Origin: Aedes albopictus
Lineage: Eukaryota > Arthropoda > Insecta > Diptera > Culicidae
Assembly: GCF_035046485.1 (NCBI RefSeq)
Contig: NC_085138.1
Location: forward strand, 368,035,238-368,099,237
Reading direction: 5' to 3'
DNA length: 64,000 bases
The translations under genes and the position numbers were made by a program. Under the pieces are notes generated by a model. That model had not been told where the DNA came from. It saw only the letters and a list, made by a program, of their open reading frames with translations, and searched no databases. Shown here in pieces: positions 1 to 64,000 of the stretch. The stretch's first letter is position 1, and each line of letters opens with the position of its first letter.

Positions 1-1160
1 AGGGAATTTCTGGAGTACTCAGGGAAATTTTACTCCGACAAAAAAAAAAACATTGAGTCGCATGAACCTGGTAGTAAAAATCCATAAAGAAATTTTGCTA
101 CAATGATTTTTTCCAGAAATTCCGTCAGAATTTCTTTGTGGAACTTCTTTAAAAATACCTCCTAGAATGTCTCCCGGGATTTCTTATAAAATTCCTTCCG
201 CATTTTTGACGCTATTTTTCTTGGTATTCTTTTTTGATTTTTTCCGGATAGGTATACTTCCGTATTCCTTCCAGGATTCCTGAATTCCAACCGATTTCTC
301 CTGGAGTTTTTCACGGGGATGCTATTTCTTCCCAGAGTTCCACCAGTGTTTTGCTCAAAGAAATCTTCGTAGGATTTCCACCAGAATTTATCCCTAATAC
401 TCTATAAGAATATCTGTCGGGATAAATCGTGGAATTTCTTTCGGCACTCCTCACGGAAATTTTACCCGATTCCTTCCGGTGTTTTTCTTGGGACTTTCCC
501 AGAAGATCTTCACAGAACGTCTTTTAGAGTTGCTAAAGGAGTTATTCCTGGGGTTTCTACTAAATTTCCTCCAAGGGTTTCTGAAGGAGTTTTCACGAAT
601 TTACTGCAAGAGTTCCTCAAGAGATTTCTTTCATTTTTTTCCTGTGATATCTTCAAACCATTGCTTTGGGCTTTCTTCGAGATGTTCTTCCTAGTCTCCT
701 ACAGGAATTTGTTAAAAGTTTTCGCGAGGTTTATTTTGAAGCTTTACCTGAGATTTTTCTCGGAGTATCTCCTGGAACTTCTCTCAGAAGATTCCTTCCA
801 ATGTTGGTCATGAGGTGTCTCTCAGAGTTTTTCTTAATTTATTAATTTTGCCTTCTGGGATTTTCACAGGAGTTATTGCTGATATTTCTCATTGAATTCT
901 TCTCTTGCATTCTTTCAAAGCCAGGATGTTTCTTGTAGTTGTACCGGATTTCTTGCAGTGATCCACGTGAGAGTTTTTCAGATATTCTGTGCATTATTCT
1001 CAAAATTCTTCCCGGAATCTTTACCAGAAATTGTCCCGAGATTCTGGATACTCCTTTAGGGATTTCTCCCAAAGTAATTGCAGGGATTCTTCCACGGGTT
1101 TTCCTCAGAATGTCTCCTGAGATATCTTAAGAAATACCTAATAGGAAATTCATAGAGAAA
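1..1160. repeat. Degenerate GAATTCC/TTTCTCCAG-type dispersed repeat tract
   Basis: The stretch is built from loosely repeated words such as ggaatttct, ttcctccag, gggatttct and aagaattt at irregular 25-40 bp spacing, with no conserved long frame. Short open frames here share this repeat-driven Phe/Leu/Ile/Ser-rich composition and are not credible genes. The same kind of tract recurs at 5130-5640, 9540-10140, 12770-13620, 14870-15470, 49600-49950 and 61130-62590, so it is a dispersed family. Confidence 0.6.
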
Positions 1161-1186
1161 TATTCGAGGGAATTCAAACAAAATCT

Positions 1187-2392
1187 GAGCATGAGCATGA
1201 TTGACCGCCCGCGGTTGCTCCTCTGTTATTGCAAGGACAACTGCATTTACACAAAGAACCAACAGATGATGCTTGGGATTAGCTTTCTCTTCATTGTGTA
1301 AATGCTGCAATCCCAATACTTTTCAATAAGCAATACCAGCGCCGGCCGCGTCCGAATGCAGGTCAATTGAGGATAGGGAAGGAAATGATGACGTGATTCT
1401 CGCTTAGGCCAATAACCGAGGAATTCTCTGCGTTACTACGAGAAATCACTAGGAGTTTGGACAGGGGAAATGGAGATGTGTTAAGGATTTCGACGTGGTG
1501 AACGAATGTAATGTTTTGATTCGCGATTAATAATGCGCTCGCGAAGAAATACCCTTCTAAACCTTGGACGACGAACGCGATCTATTGTGCCTCAAAACTC
1601 ACCCTACATAAGTTATTCATTCGCAACTAAGGAGAACACAATGCTAAACACCGACGCATCTGTAGTTTGCGTTTCCGCGTGAGACAATGCTGAACGCGAT
1701 CGATTCACAAGTATTAACAAAATAACACGGGATAAATAAATCAGAAAGATCTTACCGCATGGTTCGCCGTCTATCTTTTACCGACCCTCTCTTTTTTCCA
1801 GAAATTCATGCAACGTTTATTTGAGTCAAAACATTTATTCATTTGGGCTAAAATATTACAAATGTCGACACCGAAGATGACGAACCATTCAAATTTTTGT
1901 GTACATGCAAAAAATGAAAAATATTTATTACCAACTAAATGTGCATTTGGAACTAGCGCCGACACATGACGTGACGAACTTTTCAATATTTGTTAGATAA
2001 ATACACAAAACCCAGTGCAGAATTTTATACATCCTATAGCATTAATTATTGTGATAAAATGGAACGAGCTCACCAATAAACATCCTTCGAAGTGTCCAGT
2101 GCGTATGTGCTGCAGCATCTTCCACAAACTGGCCTCGAAATCACACTGAACCGCTACAACAACACACGGGTACGACGATGTGCACATTCAAATTGTCGAC
2201 GACGACGCGGCCGATCCGAATGAAAAAAGCGGCACTTCCACTTTGCCTCTAAAAACACACTTAACCGCCCCGTACGAAGACGAGCACGCACGCAGGACGA
2301 CGACGCGATGCAACGACGAACCAAGACAGACTGAAATGTCATCCGCTGCTGGCATCACACGACCGACTCGCACAAAAACTAGTTTTTTCCTC
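1187..2392 (-). mobile_element. Retroposon-like 1.2-kb insertion flanked by 26-bp direct repeats
   Basis: A perfect 26-bp direct repeat beginning tattcgagggaattcaaa lies at 1161-1186 and again at 2393-2418, which is how a target-site duplication looks. Read on the - strand, the insert starts at 2392, passes a TCAGTCT initiator-like word about 55 bp in, has a GC-rich leader with CGTCGTCG runs, and ends at 1187 in the short tandem tail tcatgctcatgctc. Long variable target duplications and a simple-repeat 3' end fit a non-LTR-type (target-primed) insertion. I find no endonuclease or reverse transcriptase frame, so it is either a non-autonomous element or an internally deleted copy. A donor-like GGTGAGCTC sits in the leader near 2070. 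Confidence 0.55.
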
Positions 2393-2520
2393 TATTCGAG
2401 GGAATTCAAACAAAATCTTGCGAGAAACTCCGCAAAGTGTTATTGAAAAAATCTCGACAGGAACTTCAGGAAAAATCTGAGAAAAAAAAAAATGAGATTT
2501 CTCGAAAAAAGTTCTAGGTA

Positions 2521-5105
2521 CAGTCGACTCTCCACAACTCGATGTTCTACAACTCGATATTTTCTATAACTCGATGGATTCGTCGGTCCCTTCATTTTTC
2601 CGTATACCGTACTCTCCATAAGTCGATATTTCCATAACTCGATGCTTCCTTTGGTCGATGTCACGCTTAGTATAATTCTACCTCCATAACTCGATGTTAG
2701 CTTGAAAGTTCAATAAAACCAGTAATGCTAGGAAATCATTTGAAGTAGTTTGCAATTGATTTATACTTGAACAGACGAAAACAAAAATGTTGATGGCTGA
2801 TCGAAAATTATCACTTTTTATGTCACCACGAGCCCTGAGCCGTACCAAATTGGGCGAAAAGTTTGACGTCTAAACTAATATTTTTTGATATATGCTGTCT
2901 TTCGGAAAGTTTCTATATATTTTTGCACATTTTTTTAATATTGTAAAATTAGGGTGGTCCAAATTTTTTGCAAACCACGATATAAACCATTTAGTTTTTT
3001 TTTCATATAGAGCAATGAAGTGGCCTACATAATTGAGAAGCACTTTAATTTTTTTTAACATTTAACATTTTTTCCGAAACAAAAATCATGGTTCTATCTC
3101 TTATGGTTGAACCAGATATTAAGGAGTGTATCGTAAAGTAGTTGAAAATGTTTAAAATTGCCTCAAAAATAGTTTAATACAACTTTTGAGTAATTTTATT
3201 TTTGGAGATACTGTATAAATCCTTGAAAAAAGAAATGGCTTTCATTATTTTTTAAAAATATTCTTTTAACTGGGTTTTTAACCTAGATTACTGAACGCAT
3301 GTTTTAAAGTTTTTACACACCTTCTAAAAAATTGAAATTGCGAAAAAAGTTCGATAATGTTCGAAAATTGTTAACTTTTTTGTGCAATTATAATAAGCTC
3401 CAGAATCCTCATGATATTGGCAAATTATTTTTTTCAAGAAAAATCTCCACTGCATTTAGGCGCAATTCTTAAAAATGAAAAAAGGCCATTTTTGAGGAAG
3501 CCCTTTTTTCTATGCTCCTCCAAATCATGTTTACGCAAATCAAAAATACATAAAATGAAAAATTCGCATTTTTTAAATAGGGTATGTTTTTTAATTTACG
3601 GACGAATAAGTTAAAGCAAAAAAAAGAATTTTATAACCTTTTAAGATATTAAAAGCAGAACTTCAAAGTTTTACCAAAAAATAGACGTTTTTTGGAGTGG
3701 ACCATTTTGTAGACATAGGAGATTTTTCTATCGAAAATATGAATTTTGAAAGTCGGTGTTGAATAATATGTTATGTGTACATAACTGTTAACAAGCATCA
3801 ATATTTTCCAGATTTTTTATCGTACAAATTTTACTCGCTACAGATTTTTGAAATGTTGAAAAATCTTAACAAAATTGCATTTTGTGCAGATTTTTATTTT
3901 GTGAGGTGTATTCATTTAACCATATTTTCAATAATACTAAACATTTTCCAAACTTTTCCAAGGTATTCTAAACTTAACTATATTGTGAAGATTTCATAGA
4001 AGAACCGAAATGAAAAGGCCAACCCAGCTTCGAGATAGAGCATTCTGAACATTTTCAACTACTTTCCGATACACACCTTATTTTCAAAGTAAAAAGTGAG
4101 GGTGACATCAAAAAAGGATTACTTTTAATAACTTTTTATTCCCTGATTTCCCGTGAAAACTTTACTACGAGAACTTTTAGAGTAGGTAATATCCTTCAAT
4201 AATTGTTTATTATAAATTATTTTCCCAAAGATTTCAAAGTTCTGTATCTTCAATTCAAAAAGTTATTGAGGATTTCTATTTTTTTGTCTGCTATATATTT
4301 TAGAATAACGCAAGTACATAGATTGTCAATATTTTGGTACCAAAGATTTTTTTTCATTAGTAAAAGATAAAAATCAGAGCTTTTCAATTGTAATTCATAT
4401 TCAGGGATTGAAAATCTGCTTGCACCGTTTTAAAATATGAAGTGTCAAAAATAAACCGTTTTAAGAACTACAAAATGAGGATATAGAACTTTGCTGTCTT
4501 TGAGAAACATGTTGAACCGATTACTCTGAAAGTAATCGGAACCAAGTTTTTGATAAAAATCAGTGAGTAAAACGTTATTGAAAGAAACCCATTTTTAGGT
4601 ATCACCCTAACTTGTTTTTAAAGAATAATATCTCTTGAACCGAAAGCGATAGAATTATAGTTCCTTCGGTAAAGTTATTTGGAATTAAGTGCTTTTCAAC
4701 TCTGTTAAACATTCAATTTCTCTATATGGGAAAACTAAAAAGTTGACATTGTGGTCTTGAAAATAATTTGGACCACCCTAATTTTACAATATTGAAAAGA
4801 ATGTCCAAAAAATATGAGGAAACTTTTCCGAAGACAGGATATAGTAAAAACTGATCATTAAAGCGTACACTATTTTATTCAGCCAAATACGGCTTTGGGA
4901 CCACTGTGCAGAGTTAATTTTTTTTAATTCAAAAAGTAAAATTATTGAATACAGAATTTTATGCTCAAAACTGTAATATAAAAGTTCAACAACACTTAAT
5001 TTCGAGATTTTTGGTCGAGAGATTTTTTTCTTTCCATATGTTCTATAACTCGATAATTCTATAACTCGATGGTCCCTTGGATATCGAGTTGTGGAGAGTC
5101 GACTG
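2521..5105. mobile_element. Tc1/mariner-pogo-like DNA element, TA target site, non-autonomous
   Basis: The ends are perfect 23-bp inverted repeats (left begins cagtcgactctccacaac at 2521-2543, right is its complement at 5083-5105), each bordered by TA. Subterminal words of the form tataactcgatg repeat several times inside both ends. TA duplication and a CAGTCGACTC-type terminus fit the IS630-Tc1-mariner group, perhaps pogo/Tigger. The interior is AT-rich with no transposase-like frame, so it would depend on a helper. The length of 2.6 kb is partly due to the large inverted-repeat block inside it. Confidence 0.65.
2870..4865. repeat. Inner foldback block with gggtggtcc arms
   Basis: The left part (about 2890-2965, containing ctgtctttcggaaagtttc and ttgtaaaattagggtggtcc) reappears as its imperfect complement at about 4770-4850 (ggaccaccctaattttacaa, then tttccgaagacagga). 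The arms are roughly 80-100 bp with about 1.8 kb of AT-rich DNA between them. The gggtggtcc word also occurs near 10551 and 10731, so the motif belongs to a dispersed family. It is probably an element nested in the TA-flanked one. Confidence 0.5.
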
Positions 5106-5284
5106 TAATAGTAATCCCGAGAAGATATATTAAGGACATCCAAGGAGGAATTCTGAAAACCTCATGGAATCCTGAAAGCAGCTGCGGACGAAGTTCCGCG
5201 AGGAAAACAAGAGGAATATCGGAAAACTATCGGAAAAGTCCAATAGTTTATGGATAGCTGTCCCGGAAAACCACTAAAACAGAC

Positions 5285-5455
5285 ATGGACACTGGCTTCA
5301 GCCGGCGGCTGTACCGATTGAACGACTCTTAACACGGAGTGGCTACGGATAAGAAGCTATTCTCGTGAAAAATTTCATCGCTCGGAGCGGGAATCGAACC
5401 CTCTTCCACCCGGACTCTAATCGCATGGCTACGAGGTTCAACCAATGACATTCTT
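5285..5455 (-). mobile_element. tRNA-derived SINE-like sequence
   Basis: On the - strand the text contains gggttcgattcccgctcc (5383-5400), a near-perfect pol III B box. It is preceded about 35 bp upstream by gtagccatgcgattagag, a degenerate A-box region. A tRNA-like head followed by unrelated sequence fits a SINE. No clear A-rich tail or target duplication was found, so the boundaries are approximate. A degenerate tRNA pseudogene is the alternative. Confidence 0.5.
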
Positions 5456-5660
5456 GAAGAAACTTTGAATAGTTTTGGATGGATCATCAGGAGGAATCCA
5501 GCGAGAATCTCTAGAAGTATATCGGAAAACCTATGCAAGAAATATCGAGACGTACTCAAACAGATATCTCGTGTGAAAGATCCCTGCGGAGAGCCAGGAA
5601 GAAACTTTGGAAGAAATTTCAGGAATTATGCTCAGAAATCTTGAAAGAATTTTTGAAGAG

Positions 5661-5828
5661 TAGGGGAACTTACGTATTTTCGGCAATTTTGTTCTCTTCG
5701 TCAACCTGTTGAACTCAGAGTTGGCATCAAATCCTTTCCAACCAAGTTGAATATGATCAAGTTTCAGGCAATTTGGCCGGCATAAATCCCTCATGACGAA
5801 GAGAACAAACCTGCCGATGATACCCTAA
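5661..5828. mobile_element. Short foldback MITE (TAGGG ends, ttgttctcttcgtca arms)
   Basis: The left arm ttttgttctcttcgtca (about 5687-5703) is matched by tgacgaagagaacaaa (about 5793-5808), extending outward to TAGGGGA on the left and the complement of TAGGGTA on the right. Total length is about 168 bp with no coding content, typical of a MITE. Confidence 0.65.
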
Positions 5829-6245
5829 GTCACCCTTTATAATTTTTAGAAAATTTGGGTTGTTTTATAATTTATTTAAGTTTATAATTCAAAACTTTCA
5901 AAATTTCATCTGGAAAAACCTGGAAAACTCAGGGAATTTTATTTTGAGTTATGAGTAGACACCCTGATCAAGCATTTTTTTCCTAATTGTGAAATTAATC
6001 GATGCATTATATTGGGCACAACTTGTTCTGTGCCTAGTTCTTATGACTAGAAGACTAGGCACATTTTTCTCCTCTTCCCCCTAAAACACTGTTTTTCTCG
6101 TTTGAGAAACAATTCCAACTAATTTAAACTAACAAAACAAGTTTTTTCGTTATGTAGAATTGATCAGTGCATATTGTCAAACAATCTTTGTGTCATTTAC
6201 TAGAAGTGGTCGTTTTGTCCTATTTTCACCTAAAACACTGTTTTA

Positions 6246-6374
6246 GGGTTCTTCAAATATTACGTTACGCAAAATTCGACAATTTTAGACCTCCTCCCTC
6301 CTCCACGAAACAATTTTTGTAAGCGCTAGACCCCCTACCTCCCCCTTAGCGTTACGTAATATTTGAATGAACCT
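6246..6374. mobile_element. MITE with attacgttacgc terminal arms
   Basis: The left end gggttcttcaaatattacg at 6246 and the right end cgtaatatttgaatgaacc ending at 6373 are inverted copies of each other with few mismatches. The 80-bp centre is pyrimidine-rich on the + strand. There is no open frame. Confidence 0.7.
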
Positions 6375-6399
6375 TTAGTTAGTTGGAACAAACTTTTTA

Positions 6400-7390
6400 A
6401 CCCAGAAAAAGAGTATTTTAGGGGAAAATGGGGCGAAACGGGCAATTCCAGACTAACGCATAGCGCGAAGTGAATTCCATAGTATGCAAAGGTCGATTCT
6501 ACATCAGGAAAAAAATATTGGTTAGCTGCAATCAATTGAAACTATTTCTAAATCCAGATAATCTGTAGTTAAGGGGAAAATGGTGCAAAATGGGCACCAC
6601 CACCCAAAGACACAGAACGAGGTGTGCCCCAAAATATGCACCGGTTAATTCCACATCAAGTAAAAAATCATTGGTTAGCCGCAATCAGTTGAAACATTTC
6701 TTTAATTTAGAAAAATCGTTTTTTAGGGGAAAATGAGGTAAAATGGGTACTTCCAGTCAAAGACACAGATCGAGGTGCATCCCAAAGTATGCGCCGGTTA
6801 ATTCTACATCAGATTGAAAATGGTTGGTTAGCCGTAATCAGTTAAAACTATTTTTTTAATCCAGAAAAACAGTATTTATAGGGGAAAATGGGACAAAATG
6901 ACCACTTCCAATCAATTACACGGGTTGGGGTGTGCCTCATGAAATGTACCTGTCAATTCTACATCAAGAAAAACATGGTAGGTAAGCAGCAATCAGTTTA
7001 TTCTAATTTTTAATTCAGAAAAACAGTACTTTTAGGGGAAAATGAGCCAAAATAGGCACTTCCAGTCAATGACACACATCGAGGTGTGTCCTATAGAATG
7101 CACCTGCCAATTCTTCACCAAGAAAAAAATGGTTGGTTAGCCGAAATCAGTTGAAACCATTTTTTAATCCAGAAAAACAGTATTTTTTGGGGAAAATGAG
7201 GCAAAATGGGCACTTCCAGTCAAAGATACAGATCGTAGTATGCCTCATAGAATGCACCTGTCAATTCTACATCAATGAAAAATTGGTTGGTTAGCGGCAA
7301 TCAGCTGAAACCATTATTTAATTTAGAAAAACAGTGTTTTTAGGGGAAAATGGGGCAAAATGGACACTTACACTCAATTCCGGTGAATGA
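6400..7390. repeat. Seven tandem ~154-bp repeats
   Basis: The word ggggaaaatg starts at 6421, 6573, 6726, 6881, 7035, 7189 and 7343, spaced 152-155 bp. Each unit continues with a ...caaaatgggcacttccag-like segment, cacagatcgaggtgtg, attctacatcaagaaaa, ggttggttagccgcaatcag and ccagaaaaacagta. Units diverge by perhaps 10-20 percent and carry several indels, so this is an old array with no shared reading frame. Confidence 0.85.
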
Positions 7391-7499
7391 AACTATCACC
7401 AATCGATTCCTTGACATTTTTACATTCGGAAAAGATGGACTTCAAAGATCGCAATCAGCCGCAATAATTAGGTGCCTTTTTGGGTCGGTTTTCCCCCAC

Positions 7500-7895
7500 T
7501 GTGCAGTGGTATAAGGGGCATTTAATGGCATTTTGTTTCATGAACGTTTTAAGGATGTTTGAGGGACGCATTGAGGAGATTTCAAGGGCGTTTCAGGGGG
7601 TTTCTCGATGATTTAAAGGCGTTCCAAGGGGTTTCAGGGGTATTTAAAATTGATTCTGGGGAATTCAAGCACGTTTCAATAAGATTATGTTGTTTTCAGA
7701 AGCGTTTCAAGGAATTTTAGGAACGCCCTTTGACACCCTAAAACTCCTTGAAACGTCCCTTAAACCCAGAGATTTGCCAATGAGCTTCTGAGACCTCGTG
7801 AGCGCCCCTGAGACATCCTGGTACCCCCTGAAATGCCCTGTAGACCAACCTCCCTGAAACTCCCTTGGAACCACTGATACCTCATATGGAGTCAA
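7500..7895. repeat. Degenerate gtttcaagggg/ccctgaaac repeat tract
   Basis: Short words such as gcgtttcaagggg, gtttcagggg and their complements ccctgaaac and ccttgaaac recur about every 20-30 bp, first in one orientation and then in the other from about 7725. A smaller tract of the same type lies at 9345-9450. No gene is visible. Confidence 0.5.
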
Positions 7896-7897
7896 TG

Positions 7898-9333
7898 CCC
7901 AAGTAACAATCCTAATTCTATTTGGTTTTATTTGTTTTTATGATAGTTTTATCGGAACATTGCATATTCTAGTTGATCTTATCGGAGTTTCAGCTGAACA
8001 CAACTATTCTTCGTCAATATGTGGTTTTAAAAACACCTCCAAGAATACTTGAGGTTAAGTTCATAAAACCATAATCACAACAAGAACTGTTGAACTTATT
8101 TTCAGTTTTATAAGGTTCTTGTAGCTATCTTCAATCATCCGTTCTTGATCAAGAGCAACTGTTCTCGCATAAGAACAGTTTGGTACATGAAAAATACAAG
8201 AAAATTATTGCTGCCAATCAAGAACACCTACCCGGAAACCCAACCGCGACGCGGTGCAGTGCCAAGTTCCTCCGGTTTCGGCATCCGAAATGAGGTGAGT
8301 ATGGTCATCCAGGACGTCGATTCCCGTGCAATCGGGGTTCCAATCATCGATCTTCAAAATCAACAACTACTTACCTGATGGAAGTACTGACCGGAGGAAT
8401 GAGGCACTGCACCGCATCAAGGCCGGTTATCGAAAAAGGTCTGCGTGGTTGGCAACGGTACCGGTCTGATAATTAAATTCATCGGACGAGAGTGACAAAA
8501 TCCACCGCGGTGCGATAATTTATTGTTTGTTTACTATTTGGCGTACATGATTTATGACGTTCTCGGCGGAGTTTGCATAAACATACATCAAGAACGTTAT
8601 AAACCTGAGTAGTCTTGAGTAATACTTCTTACCCTTGCATAAGATGAAATAAATTTAAGACGTTCTTGATGTTGGCCTCCATTGAGAACGTTATAAATAA
8701 TAGTATTCTTCAGTTATGCTTTTAGCTCTGGCATGAGTTGAAAGAAATTTAAGACGATCTTATGGTGATGTTGATTAAAACCATCGATGATGGACCGACC
8801 ACCGGCCTAGATTTCAATGGAAGCCATGTTGAGAAAACTCATGAGCAATGTTCGCATGACCAGGAATAATATTTTTCAATATTTTATTAGTGCGTTATAA
8901 TGGAAGCGCGTTGCAATTTTTGGAAGTATCTTGCAACATATATACGATGAATTTTGCTTGGCATTTGGCATCCTTGTTACACCACGGAAATATTTCCAAT
9001 TTGTGTAATAAATTAATCCCGATTACAATAATGTGTCGTTTTCATTGTGTTTTTAATTTCAATTTATTTCATCAAACTTTTATGTCGAACTTGAAGAATT
9101 CTACAAGGAGAGAGCAATTCGCCTTGAGGACAACTTGGGAAGTACAACAAGTTTTAAGAGAAATTTAAAAACAACTCTCCAAGAGCATCTTAGGATGGGC
9201 CTCTTTGGTCTTATGGCGGGTTTATGGTTGAGTTGATGTCGTTTTGCAGAGCAATTTGGTTTATGCATAGTTTTAAAGAACAGGTGTTGAAGAATACTTC
9301 AAAAGCATTATAAACTTAATTTTGTTACTTGGG
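7898..9333. mobile_element. Non-autonomous DNA element with CCCAAGTAACA ends
   Basis: Inverted termini cccaagtaaca (7898-7908) and tgttacttggg (9323-9333) bound 1.44 kb. The interior repeats words like aagaacgttataaac and gttcttgat in both orientations. A second element with the same AAGTAACA core lies at 55363-57144. There is no transposase-like frame and no convincing target duplication, so superfamily is left open. Confidence 0.5.
8251..8415. other. Long hairpin with 25-bp arms
   Basis: The arm gcggtgcagtgcc..ttcctccggt at 8251-8275 pairs with accggaggaa..ggcactgcaccgc at 8390-8415, leaving a loop of about 115 nt. The block is GC-rich against AT-rich surroundings and includes splice-like words (aggtgagta near 8293, cttacctgat near 8370). 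It may be an older MITE captured inside the larger AAGTAACA element. Confidence 0.6.
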
Positions 9334-9339
9334 TGTAGC

Positions 9340-10140
9340 GCCTTCTGGATCTCCCTGTAATCCCCTGAGATGATCCAGAGACCCCCTTCAACTCCCTGGA
9401 AACCCCATGGACACCCTCGAAACACCTCTGAAATCTCCTGGTACAAACACCTTTCAGTGCTGTCATGGTAAAATCAGAACTGGTTACTCAAAATTTTAAA
9501 TTACTGTGTCCCCTATACTGGTACGCCTCTATGGAAATAACATTAATATGACGCCTTATTAAGAATTTTCCTAGGGAAATGTTTCATGAGTACAACTAGA
9601 ATTCTTCTAAAGATTCCTCCGAGAATTCTTCTATAATGTATACATTCTCATGTACGTAGAACGATTCCAGCTGAATTTCTCCAAAGATTCCTTAAGATGT
9701 TATTTTAGAATTTATTCCTGTCCAGCTTTTTTTTTTAATTTCTCCACATTTTTTGAAATCCTAAACTAGTTCTTTGTACATAAGATTCTTCCAGAGATTA
9801 TTTCAGGAACTCCTCTTTTAGTTACTTTAAGCTAGTCCACATGTTTCTTCAGAAATTCCTTCAAAAATCCTCCTGCTAATCTTTCAGGGTTTTACGGATA
9901 TTTATTCAAAGATTGCTGCAGTACATGTTCAAGCATGTGTTCGTGTTTTCTTTGAACATTTATAAAAGAATTCGGGCAGTTTCTTCATTTGGGATTTCTC
10001 CACAAATACTTCTGGAAATTTCTCAAGAAATTTTTTTAGCAATTACCTCAGGGATTTATCTAGGAATACCTCCAAAGATTTCTGCAAAAGATGCGATTTC
10101 CAGAGATTTTTCACGATATTCTTTCCAGGTTTTTCTAGTA
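9340..10140. repeat. Degenerate repeat tracts, no gene
   Basis: From 9345 to 9450 the ccctggaaaccc/ccctgaaatc words recur. From about 9540 the GAATTCC/TTTCTCCAG-type tract takes over (agattcctccgagaattc, ggatttctcc, ggatttatctagg). I see no coding signal and no structured element in this stretch. Confidence 0.5.
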
Positions 10141-10185
10141 CCCGAGCAGAGGAGAATAACAAATTGATAACAACAGAATCACATA

Positions 10186-10370
10186 TTGTGGAGCGGACCT
10201 GGTGAGATGGTTAGAACACTTGACTATCACGCCGAGGACCTGGGATCGAATTCCACTCCCGACAAACTCGCAAAACGTGAGTTCTTCCTTCGGAAGGGAA
10301 ATAAAGCGTGGGTCCCGAGATGAACTAGCCAAGGGCTAAAAATCTCGTTAATACAGATAAAAAAAAAAAA
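10186..10370 (+). mobile_element. tRNA-derived SINE, Feilai/SINE200-like, with target duplication
   Basis: The head carries a tRNA-like A box (ggtgagatggttagaacac at 10201-10219) and a B box (gggatcgaattcc near 10242). The body cttcggaagggaaataaagc and the 3' part gatgaactagccaagggct are followed by an A tail (10360-10370). The 11-bp word agaatcacata flanks it at 10175-10185 and 10370-10380. From family knowledge this body matches abundant mosquito tRNA-related SINEs. It appears full length. Confidence 0.85.
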
Positions 10371-10384
10371 GAATCACATAGCCT

Positions 10385-11550
10385 GAGTACTACGTTTTGA
10401 AGGATTACCCAAGAGCTTTCATTGGATATGTGACCCAGATGCGCCAACTTAAAAACTTTCGATAATTTTTTTTTTCTACAAGTGTTTCTTGGGCGACTTT
10501 GATGAAAAATCGAAACTGAAAAAGTTAACGTCACAAAACCGGTTTTTCTTGAACCACCCTAAGCTTATTCAGAAAAACATCTCTAGATAGGTCAATTTCA
10601 AAGCTACATAAAAAGTGTCTTCAGAAAATTTGTTCAAAATTGATAGATGTACAACTTTCCCGAAGAATGTATACAGTTATTCTAGCAAATAAAAAAGTTT
10701 GGTTTCCTTCCAATTTCTTTGAAAATATGGACCACCCTAATTTTTATGTACATTGAAAAGAGAGCCTTTTTTTGGGAACAACTTTGTAGAAGACCATATT
10801 TGTCCAAAAAATCATTTGAAGGTGCTAAATGCATCTTTCCTCGTAAATCTTCTTCGTGACCATTATGCACTGCTGCAACTTTCACGAGAAAAAAGAGAGA
10901 AAATTGAACCGGAGATGCATGTTAAAAGAAAAATCGAGAAAGAATTCGGTGAATCACACACCACGTGCTAATCTGTGACATTTCTCGACGTCAAAATGTT
11001 TTAAGACTTGCTCATTTGAATAAGCAATAAAAATTAGGATTTTTTTTTTCTAATTTCATGAAATTTGGCCAACTTTTACCAAAGCATTTGTAGGTTTTGA
11101 AATTTTGATTATTTTCAACATTTTTTTTTTCTGAGAATTGTTTTACCCCGTTATCCTCTCAAGAAAAAAAAATGTGATAAAGCATCTATTCTTGAGTAGA
11201 ATAAAGAACTCTGAAAAATCGAGTCCGATCAGAGAACATCGTAGCAACGTTATTTCGAAAGGAGGTTGAGTTAGTCCGTTTTACCCTACTTTCCCCAAAT
11301 GAAAAAAAAAAACAATAATTGCATTTCTAAGTCATCATTTTTCTGTTGAATTTATATTGAAGAAAACCCCTTGAAAGTTTAATAACGTTGTCATAATTTG
11401 CGATAACACTTCTTTTTAGACAGCTAAAAATATGGGGTAAAATGCAAACCCCGAGAAAAAAAAATTTTTTTCGAAAGTTTTTAAGTTGGCGCATCTGGGT
11501 CACATATCCAATGAAAGCTCTTGGGTAATCCTTCAAAATGTAGTACTCAG
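10385..11550. repeat. Foldback with ~100-bp arms
   Basis: The left arm (10385-10485: gagtactacgttttgaagga, then ttggatatgtgacccagatg) is the inverse of the right arm (11455-11550: catctgggtcacatatccaa ... tgtagtactcag). About 1 kb of AT-rich sequence separates them, including a gggtggtcc-type motif near 10731. The SINE at 10186-10370 sits just outside the left arm and may have inserted at its edge. Confidence 0.65.
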
Positions 11551-11554
11551 TTTT

Positions 11555-12765
11555 TCATCCTAGTTCTGTTGGTACGAAAACAGGCGCCCTGAAAATCGTC
11601 AAAAAATTATGAAAATAACCTATTTCTTCAAATTAAATATCAAAGATTATCCAACGCTTGGCTTAAATGGAAGTGCCATAGGAGTAGAGTGTCCATGCAA
11701 AATTTCAGCTGAATCCGTTATTTTTTGTGGAAGTTATTGCGATTTTAGTGATTTTACCTATTTTTAGACATGAAATCTTTGAGGGCTATTTTACCCCACT
11801 TCCCCCTAACGGAAAAATCTGAAAATCATATCAGATATCATCTTTTATATGGAAAACCATGCCCTGAAAATTTCAGCTCAATCGGAGCACATCGATACAA
11901 GAAGGGGTTGCGGCTTTCGCGAACTGGCTCTTAAGCGATAAACTAAATGTTGTTTCGTTTTTATTCCACCAAGTAGCAATTAAATTCCTATATCAGGTAT
12001 GTATTTTGCATTACCAAAGTAAGTTTAACAAGAAAGCACGATTACTCCTACTTTTTAATTGAATCAAAAAGGCAGGTAAATGGGTACCCTAAAAATCAAT
12101 GGTCTCCATTCACCGTGCCCCATATTGTCCCATATATCTAGAAAAAATTGAAAACTTGAACATTCGTTTTTCTAATAAAAATCTTGCAAGTTATTACTTG
12201 AAATGAATTTAAACGAAGAAAACTCCCTTGGCTGGGTTGTTTTGATCATTTTTAAACAAAATAAAACAAAATTTCTCATACACGGTGAATGGGTCCCTAC
12301 TACCACGGTGAATGGTGACCTACCACGGAATCAGACGACCTTACTACCCTCTACTAATTGTACTATATCACCAAATTTTGTGAAAAGAATTCTACTTCTG
12401 TGAATATTGCTTTAATTTTAACCTATAATGAAGGCAATTAAAAGCGGCACCAGCAATGTTTATAAGACTGGTGTCAAATGACAGCCCTTGTTTGACCCGA
12501 ATCCTCTTAGATTCACGGTGAATGGTGCCTTTGCCTTGACGGTATTTGAAAAAAAAATTACCCAATCAATTAGGCAAAATCGTCAAACTCATCGGATTTG
12601 TTAAGAAATTTTCTCGGCGAATCTTATTTCACTTTTTTTAAATTTCTTGAATAATTTATTAGTGTCCCCCCTCAAAATGTCAAGAGGGTGGGGGTTGACA
12701 TAAGAGAAAATCGAAATTTGTGTCAGCCTAACCATGGAGAAATTTATAGAGTTATCCATATAGAA
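11555..12765. other. AT-rich intergenic DNA, no gene recognised
   Basis: This stretch has only short frames with no family resemblance. Recurrent words are cacggtgaatgg (near 12282, 12305 and 12515) and ttttaccc-type runs, suggesting decayed repeats. A short GC-rich hairpin, cccccctc...gagggtgggggt, lies at about 12665-12697. Confidence 0.4.
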
Positions 12766-12769
12766 AATG

Positions 12770-13620
12770 CCACAGATTTTTCTGGTAAAAACATGGAGGG
12801 ACATATGGAGGACATCCTGATAGAATCTATGTATCTATGTATTCCTGCAAAGATCTTTAGAGAAATTTTTGCATGAAACTCTTGAAGTAATAACGCAAGA
12901 ATCTCTGGAGGAATTCCAGTAGGGTTTTCTGTATGCATCCTCGAAGAAGTTTCTGGAATCCATAGTACAATTTCTGAACAAATCACTGATGGGCTTCGGT
13001 GAGAAACACCTGTATGAATCTCTAAAGGAATCTCTGGAGGATTTTCTGAAAAAAAACCACTTGAAGAATTTATGATAAAATATTTGAATGAATTTCTGAA
13101 GCAATGCCCCAAGATTTTTCTAAACGAATATCTTGAAGAATGTCTAAAGTAATTCCTGGTGGAGTTTCAGAAGGTGCTCATGGAAATTTACCAAAAATAA
13201 TTATTGTAGAAATTTTTGGAAAAAGTTCTGAGAGAATATCTGAAAGAAGCCCTGGAAAAATTTCCTAAAGAATTCCTGAAAGATTTTTTGAAGAGAGCCA
13301 AAAAGGAGTTTCTGAAAAATAATCTTGCTAGATTTTAAAACCGAATTCCAATTTTGGACAAATTAAATCTCTAGACAAATTCATGTAAAAATCTCATTGA
13401 ACTATTTTTGAAGCAATCTATGAAATATTTTCTTGGGCAAATTTGTAGGAATTTTGAACCTTTGATTTTCTGAAGGAATCGCTGAAAACATTTCTAAATG
13501 CTTCCTTGGAGGATACTTGAAAGACTTCTCGTACGGATTTCCAAAAGAAACTTCGGAGGAAGTTCTGAAGAAATCCATGAAAGTTTTCAAGAGAATTTTT
13601 TTGAAAAACGTATGAAGGAT
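12770..13620. repeat. Degenerate GAATTCC/TTTCTGAAG-type repeat tract
   Basis: Words such as tttctgaaggaat, ggaatttctg and gaatctctggagg recur at irregular 25-40 bp spacing. Frames on both strands are repeat-driven and lack any domain signature. The tract ends exactly where the foldback at 13622 begins. Confidence 0.55.
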
Positions 13621-13621
13621 C

Positions 13622-14853
13622 ATGGTCAAAATGTTTGGGATAGGCTACTTTTTTTTCTCTCACAAAAAAGTTCAACAAATATTCTCAAATTTTGACTGTT
13701 TGTCAACCTTTTATAGTGCATCATTGGTACAAATTTGGGCTCGATTGATTAATCTTTCGCAAAGTTAGAACCGTTCTGGTAAAACACTATTTTTTAGACT
13801 ACTAATTTTTTAGCTGTCATATCTTGGAGACCAGTGAACCTATTTGAATGAAATTTTGAACTTTTATCCACAATATATTAATGCTTGAAAATCATTTAAA
13901 ACATGGGTACTTTTTAAACGTTGAAAAAAGTTATGATGGATTGACACTTTTTGGATCTTTTTCGAAAAAATGCATTTTTTTCACATCAATGTCATAATAG
14001 TTATTTATGTGACGAGTTGCAAAAAGTAGATTTTTTCAGCACGAGTCGTACATTTATCCAACGAGGCTTGCCGAGTTGGATAAATACGAAGAGTGCTGAA
14101 AAAATCGAGTTTTGCAACGAGTCCCATACAAAATTTTATGCAATGATTTTTTTCATAATGCAACTCATTTGAGTTGCATAATGTTCATAATGCAACTCAA
14201 ATGAGTTGCATTATGAACATTATGCAATTATTTTTCATTATGCAACTCATTTCAGTTGCATTATGAACCGGTACGGAAAAGTTAGTCATTATGATACTGA
14301 AATGAGTAGTATAAAATAGAAATTATGACACTGAATTGCATAAAATTTTATTTTTGATATCCAAAGATTTTCTACTTCTGTTCATAAAATATCTATAAAA
14401 AGATATATTAGAGCCTATTTGGATTGAAGGAAGAACACATTTAGTAATTTTTGTGCAAAATAGTAAATTTGACTCATTTTCCTCTAAATGGGTAAAAATG
14501 TCAAACCATCATAACCTTTTACAAAATTTTAAAAGTATCTATGTTCTGATTAATTTTCAAGCATTATTATATTGTTGATAATCGTTCAAAATATTTCATT
14601 CAATTCGGTTCACTGGTCTCCGAGATATGACAGTTCAAAAATGGATAGTCTTAAAAATAGTGTTTTACCAGATCGGTTATAACTTCGCGAAAGATTAACC
14701 AATCGAGTTCAAATTTGTACCACTGATGCACATATAATAGGTAAATAAACAGTCGAAATTTGAGAATATTTGATGCACTCTATGAAAAGTTACACCATGT
14801 TGAACTTTTTTGTGAGAGAAAAAAAGTTGCCTATCCCAAAAATTTTGGCCACC
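13622..14853. mobile_element. 1.2-kb foldback element with nested palindromes
   Basis: The left arm (13622-13940) and right arm (14495-14853) are long imperfect inverted repeats. Examples are gggataggctac against tgcctatccc, and tcatatcttggagaccagtg against cactggtctccgagatatga. The centre holds a second palindromic unit (about 14015-14125, cagcacgagtcgtacatt against its complement) and clustered palindromes of the form atgcaactcatttgagttgcat (14158-14265). No transposase frame is present. Confidence 0.75.
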
Positions 14854-14854
14854 G

Positions 14855-15475
14855 CCTGTATGTAAGAAGGAAATTCTAAAGGAATTTTTGGAACGAACTT
14901 TAAAAAAGAAACTGTAAAAAATTTCTGAACAGAATTTCTGAAGAATTTTTAAAAATATAAAAGAATCCATTTAGCATTTTCGGAAGGATTCTAAGGAAGG
15001 TTTTATGAAGGTGTTCTGAAATTAACTTCTAGAGAAATTTCCTAAAGAAGTCCCTAAAAGAATTCTCAAAGAAATCTCCTCGATGGTACATCCAGAAAAA
15101 AAATCTCATAAATTTCCTATAAAACTTTCTGATGGAATTTAAAAAAATCTGAAGACCTTGAGGTATTTTTATAGGAGCCCATGGAGGAATGTCGCGTTTT
15201 ATTTGTACATATTTTTCCCATTGTGCAATGGTAGTGAGCAGATGCATCCAAAAATTGTTACGTGCATAGAAAAGTATATTGTCTTCGAGGGATAATTGCG
15301 CTACGTAAACATCCCTGGAATTCCTGAAGAGTTTCTTTATGTGGTTCTTCCAAAGAATACTTCCGCGATTCCTCCCTAAATTTCCTCTGGTGTTCCTCCG
15401 AGATTTTTTTCAGTATCCCTTCACGTGTTCCTTTTAAAACTACTCCCAAGAATTCTGTTCTTTTTTCTCCCTAGA
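14855..15475. repeat. Degenerate GAATTCC/TTTCTGAAG-type repeat tract
   Basis: Repeat words like ggaatttttgg, tttctgaag and ttcctccgag dominate. Frames here are low-complexity and show no domain signature. Confidence 0.5.
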
Positions 15476-15518
15476 AAGGCGAAACTGAACCCATTCCCTT
15501 ATTTTTTGTTTTTGATTT

Positions 15519-15905
15519 TTTATTAAATAACAAAGCAATATTTTCAAAATCGGTTTTCGTTAACATGTAGAGTATGGATCACGGTGTTTTCAGATTTTTT
15601 TTCGTGGTGGAAAATGTTTTTCGTTTTTGCAGAAACCATCAAATAGTCTACAATAGGTTCTCAGAACTATCATAAAACCGAAATAAAAGGTATAAGGTTT
15701 TATGACTTTTATCAAAAACTCTACAAGACTAAGTGGTTATCAAAATGTTACTTGGAATTTTTGAACAAAATTTCGAAGATAATGGTTTCTGCAAAAACGA
15801 AAAACATTTGCCACTGCGAAAAAAAAATGGTATATGATCCATGATTCATGATCCATACTCTACATGTGTACGAAAACTGATTTTGAAAATATTGTTTCAT
15901 AAATA
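15519..15905. mobile_element. Foldback MITE with nested arms
   Basis: Outer arms 15519-15581 (attttcaaaatcggttttcg, catgtagagtatggatca) and 15849-15905 are inverted copies. Inner arms 15606-15640 (tttttcgtttttgcagaaac) and 15781-15813 are a second inverted pair. The whole could fold into one long stem. It is noncoding and lies 0.7 kb upstream of the ion-channel gene. Confidence 0.7.
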
Positions 15906-15975
15906 TTGATTGTAACTTTAAAAATTCAATTTGCGAGATAGATTGGGCTTAAACGGGTTAACGATCCTAATTAAG

Positions 15976-16596
15976 TATTTTATTAAGGAGGTCTCTCATG
16001 GTAAGTAAGACGGGAAATGATAAAACAAAGAACATTCATGATGCCATGGCAATGCGTATACCTTTCATCGCTCCATAATGTTGACGTTTAACGTAGGTGA
16101 AAATGAATTCCAATTTGCATGCGTACATTTATTACAAACCCCGTGACGACCAAAGCGTGCTGCACTGCCATTTTCCCATTTCTATGATGAGGAAATTCCC
16201 ACAGAAGTGCAGAACCATTCCTTCCCCAACGTTTCTCTGGGAGCTCGTTGATTTCCTATAGGGGTTGTAAATAAATCAAGACAAAACAACACCCAGCCCG
16301 CCAGGATGGAAATGTACTTTTAATTGGAAACAAACATGTTCATTTGCATACGGATGGACCTGACCTTGCCCCATATAGCTATGCCCGTCCAATTTACGCC
16401 TGCTGAGCTGAGCCGAAAGGGATTCATTTCTTTTCCTCCCGGGACGTGTTGCTACTGCATACAATACTGTGGTCCGGTTCGGAAGTTCGTGCTTCACGCC
16501 AATCCCGTGGCGCCCTGACTACGCAACCTGTTGCATATTCATCGGCCTACGGCATGGAATTTGTAATTCTTGGATTGTGGAAAACACTGACCGACG
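15976..16596. other. 5' flank of the ion-channel gene
   Basis: This is single-copy-looking DNA with more balanced composition than the repeats to its left. It should hold the promoter and 5' UTR of the gene starting at 16597, but I see no unambiguous TATA box or initiator, and a non-coding first exon further upstream cannot be excluded. Open frames antisense here lack domain features. Confidence 0.4.
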
Positions 16597-18366
16597 ATGA
16601 CGACGACATCAGAAACGATTCGACCGTCGCGAGAAATGGAGCGCTCGAAAGTTCAGCTGGCGTCTGCTGGAGCCAAGGAGCTGTTCCTGGAGTATTGTAG
16701 CAATAGTTCGGTACACGGAGTTCGATATTTCGGATGCCGCGAACGATCGCTATGTGAAAAGTTCTGGTGGGTGGTTGTGTTTGTCCTTTCGGTGGGAAGT
16801 TGTGTGATGTTGATCCTGAAAACGTACCAAAAGTGGGACCAAACACCGGTGATTGTGAGTTTTAACGAAAAATCTACTCCAGTGTGGCAGATTCCGTTTC
16901 CGGCGGTGACCATTTGTCCGCAGACCAAAGTTAAAAGTGAAATTTTGAACTTTTCTCGAGATTTTGGAGAGTTCATCAACATGGACTCTGATGAAGCAGG
17001 AGATTTCAACCGAACAGACTACCTGTTAACGATGATGCAGCTATGTGAGAGGACGTTTTACACCATCGTATTGAGAGAAGCACACTCGCTCCCTAATAAA
17101 GCCAGTCACCAAAGTTATGCCTCGATTGTCCGCGAAATGTCTCTTTCAATGTACCAGATGATGGAATATTGCATGATCCGAAGTGAACTCAAATTTTGTG
17201 AGGACATGTTTAGTCACACTATGACCGAAGAGGGCATCTGCGTGAGTTTTAACCTTCTATCCGCTGCAGAGTTGCTCCGCACCGATGTTATCCAGACGGC
17301 GGATCCGTATTTGTCGGAACATCATAAAGCTCCCCACTGGACGCTTGAACAAGGATACTCTCCAGAGGCAACGCTCAGTTCATACCCCTATCGAACTCTT
17401 GGACCAGGCTACTCCGCAGGCCTTTCCCTACTGCTGCTGTCCAGTAACCATGATCTGGACTATCTTTGCCGCGGACCAGTACAAGCTTTTAAAGTTCTAC
17501 TGCACTCCTCCGCTGAGTATCCCCAGGTTTCCCAACGGTTCGTCCACGTTCCAGTGGATCAAGAAGTGACCATCGCCGTAAAACCACAAATGGTCACAAC
17601 AACTGAGGGACTTCGCAGCTACACCCCAGAACGTCGCCAGTGCTTCTTCAACAACGAACGGTACCTCCAGTTCTTCAAAATCTACACCCAAGACAACTGC
17701 GAACTGGAATGCCTCACAAACTACACTCTTCAACGCTGCAATTGTGTCAAATTCTCCATGATGTACTCCAACGGCACCCCAGTTTGCGAAACCAATCAAA
17801 TCTATTGCATGCTTGATGCGGAGAACGATCTTCTGGAGATGGACCTGCTCAGCCATCAGGATCAGCAGGCAAACTTCCGAGCTCAGTGCAATTGCCTACC
17901 GGCGTGCACTTCCATCCAGTACGACGCGGAAATCACGCAAACGGACTTCGACTGGCAGAAGTGGAGTCAGGCCATCGAGCTTCCTCTCAATAGCACAACA
18001 GGGTAAATTCCGTAAATTCGATTGATGACGAACGCAAAAGTCAACCATTTTCTCTCGCTCGATTTCAGAATGCACGTGGCCCGACTGGGAATCTACTTCA
18101 AGGAGGCACAATTCATGACCTCGAAGCGAAGCGAGCTGTACGGGTTGACTGATTTCCTGGCCAACTGTGGAGGCTTGCTGGGGCTGTGCATGGGCGTCAG
18201 TTTGCTGAGTTTGGTGGAGCTGTGTTACTTTTGTACGGTGCGTCCCTTTTCGCTGTGGAGGAAGCAGAAACGTGCCGAAGTGGATGCGAAAAATTTGAAA
18301 TATGACGAAGTGCCGGGAATAAGTTTACTATCGATGTCGATGAAAGGTGATAAGGATTTACAGTGA
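16597..18366 (+). CDS. ppk: Pickpocket-family DEG/ENaC sodium channel subunit (two exons)
   Basis: The product is a plasma-membrane amiloride-sensitive-type cation channel subunit of the degenerin/ENaC family, the insect pickpocket branch, which serves in mechano-, chemo-, osmo- or pheromone sensing. Coding exons are 16597-18002 and 18069-18366. The intron has a GT donor at 18003 and an AG acceptor ending at 18068, and splicing restores the frame to give about 567 aa. Visible features are a His-Gly gating motif at residues 40-41, TM1 at about 57-77, the post-TM1 FPAVTIC motif at 101-107, a cysteine-rich extracellular domain (cysteines in CELECLTNYTLQRCNC and CNCLPAC), and TM2 at about 497-525 with the GxS selectivity filter (GVS, 511-513). 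No disabling mutation is seen. The first ATG is used; Met14 is an alternative start. The gene symbol denotes the family only, as the exact paralogue cannot be told. Confidence 0.93.
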
Positions 18367-18538
18367 TTCGTCAAATTTATGTGCAATGATGATGTTTAAT
18401 GGTCGACGTTTTGTGATATTATATAGACAAGTGGAGATTGTGATTATATTTAAATATTTGTCAGCAGGTTCTAATAATTCATATAATGCTAGGTGTACTC
18501 TTAAGCCGTAGTGATAATTCTCTCTATTGCTTTAATGG

Positions 18539-18544
18539 AATAAA
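18539..18544 (+). terminator. Polyadenylation signal AATAAA of the ppk gene
   Basis: A canonical AATAAA lies 173 bp after the ppk stop codon, within AT-rich 3' sequence and with no other gene between. This would give a short 3' UTR of about 190-200 nt. Confidence 0.6.
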
Positions 18545-18965
18545 ACTCTTCATATGCAAACAAATATACTCACACCCATATTTTGTCCTAAAGAACAGTG
18601 TGGTTCAAATTTATTTTTGAATTTATACCGTTTTCATTCATTAGTTTCAATTAATTGTTGGTTCAATTTCATCAAGCCTAAGGGGTTATTCAACGAGGTT
18701 GTAGTTTTAACGGGAAAAGTCGACCAAATGTATGTAGAAAAGACAAATTTAAGATTTTTTTTCCGCTGGACAGCGCTAGAAACAAACTGAAGATATTGAT
18801 TGTTTGGTTACTAGAATTGTAGTCTGACCAAAAATTAGCTACTTGGCCATTTTGGATACAAACTGTTTGGATAACCTCAATCCGAAATTACAGTCGGTTG
18901 GTTCTAATGTTGTGAAGGGTAAGGGTTGATCGGGCTCGAAAGAAGTTGATCATCAATATTAATTT
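18545..18965. other. Intergenic DNA, nothing recognised
   Basis: This is AT-rich sequence between the ppk 3' end and the LOA-type element. It has one unremarkable open frame of 78 codons (18554-18790) with no domain features. Confidence 0.4.
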
Positions 18966-19258
18966 CTATTCCCGATCAGCCTAGATAGCCGTGTAGTGGC
19001 GGTAGCAGTTCCTTCAACTGGCTAAGAATATCACTACGGATTGTCTGATCCAGTGGTAAGAGTCCACCAAACAGGTAACCCCTAATTCATGGTGTCATGC
19101 GGCTTAATGCGTACCGTGCCTAAGAATGGATGGTTAGGGGGGTCTAATAGAAACCTAACCGCTAACGGTGCCTGTGGAGTACCAGGGCACCCTCCACAGT
19201 ATTTTGCCGGAGCAATGACGCAGTGGACCTTATTTTTCTGCTGTAAATAGTAAAAAAA

Positions 19259-21117
19259 ATGAGTACCTTGAAAATTATCCAAACAAATCTTCACCACGCG
19301 AAGGGTGCTTCAGCTGTGCTCAGCAGAAGATTTATTAGAGAACAGTTAGACGTGGGCTTCATTCCAGAGCCCTGGGTAAATAGTGGAAGGGTAATGGGTT
19401 GCTCTTCGCAGAATTGTAGGATTTTGAACGACGAAAGTCTGTTTCACAGTTGGAAAATGCCTCCGATGAGATTATTGATAAAATGATTTCATCATATCAT
19501 GCTAGCTGCCCAATCCGACAGAGATCATCCAACAGGGATGTCCCTTGGTGGAATGATAAGCTGGCAGATCTGAGGAAGAAATCTAGACGGTTGTTCAATA
19601 GAGCAAAAGTTACATCTGATTGGGTTCAGTATAAACAAGCCCTCACAGAATACAACAGAGAATTGAGACTAGCAAAACGGAAGGACTGGAGACGGGTATG
19701 TGAAGACATCAATAACGCTCCTACGGCTGCAAGGCTTCATAAAGTCCTTTCGAAAGACCATTCAAATGGTCTTGGAAGTCTTAAAAAAGAAGATGGCAGT
19801 TTTACTGTTGATACTTCTGAAACAAATCTACCGGGAAAGATGCAATTTTCCGAGCTTTACTTCAACAGGGAAAATAAGTGATTTGTCCGCTTTTAACCGA
19901 ACTATTCAGAGCCATTATTACTTTAACTCACATACCTAAGGCCAGGGAAGGGACCATTCATTTCAAAGAGTTACAATCACTTGCTATTATCTCAGTTCAG
20001 AAGCATGCTATCGAAAAACAATGTATGAATGAATTGAAGCTTGTAGTTTTATCTGAAGTTTGCCGAATAACATTGGGGTCGCACATGCATTCCAAAGTCG
20101 TGAGCGAGCTGTAAAGGCAACTCTCCACGCGGTGAATGTAAATTACATTCACGCCGTGGAGAGTTGCGTTTGCTGCCTTCTGTTGACTTAACTTTTGATT
20201 CTAAGCTAATATATTCTTCTACAAAATTTCAGGTAAAACAAAAATGAAAAAAAGTGTTCCATACATTGATTTTTGCTGTGATGTTTCTGAAGCGAGTTAA
20301 CAGCAAGTGAATGTAAATGATTGCAAATGAATGATCCCATCCTTGCCTATGGCGTGGCGTAAGGTTCGCGTTGTTTTTACCCCAAAATCTGGCAAACGGG
20401 ACAAAACAATTCCAAAAGCCTTCAGACCCATAAGCCTTTCGTGTGTTCTGTTAAAAACCATGGAAAAAATCATGGATGACTTTATCAAGTCTACAAGTTT
20501 AATAGAAATACCTCTTTGCAAATTTCAGTATGCTTATAAATCGGGTAAATCTACAATAGCGGCACTTCAGACGTTGGTGAGCATAGTTGAGAAATCGCTT
20601 CAAGCCTAGCCGTGGTTGCTTTTCTCGACATTGAGGGAGCATTCGACAATGCATCCTACAGCTCCATGCGTTCTGCAATGGAAGCAAGGGGCTTGGATAA
20701 ATGCATTATTGAATGGATAATATCCATGCTTAGAGATCGAGAGATCTCTTCCGTTCTTGGAGGTGCGCAACTATCAGTAAGATCTGTTAAGGGCTGGTCT
20801 CAAGGAGGAGTACTATCGCCCTTATTGTGGTCTTTGGTAGTGAACGAACTCCTTAAAAAGCTAATGAATCAAGGTTTTAAGGTGATAGGATACGCAGATG
20901 ATGTGACCTACGATACTACGATTTCAAATCGGCTCCAACATGCGCTGAATGTTACTCTCAAATGGTGTAGGAAAGAGGAATTAAGCGTAAACCCTTCCAA
21001 AACTGTTGTCGTTCCTTTTACCAGAAGAGAAAATACATCTTACTCAACCTTTCGTGGATGGAGCTCAAATTCAGTTCTCGGAAGAAGTAAAACATTTTGG
21101 GGTAACTTTGGACAAAA
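19259..21117 (+). pseudogene. LOA-type ORF2, endonuclease/reverse transcriptase (broken)
   Basis: The frame starts with an endonuclease N-terminus (KIIQTNLHHAKGASAVL), loses most of the endonuclease by deletion near 19440, and resumes in a linker region (DVPWWNDKLADLRKKSRRLF). It is interrupted by a MITE at 19950-20338, then continues through fingers/palm (KVRVVFTPKSGKRDKTIP, FRPISLS). Motif A is FLDIEGAFDNASY, motif B WSQGGVLSPLLWSL, motif C YADDVTYDT. A stop occurs after KSLQA near 20608 and a frameshift near 21055. The catalytic YADD is kept, but the gene cannot be translated whole. Assignment to LOA/Jockey-type elements with a downstream RNase H is by resemblance. Confidence 0.82.
19950..20338. 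mobile_element. MITE inserted in LOA ORF2, with central 51-bp palindrome
   Basis: Ends gggaccattcattt (19950) and the complement of gggatcattcattt (ending 20338) are inverted. Each is followed inward by matching words (ttacaatcacttgct against tttacattcacttgct). Removing the block rejoins the LOA frame between THIPKA and WRKVRV. At 20117-20167 it carries two 25-bp arms around a single base, with one internal mismatch pair. Confidence 0.75.
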
Positions 21118-21677
21118 GACAGAATTTTTTTTTTTTTTTTTTTTACCTCTTCAACGTTTGTTAACTAAGAGCTTAATAAGGAAATTATTCATTATTCGTT
21201 ACAAATATGCACCTTCCAGTGAGCACATGCTCTATTAAGGAAGAGTGCTTCTTCATTTTACATTTTCAAACTTTTTAGCACATTGACATCTTTTACTACT
21301 TAAAGGTTACTAGTATTGTTGCTATTACGGAAGGCGATGTGATTGGCTGTGGCGAGTGTTGGTGGCGATGATTCGTGGGCGGTCGGTGGTGGGTGGTGGG
21401 CGGAGTTCGGAGGGTAGTGGCTGGCGGCTATGAATGGAGGCGGAACAAAGAATAATATACGGTATATTATGACGGGTGGTGTAAGTGGGCGTTTTAATCA
21501 GATTAGATATCTAGATATGTTGAGCTTCATATCCTTTATGATTAATGCTTTGAAGGATTTTATGTTGGCCGTGGATTTCCATTCGGGGTGGAGTGCGTTA
21601 TGCAATTTGAACCCAGAGTAGGTTATTTTCTTGCGACCCATTTCGGTATTTGGTCTAAGAAGTGAGAAGTTTCCGGC

Positions 21678-24382
21678 TTATCTGGTAACGCGACTACTTT
21701 GGATTCTTCTAATGGCGATGTTGTGATGCATAATCGGGTCATGAACTATTCTTTGGACATAAGTTAGCGTCTGCAAATCGTGCAACGCTTTTATCGGTAG
21801 AAAACTATCCTCTTCTTTTGAGTATAACAATGTTGTAGAATACCAGTAGGGCTTGCGAAGAACTGCTTTAAGACACTGATTTTGCATTACTTGGAGTTCC
21901 CGCAGTGTCGATTTGCTGGCCGAACCCCAAACAGCTACCAAGTATTGAAGTCTTGAGTGGATCAACGAATAATACAGCTGCTTCATCCATTTCTCAGGGA
22001 TAAACCACGACACTTTCCGTAGGATGCCACAGAGAGAGAGCTGAGTTTCTTCTTCAGGTGGGTAATGTGTCCAGACCAGCTCATTGTAGAGTCGATAATG
22101 AGCCCTAGGAATGTATGTTCCTCAACTTCCTCAACAATGCTGCCATGAACGTACAGTATTGGGTGAACAGGAACTCGTCTCCGCGGTGAATGTATGAACA
22201 TGCATTTTGTTTTCTTTAGGTTTAAAGACAGCTTATTTGCGCAAAAGTAGTCGTATAGCAAGTTATGATCGTATTCCATTTGCTGGTGAGTGATGCGATA
22301 TTGGGCATTTTTGTAGAATATCGACGTGTCATCCGCGAAAAGGCAAACTTTCCCTTTCAGCTCCAGGTTGCAAATATCATTGATGAACAACAAGAATAAT
22401 AAAGGGCCGAGGTTACTGCCCTGGGGAACTCCTGTTGGCACAGTAAGGATCCCGCTTGTACTATAGCTCCAATTGAGACGAACTGTTGACGGTTGGTGAG
22501 ATAGCTTTTCACAAGAGTTAAGGCATTTCCTCTTATTCCAAGCGAGTCCAGTTTTTTTTAATAGTAGCACATGATCAATAGTGTCAAACGCATTTTTAAG
22601 GTCAATGAATACTGCACCGACCATTTTTTTCGTGTCCAAAGCGTCATATATTTCTTCGACCAAATCACAAGATGCGCTCAACGTACTTGACCCTTTTCTG
22701 AAGCCATAGGTACTGATGCTTTGATAGAAGATCGAATCGAATGGCATAATTTATACTCCGAGATGCAAGTAGTTTTTCTAATATTTTGTCTAGAACTGAT
22801 AAACAAGAAATGGGCCTGTAATTGTTCAGTTCTTTGACATCGCCGGATTTGAAAATTGGTTTTACTTTGGCAATTTTCAAACAATCAGGAAAATGGCCGG
22901 TTGATATCATTTCGTTGAAAACATCAGAGAGGAGAGGTGCAAATATGGAATGATGAAATTTAACAAATTTAGCAGGAATCATGTCGGGACCTGAAGATTT
23001 CTTTTCGTTTAATCCATTTATAAGCGTGATTATTTCAGCGGTTGTCGAAGGCGAGAGAAATATCGATGACGGGTGGTAGTTTATGGTTCCAAAGCGTTCT
23101 ACATCTCCTGAACCAGGAATTCCTGCTGCTAAGTTTGCTCCAATATTGCAGAAAAATTAATTGAATGCAGAACAAATTTCTGCCTCATCAGTCAATAACA
23201 CACCATCTTTTAAAATGCGGCTAGGCTTATCATTCTTCTGCTGGTTACCAATCACTTCATTGACTACTTTCCATGCATTCCGTTGCGACGCTTTTTCAAT
23301 TATGGTGTGATAGTAGTTTCGTTTAGCCATCGTTTTCATCTTGCAAAGCAATTTTGACACGTGATCCAATAGATCTGATGTATGTTGATCATTAGGGTGT
23401 CTTCTATGCCTCTTTAAAAGGCGGTCCTTCATAGTGATTAGCTTCCATAGATCAATTGTCATCCAGGGACAGTGCTCTTTCAACTTTACCTCAACGGAGA
23501 CAGTTTTTGTGCATTGCGAGAGACATATACGATAGCACTCAGTCATATGGGCTAGCTTGTCACTGGCTAACATGCTTTCAGGAAGGGACTCGAAGACAGA
23601 AACAAATAGTTCACTTAATCGTGCATGATCCACAATTTCCTTCTGTAATGTGCGAGTTGTAGAAGCACACGCAAAATTGAATGTCGATACAATCAAACAA
23701 TGATCGCTTACATCATTTTTAATCGTTTCATTTACTACTGTGTTGGTCAAGTTCTCCGAACAAATGACATTGCTACTAGACGGTCTGGTAACATGCGAAT
23801 TAGTGACTATTGCATTGTACGAAGTTAATAGTCGATAATACTCGCGTACAATGTTATTTGAAAGCAGGTTCGCAGGTACATTCATGTCTCCGACAATAAC
23901 ACATTCATCTCCCTTGCTTACAGTCGATAGCATATCCTCTACTTCATCAAGAAACCCTCTTGCCCCGAACGATGGAGGCCTGTAGACAGCGTGAAAGTTG
24001 ATTCGCTTCCCAGAAGAAAGTAGTTGGCAATGGATGTGATGGAATCCCTCAACAAGTCTATTCTGGCATACTTCGACGATCAATCCATCCCGCAAGAAAA
24101 CCGCTAACCCTCCATGCGACTCCTCCCTTGAAGAGAAAATACCAGTATGTATATCCATCCAGCTTATATATCCTTGTTCTATCGCTTTTCACCCAGGTTT
24201 CACATACAACGACAACGCATTCCACAGCTTTGTAGCAGTTCACCAATACAATCGAACTTTACAAGGTCATTCAAACCTCGGATATTCCACTGAAGTATTT
24301 TCAGTGAATTAGGGCGACCAGCATTCTCTTTATTATATTCAACCCAATCTGTGATACAATCAAACTTATTGCTAGAAAACAT
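21678..24382 (-). pseudogene. CR1/L2-like ORF2: endonuclease plus reverse transcriptase (frameshifted)
   Basis: The N-terminal APE-type endonuclease shows LKILQWNIRG near the start, CETWVKSDRTRIY, VIVGDMNVPANLL and the SDH catalytic motif (NDVSDHCLI). The linker and reverse transcriptase follow: NNYRPISCLSVLDKILEKLL, motif A VFIDLKNAFDTIDH, motif B GVPQGSNLGPLLFLLFIND, motif C FADDTSIFY, and LGLIIDSTMSW. At least four frame changes (near 24200, 24150, 23155 and 22745-22980) break it. The catalytic Asp pair is intact. It lies 42 bp downstream of ORF1. Confidence 0.85.
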
Positions 24383-24423
24383 TGCGAGTTATAAATCAAA
24401 CATCAGAAACAATCAAATCTCGT

Positions 24424-25469
24424 TTAACGTTTTTGTGCCGGCTTTTCTGGTGACGTTGTTTGTTGACGCTTTAGGTTCCTACGTTGCAGCATTTCCACAT
24501 CACTCAGTCGCCGTATGACCTCAACCTTCGAATTGTCTCCTCTCTTGACCAGCACCGCTCCATGACGTCCTGGCCACACGTACTTTAAGTCCACCTGCTT
24601 CTGCACTTCGCGAACCTCTTTCAGCAGATTTATCCCATAGGCGGTGAGCTCATCGCGCAGTAAAACTTTGCCAACTCCGAGGGTAGCATCAATGGCTGAC
24701 AGTAGCAGGGGTCCATGGGTCTTCTTTTTGGCTATCAGTTCCTCTTTGTGAGTTTCATCGGCAAATACGACCTTGATAGGCGGTGATTTCGTGTCTTTGA
24801 ATGACTGGTCTTTGGATACGATACGCTTGGCGTCCAGCACTGCATCATCCGGTAGGTCGCAATCGAGCACCGTAGCTATTTTTCTGACGATCTGCACAGA
24901 CGATTCATATTTAACCATTGGAACTCCAATGATAACTGGGTTTTTACAGCTCGTTTCTTTTCATTCGGTCCACCTTCAATTCCAGTTGCTCCACAGTTGA
25001 CGATGTAGCTCGTTGATCACTCTGCAACCATTCATACTTCTTCTTCAATTCGATCTGCTCCCGTTGGAAAGTTTTCATCTCCTCCATCATAGTGTCCAAT
25101 TTGCCAGATAAGAAGTTGTGAAACTTCTCAAGTTCAGCAATCGTTGTTCTTACAGCATGCATTTCCGCTCTCGTTTCCCTGACTTCTGCTAAAAACCTTA
25201 CGAACTTCCGAGAGGACTTCAGAATCCATTTCTGATTGTTATGAAGATGAACGGTGTAGCTCCTTGCAGTCCTCAGAACAGTAGTATGTTTCTGCACGTA
25301 GCTTCCGAACTGCGCTCCCACTGATGTTCTTACAATTCAAGTGCTCACTTTTGCGGCAATAACCACATACCACTAGCCTGCGTGGATCTTTTTCTTCTCT
25401 GCGGCAGATCACACAAAAAGACACCTTTTGTGACATCAACAATTTGGATATCACGTACGAACCAGGCAC
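24424..25469 (-). pseudogene. CR1/L2-like ORF1 with PHD-type zinc finger, coiled coil and FP-like domain
   Basis: The order on the - strand is as follows. First, a C4HC3-type finger (CVIC, CGYC, HLNC, CSEDC spacing) at about 25430-25260, of the PHD kind found in ORF1 of CR1-group elements. Second, a coiled-coil-prone stretch rich in Glu, Leu and Lys (about 25200-24950). Third, a C-terminal domain of about 160 aa containing VVFADETHKEELIAKKK and GINLLKEVREVQKQVDLKY, resembling the FP/RRM-like RNA-binding domain of insect retrotransposon ORF1 proteins. Two frameshifts, near 25250 and 24930, separate the three parts. The inferred role is RNA binding and chaperoning of the element's own transcript. 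Confidence 0.75.
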
Positions 25470-25670
25470 GGGATGACAGAATCATACAGAAACGTATTAA
25501 CACCAGCACAACACGCAGATAAAGATGACAAGCTATACACACGTTGGTGAACAGACAATAGATGGATCATACATACAATTGCTTTGCACGAATGGCTATA
25601 GTTACCGGACCGCTAGAGATAATCGGTCTTTTGACGATATCCAAACTAGCGTGGGCGGAGAAAACGCGTC

Positions 25671-26062
25671 TGTAGGATTTCACTATCAAAAGTAAATAAT
25701 AAACACCATTTCTTTTTCCAATTTATAAATATATTTTTTATCACTTCTAAAACACTCCATTCACTACAACATCATTCTTGAAACTCTCTCCTATTCAACT
25801 CGCTCAATCGTTCATGCCAATCCTCTTTCTCTTTCTTCCCTTTTCTCGTTCTACTTCGTCACGGTCTCTTTCCTTTTCTCCCGTCAATCAGCGCTCAAGC
25901 TGAGAGTAGCATTTCCAAGCTCGCTTTTCGGCTGTCACAAGCATTGAAGTGGGATTTCGGTATGCATGCAGTTTCCCAACGCACACACTGATAGAAATTG
26001 TTATGTGTCTTCCAAATTGTCATTCATTTAAATTTTATGATTATTCACGCCCTACTTCTACA
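25671..26062 (-). repeat. 3' LTR of the satellite-bearing element
   Basis: This is a 392-bp terminal repeat with TG...CA ends and 5-bp inverted tips (TGTAG/CTACA). It matches the copy at 37069-37460 except at 25788. Read on the - strand it contains a TCAGTGTG initiator-like word about 75 bp from its 5' edge, and an AT-rich 3' part. Confidence 0.93.
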
Positions 26063-26077
26063 TCCTTTCCCTCTTCT
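26063..26077 (-). other. Polypurine tract of the LTR element
   Basis: On the - strand the sequence agaagagggaaagga is 15 purines in a row and directly abuts the LTR. It is the expected plus-strand primer for reverse transcription and fixes the element's orientation as -. Confidence 0.8.
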
Positions 26078-26379
26078 ACTCCTGATTAAGTTTATTTTAA
26101 CATAATTAATATCATCATGAAAAGCAAATATTTACTAAATTATTCTACATATTGCGCACGTGTAATATGACGGAAAAATTCTAAAAAGATAAAAAGAAAT
26201 TAATAATGTTAATAAATACTTACCATAGATTTCTTTCATTACGATTTTGTGCTATTATTCGTATTGACCTGAAAAATGGAAAAAAAAACCTCAAACAACA
26301 CAATGAGGAAAAAACCTTGACGAGTTCAATTCAAATTGCACATTTTCACGTAACAAACACATTCCAATTATCCACTTAG

Positions 26380-29300
26380 AACATGATGGAGCTTGTCAGG
26401 CTCCAAATGTTACTTTCAAACGGTCATATCAGAAATAAATGATCAGCCAGCCAAATTCAGTACCTCTTTACATCAAATAATCATCTTCAGTACCACTATG
26501 TTTAAAACAATGCTTTCTTGGATGGAGCTTGCCAAGCTCCAGAAGATTCCGTAAGCAACAAAATCAGAAAATAACTACAACAAGCTTAAAATCAACATTG
26601 CTTAACTTATACTATCTTTCCAATAATTTTTAAATTCAATGTCACTTCATCCATTCAATTTTCCCTGCTTGGACACAACTGATTTTGATCATGCTTTCTT
26701 GGATGGAGCTTACCAGGCTCCAGAAGATTCCCACAAGCAACAAAATCAGAAAGCAACTACAAAAGTTCAATTCAACATTGCTTTACATATTCTATCTTTC
26801 TAATAATTTTTAAATTCAATGTCACTTCATCCATTCAATCTTTCCTGTCTGAACACAACTGATTTTGATCATGCTTTCTTGGATGGAGCTTACCAGGCTC
26901 CAGAAGATTCCCGCATGCAACAAAATCAGAAAACAACTACAACAAGTTCAATTCAACATTGCTTTACATATTCTATCTTTCCAATAATTTTTAAATTCAA
27001 TGTCACTTTACCCATTCAATCTTTCCTGTCTGAACACAACTGATTTTGATAATGCTTTCTTGGATGGAGCTTACCAGGCTCCAGAAGATTCCCGCAAGCA
27101 ACAAAATCAGAAAACAACTACAACGAGTTCAATTCAACATTGCTTTACATATTCTATCTTTCTAATAATTTTTAAATTCAATGTCACTTCATCCATTCAA
27201 TCTTTCCTGTCTGAACACAACTGATTTTGATCATGCTTTCTTGGATGGAGCTTACCAGGCTCCAGAAGATTCCCGCATGCAACAAAATCAGAAAACAACT
27301 ACAACAAGTTCAATTCAACATTGCTTTACATATTCTATCTTTCCAATAATTTTTAAATTCAATGTCACTTTACCCATTCAATCTTTCCTGTCTGAACACA
27401 ACTGATTTTGATAATGCTTTCTTGGATGGAGCTTACCAGGCTCCAGAAGATTCCCGCAAGCAACAAAATCAGAAAACAACTACAACGAGTTCAATTCAAC
27501 ATTGCTTTACATATTCTATCTTTCTAATTACTTTTAAATTCACTGTCACTGCACACATTCAATCTTTCCTGTTTGAACACAACTGATTTTGATCATGCTT
27601 TCTTGGATGGAGCTTACCAGGCTCCAGAAGATTCCCGCAAGCAACAAAATCAGAAAACAACTACAACAAGTTCAATTCAACATTGCTTTACATATTCTAT
27701 CTTTCTAATAATTTATACATTCACTTTCACTGCACACAATCAATCTTTGCTGTCTGAACACAACTAATTTTGATGATGCTTTCTTGGATGGAGCTTACCA
27801 GGCTCCAGAAGATTCCCGCATGCAACAAAATCAGAAAACAACTACAACGAGTTCAATTCAACATTGCTTTACATATTCTATCTTTCCAATAATTTTTAAA
27901 TTCAATGTCACTTCATCCATTCAATCTTTCCTGCCTGGACACAACTGATTTCAATCATGCTTTTTTTTTTTGGATGAAGCTTTCCAGGCTCCAGAAGATT
28001 CTTGCAAGCAACAAAATCAGAAAATAACTACAACAAGCTTAAAATCAACATTGCTTTACTTATCCTATCTTTCCAATAATTTTTAAATTCAATGTCACTT
28101 CATCCATTCAATCTTTCCTGCCTGGACACAACTGATTTCGATCATGCTTTTTTTTGGATGGAGCTTACCAGGCTCCAGAAGATTCCCACAAGCAACAAAA
28201 TCAGAAAACAACTACAACAAGTTCAATTCAACATTGCTTTACATATTCTATCTTTCTAATAATTTATACATTCACTTTCACTGCACACATTCAATCTTTC
28301 CTGTCTGAACACAACTAATTTTGATCATGCTTTCTTGGATGGAGCTTACCAGGCTCCAGAAGATTCCCGCATGCAACAAAATCAGAAAACAACTACAACG
28401 AGTTCAATTCAACATTGCTTTACATATTCTATCTTTCCAATAATTTTTAAATTCAATGTCACTATACCCATTCAATCTTTCCTGTCTGAACACAACTGAT
28501 TTTGATAATGCTTTCTTGGATGGAGCTTACCAGGCTCCAGAAGATTCCCGCAAGCAACAAAATCAGAAAACAACTACAACAAGTTCAATTCAACATTGCT
28601 TTACATATTCTATCTTTCTAATAATTTTTAAATTCACTGTCACTGCACACATTCAATCTTTCCTGTTTGAACACAACTGATTTTGATCATGCTTTCTTGG
28701 ATGGAGCTTATCAGGCTCCAGAAGATTCCCGCATGCAACAAAATCAGAAAACAACTACAATGAGTTCAATTCAACATTGCTTTACATATTCTATCTTTCC
28801 AATAATTTTTTAAATTCAATGTCACTATACCCATTCAATCTTTCCTGTCTGAACACAACTGATTTTGATAATGCTTTCTTGGATGGGGCTTACCAGGCTC
28901 CAGAAGATTCCCGCAAGCAACAAAATCAGAAAACAACTACAACGCGTTCAATTCAACATTGCTTTACATATTCTATCTTTCTAATTATTTTTAAATTCAC
29001 TGTCACTGCACACATTCAATCTTTCCTGTTTGAACACAACTGATTTTGATCATGCTTTCTTGGATGGAGCTTACCAGGTTCCAGAAGATTCCCGCATGCA
29101 ACAAAATCAGAAAACAACTACAACGAGTTCAATTCAACATTGCTTTACATATTCTATCTTTCCAATAATTTTTAAATTCAATGTCACTTTACCCATTCAA
29201 TCTTTCCTGTCTGAACACAACTGATTTTGATAATGCTTTCTTGGATGGAGCTTACCAGGCTCCAGAAGATTCCCGCATGCAACAAAATCAGAAAACAACT

Positions 29301-32300
29301 ACAACGAGTTCAATTCAACATTGCTTTACATATTCTATCTTTCCAATAATTTTTAAATTCACTGTCACTGCACACATTCAATCTTTCCTGTTTGAACACA
29401 ACTGATTTTGATCATGCTTTCTTGGATGGAGCTTACCAGGCTCCAGAAGATTCCCGCATGCAACAAAATCAGAAAACAACTACAATGAGTTCAATTCAAC
29501 ATTGCTTTACATATTCTATCTTTCCAATAATTTTTTAAATTCAATGTCACTATACCCATTCAATCTTTCCTGTCTGAATACAACTGATTTTGATAATGCT
29601 TTCTTGGATGGAGCTTACCAGGCTCCAGAAGATTCCCGCAAGCAACAAAATCAGAAAACAACTTCAACGCGTTCAATTCAACATTGCTTTACATATTCTA
29701 TCTTTCTAATAATTTTTAAATTCACTGTCACTGCGCACATTCAATCTTTCCTGTTTGAACACAACTGATTTTGATCATGCTTTCTTGGATGGAGCTTACC
29801 AGGCTCCAGAAGATTCCCGCAAGCAACAAAATCAGAAAACAACTACAACGCGTTCAATTCAACATTGCTTTACATATTCTATCTTTCTAATTATTTTTAA
29901 ATTCACTGTCACTGCACACATTCAATCTTTCCTGTTTGAACACAACTGATTTTGATCATGCTTTCTTGGATGGAGCTTACCAGGCTCCAGAAGATTCCCG
30001 CAAGCAACAAAATCAGAAAACAACTACAATGAGTTCAATTCAACATTGCTTTACATATTCTATCTTTCCAATAATTTTTTAAATTCAATGTCACTATACC
30101 CATTCAATCTTTCCTGTCTGAATACAACTGATTTTGATAATGCTTTCTTGGATGGAGCTTACCAGGCTCCAGAAGATTCCCGCAAGCAACAAAATCAGAA
30201 AACAACTTCAACGCGTTCAATTCAACATTGCTTTACATATTCTATCTTTCTAATAATTTTTAAATTCACTGTCACTGCGCACATTCAATCTTTCCTGTTT
30301 GAACACAACTGATTTTGATCATGCTTTCTTGGATGGAGCTTACCAGGCTCCAGAAGATTCCCGCAAGCAACAAAATCAGAAAACAACTACAACGCGTTCA
30401 ATTCAACATTGCTTTACATATTCTATCTTTCTAATAATTTTTAAATTCACTGTCACTGCGCACATTCAATCTTTCCTGTTTGAACACAACTGATTTTGAT
30501 CATGCTTTCTTGGATGGAGCTTACCAGGCTCCAGAAGATTCCCGCAAGCAACAAAATCAGAAAACAACTACAACGCGTTCAATTCAACATTGCTTTACAT
30601 ATTCTATCTTTCTAATTATTTTTAAATTCACTGTCACTGCACACATTCAATCTTTCCTGTTTGAACACAACTGATTTTGATCATGCTTTCTTGGATGGAG
30701 CTTACCAGGCTCCAGAAGATTCCCGCATGCAACAAAATCAGAAAACAACTACAATGAGTTCAATTCAACATTGCTTTACATATTCTATCTTTCCAATAAT
30801 TTTTTAAATTCAATGTCACTATACCCATTCAATCTTTCCTGTCTGAATACAACTGATTTTGATAATGCTTTCTTGGATGGAGCTTACCAGGCTCCAGAAG
30901 ATTCCCGCAAGCAACAAAATCAGAAGACAACTTCAACGCGTTCAATTCAACATTGCTTTACATATTCTATCTTTCTAATAATTTTTAAATTCACTGTCAC
31001 TGCGCACATTCAATCTTTCCTGTTTGAACACAACTGATTTTGATCATGCTTTCTTGGATGGAGCTTACCAGGCTCCAGAAGATTCCCGCATGCAACAAAA
31101 TCAGAAAACAACTACAATGAGTTCAATTCAACATTGCTTTACATATTCTATCTTTCCAATAATTTTTTAAATTCAATGTCACTTTACCCATTCAATCTTT
31201 CCTGTCTGAACACAACTGATTTTGATAATGCTTTCTTGGATGGAGCTTACCAGGCTCCAGAAGATTCCCGCAAGCAACAAAATCAGAAGACAACTTCAAC
31301 GCGTTCAATTCAACATTGCTTTACATATTCTATCTTTCTAATAATTTTTAAATTCACTGTCACTGCGCACATTCAATCTTTCCTGTTTGAACACAACTGA
31401 TTTTGATCATGCTTTCTTGGATGGAGCTTACCAGGCTCCAGAAGATTCCCGCATGCAACAAAATCAGAAAACAACTACAATGAGTTCAATTCAACATTGC
31501 TTTACATATTCTATCTTTCCAATAATTTTTTAAATTCAATGTCACTATACCCATTCAATCTTTCCTGTCTGAATACAACTGATTTTGATAATGCTTTCTT
31601 GGATGGAGCTTACCAGGCTCCAGAAGATTCCCGCAAGCAACAAAATCAGAAGACAACTTCAATGCGTTCAATTCAACATTGCTTTACATATTCTATCTTT
31701 CTAATAATTTTTAAATTCACTGTCACTGCACACATTCAATCTTTCCTGTTTGAACACAACTGATTTTGATCATGCTTTCTTGGATGGAGCTTACCAGGCT
31801 CCAGAAGATTCCCGCATGCAACAAAATCAGAAAACAACTACAATGAGTTCAATTCAACATTGCTTTACATATTCTATCTTTCCAATAATTTTTTAAATTC
31901 AATGTCACTATACCCATTCAATCTTTCCTGTCTGAATACAACTGATTTTGATAATGCTTTCTTGGATGGAGCTTACCAGGCTCCAGAAGATTCCCGCAAG
32001 CAACAAAATCAGAAGACAACTTCAACGCGTTCAATTCAACATTGCTTTACATATTCTATCTTTCTAATAATTTTTAAATTCACTGTCACTGCGCACATTC
32101 AATCTTTCCTGTTTGAACACAACTGATTTTGATCATGCTTTCTTGGATGGAGCTTACCAGGCTCCAGAAGATTCCCGCATGCAACAAAATCAGAAAACAA
32201 CTACAATGAGTTCAATTCAACATTGCTTTACATATTCTATCTTTCCAATAATTTTTTAAATTCAATGTCACTATACCCATTCAATCTTTCCTGTCTGAAC

Positions 32301-34865
32301 ACAACTGATTTTGATAATGCTTTCTTGGATGGAGCTTACCAGGCTCCAGAAGATTCCCGCAAGCAACAAAATCAGAAAACAACTACAACGCGTTCAATTC
32401 AACATTGCTTTACATATTCTATCTTTCTAATAATTTTTAAATTCACTGTCACTGCACACATTCAATCTTTCCTGTTTGAACACAACTGATTTTGATCATG
32501 CTTTCTTGGATGGAGCTTACCAGGCTCCAGAAGATTCCCGCAAGCAACAAAATCAGAAAACAACTACAACGAGTTCAATTCAACATTGCTTTACATATTC
32601 TATCTTTCTAATTATTTTTAAATTCACTGTCACTGCACACATTCAATCTTTCCTGTTTGAACACAACTGATTTTGATCATGCTTTCTTGGATGGAGCTTA
32701 CCAGGCTCCAGAAGATTCCCGCATGCAACAAAATCAGAAAACAACTACAACGAGTTCAATTCAACATTGCTTTACATATTCTATCTTTCCAATAATTTTT
32801 CAAATTCAATGTCACTTTACCCATTCAAACTTTCCTGTCTGAACACAACTGATTTCGATCATGCTTTTTTTGGATGGAGCTTGCCAGGCTCCAGAAGATT
32901 CCCGCAAGCAACAAAATCAGAAAACAACTACAACGAGTTCAATTCAACATTGCTTTACATATTCTATCTTTCCAATAATTTATACATTCACTGTCACTGC
33001 ACACATTCAATCTTTCCTGTCTGAACACAACTGATTTTGATAATGCTTTCTTGGATGGAGCTTACCAGGCTCCAGAAGATTCCCGCAAGCAACAAAATCA
33101 GAAAACAACTACAACGAGTTCAATTCAACATTGCTTTACATATTCTATCTTTCTAATAATTTTTAAATTCACTGTCACTGCACACATTCAATCTTTCCTG
33201 TTTGAACACAACTGATTTTGATCATGCTTTCTTGGATGGAGCTTACCAGGCTCCAGAAGATTCCCGCATGCAACAAAATCAGAAAACAACTACAATGAGT
33301 TCAATTCAACATTGCTTTACATATTCTATCTTTCCAATAATTTTTTAAATTCAATGTCACTATACCCATTCAATCTTTCCTGTCTGAATACAACTGATTT
33401 TGATAATGCTTTCTTGGATGGAGCTTACCAGGCTCCAGAAGATTCCCGCAAGCAACAAAATCAGAAAACAACTTCAACGCGTTCAATTCAACATTGCTTT
33501 ACATATTCTATCTTTCTAATAATTTTTAAATTCACTGTCACTGCGCACATTCAATCTTTCCTGTTTGAACACAACTGATTTTGATCATGCTTTCTTGGAT
33601 GGAGCTTACCAGGCTCCAGAAGATTCCCGCATGCAACAAAATCAGAAAACAACTACAATGAGTTCAATTCAACATTGCTTTACATATTCTATCTTTCCAA
33701 TATTTTTTTAAATTCAATGTCACTATACCCATTCAATCTTTCCTGTCTGAATACAACTGATTTTGATAATGCTTTCTTGGATGGAGCTTACCAGGCTCCA
33801 GAAGATTCCCGCAAGCAACAAAATCAGAAAACAACTTCAACGCGTTCAATTCAACATTGCTTTACATATTCTATCTTTCTAATAATTTTTAAATTCACTG
33901 TCACTGCGCACATTCAATCTTTCCTGTTTGAACACAACTGATTTTGATCATGCTTTCTTGGATGGAGCTTACCAGGCTCCAGAAGATTCCCGCATGCAAC
34001 AAAATCAGAAAACAACTACAATGAGTTCAATTCAACATTGCTTTACATATTCTATCTTTCCAATAATTTTTTAAATTCAATGTCACTATACCCATTCAAT
34101 CTTTCCTGTCTGAACACAACTGATTTTGATAATGCTTTCTTGGATGGAGCTTACCAGGCTCCAGAAGATTCCCGCAAGCAACAAAATCAGAAAACAACTA
34201 CAACGCGTTCAATTCAACATTGCTTTACATATTCTATCTTTCTAATAATTTTTAAATTCACTGTCACTGCACACATTCAATCTTTCCTGTTTGAACACAA
34301 CTGATTTTGATCATGCTTTCTTGGATGGAGCTTACCAGGCTCCAGAAGATTCCCGCATGCAACAAAATCAGAAAACAACTACAACGAGTTCAATTCAACA
34401 TTGCTTGACATATTCTATCTTTCCAATAATTTTTCAAATTCAATGTCACTTTACCCATTCAAACTTTCCTGTCTGAACACAACTGATTTCGATCATGCTT
34501 TTTTTGGATGGAGCTTGCCAGGCTCCAGAAGATTCCCGCAAGCAACAAAATCAGAAAACAACTACAACGAGTTCAATTCAACATTGCTTTACATATTCTA
34601 TCTTTCTAATAATTTTTAAATTCAATGTCACTTCATCCATTCAATCTTTCCTGCCTGGACACAACTAATTTCGATCATGCTTTTTTTGGATGGAGCTTGC
34701 CAGGCTACAGAAGATTCCCGCAAGCAACAAAATCAGAAAACAACTGACCAGGCTCCAGAAGATTTCCGCAAGCAACAATATCAGAAAACAACTATGATAA
34801 GCTCAAATCCAACATTGCTTTACATATTCTATCTTTCAAATACTTTCAAATTCAATGTCGCTAAA
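26380..34865. repeat. 181-bp satellite array, about 46 monomers
   Basis: Monomers share landmarks in fixed order: tgctttcttggatggagctt, accaggctccagaagattcc, cgcaagcaacaaaatcag, gttcaattcaacattgcttt, acatattctatctttc, a block around taatttttaaattca, and caatctttcctgtctgaaca. Spacing is 181 bp in the left half. Edge copies (26380-26780, 27900-28160, 34490-34865) are the most divergent; the centre is nearly uniform. Repeated 61-88 codon frames arise only because the monomer is open in one frame. Since 181 is not a multiple of 3 they do not join, and I do not consider them genes. Confidence 0.95.
30771..34400. repeat. Dimeric higher-order repeat (363 bp) within the satellite
   Basis: Identical landmarks recur at 30771, 31134, 31497, 31860 and 32223, then 33312, 33675 and 34038: steps of 363 bp or a multiple. 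The dimer alternates a 182-bp type (cgcatgcaacaaaatcag, aataattttttaaattca, cactatacccattc, gataatgc) with a 181-bp type (cgcaagcaacaaaatcag, acaacttcaacgcg, cactgtcactgcgcac, gatcatgc). Irregular precursors occur at 28777, 29502 and 30046. Confidence 0.9.
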
Positions 34866-34927
34866 CACATTCTTTTCAACGCCCAATCCACGACCAACTT
34901 TCCTATTTAAGGTTTTTAGTCGTACTT

Positions 34928-35735
34928 CTTGACCCATCCGGGTCACAGTGCTCAGTTGGACACACTGACCAACTCCGATCTAGAATTGGATTTTAGACCT
35001 TCTTTTGATCCATCCGGATCTACGTCCAATGAAGCGACGACCAACTTTTCCGTTTCAGGTCTTAAGTTGAATTTCTTGAGCCGTCCGGGTCGCAGTGCTC
35101 AGCTTGGACACACTGACCAACTCCGATCTAGAGTTGGATTTTAGACCTTCTTTTGATCCATCCGGATCTACGTCCAATGAAGTGACGACCAACTTTTCCG
35201 TTTCAGGTCTTAAGTTGGATTTCTTGACCCATCCGGGTCTCAGTGCTCAGCTTGGACACACTGACCAACTCCGATCTAGAATTGGATTTTAGACCTTCTT
35301 TTGATCCATCCGGATCTACGTCCAATGAAGCGACGACCAACTTTTCCGTTTCAGGTCTTAAGTTGGATTTCTTGACCCATCCGGGTCGCAGTGCTCAGCT
35401 TGGACACACTGACCAACTCCGATCTAGAGTTGGATTTTAGACCTTCTTTTGATCCATCCGGATCTACGTCCAATGAAGTGACGACCAACTTTTCCGTTTC
35501 AGGTCTTAAGTTGGATTTCTTGACCCATCCGGGTCGCAGTGCTCAGCTTGGACACACTGACCAACTCCGATCTAGAGTTGGATTTTAGACCTTCTTTTGA
35601 TCCATCCGGATCTACGTCCAATGAAGTGACGACCAACTTTTCCGTTTCAGGTCTTAAGTTGGATTTCTTGACCCATCCGGGTCTCAGTGCTCAGCTTGGA
35701 CACACTGACCAACTCCGATCTAGAGTTGGATTTGA
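34928..35735. repeat. 148-bp satellite array, about 5.5 monomers
   Basis: Each unit contains cttgacccatccgggtc, agtgctcagcttggacacac, tgaccaactccgatctag, ttttgatccatccggatcta and cgacgaccaacttttccgtt. Equivalent positions fall at 35095, 35243, 35391 and 35539, exactly 148 bp apart, with only scattered substitutions. It is more GC-rich than the 181-bp array it adjoins and unrelated to it in sequence. The frame is not maintained across units. Confidence 0.93.
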
Positions 35736-35739
35736 CAAA

Positions 35740-37050
35740 TTAGACTTTGTATACTTTTCGAACAACAATCGTGGCCGACATTTTTTACTATAAATGACGC
35801 TGTTCATTTAATACAGATTTTTTTTTTGTTAAACATAATTCAAGTCATTTCATAAGTTAAAGCACTTACATGTTCTGAGGTAGGCATTTCATTGAGAAAT
35901 TCATCTTGATGCCACCAAGCCCATTAAAGCATCCAATTATTCTAAACAATATTTCTTCGGCATTTCTCTAATACGGTTCAATGAAATTTATCTCAACATT
36001 ATTTATTTTTCGTCAGATTCATATTTTCAGGAATTTTCAATCGCAAAATCTACACTATATTATGTTGAATCGTGAATACCTTAATATTTTTAATCAAGCG
36101 ATTAGCCCAGAAAAACTCGACAATTCTGAAAATGATGTAGATTACTGGGGATTACATGAAATTCGACTGCATACCACAAATAAATTTAAAATAATTTAAA
36201 AACTCGTCAAATAAAAAAAACACATTTTCTTTAATTTTAAGTCTTGAGTTGTACGGTCGCTTCTCATACCTTGCAGTAGATGTCAAAACAACATTAAATT
36301 TGATCGGAGAAATAGTAGTAGACGAATATTATTCAGAACAGAGGAACTCTGTTTGCAAAAATATTGTTCGTTGTGAAGATTTATAGATTCCGACGCAGAA
36401 AAATGATTAGGCTCATTTTCAGCGTAGGTGCATTATAAATGTTTGTTTACAATACAAAACTATCACCAAATGTGTACCTAACAACACAACGTAAAATATT
36501 TACCAGGACGTGGTCTGGTTTTATATCTGTGGCCCACGCAACTAATTTACGTGCAGGATTCTAAACGTATCACCGCAATATCTCTCACCTTTTTTTTTGT
36601 CCTGGATCACAATAAAAATCAATATAGAAAATCAATATAGAAAATATGAAAAATTACCTGTTCGAAGTCATAGATCTATGAAATAAAACGATAAACACAG
36701 ATATCTCAATCTCCTTCAACTTCATTCACATCATTCGGAACATCTCTATTCTCAGATCTCTATTTATCACTTTATCTCTGTGTCCAAACATCGGCACTAT
36801 GCGCGTAGTCGCACTCGTCTTGAAAACAATAAAATAAGACACCTTCGCTCCCCGGGTTGACTGAGGTTCGAAACTCACACCAAGGATCGCAAACGAAATC
36901 ATCAACACAACGCTTCACAACCGACACCATTTTCCTGCTGCCGTCTCCGGAGGCATGCTCTTCAACTCGGGCACAAGGCAAACACCACTTCAACAATCCG
37001 CCCTTCACTGGAATTCCACACTTATTTTAATAAAACTTTCCACTTCATAA
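35740..37050 (-). other. Non-satellite interior of the LTR element, with a 78-codon frame
   Basis: This AT-rich stretch lies between the satellites and the 5' LTR. Just after the primer site on the - strand, 37008-36772 is an open frame starting MKGGLLKWCLPCARVEEHAS with several cysteines and ending in a stop. It is placed where gag normally starts and may be a gag or leader remnant. I do not recognise a domain in it. The remainder (35740-36770) shows no coding signal. Confidence 0.4.
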
Positions 37051-37067
37051 CCTACCGTCATGCGCCA
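37051..37067 (-). other. Primer-binding-like site of the LTR element
   Basis: On the - strand, one base after the LTR, the sequence TGGCGCATGACGGTAGG starts with the TGG complement of a tRNA CCA end. The tRNA is not identified. Its position opposite the polypurine tract supports - orientation. Confidence 0.6.
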
Positions 37068-37068
37068 T

Positions 37069-37460
37069 TGTAGGATTTCACTATCAAAAGTAAATAATAA
37101 ACACCATTTCTTTTTCCAATTTATAAATATATTTTTTATCACTTCTAAAACACTCCATTCACTACAACATCATTCTTGAAACTCTATCCTATTCAACTCG
37201 CTCAATCGTTCATGCCAATCCTCTTTCTCTTTCTTCCCTTTTCTCGTTCTACTTCGTCACGGTCTCTTTCCTTTTCTCCCGTCAATCAGCGCTCAAGCTG
37301 AGAGTAGCATTTCCAAGCTCGCTTTTCGGCTGTCACAAGCATTGAAGTGGGATTTCGGTATGCATGCAGTTTCCCAACGCACACACTGATAGAAATTGTT
37401 ATGTGTCTTCCAAATTGTCATTCATTTAAATTTTATGATTATTCACGCCCTACTTCTACA
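37069..37460 (-). repeat. 5' LTR of the satellite-bearing element
   Basis: This is a 392-bp copy, identical to 25671-26062 except at 37186. It is followed immediately by the GCGTC target duplication at 37461-37465, and then by 5' UTR of the CR1/L2-like host element. Confidence 0.93.
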
Positions 37461-37594
37461 GCGTCCAGCGACGTAACTTGACTCAAGTAATGTTACAATG
37501 AATGTTGATTGAACGGTTGATTAGTTTTTCCAATGTCGTAGGCGATTTTCTGCTTAGCAGCTGAATGATGAGTAGTAAAGATGCACCAGTGCTG

Positions 37595-38960
37595 CCAGAG
37601 TTTTTCAATATTGGAATTCGCATTTAAACAATGCCCTTTGGGTGTGCAATAAGGCCTTGGGGAAAACCTGAGGGCTGCGACCAGACATGAAAAACTGCAT
37701 CTACGCAGCAATATTCCGGCCAAAAATTACATATGCTTCACTTGTATGGTGGCCTAAAACAATCGAGGTAACCGCTCAAAAGAAGCTTGGCAAGCTTCAA
37801 AGACTTGTATGTATTTCAAATACAGGGGCAATGAAAAGCACACCATCTGTTCCATTAAATGCTCTTCTCAATATGTTACCATTGCATCAGCGGCAAAAAG
37901 TGCCCTGCAGTTTCTGCGTCACAATTAACTGCTAGAAGGTGATCTAGTAGGACAGACATTTGAAGATCGTCAAAGACTTCGATTTAAGCTCAAATATTAA
38001 AACAGTAGAGGATTGGATGATTACGAAGATCAACTATGATGTTTCCTTTAAAGTGGTTAAACCAAGCCGCTATATTTGGGAAGCAGAAATTTAAGCCATA
38101 TTAGGGTGTGTTAATACTTGTCTGAGGAGAAATTACAGGTTTGCAAAAATCAGCATCTTTTCAAACAGTCAAGCTGCTCTGAATGCGCTAAAGGCATTCA
38201 CGTGACAGTCCAAGCTAGTGTGGGAATGCATTCTTTCTCTGAAGGAGTTGGCCATTAGGAACGAAGTAACATTATACTGGGTGCCCGGCCATTGTGGAAT
38301 TCAGGGAAATGAAAACGCCGACAATTTCGCCAGACAGGGTGCAACATTGGGCTTCATAGGCCCTGAACCATTATGTGGTGTTCCTGAGTGTACTCGTAGG
38401 ATGAAATTAAAAACATGGGAAATGTCTATGGTAGAATCCAGTTCGAATAGCACGGATACATCCAGACAAGCAAAAAGATGTTAAAGGCCTAGAGCAGCAA
38501 AAGCCAGGACTATGCTAAATTTGAACAAGAGAGACCTGGGGGTAATAACGGGCCTGATGACCGGTCACTGTCCCAGTAGGTACCATCTATACAAGATTGG
38601 AAAAATCCAATCATCTGAGTGTCGTTTTTGTCAAGGTGAAAATAAAATCACTATACATTTACTCTGCAGCTGGGGAGTGCTGTTCAATCAAAGGTTGTCA
38701 ATATTTGAAAAAGCGTGATTGGAGCCCTTTGAAATTTGGCGAAGTAATCCCAACAGGGTAATAGACTTCATTAAACGAGTTGTGCCTATTTGGGATCAAG
38801 TGATTTATCAACCAATGTCCATCACAGCTCAATTGTGGCAGGGTAATCGATGAGCACCAAATTAAATATGGGTCATACCACAATATTCCTAAATAATGGA
38901 CGCAGTGTTTAAAAGCCTCTACAGATGAGGGATGAAAAAAAGTAAAGTACTCTCAGGATT
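37595..38960 (+). pseudogene. LOA-type ORF2, C-terminal RT and RNase H part, plus 3' end (broken)
   Basis: This continues the element at 18970-21125. Reading starts at WNSHLNNALWVCNKALGKT, then a TGA where Trp is expected, and GLRPDMKNCIY...ITYASLVWWP, the conserved RT tail of LOA/Jockey elements. An RNase H segment follows with WVPGHCGIQGNENADNFARQ (38278-38337). Then comes the Cys-containing C-terminus TGHCPSRYHLYKIG...CRFCQG. Several frameshifts and stops are present (37935, 38484, 38718). The 3' UTR ends near gatgagggatgaaaaaaa at about 38940. Confidence 0.82.
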
Positions 38961-38989
38961 CAGGATAACGTCGACGGAAAGGTCATGAG

Positions 38990-40630
38990 ATTCAACACCC
39001 CACCCCTTCAAAAACCACAGTACAATCCGGAATAGCGCTGGAAAGGGTCCAGGTAATGCGCCAATGGACAAAATTTAAGTATTTGGAAAACGAGCTGTCG
39101 AGGGTCGGGGCTGTGCAGGTTAATATCCCTTATCTCAGGAATGCAAAATGGTCACTTTTCCGATTTTTGTCTGTCTGGTATTTTACCGCAAAAGTTCACT
39201 GTTGTCACTGTTTTTAAAACAACCAACATTCCATCATCTCTGCAAACTGTAGAGTGTAGACTTACTCACTCTGTTCAATGACCATACGCCACCGCAAACG
39301 GAATCCATAAAAACGGTAATCGGAGACGAATACCTTACCAGTCGCGCGCGCGCGAGTATCCTCCTTTTCCAATCCATTTGCAGCTTGCACTTCCTCAAAC
39401 AGAAACCCAAGCCAACACACAAAACTTCCGAAGGATAATTTTATCCTCGTGCGCGCGCGCTCACTCAGTACAATTTGTTATCCTACCTCCGCGTGTACTC
39501 CACTTCTCATTTCTCCACCCCTGAATCCCTCGTAGGAGGACAAGGAAGCAGGAACAAAGTCTCAATGCGTCTTGTGTTGAGCACCCATTCATAATGCGCG
39601 TCGTCCGATGGTGATGATGCTGCTGTGAGCAAACGAAACGGAAATCTCCATTCAATCATCATCTATAGACGTTCGTCTTCGGTCCAGTTCAATAGGCAAC
39701 AACAAAACTGAGGGACTGGCTGGTGGAAACCAGAAATCAAAACTGGCATTCCGAGACCCTCCCATGGCAGTTAGATCCTTTGGACGACGAACGGACGTAG
39801 GTACGTACCTCTAAGATGCGAATCGAGAGTGGTAACAATATGGCATTATTACGACATTTATGCTTCTTAAACTTTGCACAATGCAATGAAGGAGGTCTTT
39901 TACGGGCGAAGGGTGCGTGCGAGAGGTGAACACGAGCCAGATCTTAGGTTAAGGCTGAGACCCCGACAGGGCCCGACCCGACCCGACGACGGCGACGAGG
40001 ACGACAGCTTACACGGGACTTTGGGTCAACTTATGAAACCGAAGATGCTCAATTTTAGCGCTGTTATGATCGCCTGCCGTCTTTTGCTGCAAATCGGAAG
40101 GAAGGATCCGATCGAAGGGCAAAAAATCTTGATCATTTAAGATATGGGTTTTGATGACTTGGCGAAATCGTGCGCGCGCGCGTACTCGCACACGCCATCC
40201 ATTCGTTGAGCTGAGCGAGCGTAATCTCAAGAGGGCTGTTTGCTTTCTTTTTATCGAGGTTTGGATTCTGGAAGAAAAAAAACGTATCAATAGAATTCGA
40301 TTGTAATTTCTAGAGTCACTTTGTTACGCATCCATCTGTCACATTTTAGACTCCCAAAAAAGAAACGAACTTCCATGCGTAGATGATTAATGGTATCGGT
40401 ATCGTTTTAAACCACAGAGTTGTTTGTTTTTCGCCTTCAAGTGAAATTGCGCCAAGTCACTACTGCTGGCATCAGGGATCCCACTCATTTACGGGGTTCG
40501 CTCTTTTCGAACCAGTTTGATTCGTTTTTATGAGTTTTTCTTTAACCGTAGAGCAATTGGACGGACGGTCAGCCGTCTGGGTTTTGCGTGCCGATTTCGA
40601 TTAGACCCTTTCTGCCGCTCTGTTGGCGCG
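38990..40630. other. Uncharacterised, partly GC-rich DNA with CG/GC dinucleotide runs
   Basis: This region is single-copy-looking. Short gcgcgcgcg runs lie at about 39340-39355, 39450-39462 and 40170-40182, and cgacccgacccgacgacggcg near 39970. Open frames of 60-90 codons on both strands (for example 39874-40140) have no domain features. The composition would suit 5' regulatory DNA of a gene to the right, but I cannot define one. Confidence 0.35.
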
Positions 40631-40634
40631 TGTC

Positions 40635-40805
40635 ATGGGAAATGCAAGTAGCACAATCGAGGAAACTCCAGATGGTTCATTACCTACTACTGCAAATGTG
40701 CGTGTGCTAGACTTGGAAAGCTTGTTCCGTAATGGGATTTGGTTGCTTGTGGTAAAATGTGTGGGGTCCTGCGCTGATGGTGACTTTGAAGGAACTGGTC
40801 AGTAG
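40635..40805 (+). CDS. Candidate short coding exon with N-myristoylation-like start (MGNASS)
   Basis: The only ATG of this frame (40635) has G at -3 and G at +4 and opens a 56-codon frame starting MGNASSTIEETPDGSLPTTA. Met-Gly-Asn-Ala-Ser-Ser fits the consensus for N-terminal myristoylation. A GT at 40729 (ttccgtaatg) could be a splice donor, making this the first coding exon of a larger gene whose remainder lies beyond the transposons to the right. I do not recognise the protein, and a chance frame is the main alternative. Confidence 0.22.
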   Translation: MGNASSTIEETPDGSLPTTANVRVLDLESLFRNGIWLLVVKCVGSCADGDFEGTGQ

Positions 40806-41034
40806 TGGTCGATAGCAATTGGCTTGCGCCTTAGACTGTTGACCTGTTTTGCATAATTGCATTCGGTGCGTCCGGAGTCGTCGGTAATAGCGGAAGCGAA
40901 GGCGACCGAGGAGGGTTCGGTGATTTGACAAGTGGAATTGACTCATTGCCTTTTTGGTGAATATTTTTTTGTTCATGTTGATGGATGAGATTCAGTCGAG
41001 TATCCAAAGACGTGTAATAGGTAATAATCGATAC

Positions 41035-43940
41035 CACGGTGTGCCAAAAACCGTTATTAACAAATAAAAATGTCCACCAATGTGGCACCCGTCATTCGAA
41101 AGATATACTATCCTAGTATCCACTCTGAAAATTTGAAAATCTTTCGTCGAGGGAAATTGAAGTTTTTGCCATTTGAGCATATTGGGTTATTTCTATAGGA
41201 TTTTCTTATATGAGTAAATATGCACATATCGTAGTTCTATGGCCATTTATAATTTCAACCCAAATAAACATTAGTTTTTCAAATACTATCCAACGAATAT
41301 GATATTTAGGCAAAGTTTCTGCAAATTTGACAACATTTTGTTAAATTCCTTCCTTTGAGATTCCTCTCAAGTTACAGTTATTTGAATAATTTACTCTATT
41401 TTCCTAAATTTTACTTATAATCACTATAATCCAATTATTTCCATGCAACTATCAAACCCGTATATGTCATCAGAGCAAAAATGTTATCCTTTTCAGAAAT
41501 TAGTATTTAATATGCGTGATTTTTGATCCAATTTGCGATAAGTTGCAACCATTCTATTGATGGGTTTGATAATCACAACGGTATGGGAGCTTAAGACGTT
41601 TGTAAAATAAATTTTAAAAGTGTATCTTTCGAGTATCTTCTTACGAGCTGGATCTGAGCTATGCAACGACTGAAATTTCATCAATCATATGAAATCCTTG
41701 CGTACGTTTATATACGTACGGTTTTATGTATAAACAAGTGATTTTTTATAAACACTAATAGATTTATTATGTGTTATTAAATTGTACTTGAAATGCAATG
41801 TGAATGCACCGTTTCTAATGATCGGAAGTTTAAAAGAAGTATTATATTCCGGTTACTGAACAAAAAGATAACTTTGAATTAGATACGACAAGAAGCACAA
41901 TAGCTCATCATTTTGAAGTATACGAAAATTAATATAAATTGTTTATGCAATTTTCAACCTAAATGTCAAACACAGGATTATATGTATTGTTCCATATGTA
42001 TTAGTTTGGGACACGGTTATATGGGCATAAATGGTAAAACTCTCGTTCCTGTATACTTTTTGAGTGCCATTTTGCCCTCATATCAACTGTGCAAAATTCC
42101 AGCTCAATCAAAGAAACTATATTTTAGCGCCCGTATTTTTTAAATGTTCATACTATTCAGTATTAGAAGAATTTACTTCTTCAACGAAAATAGCCCCTTG
42201 ATTCCTAAAAATGAATGATGTGACCTCTGAAGAAAACTTCACGAGAATTCAGACCTCCGAAAACCGCAAAGCGATGTAATGTTCGTTAAAAAAAACATAA
42301 AGCCTTACCCGATCAATAAAATGATGATATATTATTATTTTTTGTTAATCCTTACATGTTAAACGGCGTTGCCATGCTATTCGGTTTTCAGTCAATATCT
42401 TTTTCCACATGCCTTAGATCGATTTGCGGTGTTCAGAGGGTTGATTCCTCGTCAAATTTTCTACAGAAATCATTCATCAATCTAATTTTTAGGAATTAAG
42501 ATGCCACTTGTGGCGATTTTTCTTTGAAAAGGTGATTGTTCCCATAGTAAATTGTATGAAAACTTAAAACGGCTGGCGTTAAAATATAGTTTCTCCGATC
42601 CTGCTGAAATTTTGCACAGTTTATATGGGGCCAAAATGGAACTCAAAAAGTGTGCAGAAGTGAAATGTCTATTTCTACTCATGCTAATATATATTGTTGT
42701 TGTTACAATTTCAAACACCTCATGGCAGTTGTTTAAGGGTGTAAATATGATAATCTCATAATCTCACTTAATTTTTGATGAATTGGAGTTGATACCCAAT
42801 ACCATAAGCTATAACTCTAATTATCTGATGGAAATTTTTTTTTTATTCTTTAAAAAGATCGGTTAACATGGAGAAAGACACGTTTTTACTCTTTTATAAT
42901 AGACAAAAAAAATATTTTAAACATGTGGTAGATTTTCTTCCTAACACTTTTTCAAATTATTTTATAAATGTCTTGAATTCTTAAGCCAGCGTGACTATCA
43001 AACCCAGCAATATAATGGTTTAAAATTTATCGCATATATGCCCAACAATCACGTATATTCAATACAAATGGCTAAAAAAATGTTTTGATGACGTATACTG
43101 CCCCCACTCGCATAACTGTCCCATTTGACTTTTCATCACTTTTGAGTTAACGTTATGAATAGTCATCATTTTCGATGTACTTCCAAAAACAATAATAAAC
43201 AATATGATTTTTTATGTCAATATGTGAAAAAAATACCAAGTCATGAGCGTCCCATATCAAAAGTACCCGCATAACAGTCCCATCATGGATTTTTGTGTTA
43301 CGTAACACAAAACTGAACAACTTTGTAGTGATTGTAATATTTTTTACAGTTATATATTCATGTGCAAAGCAATCTGTGAAAGTTTCGAGATGATCGAAAT
43401 ATTCTTCAAATTTTGGCGATTTTTAAAAGTTTTATATGGAAACAAGTTTTCAAACTTCAAATGCTGTTTTCTCAATTCCTACTTTTTGCAAATGGGACTG
43501 TTATGCGAGTGGGGGCAGTATACGGGTTTGAAACTTATATGTAAGTAACTGAATTATAGGTAACATATTAGGGAAATATGTTGGGATATCAGAGTAAACT
43601 ATTCAAATTACTGTAACTTGTGATTTCTCTAACAAAATGTTGTCAAATTTGCAGAAACTATGCTTGGATATCATACATGTTGATAAGTATTTGAAAAACT
43701 AATGTACATATATTTGTTGAAATCATAAATAGCCGTAGAACAACGATATGTGCATATTTACTCATATATGAAAATTCTATAGAAATAACCCAATATGCTC
43801 AAATGGCAAAAACTTCAATTTCCCTCGACGAAAGATTTTCAAATTTTCAGAGAAGATACTAGGATAGTATATCTTTCGAATGGCGGATGCCAATTTGGTG
43901 GACATTTTTATTTGTTAATAACGGTTTTTGGCACACCGTG
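41035..43940. mobile_element. Transib-like non-autonomous foldback element, 2.9 kb, with 5-bp duplication
   Basis: Arms of about 400 bp (41035-41440 and 43540-43940) are inverted repeats, almost perfect in the outer 50 bp. Termini read CACGGTGTGCCAAAAACC, and the 5-bp word GATAC flanks both sides (41030-41034, 43941-43945). A CAC-starting heptamer-like tip with 5-bp duplications is characteristic of the Transib superfamily. The 2.1-kb centre is AT-rich, contains another foldback (about 42000-42690), and has no transposase-like frame. Confidence 0.68.
42000..42690. repeat. Foldback nested in the Transib-like element, relative of 44272-44977
   Basis: The left arm has cctgtatactttttgagtgc, atatcaactgtgcaaaatt and aactatattttagcgcc. 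The right arm has the complements (gcgttaaaatatagtttctc, aattttgcacagttta, gaactcaaaaagtgtgcag). Arms are about 150 bp. The same blocks recur in the element at 44272-44977. A target duplication is not clear here. Confidence 0.65.
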
Positions 43941-44049
43941 GATACGCTTAAACCTCTGTTTTACCTTTTGCATGCAAGCCATACAGCACCAGTTCTTAAG
44001 AAAATATGAAACAACGTACAAGAGTTGGAGCTTGAATTGTATTAACCCT

Positions 44050-45285
44050 AGCCCAGCTGAGTAAACTGGCACAGCTAGCCAATAAGGTATGCCGTACGAA
44101 GCTTGAGATCCTAGAACTGAGTGAAGTTCGTTGGTTGAAATCTGGGGAACACAGACTGGCATCGGGTCAAATTTTGCTATACTCTGGCCTACGAAGCAAA
44201 TACGCTTCTCGTCACCGTGGAGTTGGTTTCCTGCTCAGTGGTCACTCCGACGCTGCACGGGAAGTAAGTACTAGCCTGGTACACGGTTTATATGGGAAAA
44301 TACAAAAAATGGAAAAACTCAAGTTCCTGTATACTTTTTGAGTTCCACTTTGGTCCCATATCAACTGTGCAAAATTTCAGATCGATCGGAAAAACTATAT
44401 TTTAGCGCCCGCCATTCTTAGTTTTTCATACGATTTACTATGGGGAAATTTTACTCCTGCAAAGAAAAATCGGTAGGAGTCACCCCTAGATCCCTAAAAA
44501 TAAGTCGACGAATGATTTCTGTAGAATACTTTACTAGGAATCAGACCTCCGAACACATCAAATCGATGCGGCGTTCGGGGAAAAAGTTATTAGGCCTCAC
44601 CCGGTCGATAAAATAACGAGATTTTATCATTTATTGTTATTCCTTACATGTTAAACAGCGTTTGCATGCCATTCGATTTTCAGTCAATAACTTTTTCCAC
44701 ATGCCTCAGATCGCTTTGCGGTCTTCGGAGGGTTGGTTCCTCGTAGAATTTCCAACAGAAATCATTCATCGATTTATTTTTAGGGGCTAAGGGGCAACCT
44801 GTGGCGATTTTTCTTTGAAAAAGTGATTTTCCCCATACTAAATCGTATGAAAACTTAAAATGGCTGGCGCTAAAATATAGTTTCTCCGATCGATCTGAAA
44901 TTTTGCACAGTTGATATGGGTCCAAAATGGAACTCAAAAAGTGTACAGGAGTAAAATGTCTTTTTGTGTCCCACGCTAGTAAGTACCTATTAATGAGAGG
45001 AGTATTGTAGCCAGATTCAGAACACTAGTGCGAAACCTTACGAATACCCAATGTTACGCGCCAGCCGATGCTACCGAAATGCAACAATAAGAGAACTTTT
45101 ACAGCAAACGGAATGCTGTCGTGAATAGTGAAAGGCTTTCCGTCGAGAAGCTGGTAAACAGTGCTGCAGATATTTCGGAAGATGAACGCGTAGAAGGTCA
45201 ATGATGCGCCATCAAGAACGCTTCCATCGCCTCCACCGGCGAGAATAATATAGGTGAGCTTCGTACTCAGAGAAAGCATTCATTT
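44050..45285 (+). pseudogene. RTE-like endonuclease fragment, split by a foldback
   Basis: Before the insertion the + strand reads AQLANKVCRTKLEILELSEV, RWLKSGEHRLASGQILLYSG and RGVGFLLSG. After it, at 44987, it reads PINERSIVARFRTLVRN, TQCYAPADATEMQQ, a stop, and ENFYSK. This is the N-terminal half of an APE-type endonuclease of the RTE kind found in many insect genomes. No RT follows; the sequence breaks off at about 45285 against an oppositely oriented relative. Confidence 0.7.
44272..44977. mobile_element. Foldback DNA element with 9-bp target duplication (MULE-like)
   Basis: The 9-bp word agtaagtac flanks the element at 44263-44271 and 44978-44986, and removing the insert rejoins an endonuclease reading frame. 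Ends are tagcctggtacac on the left and the complement of agcgtgggacac on the right. The arms carry the same blocks as 42000-42690 (ctgtatactttttgagttcc, catatcaactgtgcaaaatt, aactatattttagcgcc). A 9-bp duplication with long arms fits Mutator-like elements, though that assignment is tentative. Confidence 0.7.
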
Positions 45286-45299
45286 AATTTGTTTTGTAT

Positions 45300-48265
45300 T
45301 GTATCAAATTCAAGATAAAACTGAATCAACAAGATTTCTCAGTAATACACAGCTCACGGCTGCCGTTCTCCATCTCCAGTCACGCCCGATGCTCGCCAAG
45401 TCACGCTCCACCTGATCCGCTCCTGGTGCTTTCTGCACTACACGCCTTCTTGTGCCAACCGGATCTGTTGCGAACACCAACTTTGCAGGGTGTTGTCCGG
45501 CATTCTTGCAACATGCCCTGCCCATTGTATCCTTCCGGCTTTGGCCACCTTCTGGATGCTGAGTTCGCCGTAAAGATCAGGGAGCTCGTGGTTCATCCTT
45601 ATCCGCCATACACCGTTCTCCTGAACACCGTCGAAGATCTTCCTTAGCACGCGTCGCTCGAAAATTCCGAGTGCTTGCTGGTCCTCCTCGAGCATGATCC
45701 ATGTCTCGTGTTCGTAGAGGACCACCGGTCTTATTAGCGTTTTGTACATGGTGCATTTGGTGCATGGGTGAACCTTTTTCGACAGCTTCTTCTGGAGCCC
45801 GACTTCCGCTGATGATGCGCCTTCGAATTTCACGACTCACATTGTTGTCAGCCATCAGTCCGAGGTGGACGAATTCCTTCACCACCTGGAAGGTATCCCC
45901 ATCTATCGTAACATTACTATCCAGACGGATCTGGTCGTGTTCGATTACGCCTAGCAGCATGTACTTTGTTTTTAGGCATTCATCACCAGTCCGACCTTTA
46001 CAGATTCGCGTTTCAGGCGGGTGTACAGCTCTGCCACCGTTCCAAATCAGGCCAAACATTTCAATAGGTCCTATTTGCATTTGAGAGGCTCTCTTTGTTC
46101 ACTTTCTCTTTCAATTATTGCAATGTAATGGTACACTTTTCAACTATTTTTGCAGTACAAATCAAAAGACGATTGTTTTGACCATCGTACAATGCAAGGA
46201 GACAATCATAATACAAATAAACAGCTGAGATATTAACGAAAGAGAGGGAAACCAAAGAGAGCCTCTCTTCTGCAGATTGGACCTTTAGACATGTTTGGCC
46301 TGAAATGTTCTGGCGATAATGTCCATGTCGTCCGCAAAGCACACAAATTGTCCGGATTTTGTGAAAATCGTTCCCCGGCTGTTGAGTCCGGCTCGTCGCA
46401 TCACACCTTCCAGAGCGATGTTGAAAAGTAGGCATGAGAGTCCGTCACCTTGTCGCAGTCCCCGACGAGATTCGAATGAATTGGATAGCTCACCCGAAAC
46501 CCTTACGCAGTTTTGCACACCGTCCATCATTGCTTTAATCAGTCTAGTCAGCTTCCCAGGAAAGCCGGTTTTCGTCCATGATTATCCATAGCTCTGCGTG
46601 GTCGATACTGTCGTATGCCGCTTTGAAGTCGAAGAACAGGTGATTCGTTGGGACCTGGTATTCACGGCAGTTTTGGAGGATTTGCCGTACGGTGAAGATC
46701 TGGTCCGTTGTCGACTGGCCGTCAATGAAGCCAGCTTGATTACTTCCCACGAACTCATTCGATTTAGGTAAAAGACGACGGAAGATGATCTGGGATAGCA
46801 TTTTGTAGGCAGCATTCAAAATAGTTAACGCTCTGAAGTTCTCACATTCCAAATGGTCGCCTTTCTTGTGAATGGGGTAGATTACCCCTTCCTTCCACTT
46901 CTCCGGTAGCTGTTCGGTTTCCCAGATCCTAACTATCAGCCGGTGCAGACAGGTGGCCAACTTTTCTGGGCCCATCTAGATGAGTTCAGCTGCGATATCA
47001 TCCTTACCAACTGCTTTGTTGGTTTTAAGCAGATGAATGGCATCCTTAACTTCTCTCAGCGTAAGAGTTGGTTCATTTCCGTCCTCAGCTGCACTGGTTT
47101 TGTCGTTTCCTCCGTTGCCGTGGTCGACCGTGCCTACGTTCTCCACGCCATTCTGGTGCTGATCGAAGTGCTGCTTCCACCTTTCGATCACCCCACGTCC
47201 ATCCGTCAAGAGGCCTCCGTCCTTATCCCTGCACATTTCGGCTCGCGGAATGAAGCCGTTGCAGGATGCGTTGAGCTTCAGGTAGAACTTCCGTGTATCT
47301 TTGGAACGGCACAGCAGTTCCATTTCTTCGCACACTGCTTCTTCCAGGCGGCGCTTTTTCTTCCAAAAAAGGGGGGTCTTCTGTTTCCTTTACTGTTTGT
47401 AACGTCCCCCATTCTGTTGAGTTCCTTACTGCAGCATTACCGCCCGCGCTGCGTTCTTCTCCTCCAAGACCGTTCTGCACTCTACGTCGAACCATTCGTT
47501 CCATCGATTCCATTCCACGTACCCGATGGTGCTCTCAGCTGCGTCGTTGATGGCTGCTTTCACTGTACTCCAGCAGTCCTCTAGAGGGGCCTCATCGAGC
47601 TCGCCCTCATCTGGCCTCGAGATTCAGCGCGTATGCTGAGGCGACATCCGGTTGTTTCAGTCGCTCTAGGTTGTACCGTGGCAGTCGCCGGTATCGCACA
47701 TTGTTGATGACGGAGAGTTTTGGGCGCAGTTTGACCATCACCAGATAGTGGTCGGAGTCGATGTTGGCGCCACTATAGGTCCTGACGTCGATAATGTCGG
47801 AGAAGTGCCGTCCGTCAATCAGAACGTGGTCGATTTGAGATTCCGTCTGCTGTGGTGATCTCCAGGTGTAACGATAAGACAGGCTGTGTTGGAAAAAGGT
47901 GCAACGTATGGACATGTTTTTGGAGGCGGTGAAACCAATGAGTCTTAGGCTGTTTTCGTTCGTCTGCTGGTGGGCGCTGAACTTTCCAATCGTCGTTTAG
48001 GTCTCCCATGATGATCTTGAAGTCGTGGCTTGGGCAGTGGTCGTACTCGCGTTCGAGCTGTGCGTAAAATGCGTCTTTGTCATCACCAGTGCTTCCGGAG
48101 TGAGGGCTGTGCACGTTTATTATGCTGAAGTTGAAGAATCGGCCCATGATTCTCAACCTGCACAGTGCACATTCTTCCGTCGATCGGCCACCAACCGATC
48201 ACACGCCTCTGCATGTCGCCCATCACTATAAAAGCTGTTCCCACCCAGACAACCAGGAATCGCAT
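45300..48265 (-). pseudogene. RTE-like non-LTR retrotransposon, endonuclease/RT (frameshifted, MITE-interrupted)
   Basis: On the - strand the order is: endonuclease parts (FSIINVHSPHSGSTGDDKD, FKIIMGDLND, SQIDHVLIDGRHFSD, SDHYLVMVKLRPKL), a linker (TRKFYLKLNASCNGF), and reverse transcriptase. RT motifs are FRALTILNAAYKMLSQI, motif A LFFDFKAAYDSIDH, motif B RRGLRQGDGLSCLLFNIALE and motif C CFADDMDIIART. A MITE (46048-46302) cuts in just after motif C. The C-terminal part (VKEFVHLGLMADNNVSREI, TLIRPVVLYEHETWIMLEED, ENGVWRIRMNHELPDLYGEL) follows. At least four frame breaks are present. Long frames on the + strand here (45294-45647, 46943-47584) are antisense shadows. Confidence 0.85.
46048..46302. 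mobile_element. MITE inside the RTE-like RT
   Basis: Ends caggccaaacatttcaatag and the complement of caggccaaacatgtctaaag are inverted. Further inward, gagaggctctctttg (about 46084) pairs with caaagagagcctctc (about 46253). It interrupts the RT frame between motif C and the C-terminal region, so it arrived after the host element. The exact target duplication (perhaps aaat) is uncertain. Confidence 0.7.
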
Positions 48266-48269
48266 AAGG

Positions 48270-49190
48270 ATGCACGCTGTACATCGTATAAAGTAATATT
48301 TTAAGTCACTATCGCATATATGTACGGCTGAGGGACAATTTTCATCGCATATGATGTTATTTTTTTAACTTACTGCGATGTATCTGGTAAAATCATATAA
48401 GAGTCCAAATTAAATTTTATAATGCATGACTACATCGTAGTAGATGACCCGTTGTTTTGTTGCGACGAACTTTGCTTATTCGCAAAAGCGTTCGAGTGAA
48501 CTCGCAAAGTGTCAATCGAATTCGCATAATTGCGTACTGCGATGATTATACGACTTCGCTTGGTGCTTTTCTAATTATGTCAGTTTAACTCGCATTGGTG
48601 TCCAAACTAAATCGCATAAAAGTGAAAATAAACTCGTTCAAATGTACATACAAACTCGCATAAGCTAGAATCGTTAACGTTGGCATATTGCGATGTGATA
48701 TGTGATAACAATGAAAGAGGTGCTGTTGGAGTGCCAAAAAGTTAAAAGAAAGTGAAATGTCATCATTATGGTTACAAAACAAGTTACAAAGTCATCATTT
48801 TTGTTTTGTTGACCTTATAATTAACAATGGGTAGTGCTAGCAAGAGAGGAGTAGCGGTAACTGTGCGGGAAATCATGCTATATCATTTTGATTTCCAAAG
48901 AGCCTGCCGAACACGTACAGCGCACGGAAACCAAGTGCGTTCCAACAAGCACTGAGGTGAGTTAGAATGTCATGACATTTAATCAGTGTGTTTCAAAAGT
49001 AGTGTTTGGTGCTAAGTGTGAAGTGCGACTCGATAATCCCAAGGTTATTAGTTCGATACTTAGGTGACAAGATTTTTTTATTTCGAATGTTTTAAGTCGC
49101 ATAAGGTGCTATATCACGTCGCAATAGTGCATACCGTACATCGCATAAGATATCGCTTCAAGTCATATAGCGTCATTATTTTCCTGTCAA
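48270..49190. repeat. TCGCATAA-rich element-like block
   Basis: Words of the type tcgcataa, actcgcat and aactcgca recur at least ten times in both orientations. The outer edges carry similar inverted words (cacgctgtacatc at about 48270, complement of gacgctatatgac near 49170). This resembles a decayed DNA transposon but the ends are not certain. No protein frame is recognised. Confidence 0.4.
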
Positions 49191-49199
49191 TGTAGATCA

Positions 49200-49595
49200 G
49201 CCGCCCCTAACATGGGGATCAGACGCTGTTGTGAGCCGCTCCTCCTGGAGAACAGATGCTAAGGTTTGCAGAAGCAAACCCCCCCCCCCTCCTTTCCCCC
49301 CTTCTCTGTCATCCAACGATCAAAGTTCCCACCGGGGTTCCCGAATAACACATATGTTGTAGATGAGTCTATATGACTCCTATATGACCAAATTTGGTCA
49401 CATTAGAGTCATACCGACTCATGTATGACATGTGTGCTACTAGGGTTGGTTACCCGATCTTCCCTAAGGTTGCTCGTAGTTTCCGGCAGGTACCACGGGG
49501 AGGTAGCGCTAGGAGTTGCTGGGCAGAGGCTAGTGATTCACAATGGGATCTGTATTGCGGAGTATACCCTGCCTTTACCGTGAAATAATCGTTTA
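49200..49595 (+). repeat. Untranslated-type repeat, with a small MITE at about 49338-49446
   Basis: GC-richer sequence including a C10-type run (49279-49288), and ggttacccgatcttccctaa, ggtagcgctaggagttgctg and gtattgcggagtataccctg. It has the look of a retrotransposon untranslated end. A 110-bp insert (49338-49446) has inverted ends around the palindromic centre gaccaaatttggtc, and may be flanked by GGGTT. Confidence 0.4.
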
Positions 49596-49599
49596 AGAT

Positions 49600-49950
49600 A
49601 TTCTAATAGTTTTCTGAAAGAATTCACTAAGGCATTTCTAAATGTATTCCCCAGGGGATCTCTGAATAAAAAAAAATCACGACAAAATACCTCGGAGAAT
49701 TATCTATAGAACTCGTTAATAAGGTTCTCAAGGAATCACAAGAGCAATTCTGCAACTAATGCCTTGAATTCATGGGAAAATTTTTCGAAGATTCTTTAAA
49801 AAATCCCAGGAAAAAACTAAAACTAAAAACTGTCGATGAACGAATTTCTGCAAGAATCTATAGTAACATTTACAACGAGACCCTTGAGAAGTTCTTCTAG
49901 ATTTTCTAAGAGATATAATTCAAAAAATACCATATTAATTCCCAGAATAT
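49600..49950. repeat. Degenerate GAATTC-type repeat tract
   Basis: Words such as tttctgaaagaattc, ggcatttct, ggaatcacaa and ttctgcaagaatct recur. No gene is visible. Confidence 0.45.
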
Positions 49951-49954
49951 GTTA

Positions 49955-51040
49955 CGGAAATTGTGATGGAAAGAAATAAAAACTATAAAATTCTAAATAT
50001 GTTTCATAATTTGTAAGGTTTTGCAAATACCCTTACGCGATTGGCGGACGACTCCTCAATTCAAAGCGTTGAATTTAAATAAAACACCAAATACCATAGA
50101 GATTTCAACATCATCTAAAAGTGCAAAATTATACTGTAAATTGTGTCTATCCACAAAGAGCTTTGTGCATCTCAACCGACAAAACATCCAATATTGTCAT
50201 CAGTAGCGTTGCACCAGAGAAACAAAACTGACAAATTTTTATCGAAACCATCTGTTCCAACGACCTCGCGCTTCTGGCTGCAACGGGAATGTAACTCAAG
50301 AAAAAACAAACTCACACCCCCTTTTCGCCTACAAATCATTACCGCTCACCTCATTAGCCTTGAACATCCATTTAAATCTTAACCCTCGCGCCTCGCCCGG
50401 TCTAGGCCGCTGGCTGGCTGGAGGCGGCACACGACCTGGACTAACTTCAGCCAGCTATAGCACACAACCACTTTTCGACGATGCAGATGAACAAATATGA
50501 TGATGACTGTCAGAGTTCGACAGTAGACACTAGAATGCACCCAGTCAAAGCGCCCAGCCATAACAAACACTTGGGAGACCCCTCTCGTACCGCGCTGTCG
50601 CGCCGCGACATCGAGCCACCGTGAATTCATTAAAATACTTCTAGGAAAATTAACATCTCAAGTGCTGTCGCGCACCGACCGGCGACGATGTGGATGAGAT
50701 ACCCCGGAACAGGAACGGTGCCGCGAGGAAAAAAATGTGGATGTGAAAATGTAGGAAAATCGGTGAACTAATTTCACACTCGCGTGGAAAAGTTCGGTTA
50801 GGGTAGGTCATATTGTGCTTTTCGCATTACGGAAATTATTTTAGTGGGAATTTATGATAAATCCTTGACGTCCATAAGGGAATATCTTGAATAATGTGCA
50901 GTGCACCGTTTTTATTTTAAATATATGTCCGTTTTAAAATGGTGCGATTCACCGAAAACACACGACGAAGATGAATTATAATTATCATGATGATCATGAG
51001 ATTATGTAGAATTGTAAATATAATTATCAGAGAATACAAA
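49955..51040. other. Uncharacterised intergenic DNA
   Basis: A moderately GC-rich island (about 50380-50720) lies between AT-rich flanks. A - strand frame of 83 codons (50630-50379) starts MNSRWLDVAARQRGTRGVSQ and shows no known domain. The island could be an exon, a CpG-rich promoter or an old repeat. I cannot decide. Confidence 0.35.
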
Positions 51041-51043
51041 CCC

Positions 51044-51490
51044 GACTAGAAAAATATATCAAGTTTATAACACATTGTGTTATGATGTTATGAAATTTTT
51101 CTATAACTCATTATGTTGTAAACTAGATGCAGGATGATGTTAAAATAACTAAAATCGTAACAAAAAGTACACCGGTCTAATCAAAATAATAACCTATTTT
51201 GTTATAATCAGATCAAAATTCTAACACAATATGATATAAATTTTAGCTTCAAGAAAACTAGTTTCTATCATATTTTGATACAATTGTGTAAAATGATGTT
51301 CTGAATGTCAAAAAATCAAAACTAAATTATTTCACAATGAGTTATTGAACAACTTTTATAACACAATATGATACAATTGAGTTATAATATTTTTAAATAC
51401 CAAAGATGTTAAACATGATTATATCACAATGAGTTATACATATCATAGTTTGTTATAATTATGTTATATTTTTGTTAGAATCTTCTAGTC
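51044..51490. mobile_element. MITE with GACTAGA ends and TTATAACA-rich interior
   Basis: Ends gactaga (51044) and tctagtc (ending 51490) are inverted. The 447-bp interior repeats ttataacacaat-type and atgatataa words in both orientations many times, so it can fold almost throughout. It is noncoding. Confidence 0.65.
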
Positions 51491-51499
51491 CAGAACCCT

Positions 51500-53215
51500 T
51501 TGAATATCACTGCGGCTAATATTCGGGAAATGATTCTCTGGAACATGGTGGAAGATAGAGGGGCGAAGTAACGTCAAAGCCGCGATAGAGCGAGCAAAAA
51601 CACGAGGAGCCAAAACCTTAGCCTGTCAGCGCTATTCGGCTCTCGAGATTGAAGTGAAACGCTTCTGTAGACGGGACAAAAGAGCTTGAATGAACTCCCT
51701 GGCCCTAGATGAAGGTGGGAAAACCGCAAATGCCGGCGACATCCGTCTCCTCTATGATGTTTCACGTTATCTTAGTGGGACTAATATGAATGCTACGAAG
51801 CCCGTGAAAACACGTCTGGACAGCTATTTACCGACCCGGCTGACCAACTGAAACGCTGGTTCTAGCACTTTGGAAACCTTTTTCAAGTGCCGGCCACGCC
51901 ACCACTTTCGACGCATTCCCCGTATCAACACCGAAGCTCTATCATTACAGAGAATGGAAACAGCCATGAATTCATGGCGTGAAATCGAACAGCGCCCCGG
52001 GGGTTGATCGCATATCACCCGAGATACTGAAAGTTAACCCGGCAGTATATGCACAACTTCATTATTCTGCAACATATGGGAAAACTCGGCGCTTTCAGCT
52101 GATTGGATTCGAGGCGTCTTAGTAAAGGTACTCAAAAAGGGTGACCTGACTGTATGCGCTGATTTCCTGGACATCCTGCTACTGTGTATCGTTCTCAATC
52201 TTCTCTGCAAAGTTATCCTTTACTGGATACAGGAGAAGATTGATGCAACTCTTCGACGGCAGAAAGCAGGAATCCGTGCCGGTGCCGTTTTACACTCTGT
52301 ATCATCTTGGAGCAAAACAGTGATTTCCAATAGTCTTTCTACCTGGTGTTCATTGATTACGAAAAAGCTGTTGACCACGAATGTATGTGTGAAGCCTTCA
52401 GGTGCAAGGATGTTTCTAAGAAAAGCATCTGCCTCATTCAAGCACAGTACGAGTCATTTTCGTGCAAAGTACTGCCCAACGGTGTCTTGTTCGATCCCAT
52501 CCGGGTAGTGGCTGGAATGAGGCAAGGATATAATCACCCCTTCATACTTGCTGTTCCTCTTCGTAATCGACGAGATTTTGGTAGGTTCAATTGCTCGTGA
52601 ACCAAATCGTGAATTGCTGTGGCAATCGATTACCATGGGCAACCTGAATGACATCGAGCTGACTGAAGACGTTGCTCTCCTAACTCAACGGTGCTCTGAT
52701 ATGCAGAGTAAGCTCGATGATCTTTCCGATCGCTCCTCGACGGCAGGTCTTACCATCAACGACAACAAGATCAAATCGTTGGATGTAAACACGGTCAAAC
52801 CTTCCAGCTTTACGGTAGCTGGGCAAGCAACAGATAATGGAAGCTTCCGATATCTTGGTAGCCAAAGTCAGATTGGTCAACACACCAAAATCCCAATTTT
52901 CATCAAAAACCTGAAATCTGTGCTGCTGTACGCCAGGGAACATTGATGTGTATCAATGGAGAACACTCCACGGCTGCAACTTGCAAGTCTTTATCGAGGT
53001 CATCGAAAGTCAATAGCGACAGAAATTCGAGAGAGAAAGTGAAGGTGGATCGGAATGAAGGAAGAGGATGGTGGAGGTGAATGAGCCTCTTCAAGGAAAT
53101 AAAGGAAGTCAACAATAATTTGACCTTTTTACAGGTCAAGGCCCAGAACTGAGATCTTTCAATTAGGCCCTCTGCACCACCATAGGTGCTCAGGACTGGA
53201 AGTGTGTAACTAAAG
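51500..53215 (+). pseudogene. Second RTE-like retrotransposon relic, RT region
   Basis: The + strand text can be followed in shifting frames. It holds a linker region (51500-52010), AGIRAGAVLHSVSSW-like fingers, motif A (VFIDYEKAVDHECMCEAF), the stretch SFSCKVLPNGVLFDPIRVVA, and motif B degraded to GMRQGYNHPFILAV. At motif C the expected ADD reads TED (NDIELTEDVALLTQR), so a catalytic Asp is lost. The tail has SKLDDLSDRSSTAGLTINDN and SFTVAGQATDNGSFRYLGSQ. Frameshifts and stops are numerous, and the relic is older than the other RT copies here. Its end near 53215 is approximate. Confidence 0.75.
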
Positions 53216-53219
53216 ATAA

Positions 53220-54905
53220 AACAGGAATCCTTGTAATGCTCCCAAATAAGTCTCAGTTTCTACAGAAACCACCTAAAATTCCTGAAGTAATTTTAACATC
53301 TATGCTCCACCCTAGCGACTACGAGTCAGATGTTCTGCAGCGTCCTAATGAGGAAATCATGCACGAAAATTACTGTTTCCTACTAGCGAAGGTATCTACA
53401 CCAATCGCTACTAAGTCGCGCACCCGTCCGTGATTGCAGACGGGCACGAGCCTGGATCCCAGAATCGCTACCAGTTTGCGCCGCTTTTTTTCTCCTTTCT
53501 ATAAATATCCTGGCACGCGGCCCAGTCCGTTGTTGTTTGCGCCTCGTTTCGTCTCCTGCCCGTCGTTGTCGTCGTCGTCCCCGTCCCCGATCAGCTTCAT
53601 GTAGCTATCCGTTGGCCAAACAAACTCGTAAAATATGTCACCCGAGAAAAATATGTGTATGAAGAGGATAACGACGAACGAAAAAAGAAGTAAATACTGG
53701 ATGCTGCAGGACATGCACCCTCACCATTTCGGAAATAGCGAAGCAGAAGAGCAACTGCAGCTTTTTCGAAAAAAATCCCTCTCGAAATCGGCTCACACAT
53801 TTCGAACATTGGGCGGCGAGCAGCGGTTTGTCCTTTTACATTGCACCAGGATTTTGTTTTTGTATTCCAACGGTGTGCCGGACGCGTGAAGTGCGGGATC
53901 GTATCTATATGTACCTACGTGGGTCCGCCGGACAGCTGTCTATTTTCCATAGATGATTCTTTATTCATTTTACATGCACTATTCGAACAGATTATTGGAG
54001 ACGTTTGTCGAATAATTGTTTGTATCATGAATGTCTTTATCTTTCATTTGTGTTTATTTATTACTTTTCAAAGTATAAAAATGTTTAACAAAACTTAAAC
54101 GGAATTAGCAAATCATAATTGCTTCCGTCTAAATTCGCGAATATTGTTTTTTTTTTTGGAAACTGACCAGAATTGTTTTCGAATGTCACAGTATACATAA
54201 GTCAATACAGTGCAATGCTAACCACGATGCTATTTTCAAAAGCATTGAGACAGTTCTCTCGTGAAGGGATTTCAACAGAAGTGCAGTGAATTCTGCTCAT
54301 TCATTGATCAATAGGCAAATATCGATTAACAAAAACAGAAATTCTAGCTTGATTTTCAATGTCTTTTCTGGAGTTTCCAAATACGCACTGAAGCTGAAAA
54401 GTAGCTTTTCTCTAGTTTGTGCGTTACTCTAGAAATAATGAAAAAGGTGATGAATCCCCTTTTAGTAAAAATGTTCACACGGTACTCATTGCTCTGAGTT
54501 ATATACTTATTATCCAATTACCTCGCGGGAGATCCCTGTTCTTTTTTGTTAGCTTACCCTCCTAAGTCAAACCGAGTAACCAAAACCAACCCCTGGTATT
54601 AATTACATATCAACACCACATCAATATAAAAAAATCCAACCAGCGAAAAAAAAAACAACAACAAACAAACGCCCCTGTCAAAAATCAACTGATTAACCCC
54701 ACTTGACACGGAGGCTGAAAATGCACTCCTCTAATAAACCACACCATAAATGAACCGTCATCACTGTTCGGCGGTGCTAGATCGTGGCACGATTGCGCAA
54801 TGAAAAAATCATTTCAAAATTCGACGTAAAAAATCATCCAAACCTAAAAAAATCTCACCCGAAAAAAAAATCACCCCTCAATATTGAGCGTTGCGTTTTC
54901 TGTCC
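53220..54905. other. Uncharacterised DNA, one 84-codon frame, no recognised gene
   Basis: The left part (53400-53900) is GC-richer. It has a TATA-like tctataaata at 53498 and a + strand frame at 53635-53889 starting MSPEKNMCMKRITTNEKRSK that matches no family I know. The right part (54100-54905) is AT-rich with poly(A)/poly(T) runs and no coding signal. Confidence 0.35.
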
Positions 54906-54907
54906 AG

Positions 54908-55018
54908 GTTTCGGTCGGGACAGATCCCCTCGTCTCGACGTATGACTGCATAAGGGTCCTCGTGCAGCTAGGAGGGCGAACCTTTACCAGGATCCAGGGG
55001 CAGACCCGGTTGATCTAG
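54908..55018 (+). CDS. Possible terminal coding exon (36 codons)
   Basis: After the acceptor-like tract gcgttttctgtccag (ending 54907) the + strand is open for 36 codons, VSVGTDPLVSTYDCIRVLVQ onward, to TAG at 55016. It is a GC-rich island in AT-rich DNA. No upstream exon or family match is known to me. The opposite strand is also open here, so coding status is doubtful. Confidence 0.18.
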   Translation, partial: VSVGTDPLVSTYDCIRVLVQLGGRTFTRIQGQTRLI

Positions 55019-55362
55019 ATTCCTTTTCTCGTTGTTCCGCTTTGTTTCGGTTGTCAGAATTCTATGAAGGAAAAATGAATGATGTGAACCTAACTATAAA
55101 AAAAAAACTGATACGGCACATGTGTTTTGGCTTTTTATCTGTGATCTTGCGTTTTTTTTTTCGATGTGAGAATCGTTAGATCGGTTATTGTTATGATATT
55201 GCAGGGGAAATGAAGAATCAGGTAGGTTTCGCTTTACTGTACCGGAACAGGTGATAAGTTTTTGTATTGTTAGATTTGAACGATAATTCCGCAAAACTTA
55301 TGCTTCGTTTGAATCTGAGCTATTCTCGTTCAATGCCTGATCGTAACCCAATGAGTTTACCC

Positions 55363-57144
55363 AAGTAACACAACTAGTTATAATACTGTTTATAATTCAC
55401 GTTTAATACATAACCTGATGTATTTTCCTTGAATTATATACTTTATTTTAGACACTTGTATACTCAAAACAGCGCAAAAAATGGCGGCTTATAAAACATC
55501 TTTCAAGTTGTATAACATGTACTGTAATACTCTTATGGTACTAATATTTTCAATTTATTCAAATGTTAAAGACTAATGCAGTTATTTATCAATTCAAAAG
55601 CTGTTCAAAATACTCGTATTATACTAATACATTCATGTGGTTGAAAATAAGCATTTTTCAACCGATATAGCTTGCAGAAACCTTTTATATAACATATTAT
55701 AAGCAAAAATTGAAATCAAGCTATTTGAAAGAAATATGACTTGGAGAAAACAGTAATATAACAAGCTTTATGGAACTTATCTCAACTGTCATGGCAAATG
55801 TTTACTGTCACGAATTTAATAAAAACATGATAATATATTAAAAAGCTTCTTCAATCCACATATGCTCAACCAAATGATGATTTCGATAATTCGAAATTTT
55901 TCTACTTTGAATGACAAATTAAAAAACTGTCATGCTCAGTAATGGTACAACTATTTCACCTGCGGTTCAAGATTTACGGTGAAACTATTGATTTTACTCT
56001 TCTATAACACACGCGATTAAGAGTTGAGTTGAAAAATGAAATGAAAGTAAGCCAAATTCTGCAAATTTTCCTCGACATTTTTAAATCCGCACAAACTAAC
56101 AATATGGCAGACTTTTTATGAAGCTTACAGTGCTGTTGAAAAGTTTCATGTTCAATTTCAAAATGATTCGTTATTGACTATAAAATGCTCAGAAGAAATT
56201 CGATTTTATTTTGAACTAAAAAGTTTTTTTTTTTGAAATCACTAAAATACACAGCAAAATCATGTTTTCCCATAATACTAATATAATAATTCATTTATTT
56301 ATATTTTGAGTCGGTACTGTACTCTAAGCCGCTTTGCAAACAACCCCGCATGAACAAAATATTAAAACAATTATAATACGTATTGAAAACATATTTTCAA
56401 CATATTCACAAAAAGGCTATAATTCCGTGTTTTGATGAACATTTAAACTTCAATATAACTGAATTAGAGCTTCTGCTTTTGAGAAAAAAAAATCATCGAA
56501 ACGTCAAAACTTGTTGTTGTTATCCATTTCATCTTTGTCGAATGCAGTAAAGTTTGACTAAGGAACGTTAAGTTAATTAAAACAGTATATTGTGTATGAC
56601 AAAAGTGTAAAATATTGTCTTCCGAGTGAAAATTGTAAGTTGTATGACATCAGGTAAGGTAAGCTGCCATCACCTGAAAAGGGTGAAAGTTGACTTCATG
56701 CAACGAGCGTTCTTGTTTTCCCGTAATGAATATTCTGCCTCATTGTATCGGCTTGAAAACATGGAAAATCTAGTTTCATTGAGATCCTAATGATTTTCCA
56801 TTATGTGTTTTTCTAGAACTAGACATGGTTTTTTAAATAATGCAGACCTAGATATGTTGAAAACTGCAATTAAATTTCGTGAAGCCAAATGGTGGTACGT
56901 AGTAAACAGTGATTGTTTTCATTTTCGGATGGATTGGATGTGGCCATAGTTTTAATTATGTTGTATAATTGTGCGATCAAAGTATTGCGGGTATGATGAA
57001 ATTGCAGATATTTTTTGGCTGCTTGTTATCCACCAACTTTATAAAGTCTTGGTTATAACACTAGATGTTTTCCAATTCGTTTATAATACAGTTATATGAC
57101 ATCTTTTTGGTTTATTATTTTTTAAGATGTTTTCTGTGTTACTT
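55363..57144. mobile_element. Second AAGTAACACA-ended non-autonomous element
   Basis: Inverted ends aagtaacaca (55363-55372) and tgtgttactt (57135-57144) bound 1.78 kb of AT-rich DNA with frequent ttataata and gtataac words. It shares its terminal core with the element at 7898-9333. No transposase is seen. Confidence 0.5.
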
Positions 57145-57512
57145 ATGTAGGATGTAATGATGCTGAAGAGCAACTTTCACCAGTTGCTCGTCATTCGGAA
57201 TTGGTAGGTTGTAAAATAATCAAGCTAAATTTGTAATAACGTTATTTTGTCTGCTTGTATACCTTGGACAACTTTCATAACAAGATTTTAACAAACTATG
57301 ATGTAAGAAATAACAAAGTTAATATTTTTTGAAAGGATTCTTGGTTTGACAATCTATTTAAAAAAGCTATAATATCGTTTTTATTGTTAATTCAATAACA
57401 GAATTGTAACGAAATTTGTTTAATTTCTACAATCAGATGAAAAACTACATTTGTTAGATTTTACATATCACACTCCGACTCGCTTTACGTCTATAATAGA
57501 GGACGTAAATAA

Positions 57513-58895
57513 GGTGTCCGGCCGTTTGACCGAACGCCGTTTGGCCGAATGCCGTTTGGCCGAAAGTTTCATTTGGCCGAATGCCGTTTGGCCGAATTAT
57601 GATTGAAGGAATTCAGAGGTGAGGACAAACTTCGGGTAACATTCTTATTGCCAATGTGATCATCAGAAGTTTTTTCTTCCTTTGATCATATGCTAGGGTA
57701 ACCAATATAATTTGGACCCCCATATATTTTGGACCCCCTGGTTCGTATTTTCATAAATTTCACAGATTCAATGAAGAGATGACTTAAAATTTTTGAATCA
57801 TTCTCTAAATTAGATTGTTCTGCACGAGTAGCAATCATTTCCTCACCGGAAATATCATTAGTTGCCTTAAAATTAGTTTTTGTTTATCTCGTCATCCGTG
57901 CGAGTGTCGCGGCATGTTTACGTAGAGAAAGTGTGATGCTGGGCAAACTTGCAGATGTAAACAAAAACGTTTATCATTCTGGCGCATTTAATTCGCAAAG
58001 TTCATCTGATCATCCTTTGTCAATCAAGTAATTAGGATGCGATCCAGGATATTCAAGTGGCAGATTCTACGAAAATAGTTTCAAATGGGTTTAAACACCG
58101 GGTGTACAAAATATATACTTAAGAGGGTCCAAAATACATTGGGGTGTCCAAAATTGTGAAAACTGATGCTTCAAAAATCTGTTATTTCCATCAATTTTTC
58201 AGCCAGAAATGACCTTGTGGGTATTTTTGACGGACAGTGGAGGCTTTTACGGTCATACCAACATCATCACACGCTATGTCTGAACCTACAGATTATAAAA
58301 ATTGAACGTACATCGGGTTTCTTTCCATAAAACATCAGTATTCGAGCTATATTTTCATTTGCAGAAGGTTTCAAAATATTCTATCGGGGAAATTTTGATT
58401 TTTCCATCTTTTTGACCGTTTTTCATACAAATTTGCTTGAAATCCTCATTTTCGGTCAATTTCTCTCCCATACAAAATGTATGGAAAAATTTGCACCGAT
58501 AGAATATTTTAAAACCTTCTGCAAATGAAAATATAGCTTGAATACTGATGTTTTATGGAAAGAAACCCGATGTACGTTCAATTTTTATAATCTGTAGGTT
58601 CAGACATAGCGTGCATCATTATGTGTAACAGCCTCTGAGTCTGTTTGATTTGAGCTTCAATTCAAACTAATGTCCTCTAGGGGTCCAAAATTCGACCGTT
58701 ACCCTATTCTTTCTAGTTTAACTATTGAGGGAATCAGTTGGCATTGAAACTGTGCTTTTTTGTCTAAGATTTTTCCTTCTATGAATCATAGGCTGTTCTT
58801 CCGATTTATACTGATGTGGAGAGCAATGGCATGACTACTTGAGTACATCATTTATTTTTCAGCCAAACGGCATTCGGCCAAATGACCCGGAACCC
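57513..58895. mobile_element. hAT-like non-autonomous element with GCCGTTTGGCCGAA ends and 8-bp duplication
   Basis: The 8-bp word gtaaataa flanks it at 57505-57512 and 58896-58903. The left end has ggtgtccggccgtttgaccg, then three further gccgtttggccgaa-type units. The right end has the complementary ccaaacggcattcggccaaa and ccggaaccc. An 8-bp duplication fits the hAT superfamily. There is no transposase frame. Another element is nested inside. Confidence 0.65.
57694..58706. mobile_element. Nested element with TAGGGTAAC ends
   Basis: Ends tagggtaaccaatataattt (57694, continuing to ggaccccc) and the complement of tagggtaacggtcgaatttt are inverted. Inside lies a further foldback, 58245-58380 against 58495-58615 (ttctttccataaaacatcag against ctgatgttttatggaaagaa), so three levels are stacked here. 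Confidence 0.65.
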
Positions 58896-58904
58896 GTAAA
58901 TAAT

Positions 58905-59445
58905 CACTGTACTTACCTACTTCGGTGTAAATACAAGAAAAATATGCCAATTTAACATCCCCATATGCTCTGCAAAGTTTGAGTGTAGACCAAGGGATAT
59001 TACCTGGGGGTGGTACTCTGTGGCTCTGGTAAACATGGAGATTTCTAAAGACAAAAAAGTTTGAGCAAAAATGAAATGCATATTAGGAGTAATAAGATAT
59101 TTTCAACGATGAGATTTTTTTTTGGATAATTTGCAAACCGCTCAAGTTGATCGAAATTAGAACTTTAATTTCACTCCTCTTACAAAATGCAATTTTTTCT
59201 CCTTTTGCGTATGACAAAGCAAACCGCACCGAAGCTGCAGCTAGCCGAATTGTTCTTCATCCCCGTGCAATTTTCACTTTTCCAGATTCACATGTTGAAC
59301 CAACCTTCAATCCACACCCCACAAAAGCTCTGTGGCACTTCAAAGTTATATTTTACAACTGCTATGAGCAGCAAAAGCTTTTCAATTACACAAATCAATC
59401 GCTTTTTTCCCGTTGGTAAATTGTTTGTATAAAGTTGTCTTCGTC
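58905..59445. other. AT-rich intergenic DNA, nothing recognised
   Basis: Open frames of 81-90 codons at 59147-59432 overlap in two frames and show no domain or codon signature. I see no structured repeat. Confidence 0.35.
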
Positions 59446-59449
59446 TAGG

Positions 59450-61095
59450 GAGGATGCAAGCAAATGTGAGGATTTTTATTTTTTTACCGTAAGAGTCGAA
59501 GGGTCTCAGATTTTCATGAAACTTTTTCCACAGGCAGAGTTCATGGACATTTGAACAAAATTTCCACCGTTGAGAAAATTTGTAAAGAAAAATCGGAAAA
59601 ACTATGCCCAAACTCGCGAAAAATTTTCAAAAAAAAATTTTTTGAAAAGATAATTTCATAAATTTTTGGGTTGAACTTTTTTTTCGATTTTGATTTATGA
59701 CCAATTTTGTGCATTTGTGCATTTTCTTTGAATAATCATAACTCCAGGACGAAGCATCATAGAAACAAAGTTTTTTTTTGAAAATGAAAAAAAAATCTCG
59801 GGAGTCCAAAAAGAATATGAGCTGGAAAAGGTTTTACACAAATTTTCCACCGTTGAGAGAATTCATGAAGAACAGCCGGTTAATTATTTCCAAACTCGCG
59901 GAAAATTTTTAAAACAATATTTTTAAGAAGGTAATTTCATTGCTTTTGTTCCTGAGGCCAATTTTGTGAAAAATTACCATATAATATAGGCTTATTTGGT
60001 CATTTTTCACAAAATTGATCATAACTCAGGAACGATAAAAAGTGCATTCCAAAAATTTCAGCGATTAAATCCTATGATATTACCTTCTCAAACATATTTT
60101 ATTAACTATTTTCCGCGAGTTTGGACATAGTTTTTTCGGGGCTTTTATTTTTTGGGATGATTTTTTTTTCAACGGTGGAAAAGTTTTTCTGCTTCATATT
60201 TTGTTTTTATTACTAAGAGAATTTGCTGTCATTTTTGAAAAAAAAAACTTTATTTCTACGATACTTCGTCTTTAAGGTTTTTTTAAAAAAAAAATGACTT
60301 ATACGACACTTTTGAACATTTTTTTACAAAATTGGCAATAACTCAAAAATGAAAAAAAGCATTCCAAAAATTTCAGCGATCAAAGCTTATGAAATTACCT
60401 TCTCAAAAATATTTTTATGAAAAATTTCCACGAATTTGGGCATAGTTTCTTCCGCTTTTCTTTACAAATTATCTAAACTGTGGCAAAATTTTGTGGAAAA
60501 CTTTTCCCAGTTCATATTTTTCTGGATTTCTGAGAAAATTCGCTTTCATTTTCATGAAACACTTTGTTTCTACGATGCCTCGTTTTTGAGTTATGATTTT
60601 TCAAAGAATAGGCTGATATTGCACATCTGGACATTTTTCAACAAAATTGGCCATAACTAAAAAAAAAGAGTATTCCAAAAATTCCAGCAATTAAAGCTTT
60701 TATAATAACCTTCTCAAAAATATTTTTTGGAAATTTTCCGCGAGTTTGGGCATAGCTTTCCGGCTTTCCTTTACGAATTTTCTCAACTGTGGAAAATTTT
60801 GTGGAAAACTTTTTCCAGTTCATTTTTTTTTTGGATGTTTGAGAAAAGTTTCTTTCATTTTCTAAAAAAAACTTTGTTTCTACGATGAATCGTTCTTGAG
60901 TTATGATTTTTCAAAGTAAGTATGTAGTATCAAGGGAAGACAAAAAAATCCACCTGAGTTTTCCTGGAAAATGGGCGAGCCTGAATTTTTCTCATTTTTT
61001 TTGTTCATATATCCATGAGCCCTGCTTGTGGAAAAAGTTTCATGAAAATCTGAGACCCTTCGACCCAAACCCGTACGGTAATAAAAAAATGCCCA
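59450..61095. mobile_element. Foldback element built of ~310-bp subrepeats
   Basis: The left edge (59495-59560, gagtcgaagggtctcag then cttttt-ccaca words) is inverted at the right edge (61025-61065, tgtggaaaaagtttcatgaa then ctgagacccttcgac). Units containing gcgagtttgggcatag, tttctcaac-gtgg, actttgtttctacgatg and ccaaaaatttcagcgatt occur at about 310-bp steps on the right (60115, 60430, 60740). They are inverted on the left (59600, 59895), with the turn near 59960-60010. It is AT-rich and noncoding. Confidence 0.65.
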
Positions 61096-61099
61096 AAAT

Positions 61100-62590
61100 T
61101 ACTAAGGTTTTCTTCGGTTACTCGTCTAGCGGATTATTTAAAAAGTTAAGTAATTCATCAAGAAATTTCTCCAAGGCTTGCTTTAGATATTTCTTCGAGA
61201 AATTATCCATAAATTTGTACAAGTATTCGCTAGATTCCGTTTCGTGTAGATTTCCATGGGTTTATTGTGAAACTCCAGCAGGGATTAAATAAAATATCTA
61301 GGGATTCGTTTTGAATAAGCTTTAGAATTTTTTTTCGGAGATTACTTCAAAATGTTCAATTGCAAAATATCCTGCGGGAATCCTCCATAGTTTCTTGCAT
61401 TATGTATTTTAGTGATTCGGGCAGGAGTTTCTCTTTGAGCTTTCTGCAGAAGTTCACACACAGATATTCCTCGATGTATTTTAATATCTCCGGCATTTCC
61501 TTTGAACATAACTCAATTTCCTCATGGATTCTTTAAGAATTTTTTTCGGAAATTCCTTTAGAAATACCTCATGGATCTTTACTGCAGCTCATCTACGTGT
61601 TTTTCCGGGTACGGTAATTTCTTCTTTTTCACCCTCAGATTGCTCAAGGAGCACTTTCAGAAAATCCTCCAAGAGTTTTATTGAAGGATTTTTTAAGAAA
61701 TTACCGTAAAAAATCGTCAATACTATTGAGTCTATAAACTATTCAAAAGTCTTCTGAGGTATTTCTCCAGAGGAATTACTTCATAAATTCTTTCTGGTAT
61801 TTTTTTTCAAGAATTTCCTTGAGGTTGCTTCAGATATTCCTCAAAGGATAAATTCAATGGATCTTCCCTAAATTTCCAGAGGGATTCTACTGGAGATTTA
61901 ATAAGAAATGCCTTCAAGGATTCCTTCAAAACATCTACAGATAATTTCGCAAGATTGTAGCAAGAGATTTCAACAAAACTTCTTCCATGAGTTTTTCAGA
62001 AATTTCTCTGAATTTTTTTTTAAATCTACAGAGATTTGTTATGATATCCTTCCAGTAGTTCTTTGAGAATTTTTTTTCAAGGATTCCGGTAAAAAAATCT
62101 ACAAGGTTTTTTTAGAAATTGATACTGAGATTACATCAGAAATAGTTTTTGGAGTTCCTTCAAAGATTCCTGCAAGAATTGTTGCAAATATTTTTTAACA
62201 CATTTTTTTTCGATACTTCCTTCAGAAATTACACAAAGAACGTTTGAAGGGGTTTCTTAAAATAATCTCCATAGAACTGTCTAAAAGAACCCTTGAAAAA
62301 ACTCCTGAAGAAATTTCTGGAAAAATTCCAAAAATAATTTCTGAAAGAGTTCCAGAAAAATTTCTGAATTTCTAAAAGACAACTCTAGAGGAATTTCTTA
62401 AAGAAATCTTTGAATCCCTGTAAAATGATTTCTGCTGGAACTGCATCTTTCGAAGAAGTCTTAGACGGAATTTCTGGAGAATATCCTGGTGAAAGCAATA
62501 CATGAAAGAAATTTTATAGCAATCCTTGGAGGAAATTCCTTAAGAATCTCTGAGGAATACCAAATGATATTTCTGAAATAATTTCTGCAC
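61100..62590. repeat. Degenerate GAATTCC/TTTCTCCAG-type repeat tract
   Basis: Words like ggaatttct, gatttcttc, ttccttcaag and gattcctgcaagaatt recur throughout, changing orientation near 62290. The frames contained in it are repeat-driven. Confidence 0.55.
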
Positions 62591-62594
62591 ATAT

Positions 62595-64000
62595 ATAAAA
62601 CAGAAAAGAGGCAGGCGAAGCTCCAATGAGGTTGTAGAGCCTGAAAGAATAAGATTGAAAGTTTTTAGGGGAAATGAGTTATAATTATCTTAAGGATTAG
62701 CATAAGCATTTAGCAAGTTACAGCCCTCCAATAGTGGAGAAATGTTATGGCCACGTCCTAGCGACCGCTGAAGGATTGGAAAGGAAGAATTGTTCGAACT
62801 CTTAAGAATGATATAGGAACCTTTACGACTTCTCAGGTCAAGTTGTCGCAAGGATTTGGGTGTTGTTAGTGGAAGGGTTAATTCCAAAGGATACGTTTGT
62901 TCTACGTTGAGGAGCACAAAATATTATTTGGTTATGTTGAGTCAGCTGCCTATATAATTCCTCTGCTGTGTTTTTTTCCGCCACCGATTACAGCATTGAG
63001 TGGTTGAAAATCTGGAATAGAAGAGTTTTATTGAATAAGCTTTTCGTGATACACTTGCTGCCACGGTATGTCACAGCGAGGTTCTTAAATCTCCTTGAAA
63101 TAAAATTTGCAGTGTACATTAAACACTTAAACATAAACACAGTAAAAAAAACTACTTCCCTATACCTACCTACGTTCGCTAGAAAAATAGCAAGATAAAA
63201 ATTTATTATGGTAGATAAATATTTCACTTTCATCTCAAAACTAAGCATGAAAACAATTAAAATTAAATTTATCCAAAATTCTGATTTTTCTAATAAAAAC
63301 GTGTTTTTGAACGGTTTTTGGTATTTATCCATTTTGAAACAATTTTTTAAAGGTATAGTTTATTCACAGCATTCTTAGGCAACAAAAATTTCTACAAAAG
63401 CACGCTTAAAATTTGAAATTGATCAAATGGTTAAAAAGGTATCGGACTCTAAAATTATTTTTTTTGTAAAAAGAAGAAAAAAATAATTAAATTTTTAAAA
63501 ACTCATATTTTTTGTAACTTTGGAAAAATTAAGCGTTCTACGAGTTTATTCGATATTCAATTTGTGAGTGATTCGTTAAAAAGGACTGTAAATCGGATAA
63601 AAATTGAAAAACCGCGTGTGGATAGCTCGAGTGTGTATAGAAGACTGATCATTCTTGAGCGGCGCCGCGGAGCCTATTGTTGTTTTTGGCCCACCGCGCA
63701 GGCGCGCGTATGCATAGGTGTGCATCGTATAATCGTTATTGATAAGGTACCACAGCCTTAAAGTGAAAAAAAAACCTTTTTATTACTTGAAAATTCAACT
63801 TTAAGGCGATTGCGCCACCGAATCTCAATATTTTTGGTTCTAACTCAAAAGTTTCTATTTTTATGTCATTTGAATCCAGAAGAGCTTGAGAATTTCAGAT
63901 TTCAACAACTTTTGAAAAATAAGCTGCAGCCTAGTAAACATGTTTTCATCAACAGGAATCATTTACACAAAGCAAAACATAGAACAAAATTTAAAATTTA
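62595..64000. other. Mixed AT-rich DNA at the window edge, no recognised gene
   Basis: The segment 62640-62960 has balanced composition and a - strand frame (62917-62690, MLLNVEQTYPLELTLPLTTP onward) that could be retroelement-derived but carries no motif I recognise. A short GC-rich island at 63590-63760 is open on the + strand from a GTG (no ATG) to TAA and may be part of an exon or an old repeat. The rest is poly(A)/poly(T)-rich. Confidence 0.3.

Follow-up and report, generated by a model that had tools for sequence, protein, structure and literature searches.

Positions 25671-37460 of the window, the 64,000-nucleotide stretch of Aedes albopictus DNA analysed here, hold a non-coding LTR element on the - strand, named E1. 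E1 is very probably one copy of a non-autonomous LTR family of Aedes albopictus with a two-array interior, in which the arrays are copied through RNA and the 148-bp unit is selected. Gene-less LTR elements with tandem repeats are already known from Culex (PMC3286476); the evidence of array inheritance and the conserved two-array design are new here.

Anatomy of the Element

E1 is bounded by two direct LTRs of 392 bp which, in the RNA sense of the - strand, are the 3′ LTR (25671..26062) and the 5′ LTR (37069..37460). They align without gaps and are identical at 391/392 positions. The element ends are TG..CA, and comparison of the flanks shows an unstranded 5-bp target-site duplication (TSD), GCGTC, at 25666..25670 and 37461..37465. 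Both a polypurine tract (PPT) and a primer-binding site (PBS) are present on the - strand: the PPT ggagtagaagagggaaagga (26063..26082) adjoins the 3′ LTR, and the PBS-like site TGGCGCATGACGGTAGG (37051..37067) lies one base inside the 5′ LTR. The latter is an imperfect match, a near complement, to what we take to be the 3′ end of tRNA-Ser. The 25 bases adjoining the LTR on the PPT side are identical in E1 and its three close copies, E2, E3 and E4. A sequence-only reading of this DNA had already described the LTRs with their single mismatch, the TSD, the PPT, the PBS-like site and the orientation, and had deduced a recent insertion from the near-identity of the LTRs; all of this is borne out.

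The interior, likewise on the - strand, consists mainly of repeats. The 3′ internal tail (26063..26509), also found in E2-E4, includes a piece of a 181-type monomer that has diverged strongly (26289-26339; 77-79% identical to array monomers). It is followed by the 181-bp tandem array of 45.4 copies (26510..34745), the second array of the family. A degenerate 181-type monomer (34746..34889), of which 34794-34889 lies at the equivalent place in E2-E4, separates this array from the 148-bp array of 5.7 copies (34890..35733), the conserved array of the family. A non-coding leader (35734..37068) extends from there to the 5′ LTR and PBS. The arrays were delimited with TRF, which gives periods of 181 (also 363) and 148; they jointly account for 9.1 kb of an interior of 11.0 kb, near the 9.3 kb of the sequence-only reading, with one assembly as the sole source of the array lengths. 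That the two arrays are unrelated and that gag and pol are missing was confirmed as well: blastn finds no similarity between the 181 and 148 units beyond chance-length words, and the non-array interior has no stop-to-stop ORF of at least 100 aa. The ORFs listed within that array recur with its repeat unit, 181 bp long. Exact patterns of 31, 27 and 19 bases gave 0 matches in viral_contigs.

The 181 array of E1 is an A/B higher-order repeat, with a mean monomer divergence of 6.1% at lag 1 and 3.8% at lag 2 (median 2.2%). Its unit contains an inverted-repeat core, TGGAGCTTRCCAGGCTCCA, and diverged monomer pieces at both edges form a gradual transition. The first monomer is 11% from the consensus and adjacent A and B monomers are approximately 6% apart, against 0.26% between the LTRs, which argues that the arrays predate the insertion of E1. 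Dating by private mutations was abandoned, as 6 singletons in 6169 bp of array core versus 1 in 784 bp of LTR are too few events.

Inheritance and Re-expansion of the Arrays

A genome search with the LTR, the check proposed in the sequence-only reading, gave 23 matches, both E1 LTRs counted. Among these are four LTR pairs at 95-100% identity, and all four carry both arrays at varied lengths. E2, E3 and E4 lie at other genome sites and have the order and junctions of E1, with 32, 28 and 10 copies in their 181 arrays. Within single copies, the LTRs of the four elements differ by 1, 1, 2 and 2 of 392 positions (E4 also has 7 gap columns), whereas divergence between the copies is 2.0-4.1%. A TSD is present in five of the eight LTR-pair copies checked (E1, E3, E4, E5 and L028); none was found at E2, E6 and L056, a copy of subfamily VII for which the outer left boundary could not be defined. 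Three solo LTRs are also flanked by 5-bp TSDs.

The monomers of the 181 arrays share their polymorphisms. Fourteen polymorphic columns are common to E1, E2 and E3, twelve of which are polymorphic in E4 too, and pairs of copies agree in both alleles at 12-19 columns; by simple arithmetic (34x20/181), approximately 4 polymorphic columns would overlap by chance between E1 and E2. Since the three close copies share both arrays, their order and monomer polymorphisms with E1 elsewhere in the genome, the arrays travel with the element.

At the same time, many monomers have their nearest neighbour solely in their own copy: 38/45 in E1, 28/30 in E2 and 19/27 in E3, against 0/9 in E4. Monomers within E3 (8.4%) and within E4 (11.0%) are no closer to one another than to those of other copies (7.6-9.5%). 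Judged from these monomer comparisons, re-expansion of the copy's own array is clear in two of the four copies (E1 and E2) and partial in E3. The sequence-only reading had left a choice between arrays that travelled in packaged RNA and arrays that grew fast after insertion. Each half of this choice stands but their exclusivity does not, as the arrays are inherited and are additionally re-expanded in a copy-specific way. It is extremely improbable that the arrays are an assembly artefact, or a one-off that formed or grew solely after the single insertion of E1. Copy-specific growth is visible in blocks as long as 566 bp that recur identically within the 181 array of E1, and in the predominance of own-copy nearest neighbours in E1 and E2, but E2-E4 and also diverged subfamilies have both arrays, the former at equivalent junctions elsewhere, several copies have polymorphisms in common and monomer divergence is far above LTR divergence. 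Post-insertion expansion is thus refuted as the sole explanation, though it does account for some of the copies.

A Two-array Design Across Diverged Subfamilies

Diverged LTR subfamilies share one layout: LTR, PBS, leader, 148-type array, second array, PPT, LTR. The arrays are not a chance cargo of one insertion but recur throughout a large family. An LTR lies on the leader side of the 148 array at 20/21 loci examined and the second array lies on its other side at 24/26; these counts come from partly different loci, some of them one-sided, and the match lists behind them are lower bounds. L077 is without a second array. The PBS motif is found on the leader side at 11/13 loci from L043 to L055; it is absent at L055 and at L046, where the LTR is nevertheless recognised by alignment. 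PBS-like sites differ between copies and beside other LTRs of the family. The second array has a period of 136-181 bp across the family, with its inverted-repeat core conserved. That the element seeds free satellites across the mosquito genome stays a conjecture; among the matches listed, none of the loci examined could be shown to hold a free-standing 148 array.

A very unlikely reading is that the arrays are neutral filler, accumulated and tolerated after loss of gag-pol. Marsano et al. bring up the possibility that coding sequence is lost once repeats have been acquired (PMC3286476), and copy numbers do vary, from 4 to approximately 25 for the 148 type across the family and from 10 to 45 for the 181 type in subfamily I. 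Moreover, an array-less derivative exists: L028 is 1.17 kb long, with TSD GTCTG and LTRs 1/380 apart, and may have lost its arrays by deletion after insertion. As this copy has a TSD and near-identical LTRs, a requirement of the arrays for integration is not shown. Against neutral filler, the two arrays persist in fixed order over a range of subfamilies, from those with LTRs 25% apart to those with LTRs that no longer align clearly, and conservation of the 148 unit is blockwise.

A partial search for autonomous relatives revealed no member or helper with gag-pol, nor the full-length gag-pol members without satellite that would have made E1 an exception. Two candidates were rejected. One, a partial LTR next to E2 considered as an autonomous neighbour, consists of a very common repeat past position 82 of L029, and the ORF list holds no long gag-pol-like ORF for it. 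Pol sequence beside a 148 array at C3:152647 suggested a BEL/Pao helper. Because a gag-like frame, judged by eye, is located on the LTR's far side, this locus is read as a truncated element inside a BEL copy.

Conservation of the 148-bp Unit

Between subfamilies, the 148 unit diverges approximately five times less than the LTRs, with a median 148/LTR ratio of 0.20-0.22. Within subfamily I the raw ratio is 0.69-1.14, showing no slowdown, and within-array variation dominates; the comparison that gave this range used, for subfamily VI, the LTR of L085 and the array of L060, which are different loci, and excluded V44, which lacks full units. Over 16 loci, 145 columns and 69 changes, 115 columns are unchanged versus 89.9 expected, with a maximum of 101 in 10,000 draws, and the changes are concentrated in two spacers. 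The slow divergence compared to the LTRs and this concentration together point to purifying selection on the 148-type unit. Its conserved blocks hold short perfect inverted repeats, GATCCATCCGGATC and GACCCATCCGGGTC. That the unit is a dimer of related halves was rejected (local alignment score 14 versus a shuffle maximum of 17).

Slow divergence could also reflect exchange, if the 148 unit were an independent satellite captured time and again, or if it passed from one LTR subfamily to another when templates switch in shared particles. When each subfamily is represented by a single copy, 148 distances show no significant correlation with LTR distances (r 0.32, 956/5000, 8 loci), so arrays may be exchanged between subfamilies. 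One possible example is the locus at C1:227.55 Mb (L072), which combines the common type of second array with a 148 unit nearest that of subfamily VII (5.7%), and Culex copies of different families can share one repeat, according to PMC3286476. As a full account this is unlikely: the LTR and the second array accompany the 148 array at nearly all loci examined, none of which could be shown to hold a free-standing array, the 148 units of the four subfamily-I copies cluster together, and exchange alone does not produce spacer-concentrated changes.

Proposed Mechanism and Role of the 148-type Unit

For the family reading preferred here, the - strand of E1 would be transcribed from the 5′ LTR and its RNA packaged by the Gag of a helper LTR element. 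Reverse transcription would start from a tRNA-Ser-like primer, followed by integration with a 5-bp duplication. The arrays would be copied through RNA, and their copy number might shift when reverse transcription switches templates or, after integration, by unequal exchange at the new site. As far as can be judged from its pattern of conservation, the 148-type unit most probably has a cis function for the element, either in RNA packaging or dimerisation or as a DNA-level regulatory site.

The RNA version, in which the 148 array is an amplified cis-acting packaging or dimerisation signal and the element an RNA parasite competing for helper Gag by means of this tandem signal, is rather doubtful. 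Hairpins were rejected as the explanation of 148 conservation: 98.8% of cells are paired, yet 0/27 pairs in the hairpins changed on both sides, in a counted structure that omits a fifth inverted repeat crossing the unit boundary. The same holds for 0/34 pairs in the structure given by RNAalifold, where one of the four proposed hairpins is replaced. Folding is weak: a 148 unit has a z value of -1.20 and a 181 unit one of +0.44. A DNA-level cis element, i.e., an enhancer or insulator comparable to the tandemly repeated protein-binding sites that Drosophila gypsy carries in its 5′ leader, is a fair-sized possibility, though short of the favoured outcome. The 148 array adjoins the 5′ leader, short perfect inverted repeats in its conserved blocks would suit dimeric DNA-binding proteins, RNA covariation is absent, and the gypsy insulator is cited for such repeats in PMC3286476. 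However, the second array, at a distance of approximately 0.6-3.8 kb from the leader, keeps its inverted-repeat core as well, and a role confined to the promoter's vicinity leaves this unexplained.

Comparison with Known Elements

LARD and TRIM elements lack gag-pol and have an LTR-PBS-PPT-LTR skeleton, with a very short interior in TRIMs. E1 has this skeleton and lacks gag-pol in common with them, but its interior is mostly two tandem arrays and its LTR size differs from that generally given for LARDs. With an 11-kb interior E1 is no TRIM, and of the copies seen only L028 is short enough to be one. Retrozymes carry a hammerhead ribozyme in the LTR or unit; E1 has no Rfam match at E<=1, hammerhead families included, across 25600-37560. 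Cassandra is an example of a TRIM element (PMC7215508).

The nearest counterpart is cqUNK, described in 2012 as non-autonomous LTR retrotransposons with tandem repeats in Culex quinquefasciatus. According to that paper (PMC3286476), these mosquito elements lack coding sequence and have LTRs more than 98% identical, a PBS (often Ser), a PPT, a TSD of approximately 5 bp where given and tandem repeats between the LTRs. Their repeats, with periods that include 144-179 bp, can take up as much as 95% of an element; no master copy is described there, and repeat spread through passive retrotransposition is already suggested. E1 has the same features, including LTRs above 98% identity and inter-LTR repeats, and is likened to cqUNK by description, not by sequence. 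In the same paper, cqUNK repeats vary among families and are not family-specific, whereas the Aedes albopictus family has two arrays in fixed order across subfamilies, and their inheritance and constraint have been measured here. Mag-lineage Ty3 elements of Culex (cqgypsy_24, 25 and 66) also have tandem repeats near the 5′ leader, in the 5′UTR, but are putatively active and coding (PMC3286476). In the plant Lathyrus, Ogre/Tat elements likewise hold short tandem arrays that are dispersed along with the LTR retrotransposon and occasionally expand, as PMC7004042 describes. There, the arrays lie in a hypervariable 3′UTR downstream of gag-pol and expanded arrays exist, while in the Aedes albopictus family the array near the leader is conserved. 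Among titles and abstract starts of the open-access papers searched, no Aedes description of the E1 family was recognised.

Significance

The family bears on two open questions, the spread of satellites and the retention of tandem repeats by LTR elements that have no genes. A single genome holds LTR-bounded copies of different age with both arrays, so RNA inheritance can be measured apart from re-expansion. Because it is conserved in blocks, the 148 unit, a satellite-like repeat, becomes a candidate for a functional component of a retroelement. If it does serve as an RNA signal, the satellite array would be a tool of parasitism and not cargo.

Structure of the element in the window

The element at 25671–37460 of the window (E1), which lies on the − strand, is bounded by two 392-bp LTRs (25671–26062 and 37069–37460) with a single mismatch, and a GCGTC target site duplication (TSD) lies on either side of it. 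Read on the − strand, the LTR is followed by one spacer base, the PBS-like motif TGGCGCATGACGGTAGG, a 1.3-kb leader and the 148-bp array (34890–35733; 5.7 copies), and then by a degenerate junction, the 181-bp array (26510–34745; 45.4 copies), a tail, a polypurine tract and the other LTR. The non-array interior holds no ORF of ≥100 aa, and E1 gives no Rfam match. The finding of the sequence-only reading is real and was broadly well read: its LTR pair with one mismatch and duplication are borne out by LTR comparison and flanks, its polypurine tract and primer-like site in − orientation were found at the expected places, and both arrays and the lack of gag or pol were recovered.

Elsewhere in the window, an open frame at 16591–18003 is 100% identical to A. 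albopictus pickpocket protein 28-like. Frames on the − strand at 21678–25336, by eye like a non-LTR retrotransposon, stop approximately 330 bp before the E1 insertion site. Another tandem array (6394–7377; period 154 bp, 6.4 copies, 77% matches) has no LTR-like pair around it within the window. Self-complementary stretches at 44325–44950 (77% over 641 bp) and 58270–58613 (84% over 354 bp) are possibly foldback or MITE-like elements.

Close copies

In the genome of the window itself, the search proposed with the 392-bp LTR gave 23 matches. The LTR-bounded copies, TSDs and array lengths could be compiled for four complete close elements, with LTR pairs at 95–100% identity: E1, E2 (C2:86.53 Mb), E3 (C2:386.87 Mb) and E4 (C1:228.44 Mb), together subfamily I. 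Tail, 181 array, junction, 148 array and leader have the same order in all four. The 181 array counts 45.4 copies in E1, 18.7+12.9 in E2, 27.8 in E3 and 9.7 in E4, being split in E2 by a 7.4-kb insertion (L021/L022), itself a nested LTR element with identical 682-bp LTRs. The 148 array counts 5.7, 11.7, 3.2+6.0 and 7.5 copies, respectively, and is split in E3 by a 2.1-kb insertion. Within a copy, the LTRs mismatch at 1 (E1, E2) or 2 (E3, E4) of 392 positions, with 7 additional gap columns in E4, and between copies they diverge by 2.0–4.1%. TSDs flank E3 (GGTAC) and E4 (CTCTA); none was found at E2.

Beside E2 lies a 300-bp piece of family LTR ending in ATGGCGCAGTCGGTAGG (L029:1–83, C2:86549701–86549783). 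It is identical to E2's left LTR over 300 bp and joins, after ATGGCGCAGTCGGTAGG, a very common repeat (40 scored of 1289 first-look candidates). The LTR together with some 18 nt that match the 3′ end of a tRNA-Ser looks like an integrated plus-strand strong-stop product, which, if true, would identify the primer.

Wider family

Searches with each monomer, likewise proposed, gave at least 227 matches for the 148 unit and at least 647 for the 181 unit. By our grouping, the 148-unit matches listed fall in 32 places. Three of these (C2:437941144, 437950773 and 437960402), spaced by exactly 9,629 bp, are a tandem segmental duplication that takes in a family member.

The elements E5 (L026) and E6 (L027) have LTRs 67–69% like those of E1 (blastn) and a 147-bp array with full units at 93–96%. 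Their second arrays have periods of 145–150 and 137 bp, respectively, and retain ~98 bp from the start of the 181 unit. The E5 LTRs differ at 0/380 positions (TSD CAGGC) and those of E6 at 2/382, with no TSD found at E6.

Of the 21 loci examined next to the leader end of the 148 array (E1–E6, E8, L043–L055 and L085), 20 have an LTR there, recognised either because it aligns to a family LTR or because an LTR-type start directly adjoins the PBS-like motif. L047 is counted solely on the latter, its alignment to the E1 LTR being not above shuffles. The motif occurs in 19 of the 21, the exceptions being L046 and L055. On the other side, a second array occurs at 24 of 26 loci examined (absent at L075/76 and L077), including few diverged units at L066 and short arrays at L042 and L080. 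Its period ranges from 136 to 181 bp. The core reads GGATTGAG..CTCAA in four loci (L056, L065, L067, L071) plus L081, and TGGAGCTTRCCAGGCTCCA or close variants in the other loci where it was found.

A 1.17-kb LTR–LTR derivative without arrays (L028, C3:151831501–151834000; TSD GTCTG, LTRs 1/380 apart) warns against calling the arrays essential. L010, L012 and L013, which belong to related subfamilies, are solo LTRs flanked by 5-bp duplications (CTTTC, CTACG and GTGGT). A seemingly truncated member at C3:152637001–152651300 (L084, L076, L075, L085) comprises 148 array, leader and LTR but lacks a second array. It has a gag-like frame (judged by eye) on one side and, on the other, the pol ORF (Pfam Peptidase_A17) of a BEL/Pao element in the same orientation.

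Inheritance and re-expansion of the 181 array

The 45 monomers cut from the E1 array, 32 of them distinct, diverge on average by 6.1% between neighbours and by 3.8% (median 2.2%) at lag two, so that two types, A and B, take turns along the array; two monomers, the first and an internal one, lie 11% away from the consensus. As this divergence lies far above the 0.26% LTR–LTR difference, the types are very probably older than the insertion. Block duplication took place as well, as shown by stretches of up to 566 bp that are identical.

Comparison of 45 (E1), 30 (E2), 27 (E3) and 9 (E4) monomers revealed, for each pair of close copies, 12–19 polymorphic columns with the same two alleles in both. 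E1, E2 and E3 all vary at 14 columns, and at 12 of these E4 varies too. Monomers whose nearest neighbours are confined to their own copy number 38/45 in E1, 28/30 in E2, 19/27 in E3 and 0/9 in E4. Mean divergence is 5.3, 4.4, 8.4 and 11.0% within these copies and 6.6–9.5% between them. From these common polymorphisms, neighbours and divergences we conclude that E1–E4 inherited a multi-type array. Since then E1, E2 and, in part, E3 have each amplified a subset of their own, of which E4, with the shortest array, bears no sign. The alternatives in the sequence-only reading, arrays travelling in the RNA or fast expansion after insertion, come down to inherited arrays with copy-specific amplification, which may have preceded or followed insertion.

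Conservation of the 148 unit

Across 141 units from 16 loci, the 148 unit diverges by 2–15% between loci. Relative to the LTR, its divergence between subfamilies is 0.11–0.38 (13 loci; median 0.20–0.22 over the sets tried), a ratio to be read with LTR distances >50% near saturation. Among the copies of subfamily I it rises to a raw 0.69–1.14, since variation inside each array dominates there. Both distances correlate over 13 loci (r 0.68, 0/5000 permutations), less so with one subfamily-I copy (r 0.42, 72/5000) and not significantly with one copy per subfamily (r 0.32, 956/5000). Unchanged columns number 115/145 against 89.9 expected (uniform-draw maximum 101 in 10,000), in a test built on the same data as its tree. 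We interpret this uneven spread of changes over columns as a sign that the unit is under selection. Its slow divergence may in addition owe something to exchange between subfamilies, as hinted by C1:227.55 Mb, where the 148 unit is nearest subfamily VII, yet the second array is of the common type.

In RNA sense, the unit has four possible hairpins, kept in 98.8% of cells, three of which RNAalifold retains. As no double change was found in the hairpin pairs, shuffles score equally well and the folding z-score is weak (−1.20; 181 unit +0.44), RNA structure is no more than a possibility, and the short inverted repeats might just as well be DNA-binding sites.

Relation to known elements

This kind of element is already known from Culex and Lathyrus. 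In Culex quinquefasciatus, Marsano et al. (2012; PMC3286476) describe 38 likewise gene-less LTR families with tandem repeats, apparently lacking master copies, and suggest that retrotransposition passively disseminates the repeats. In Lathyrus, according to PMC7004042, satellites arise from arrays likewise residing inside LTR elements, namely Ogre. The present analysis adds an A. albopictus family in which two arrays keep a fixed order from one LTR subfamily to another. It further provides evidence that arrays were inherited and re-expanded, and indications that one unit is under selection.
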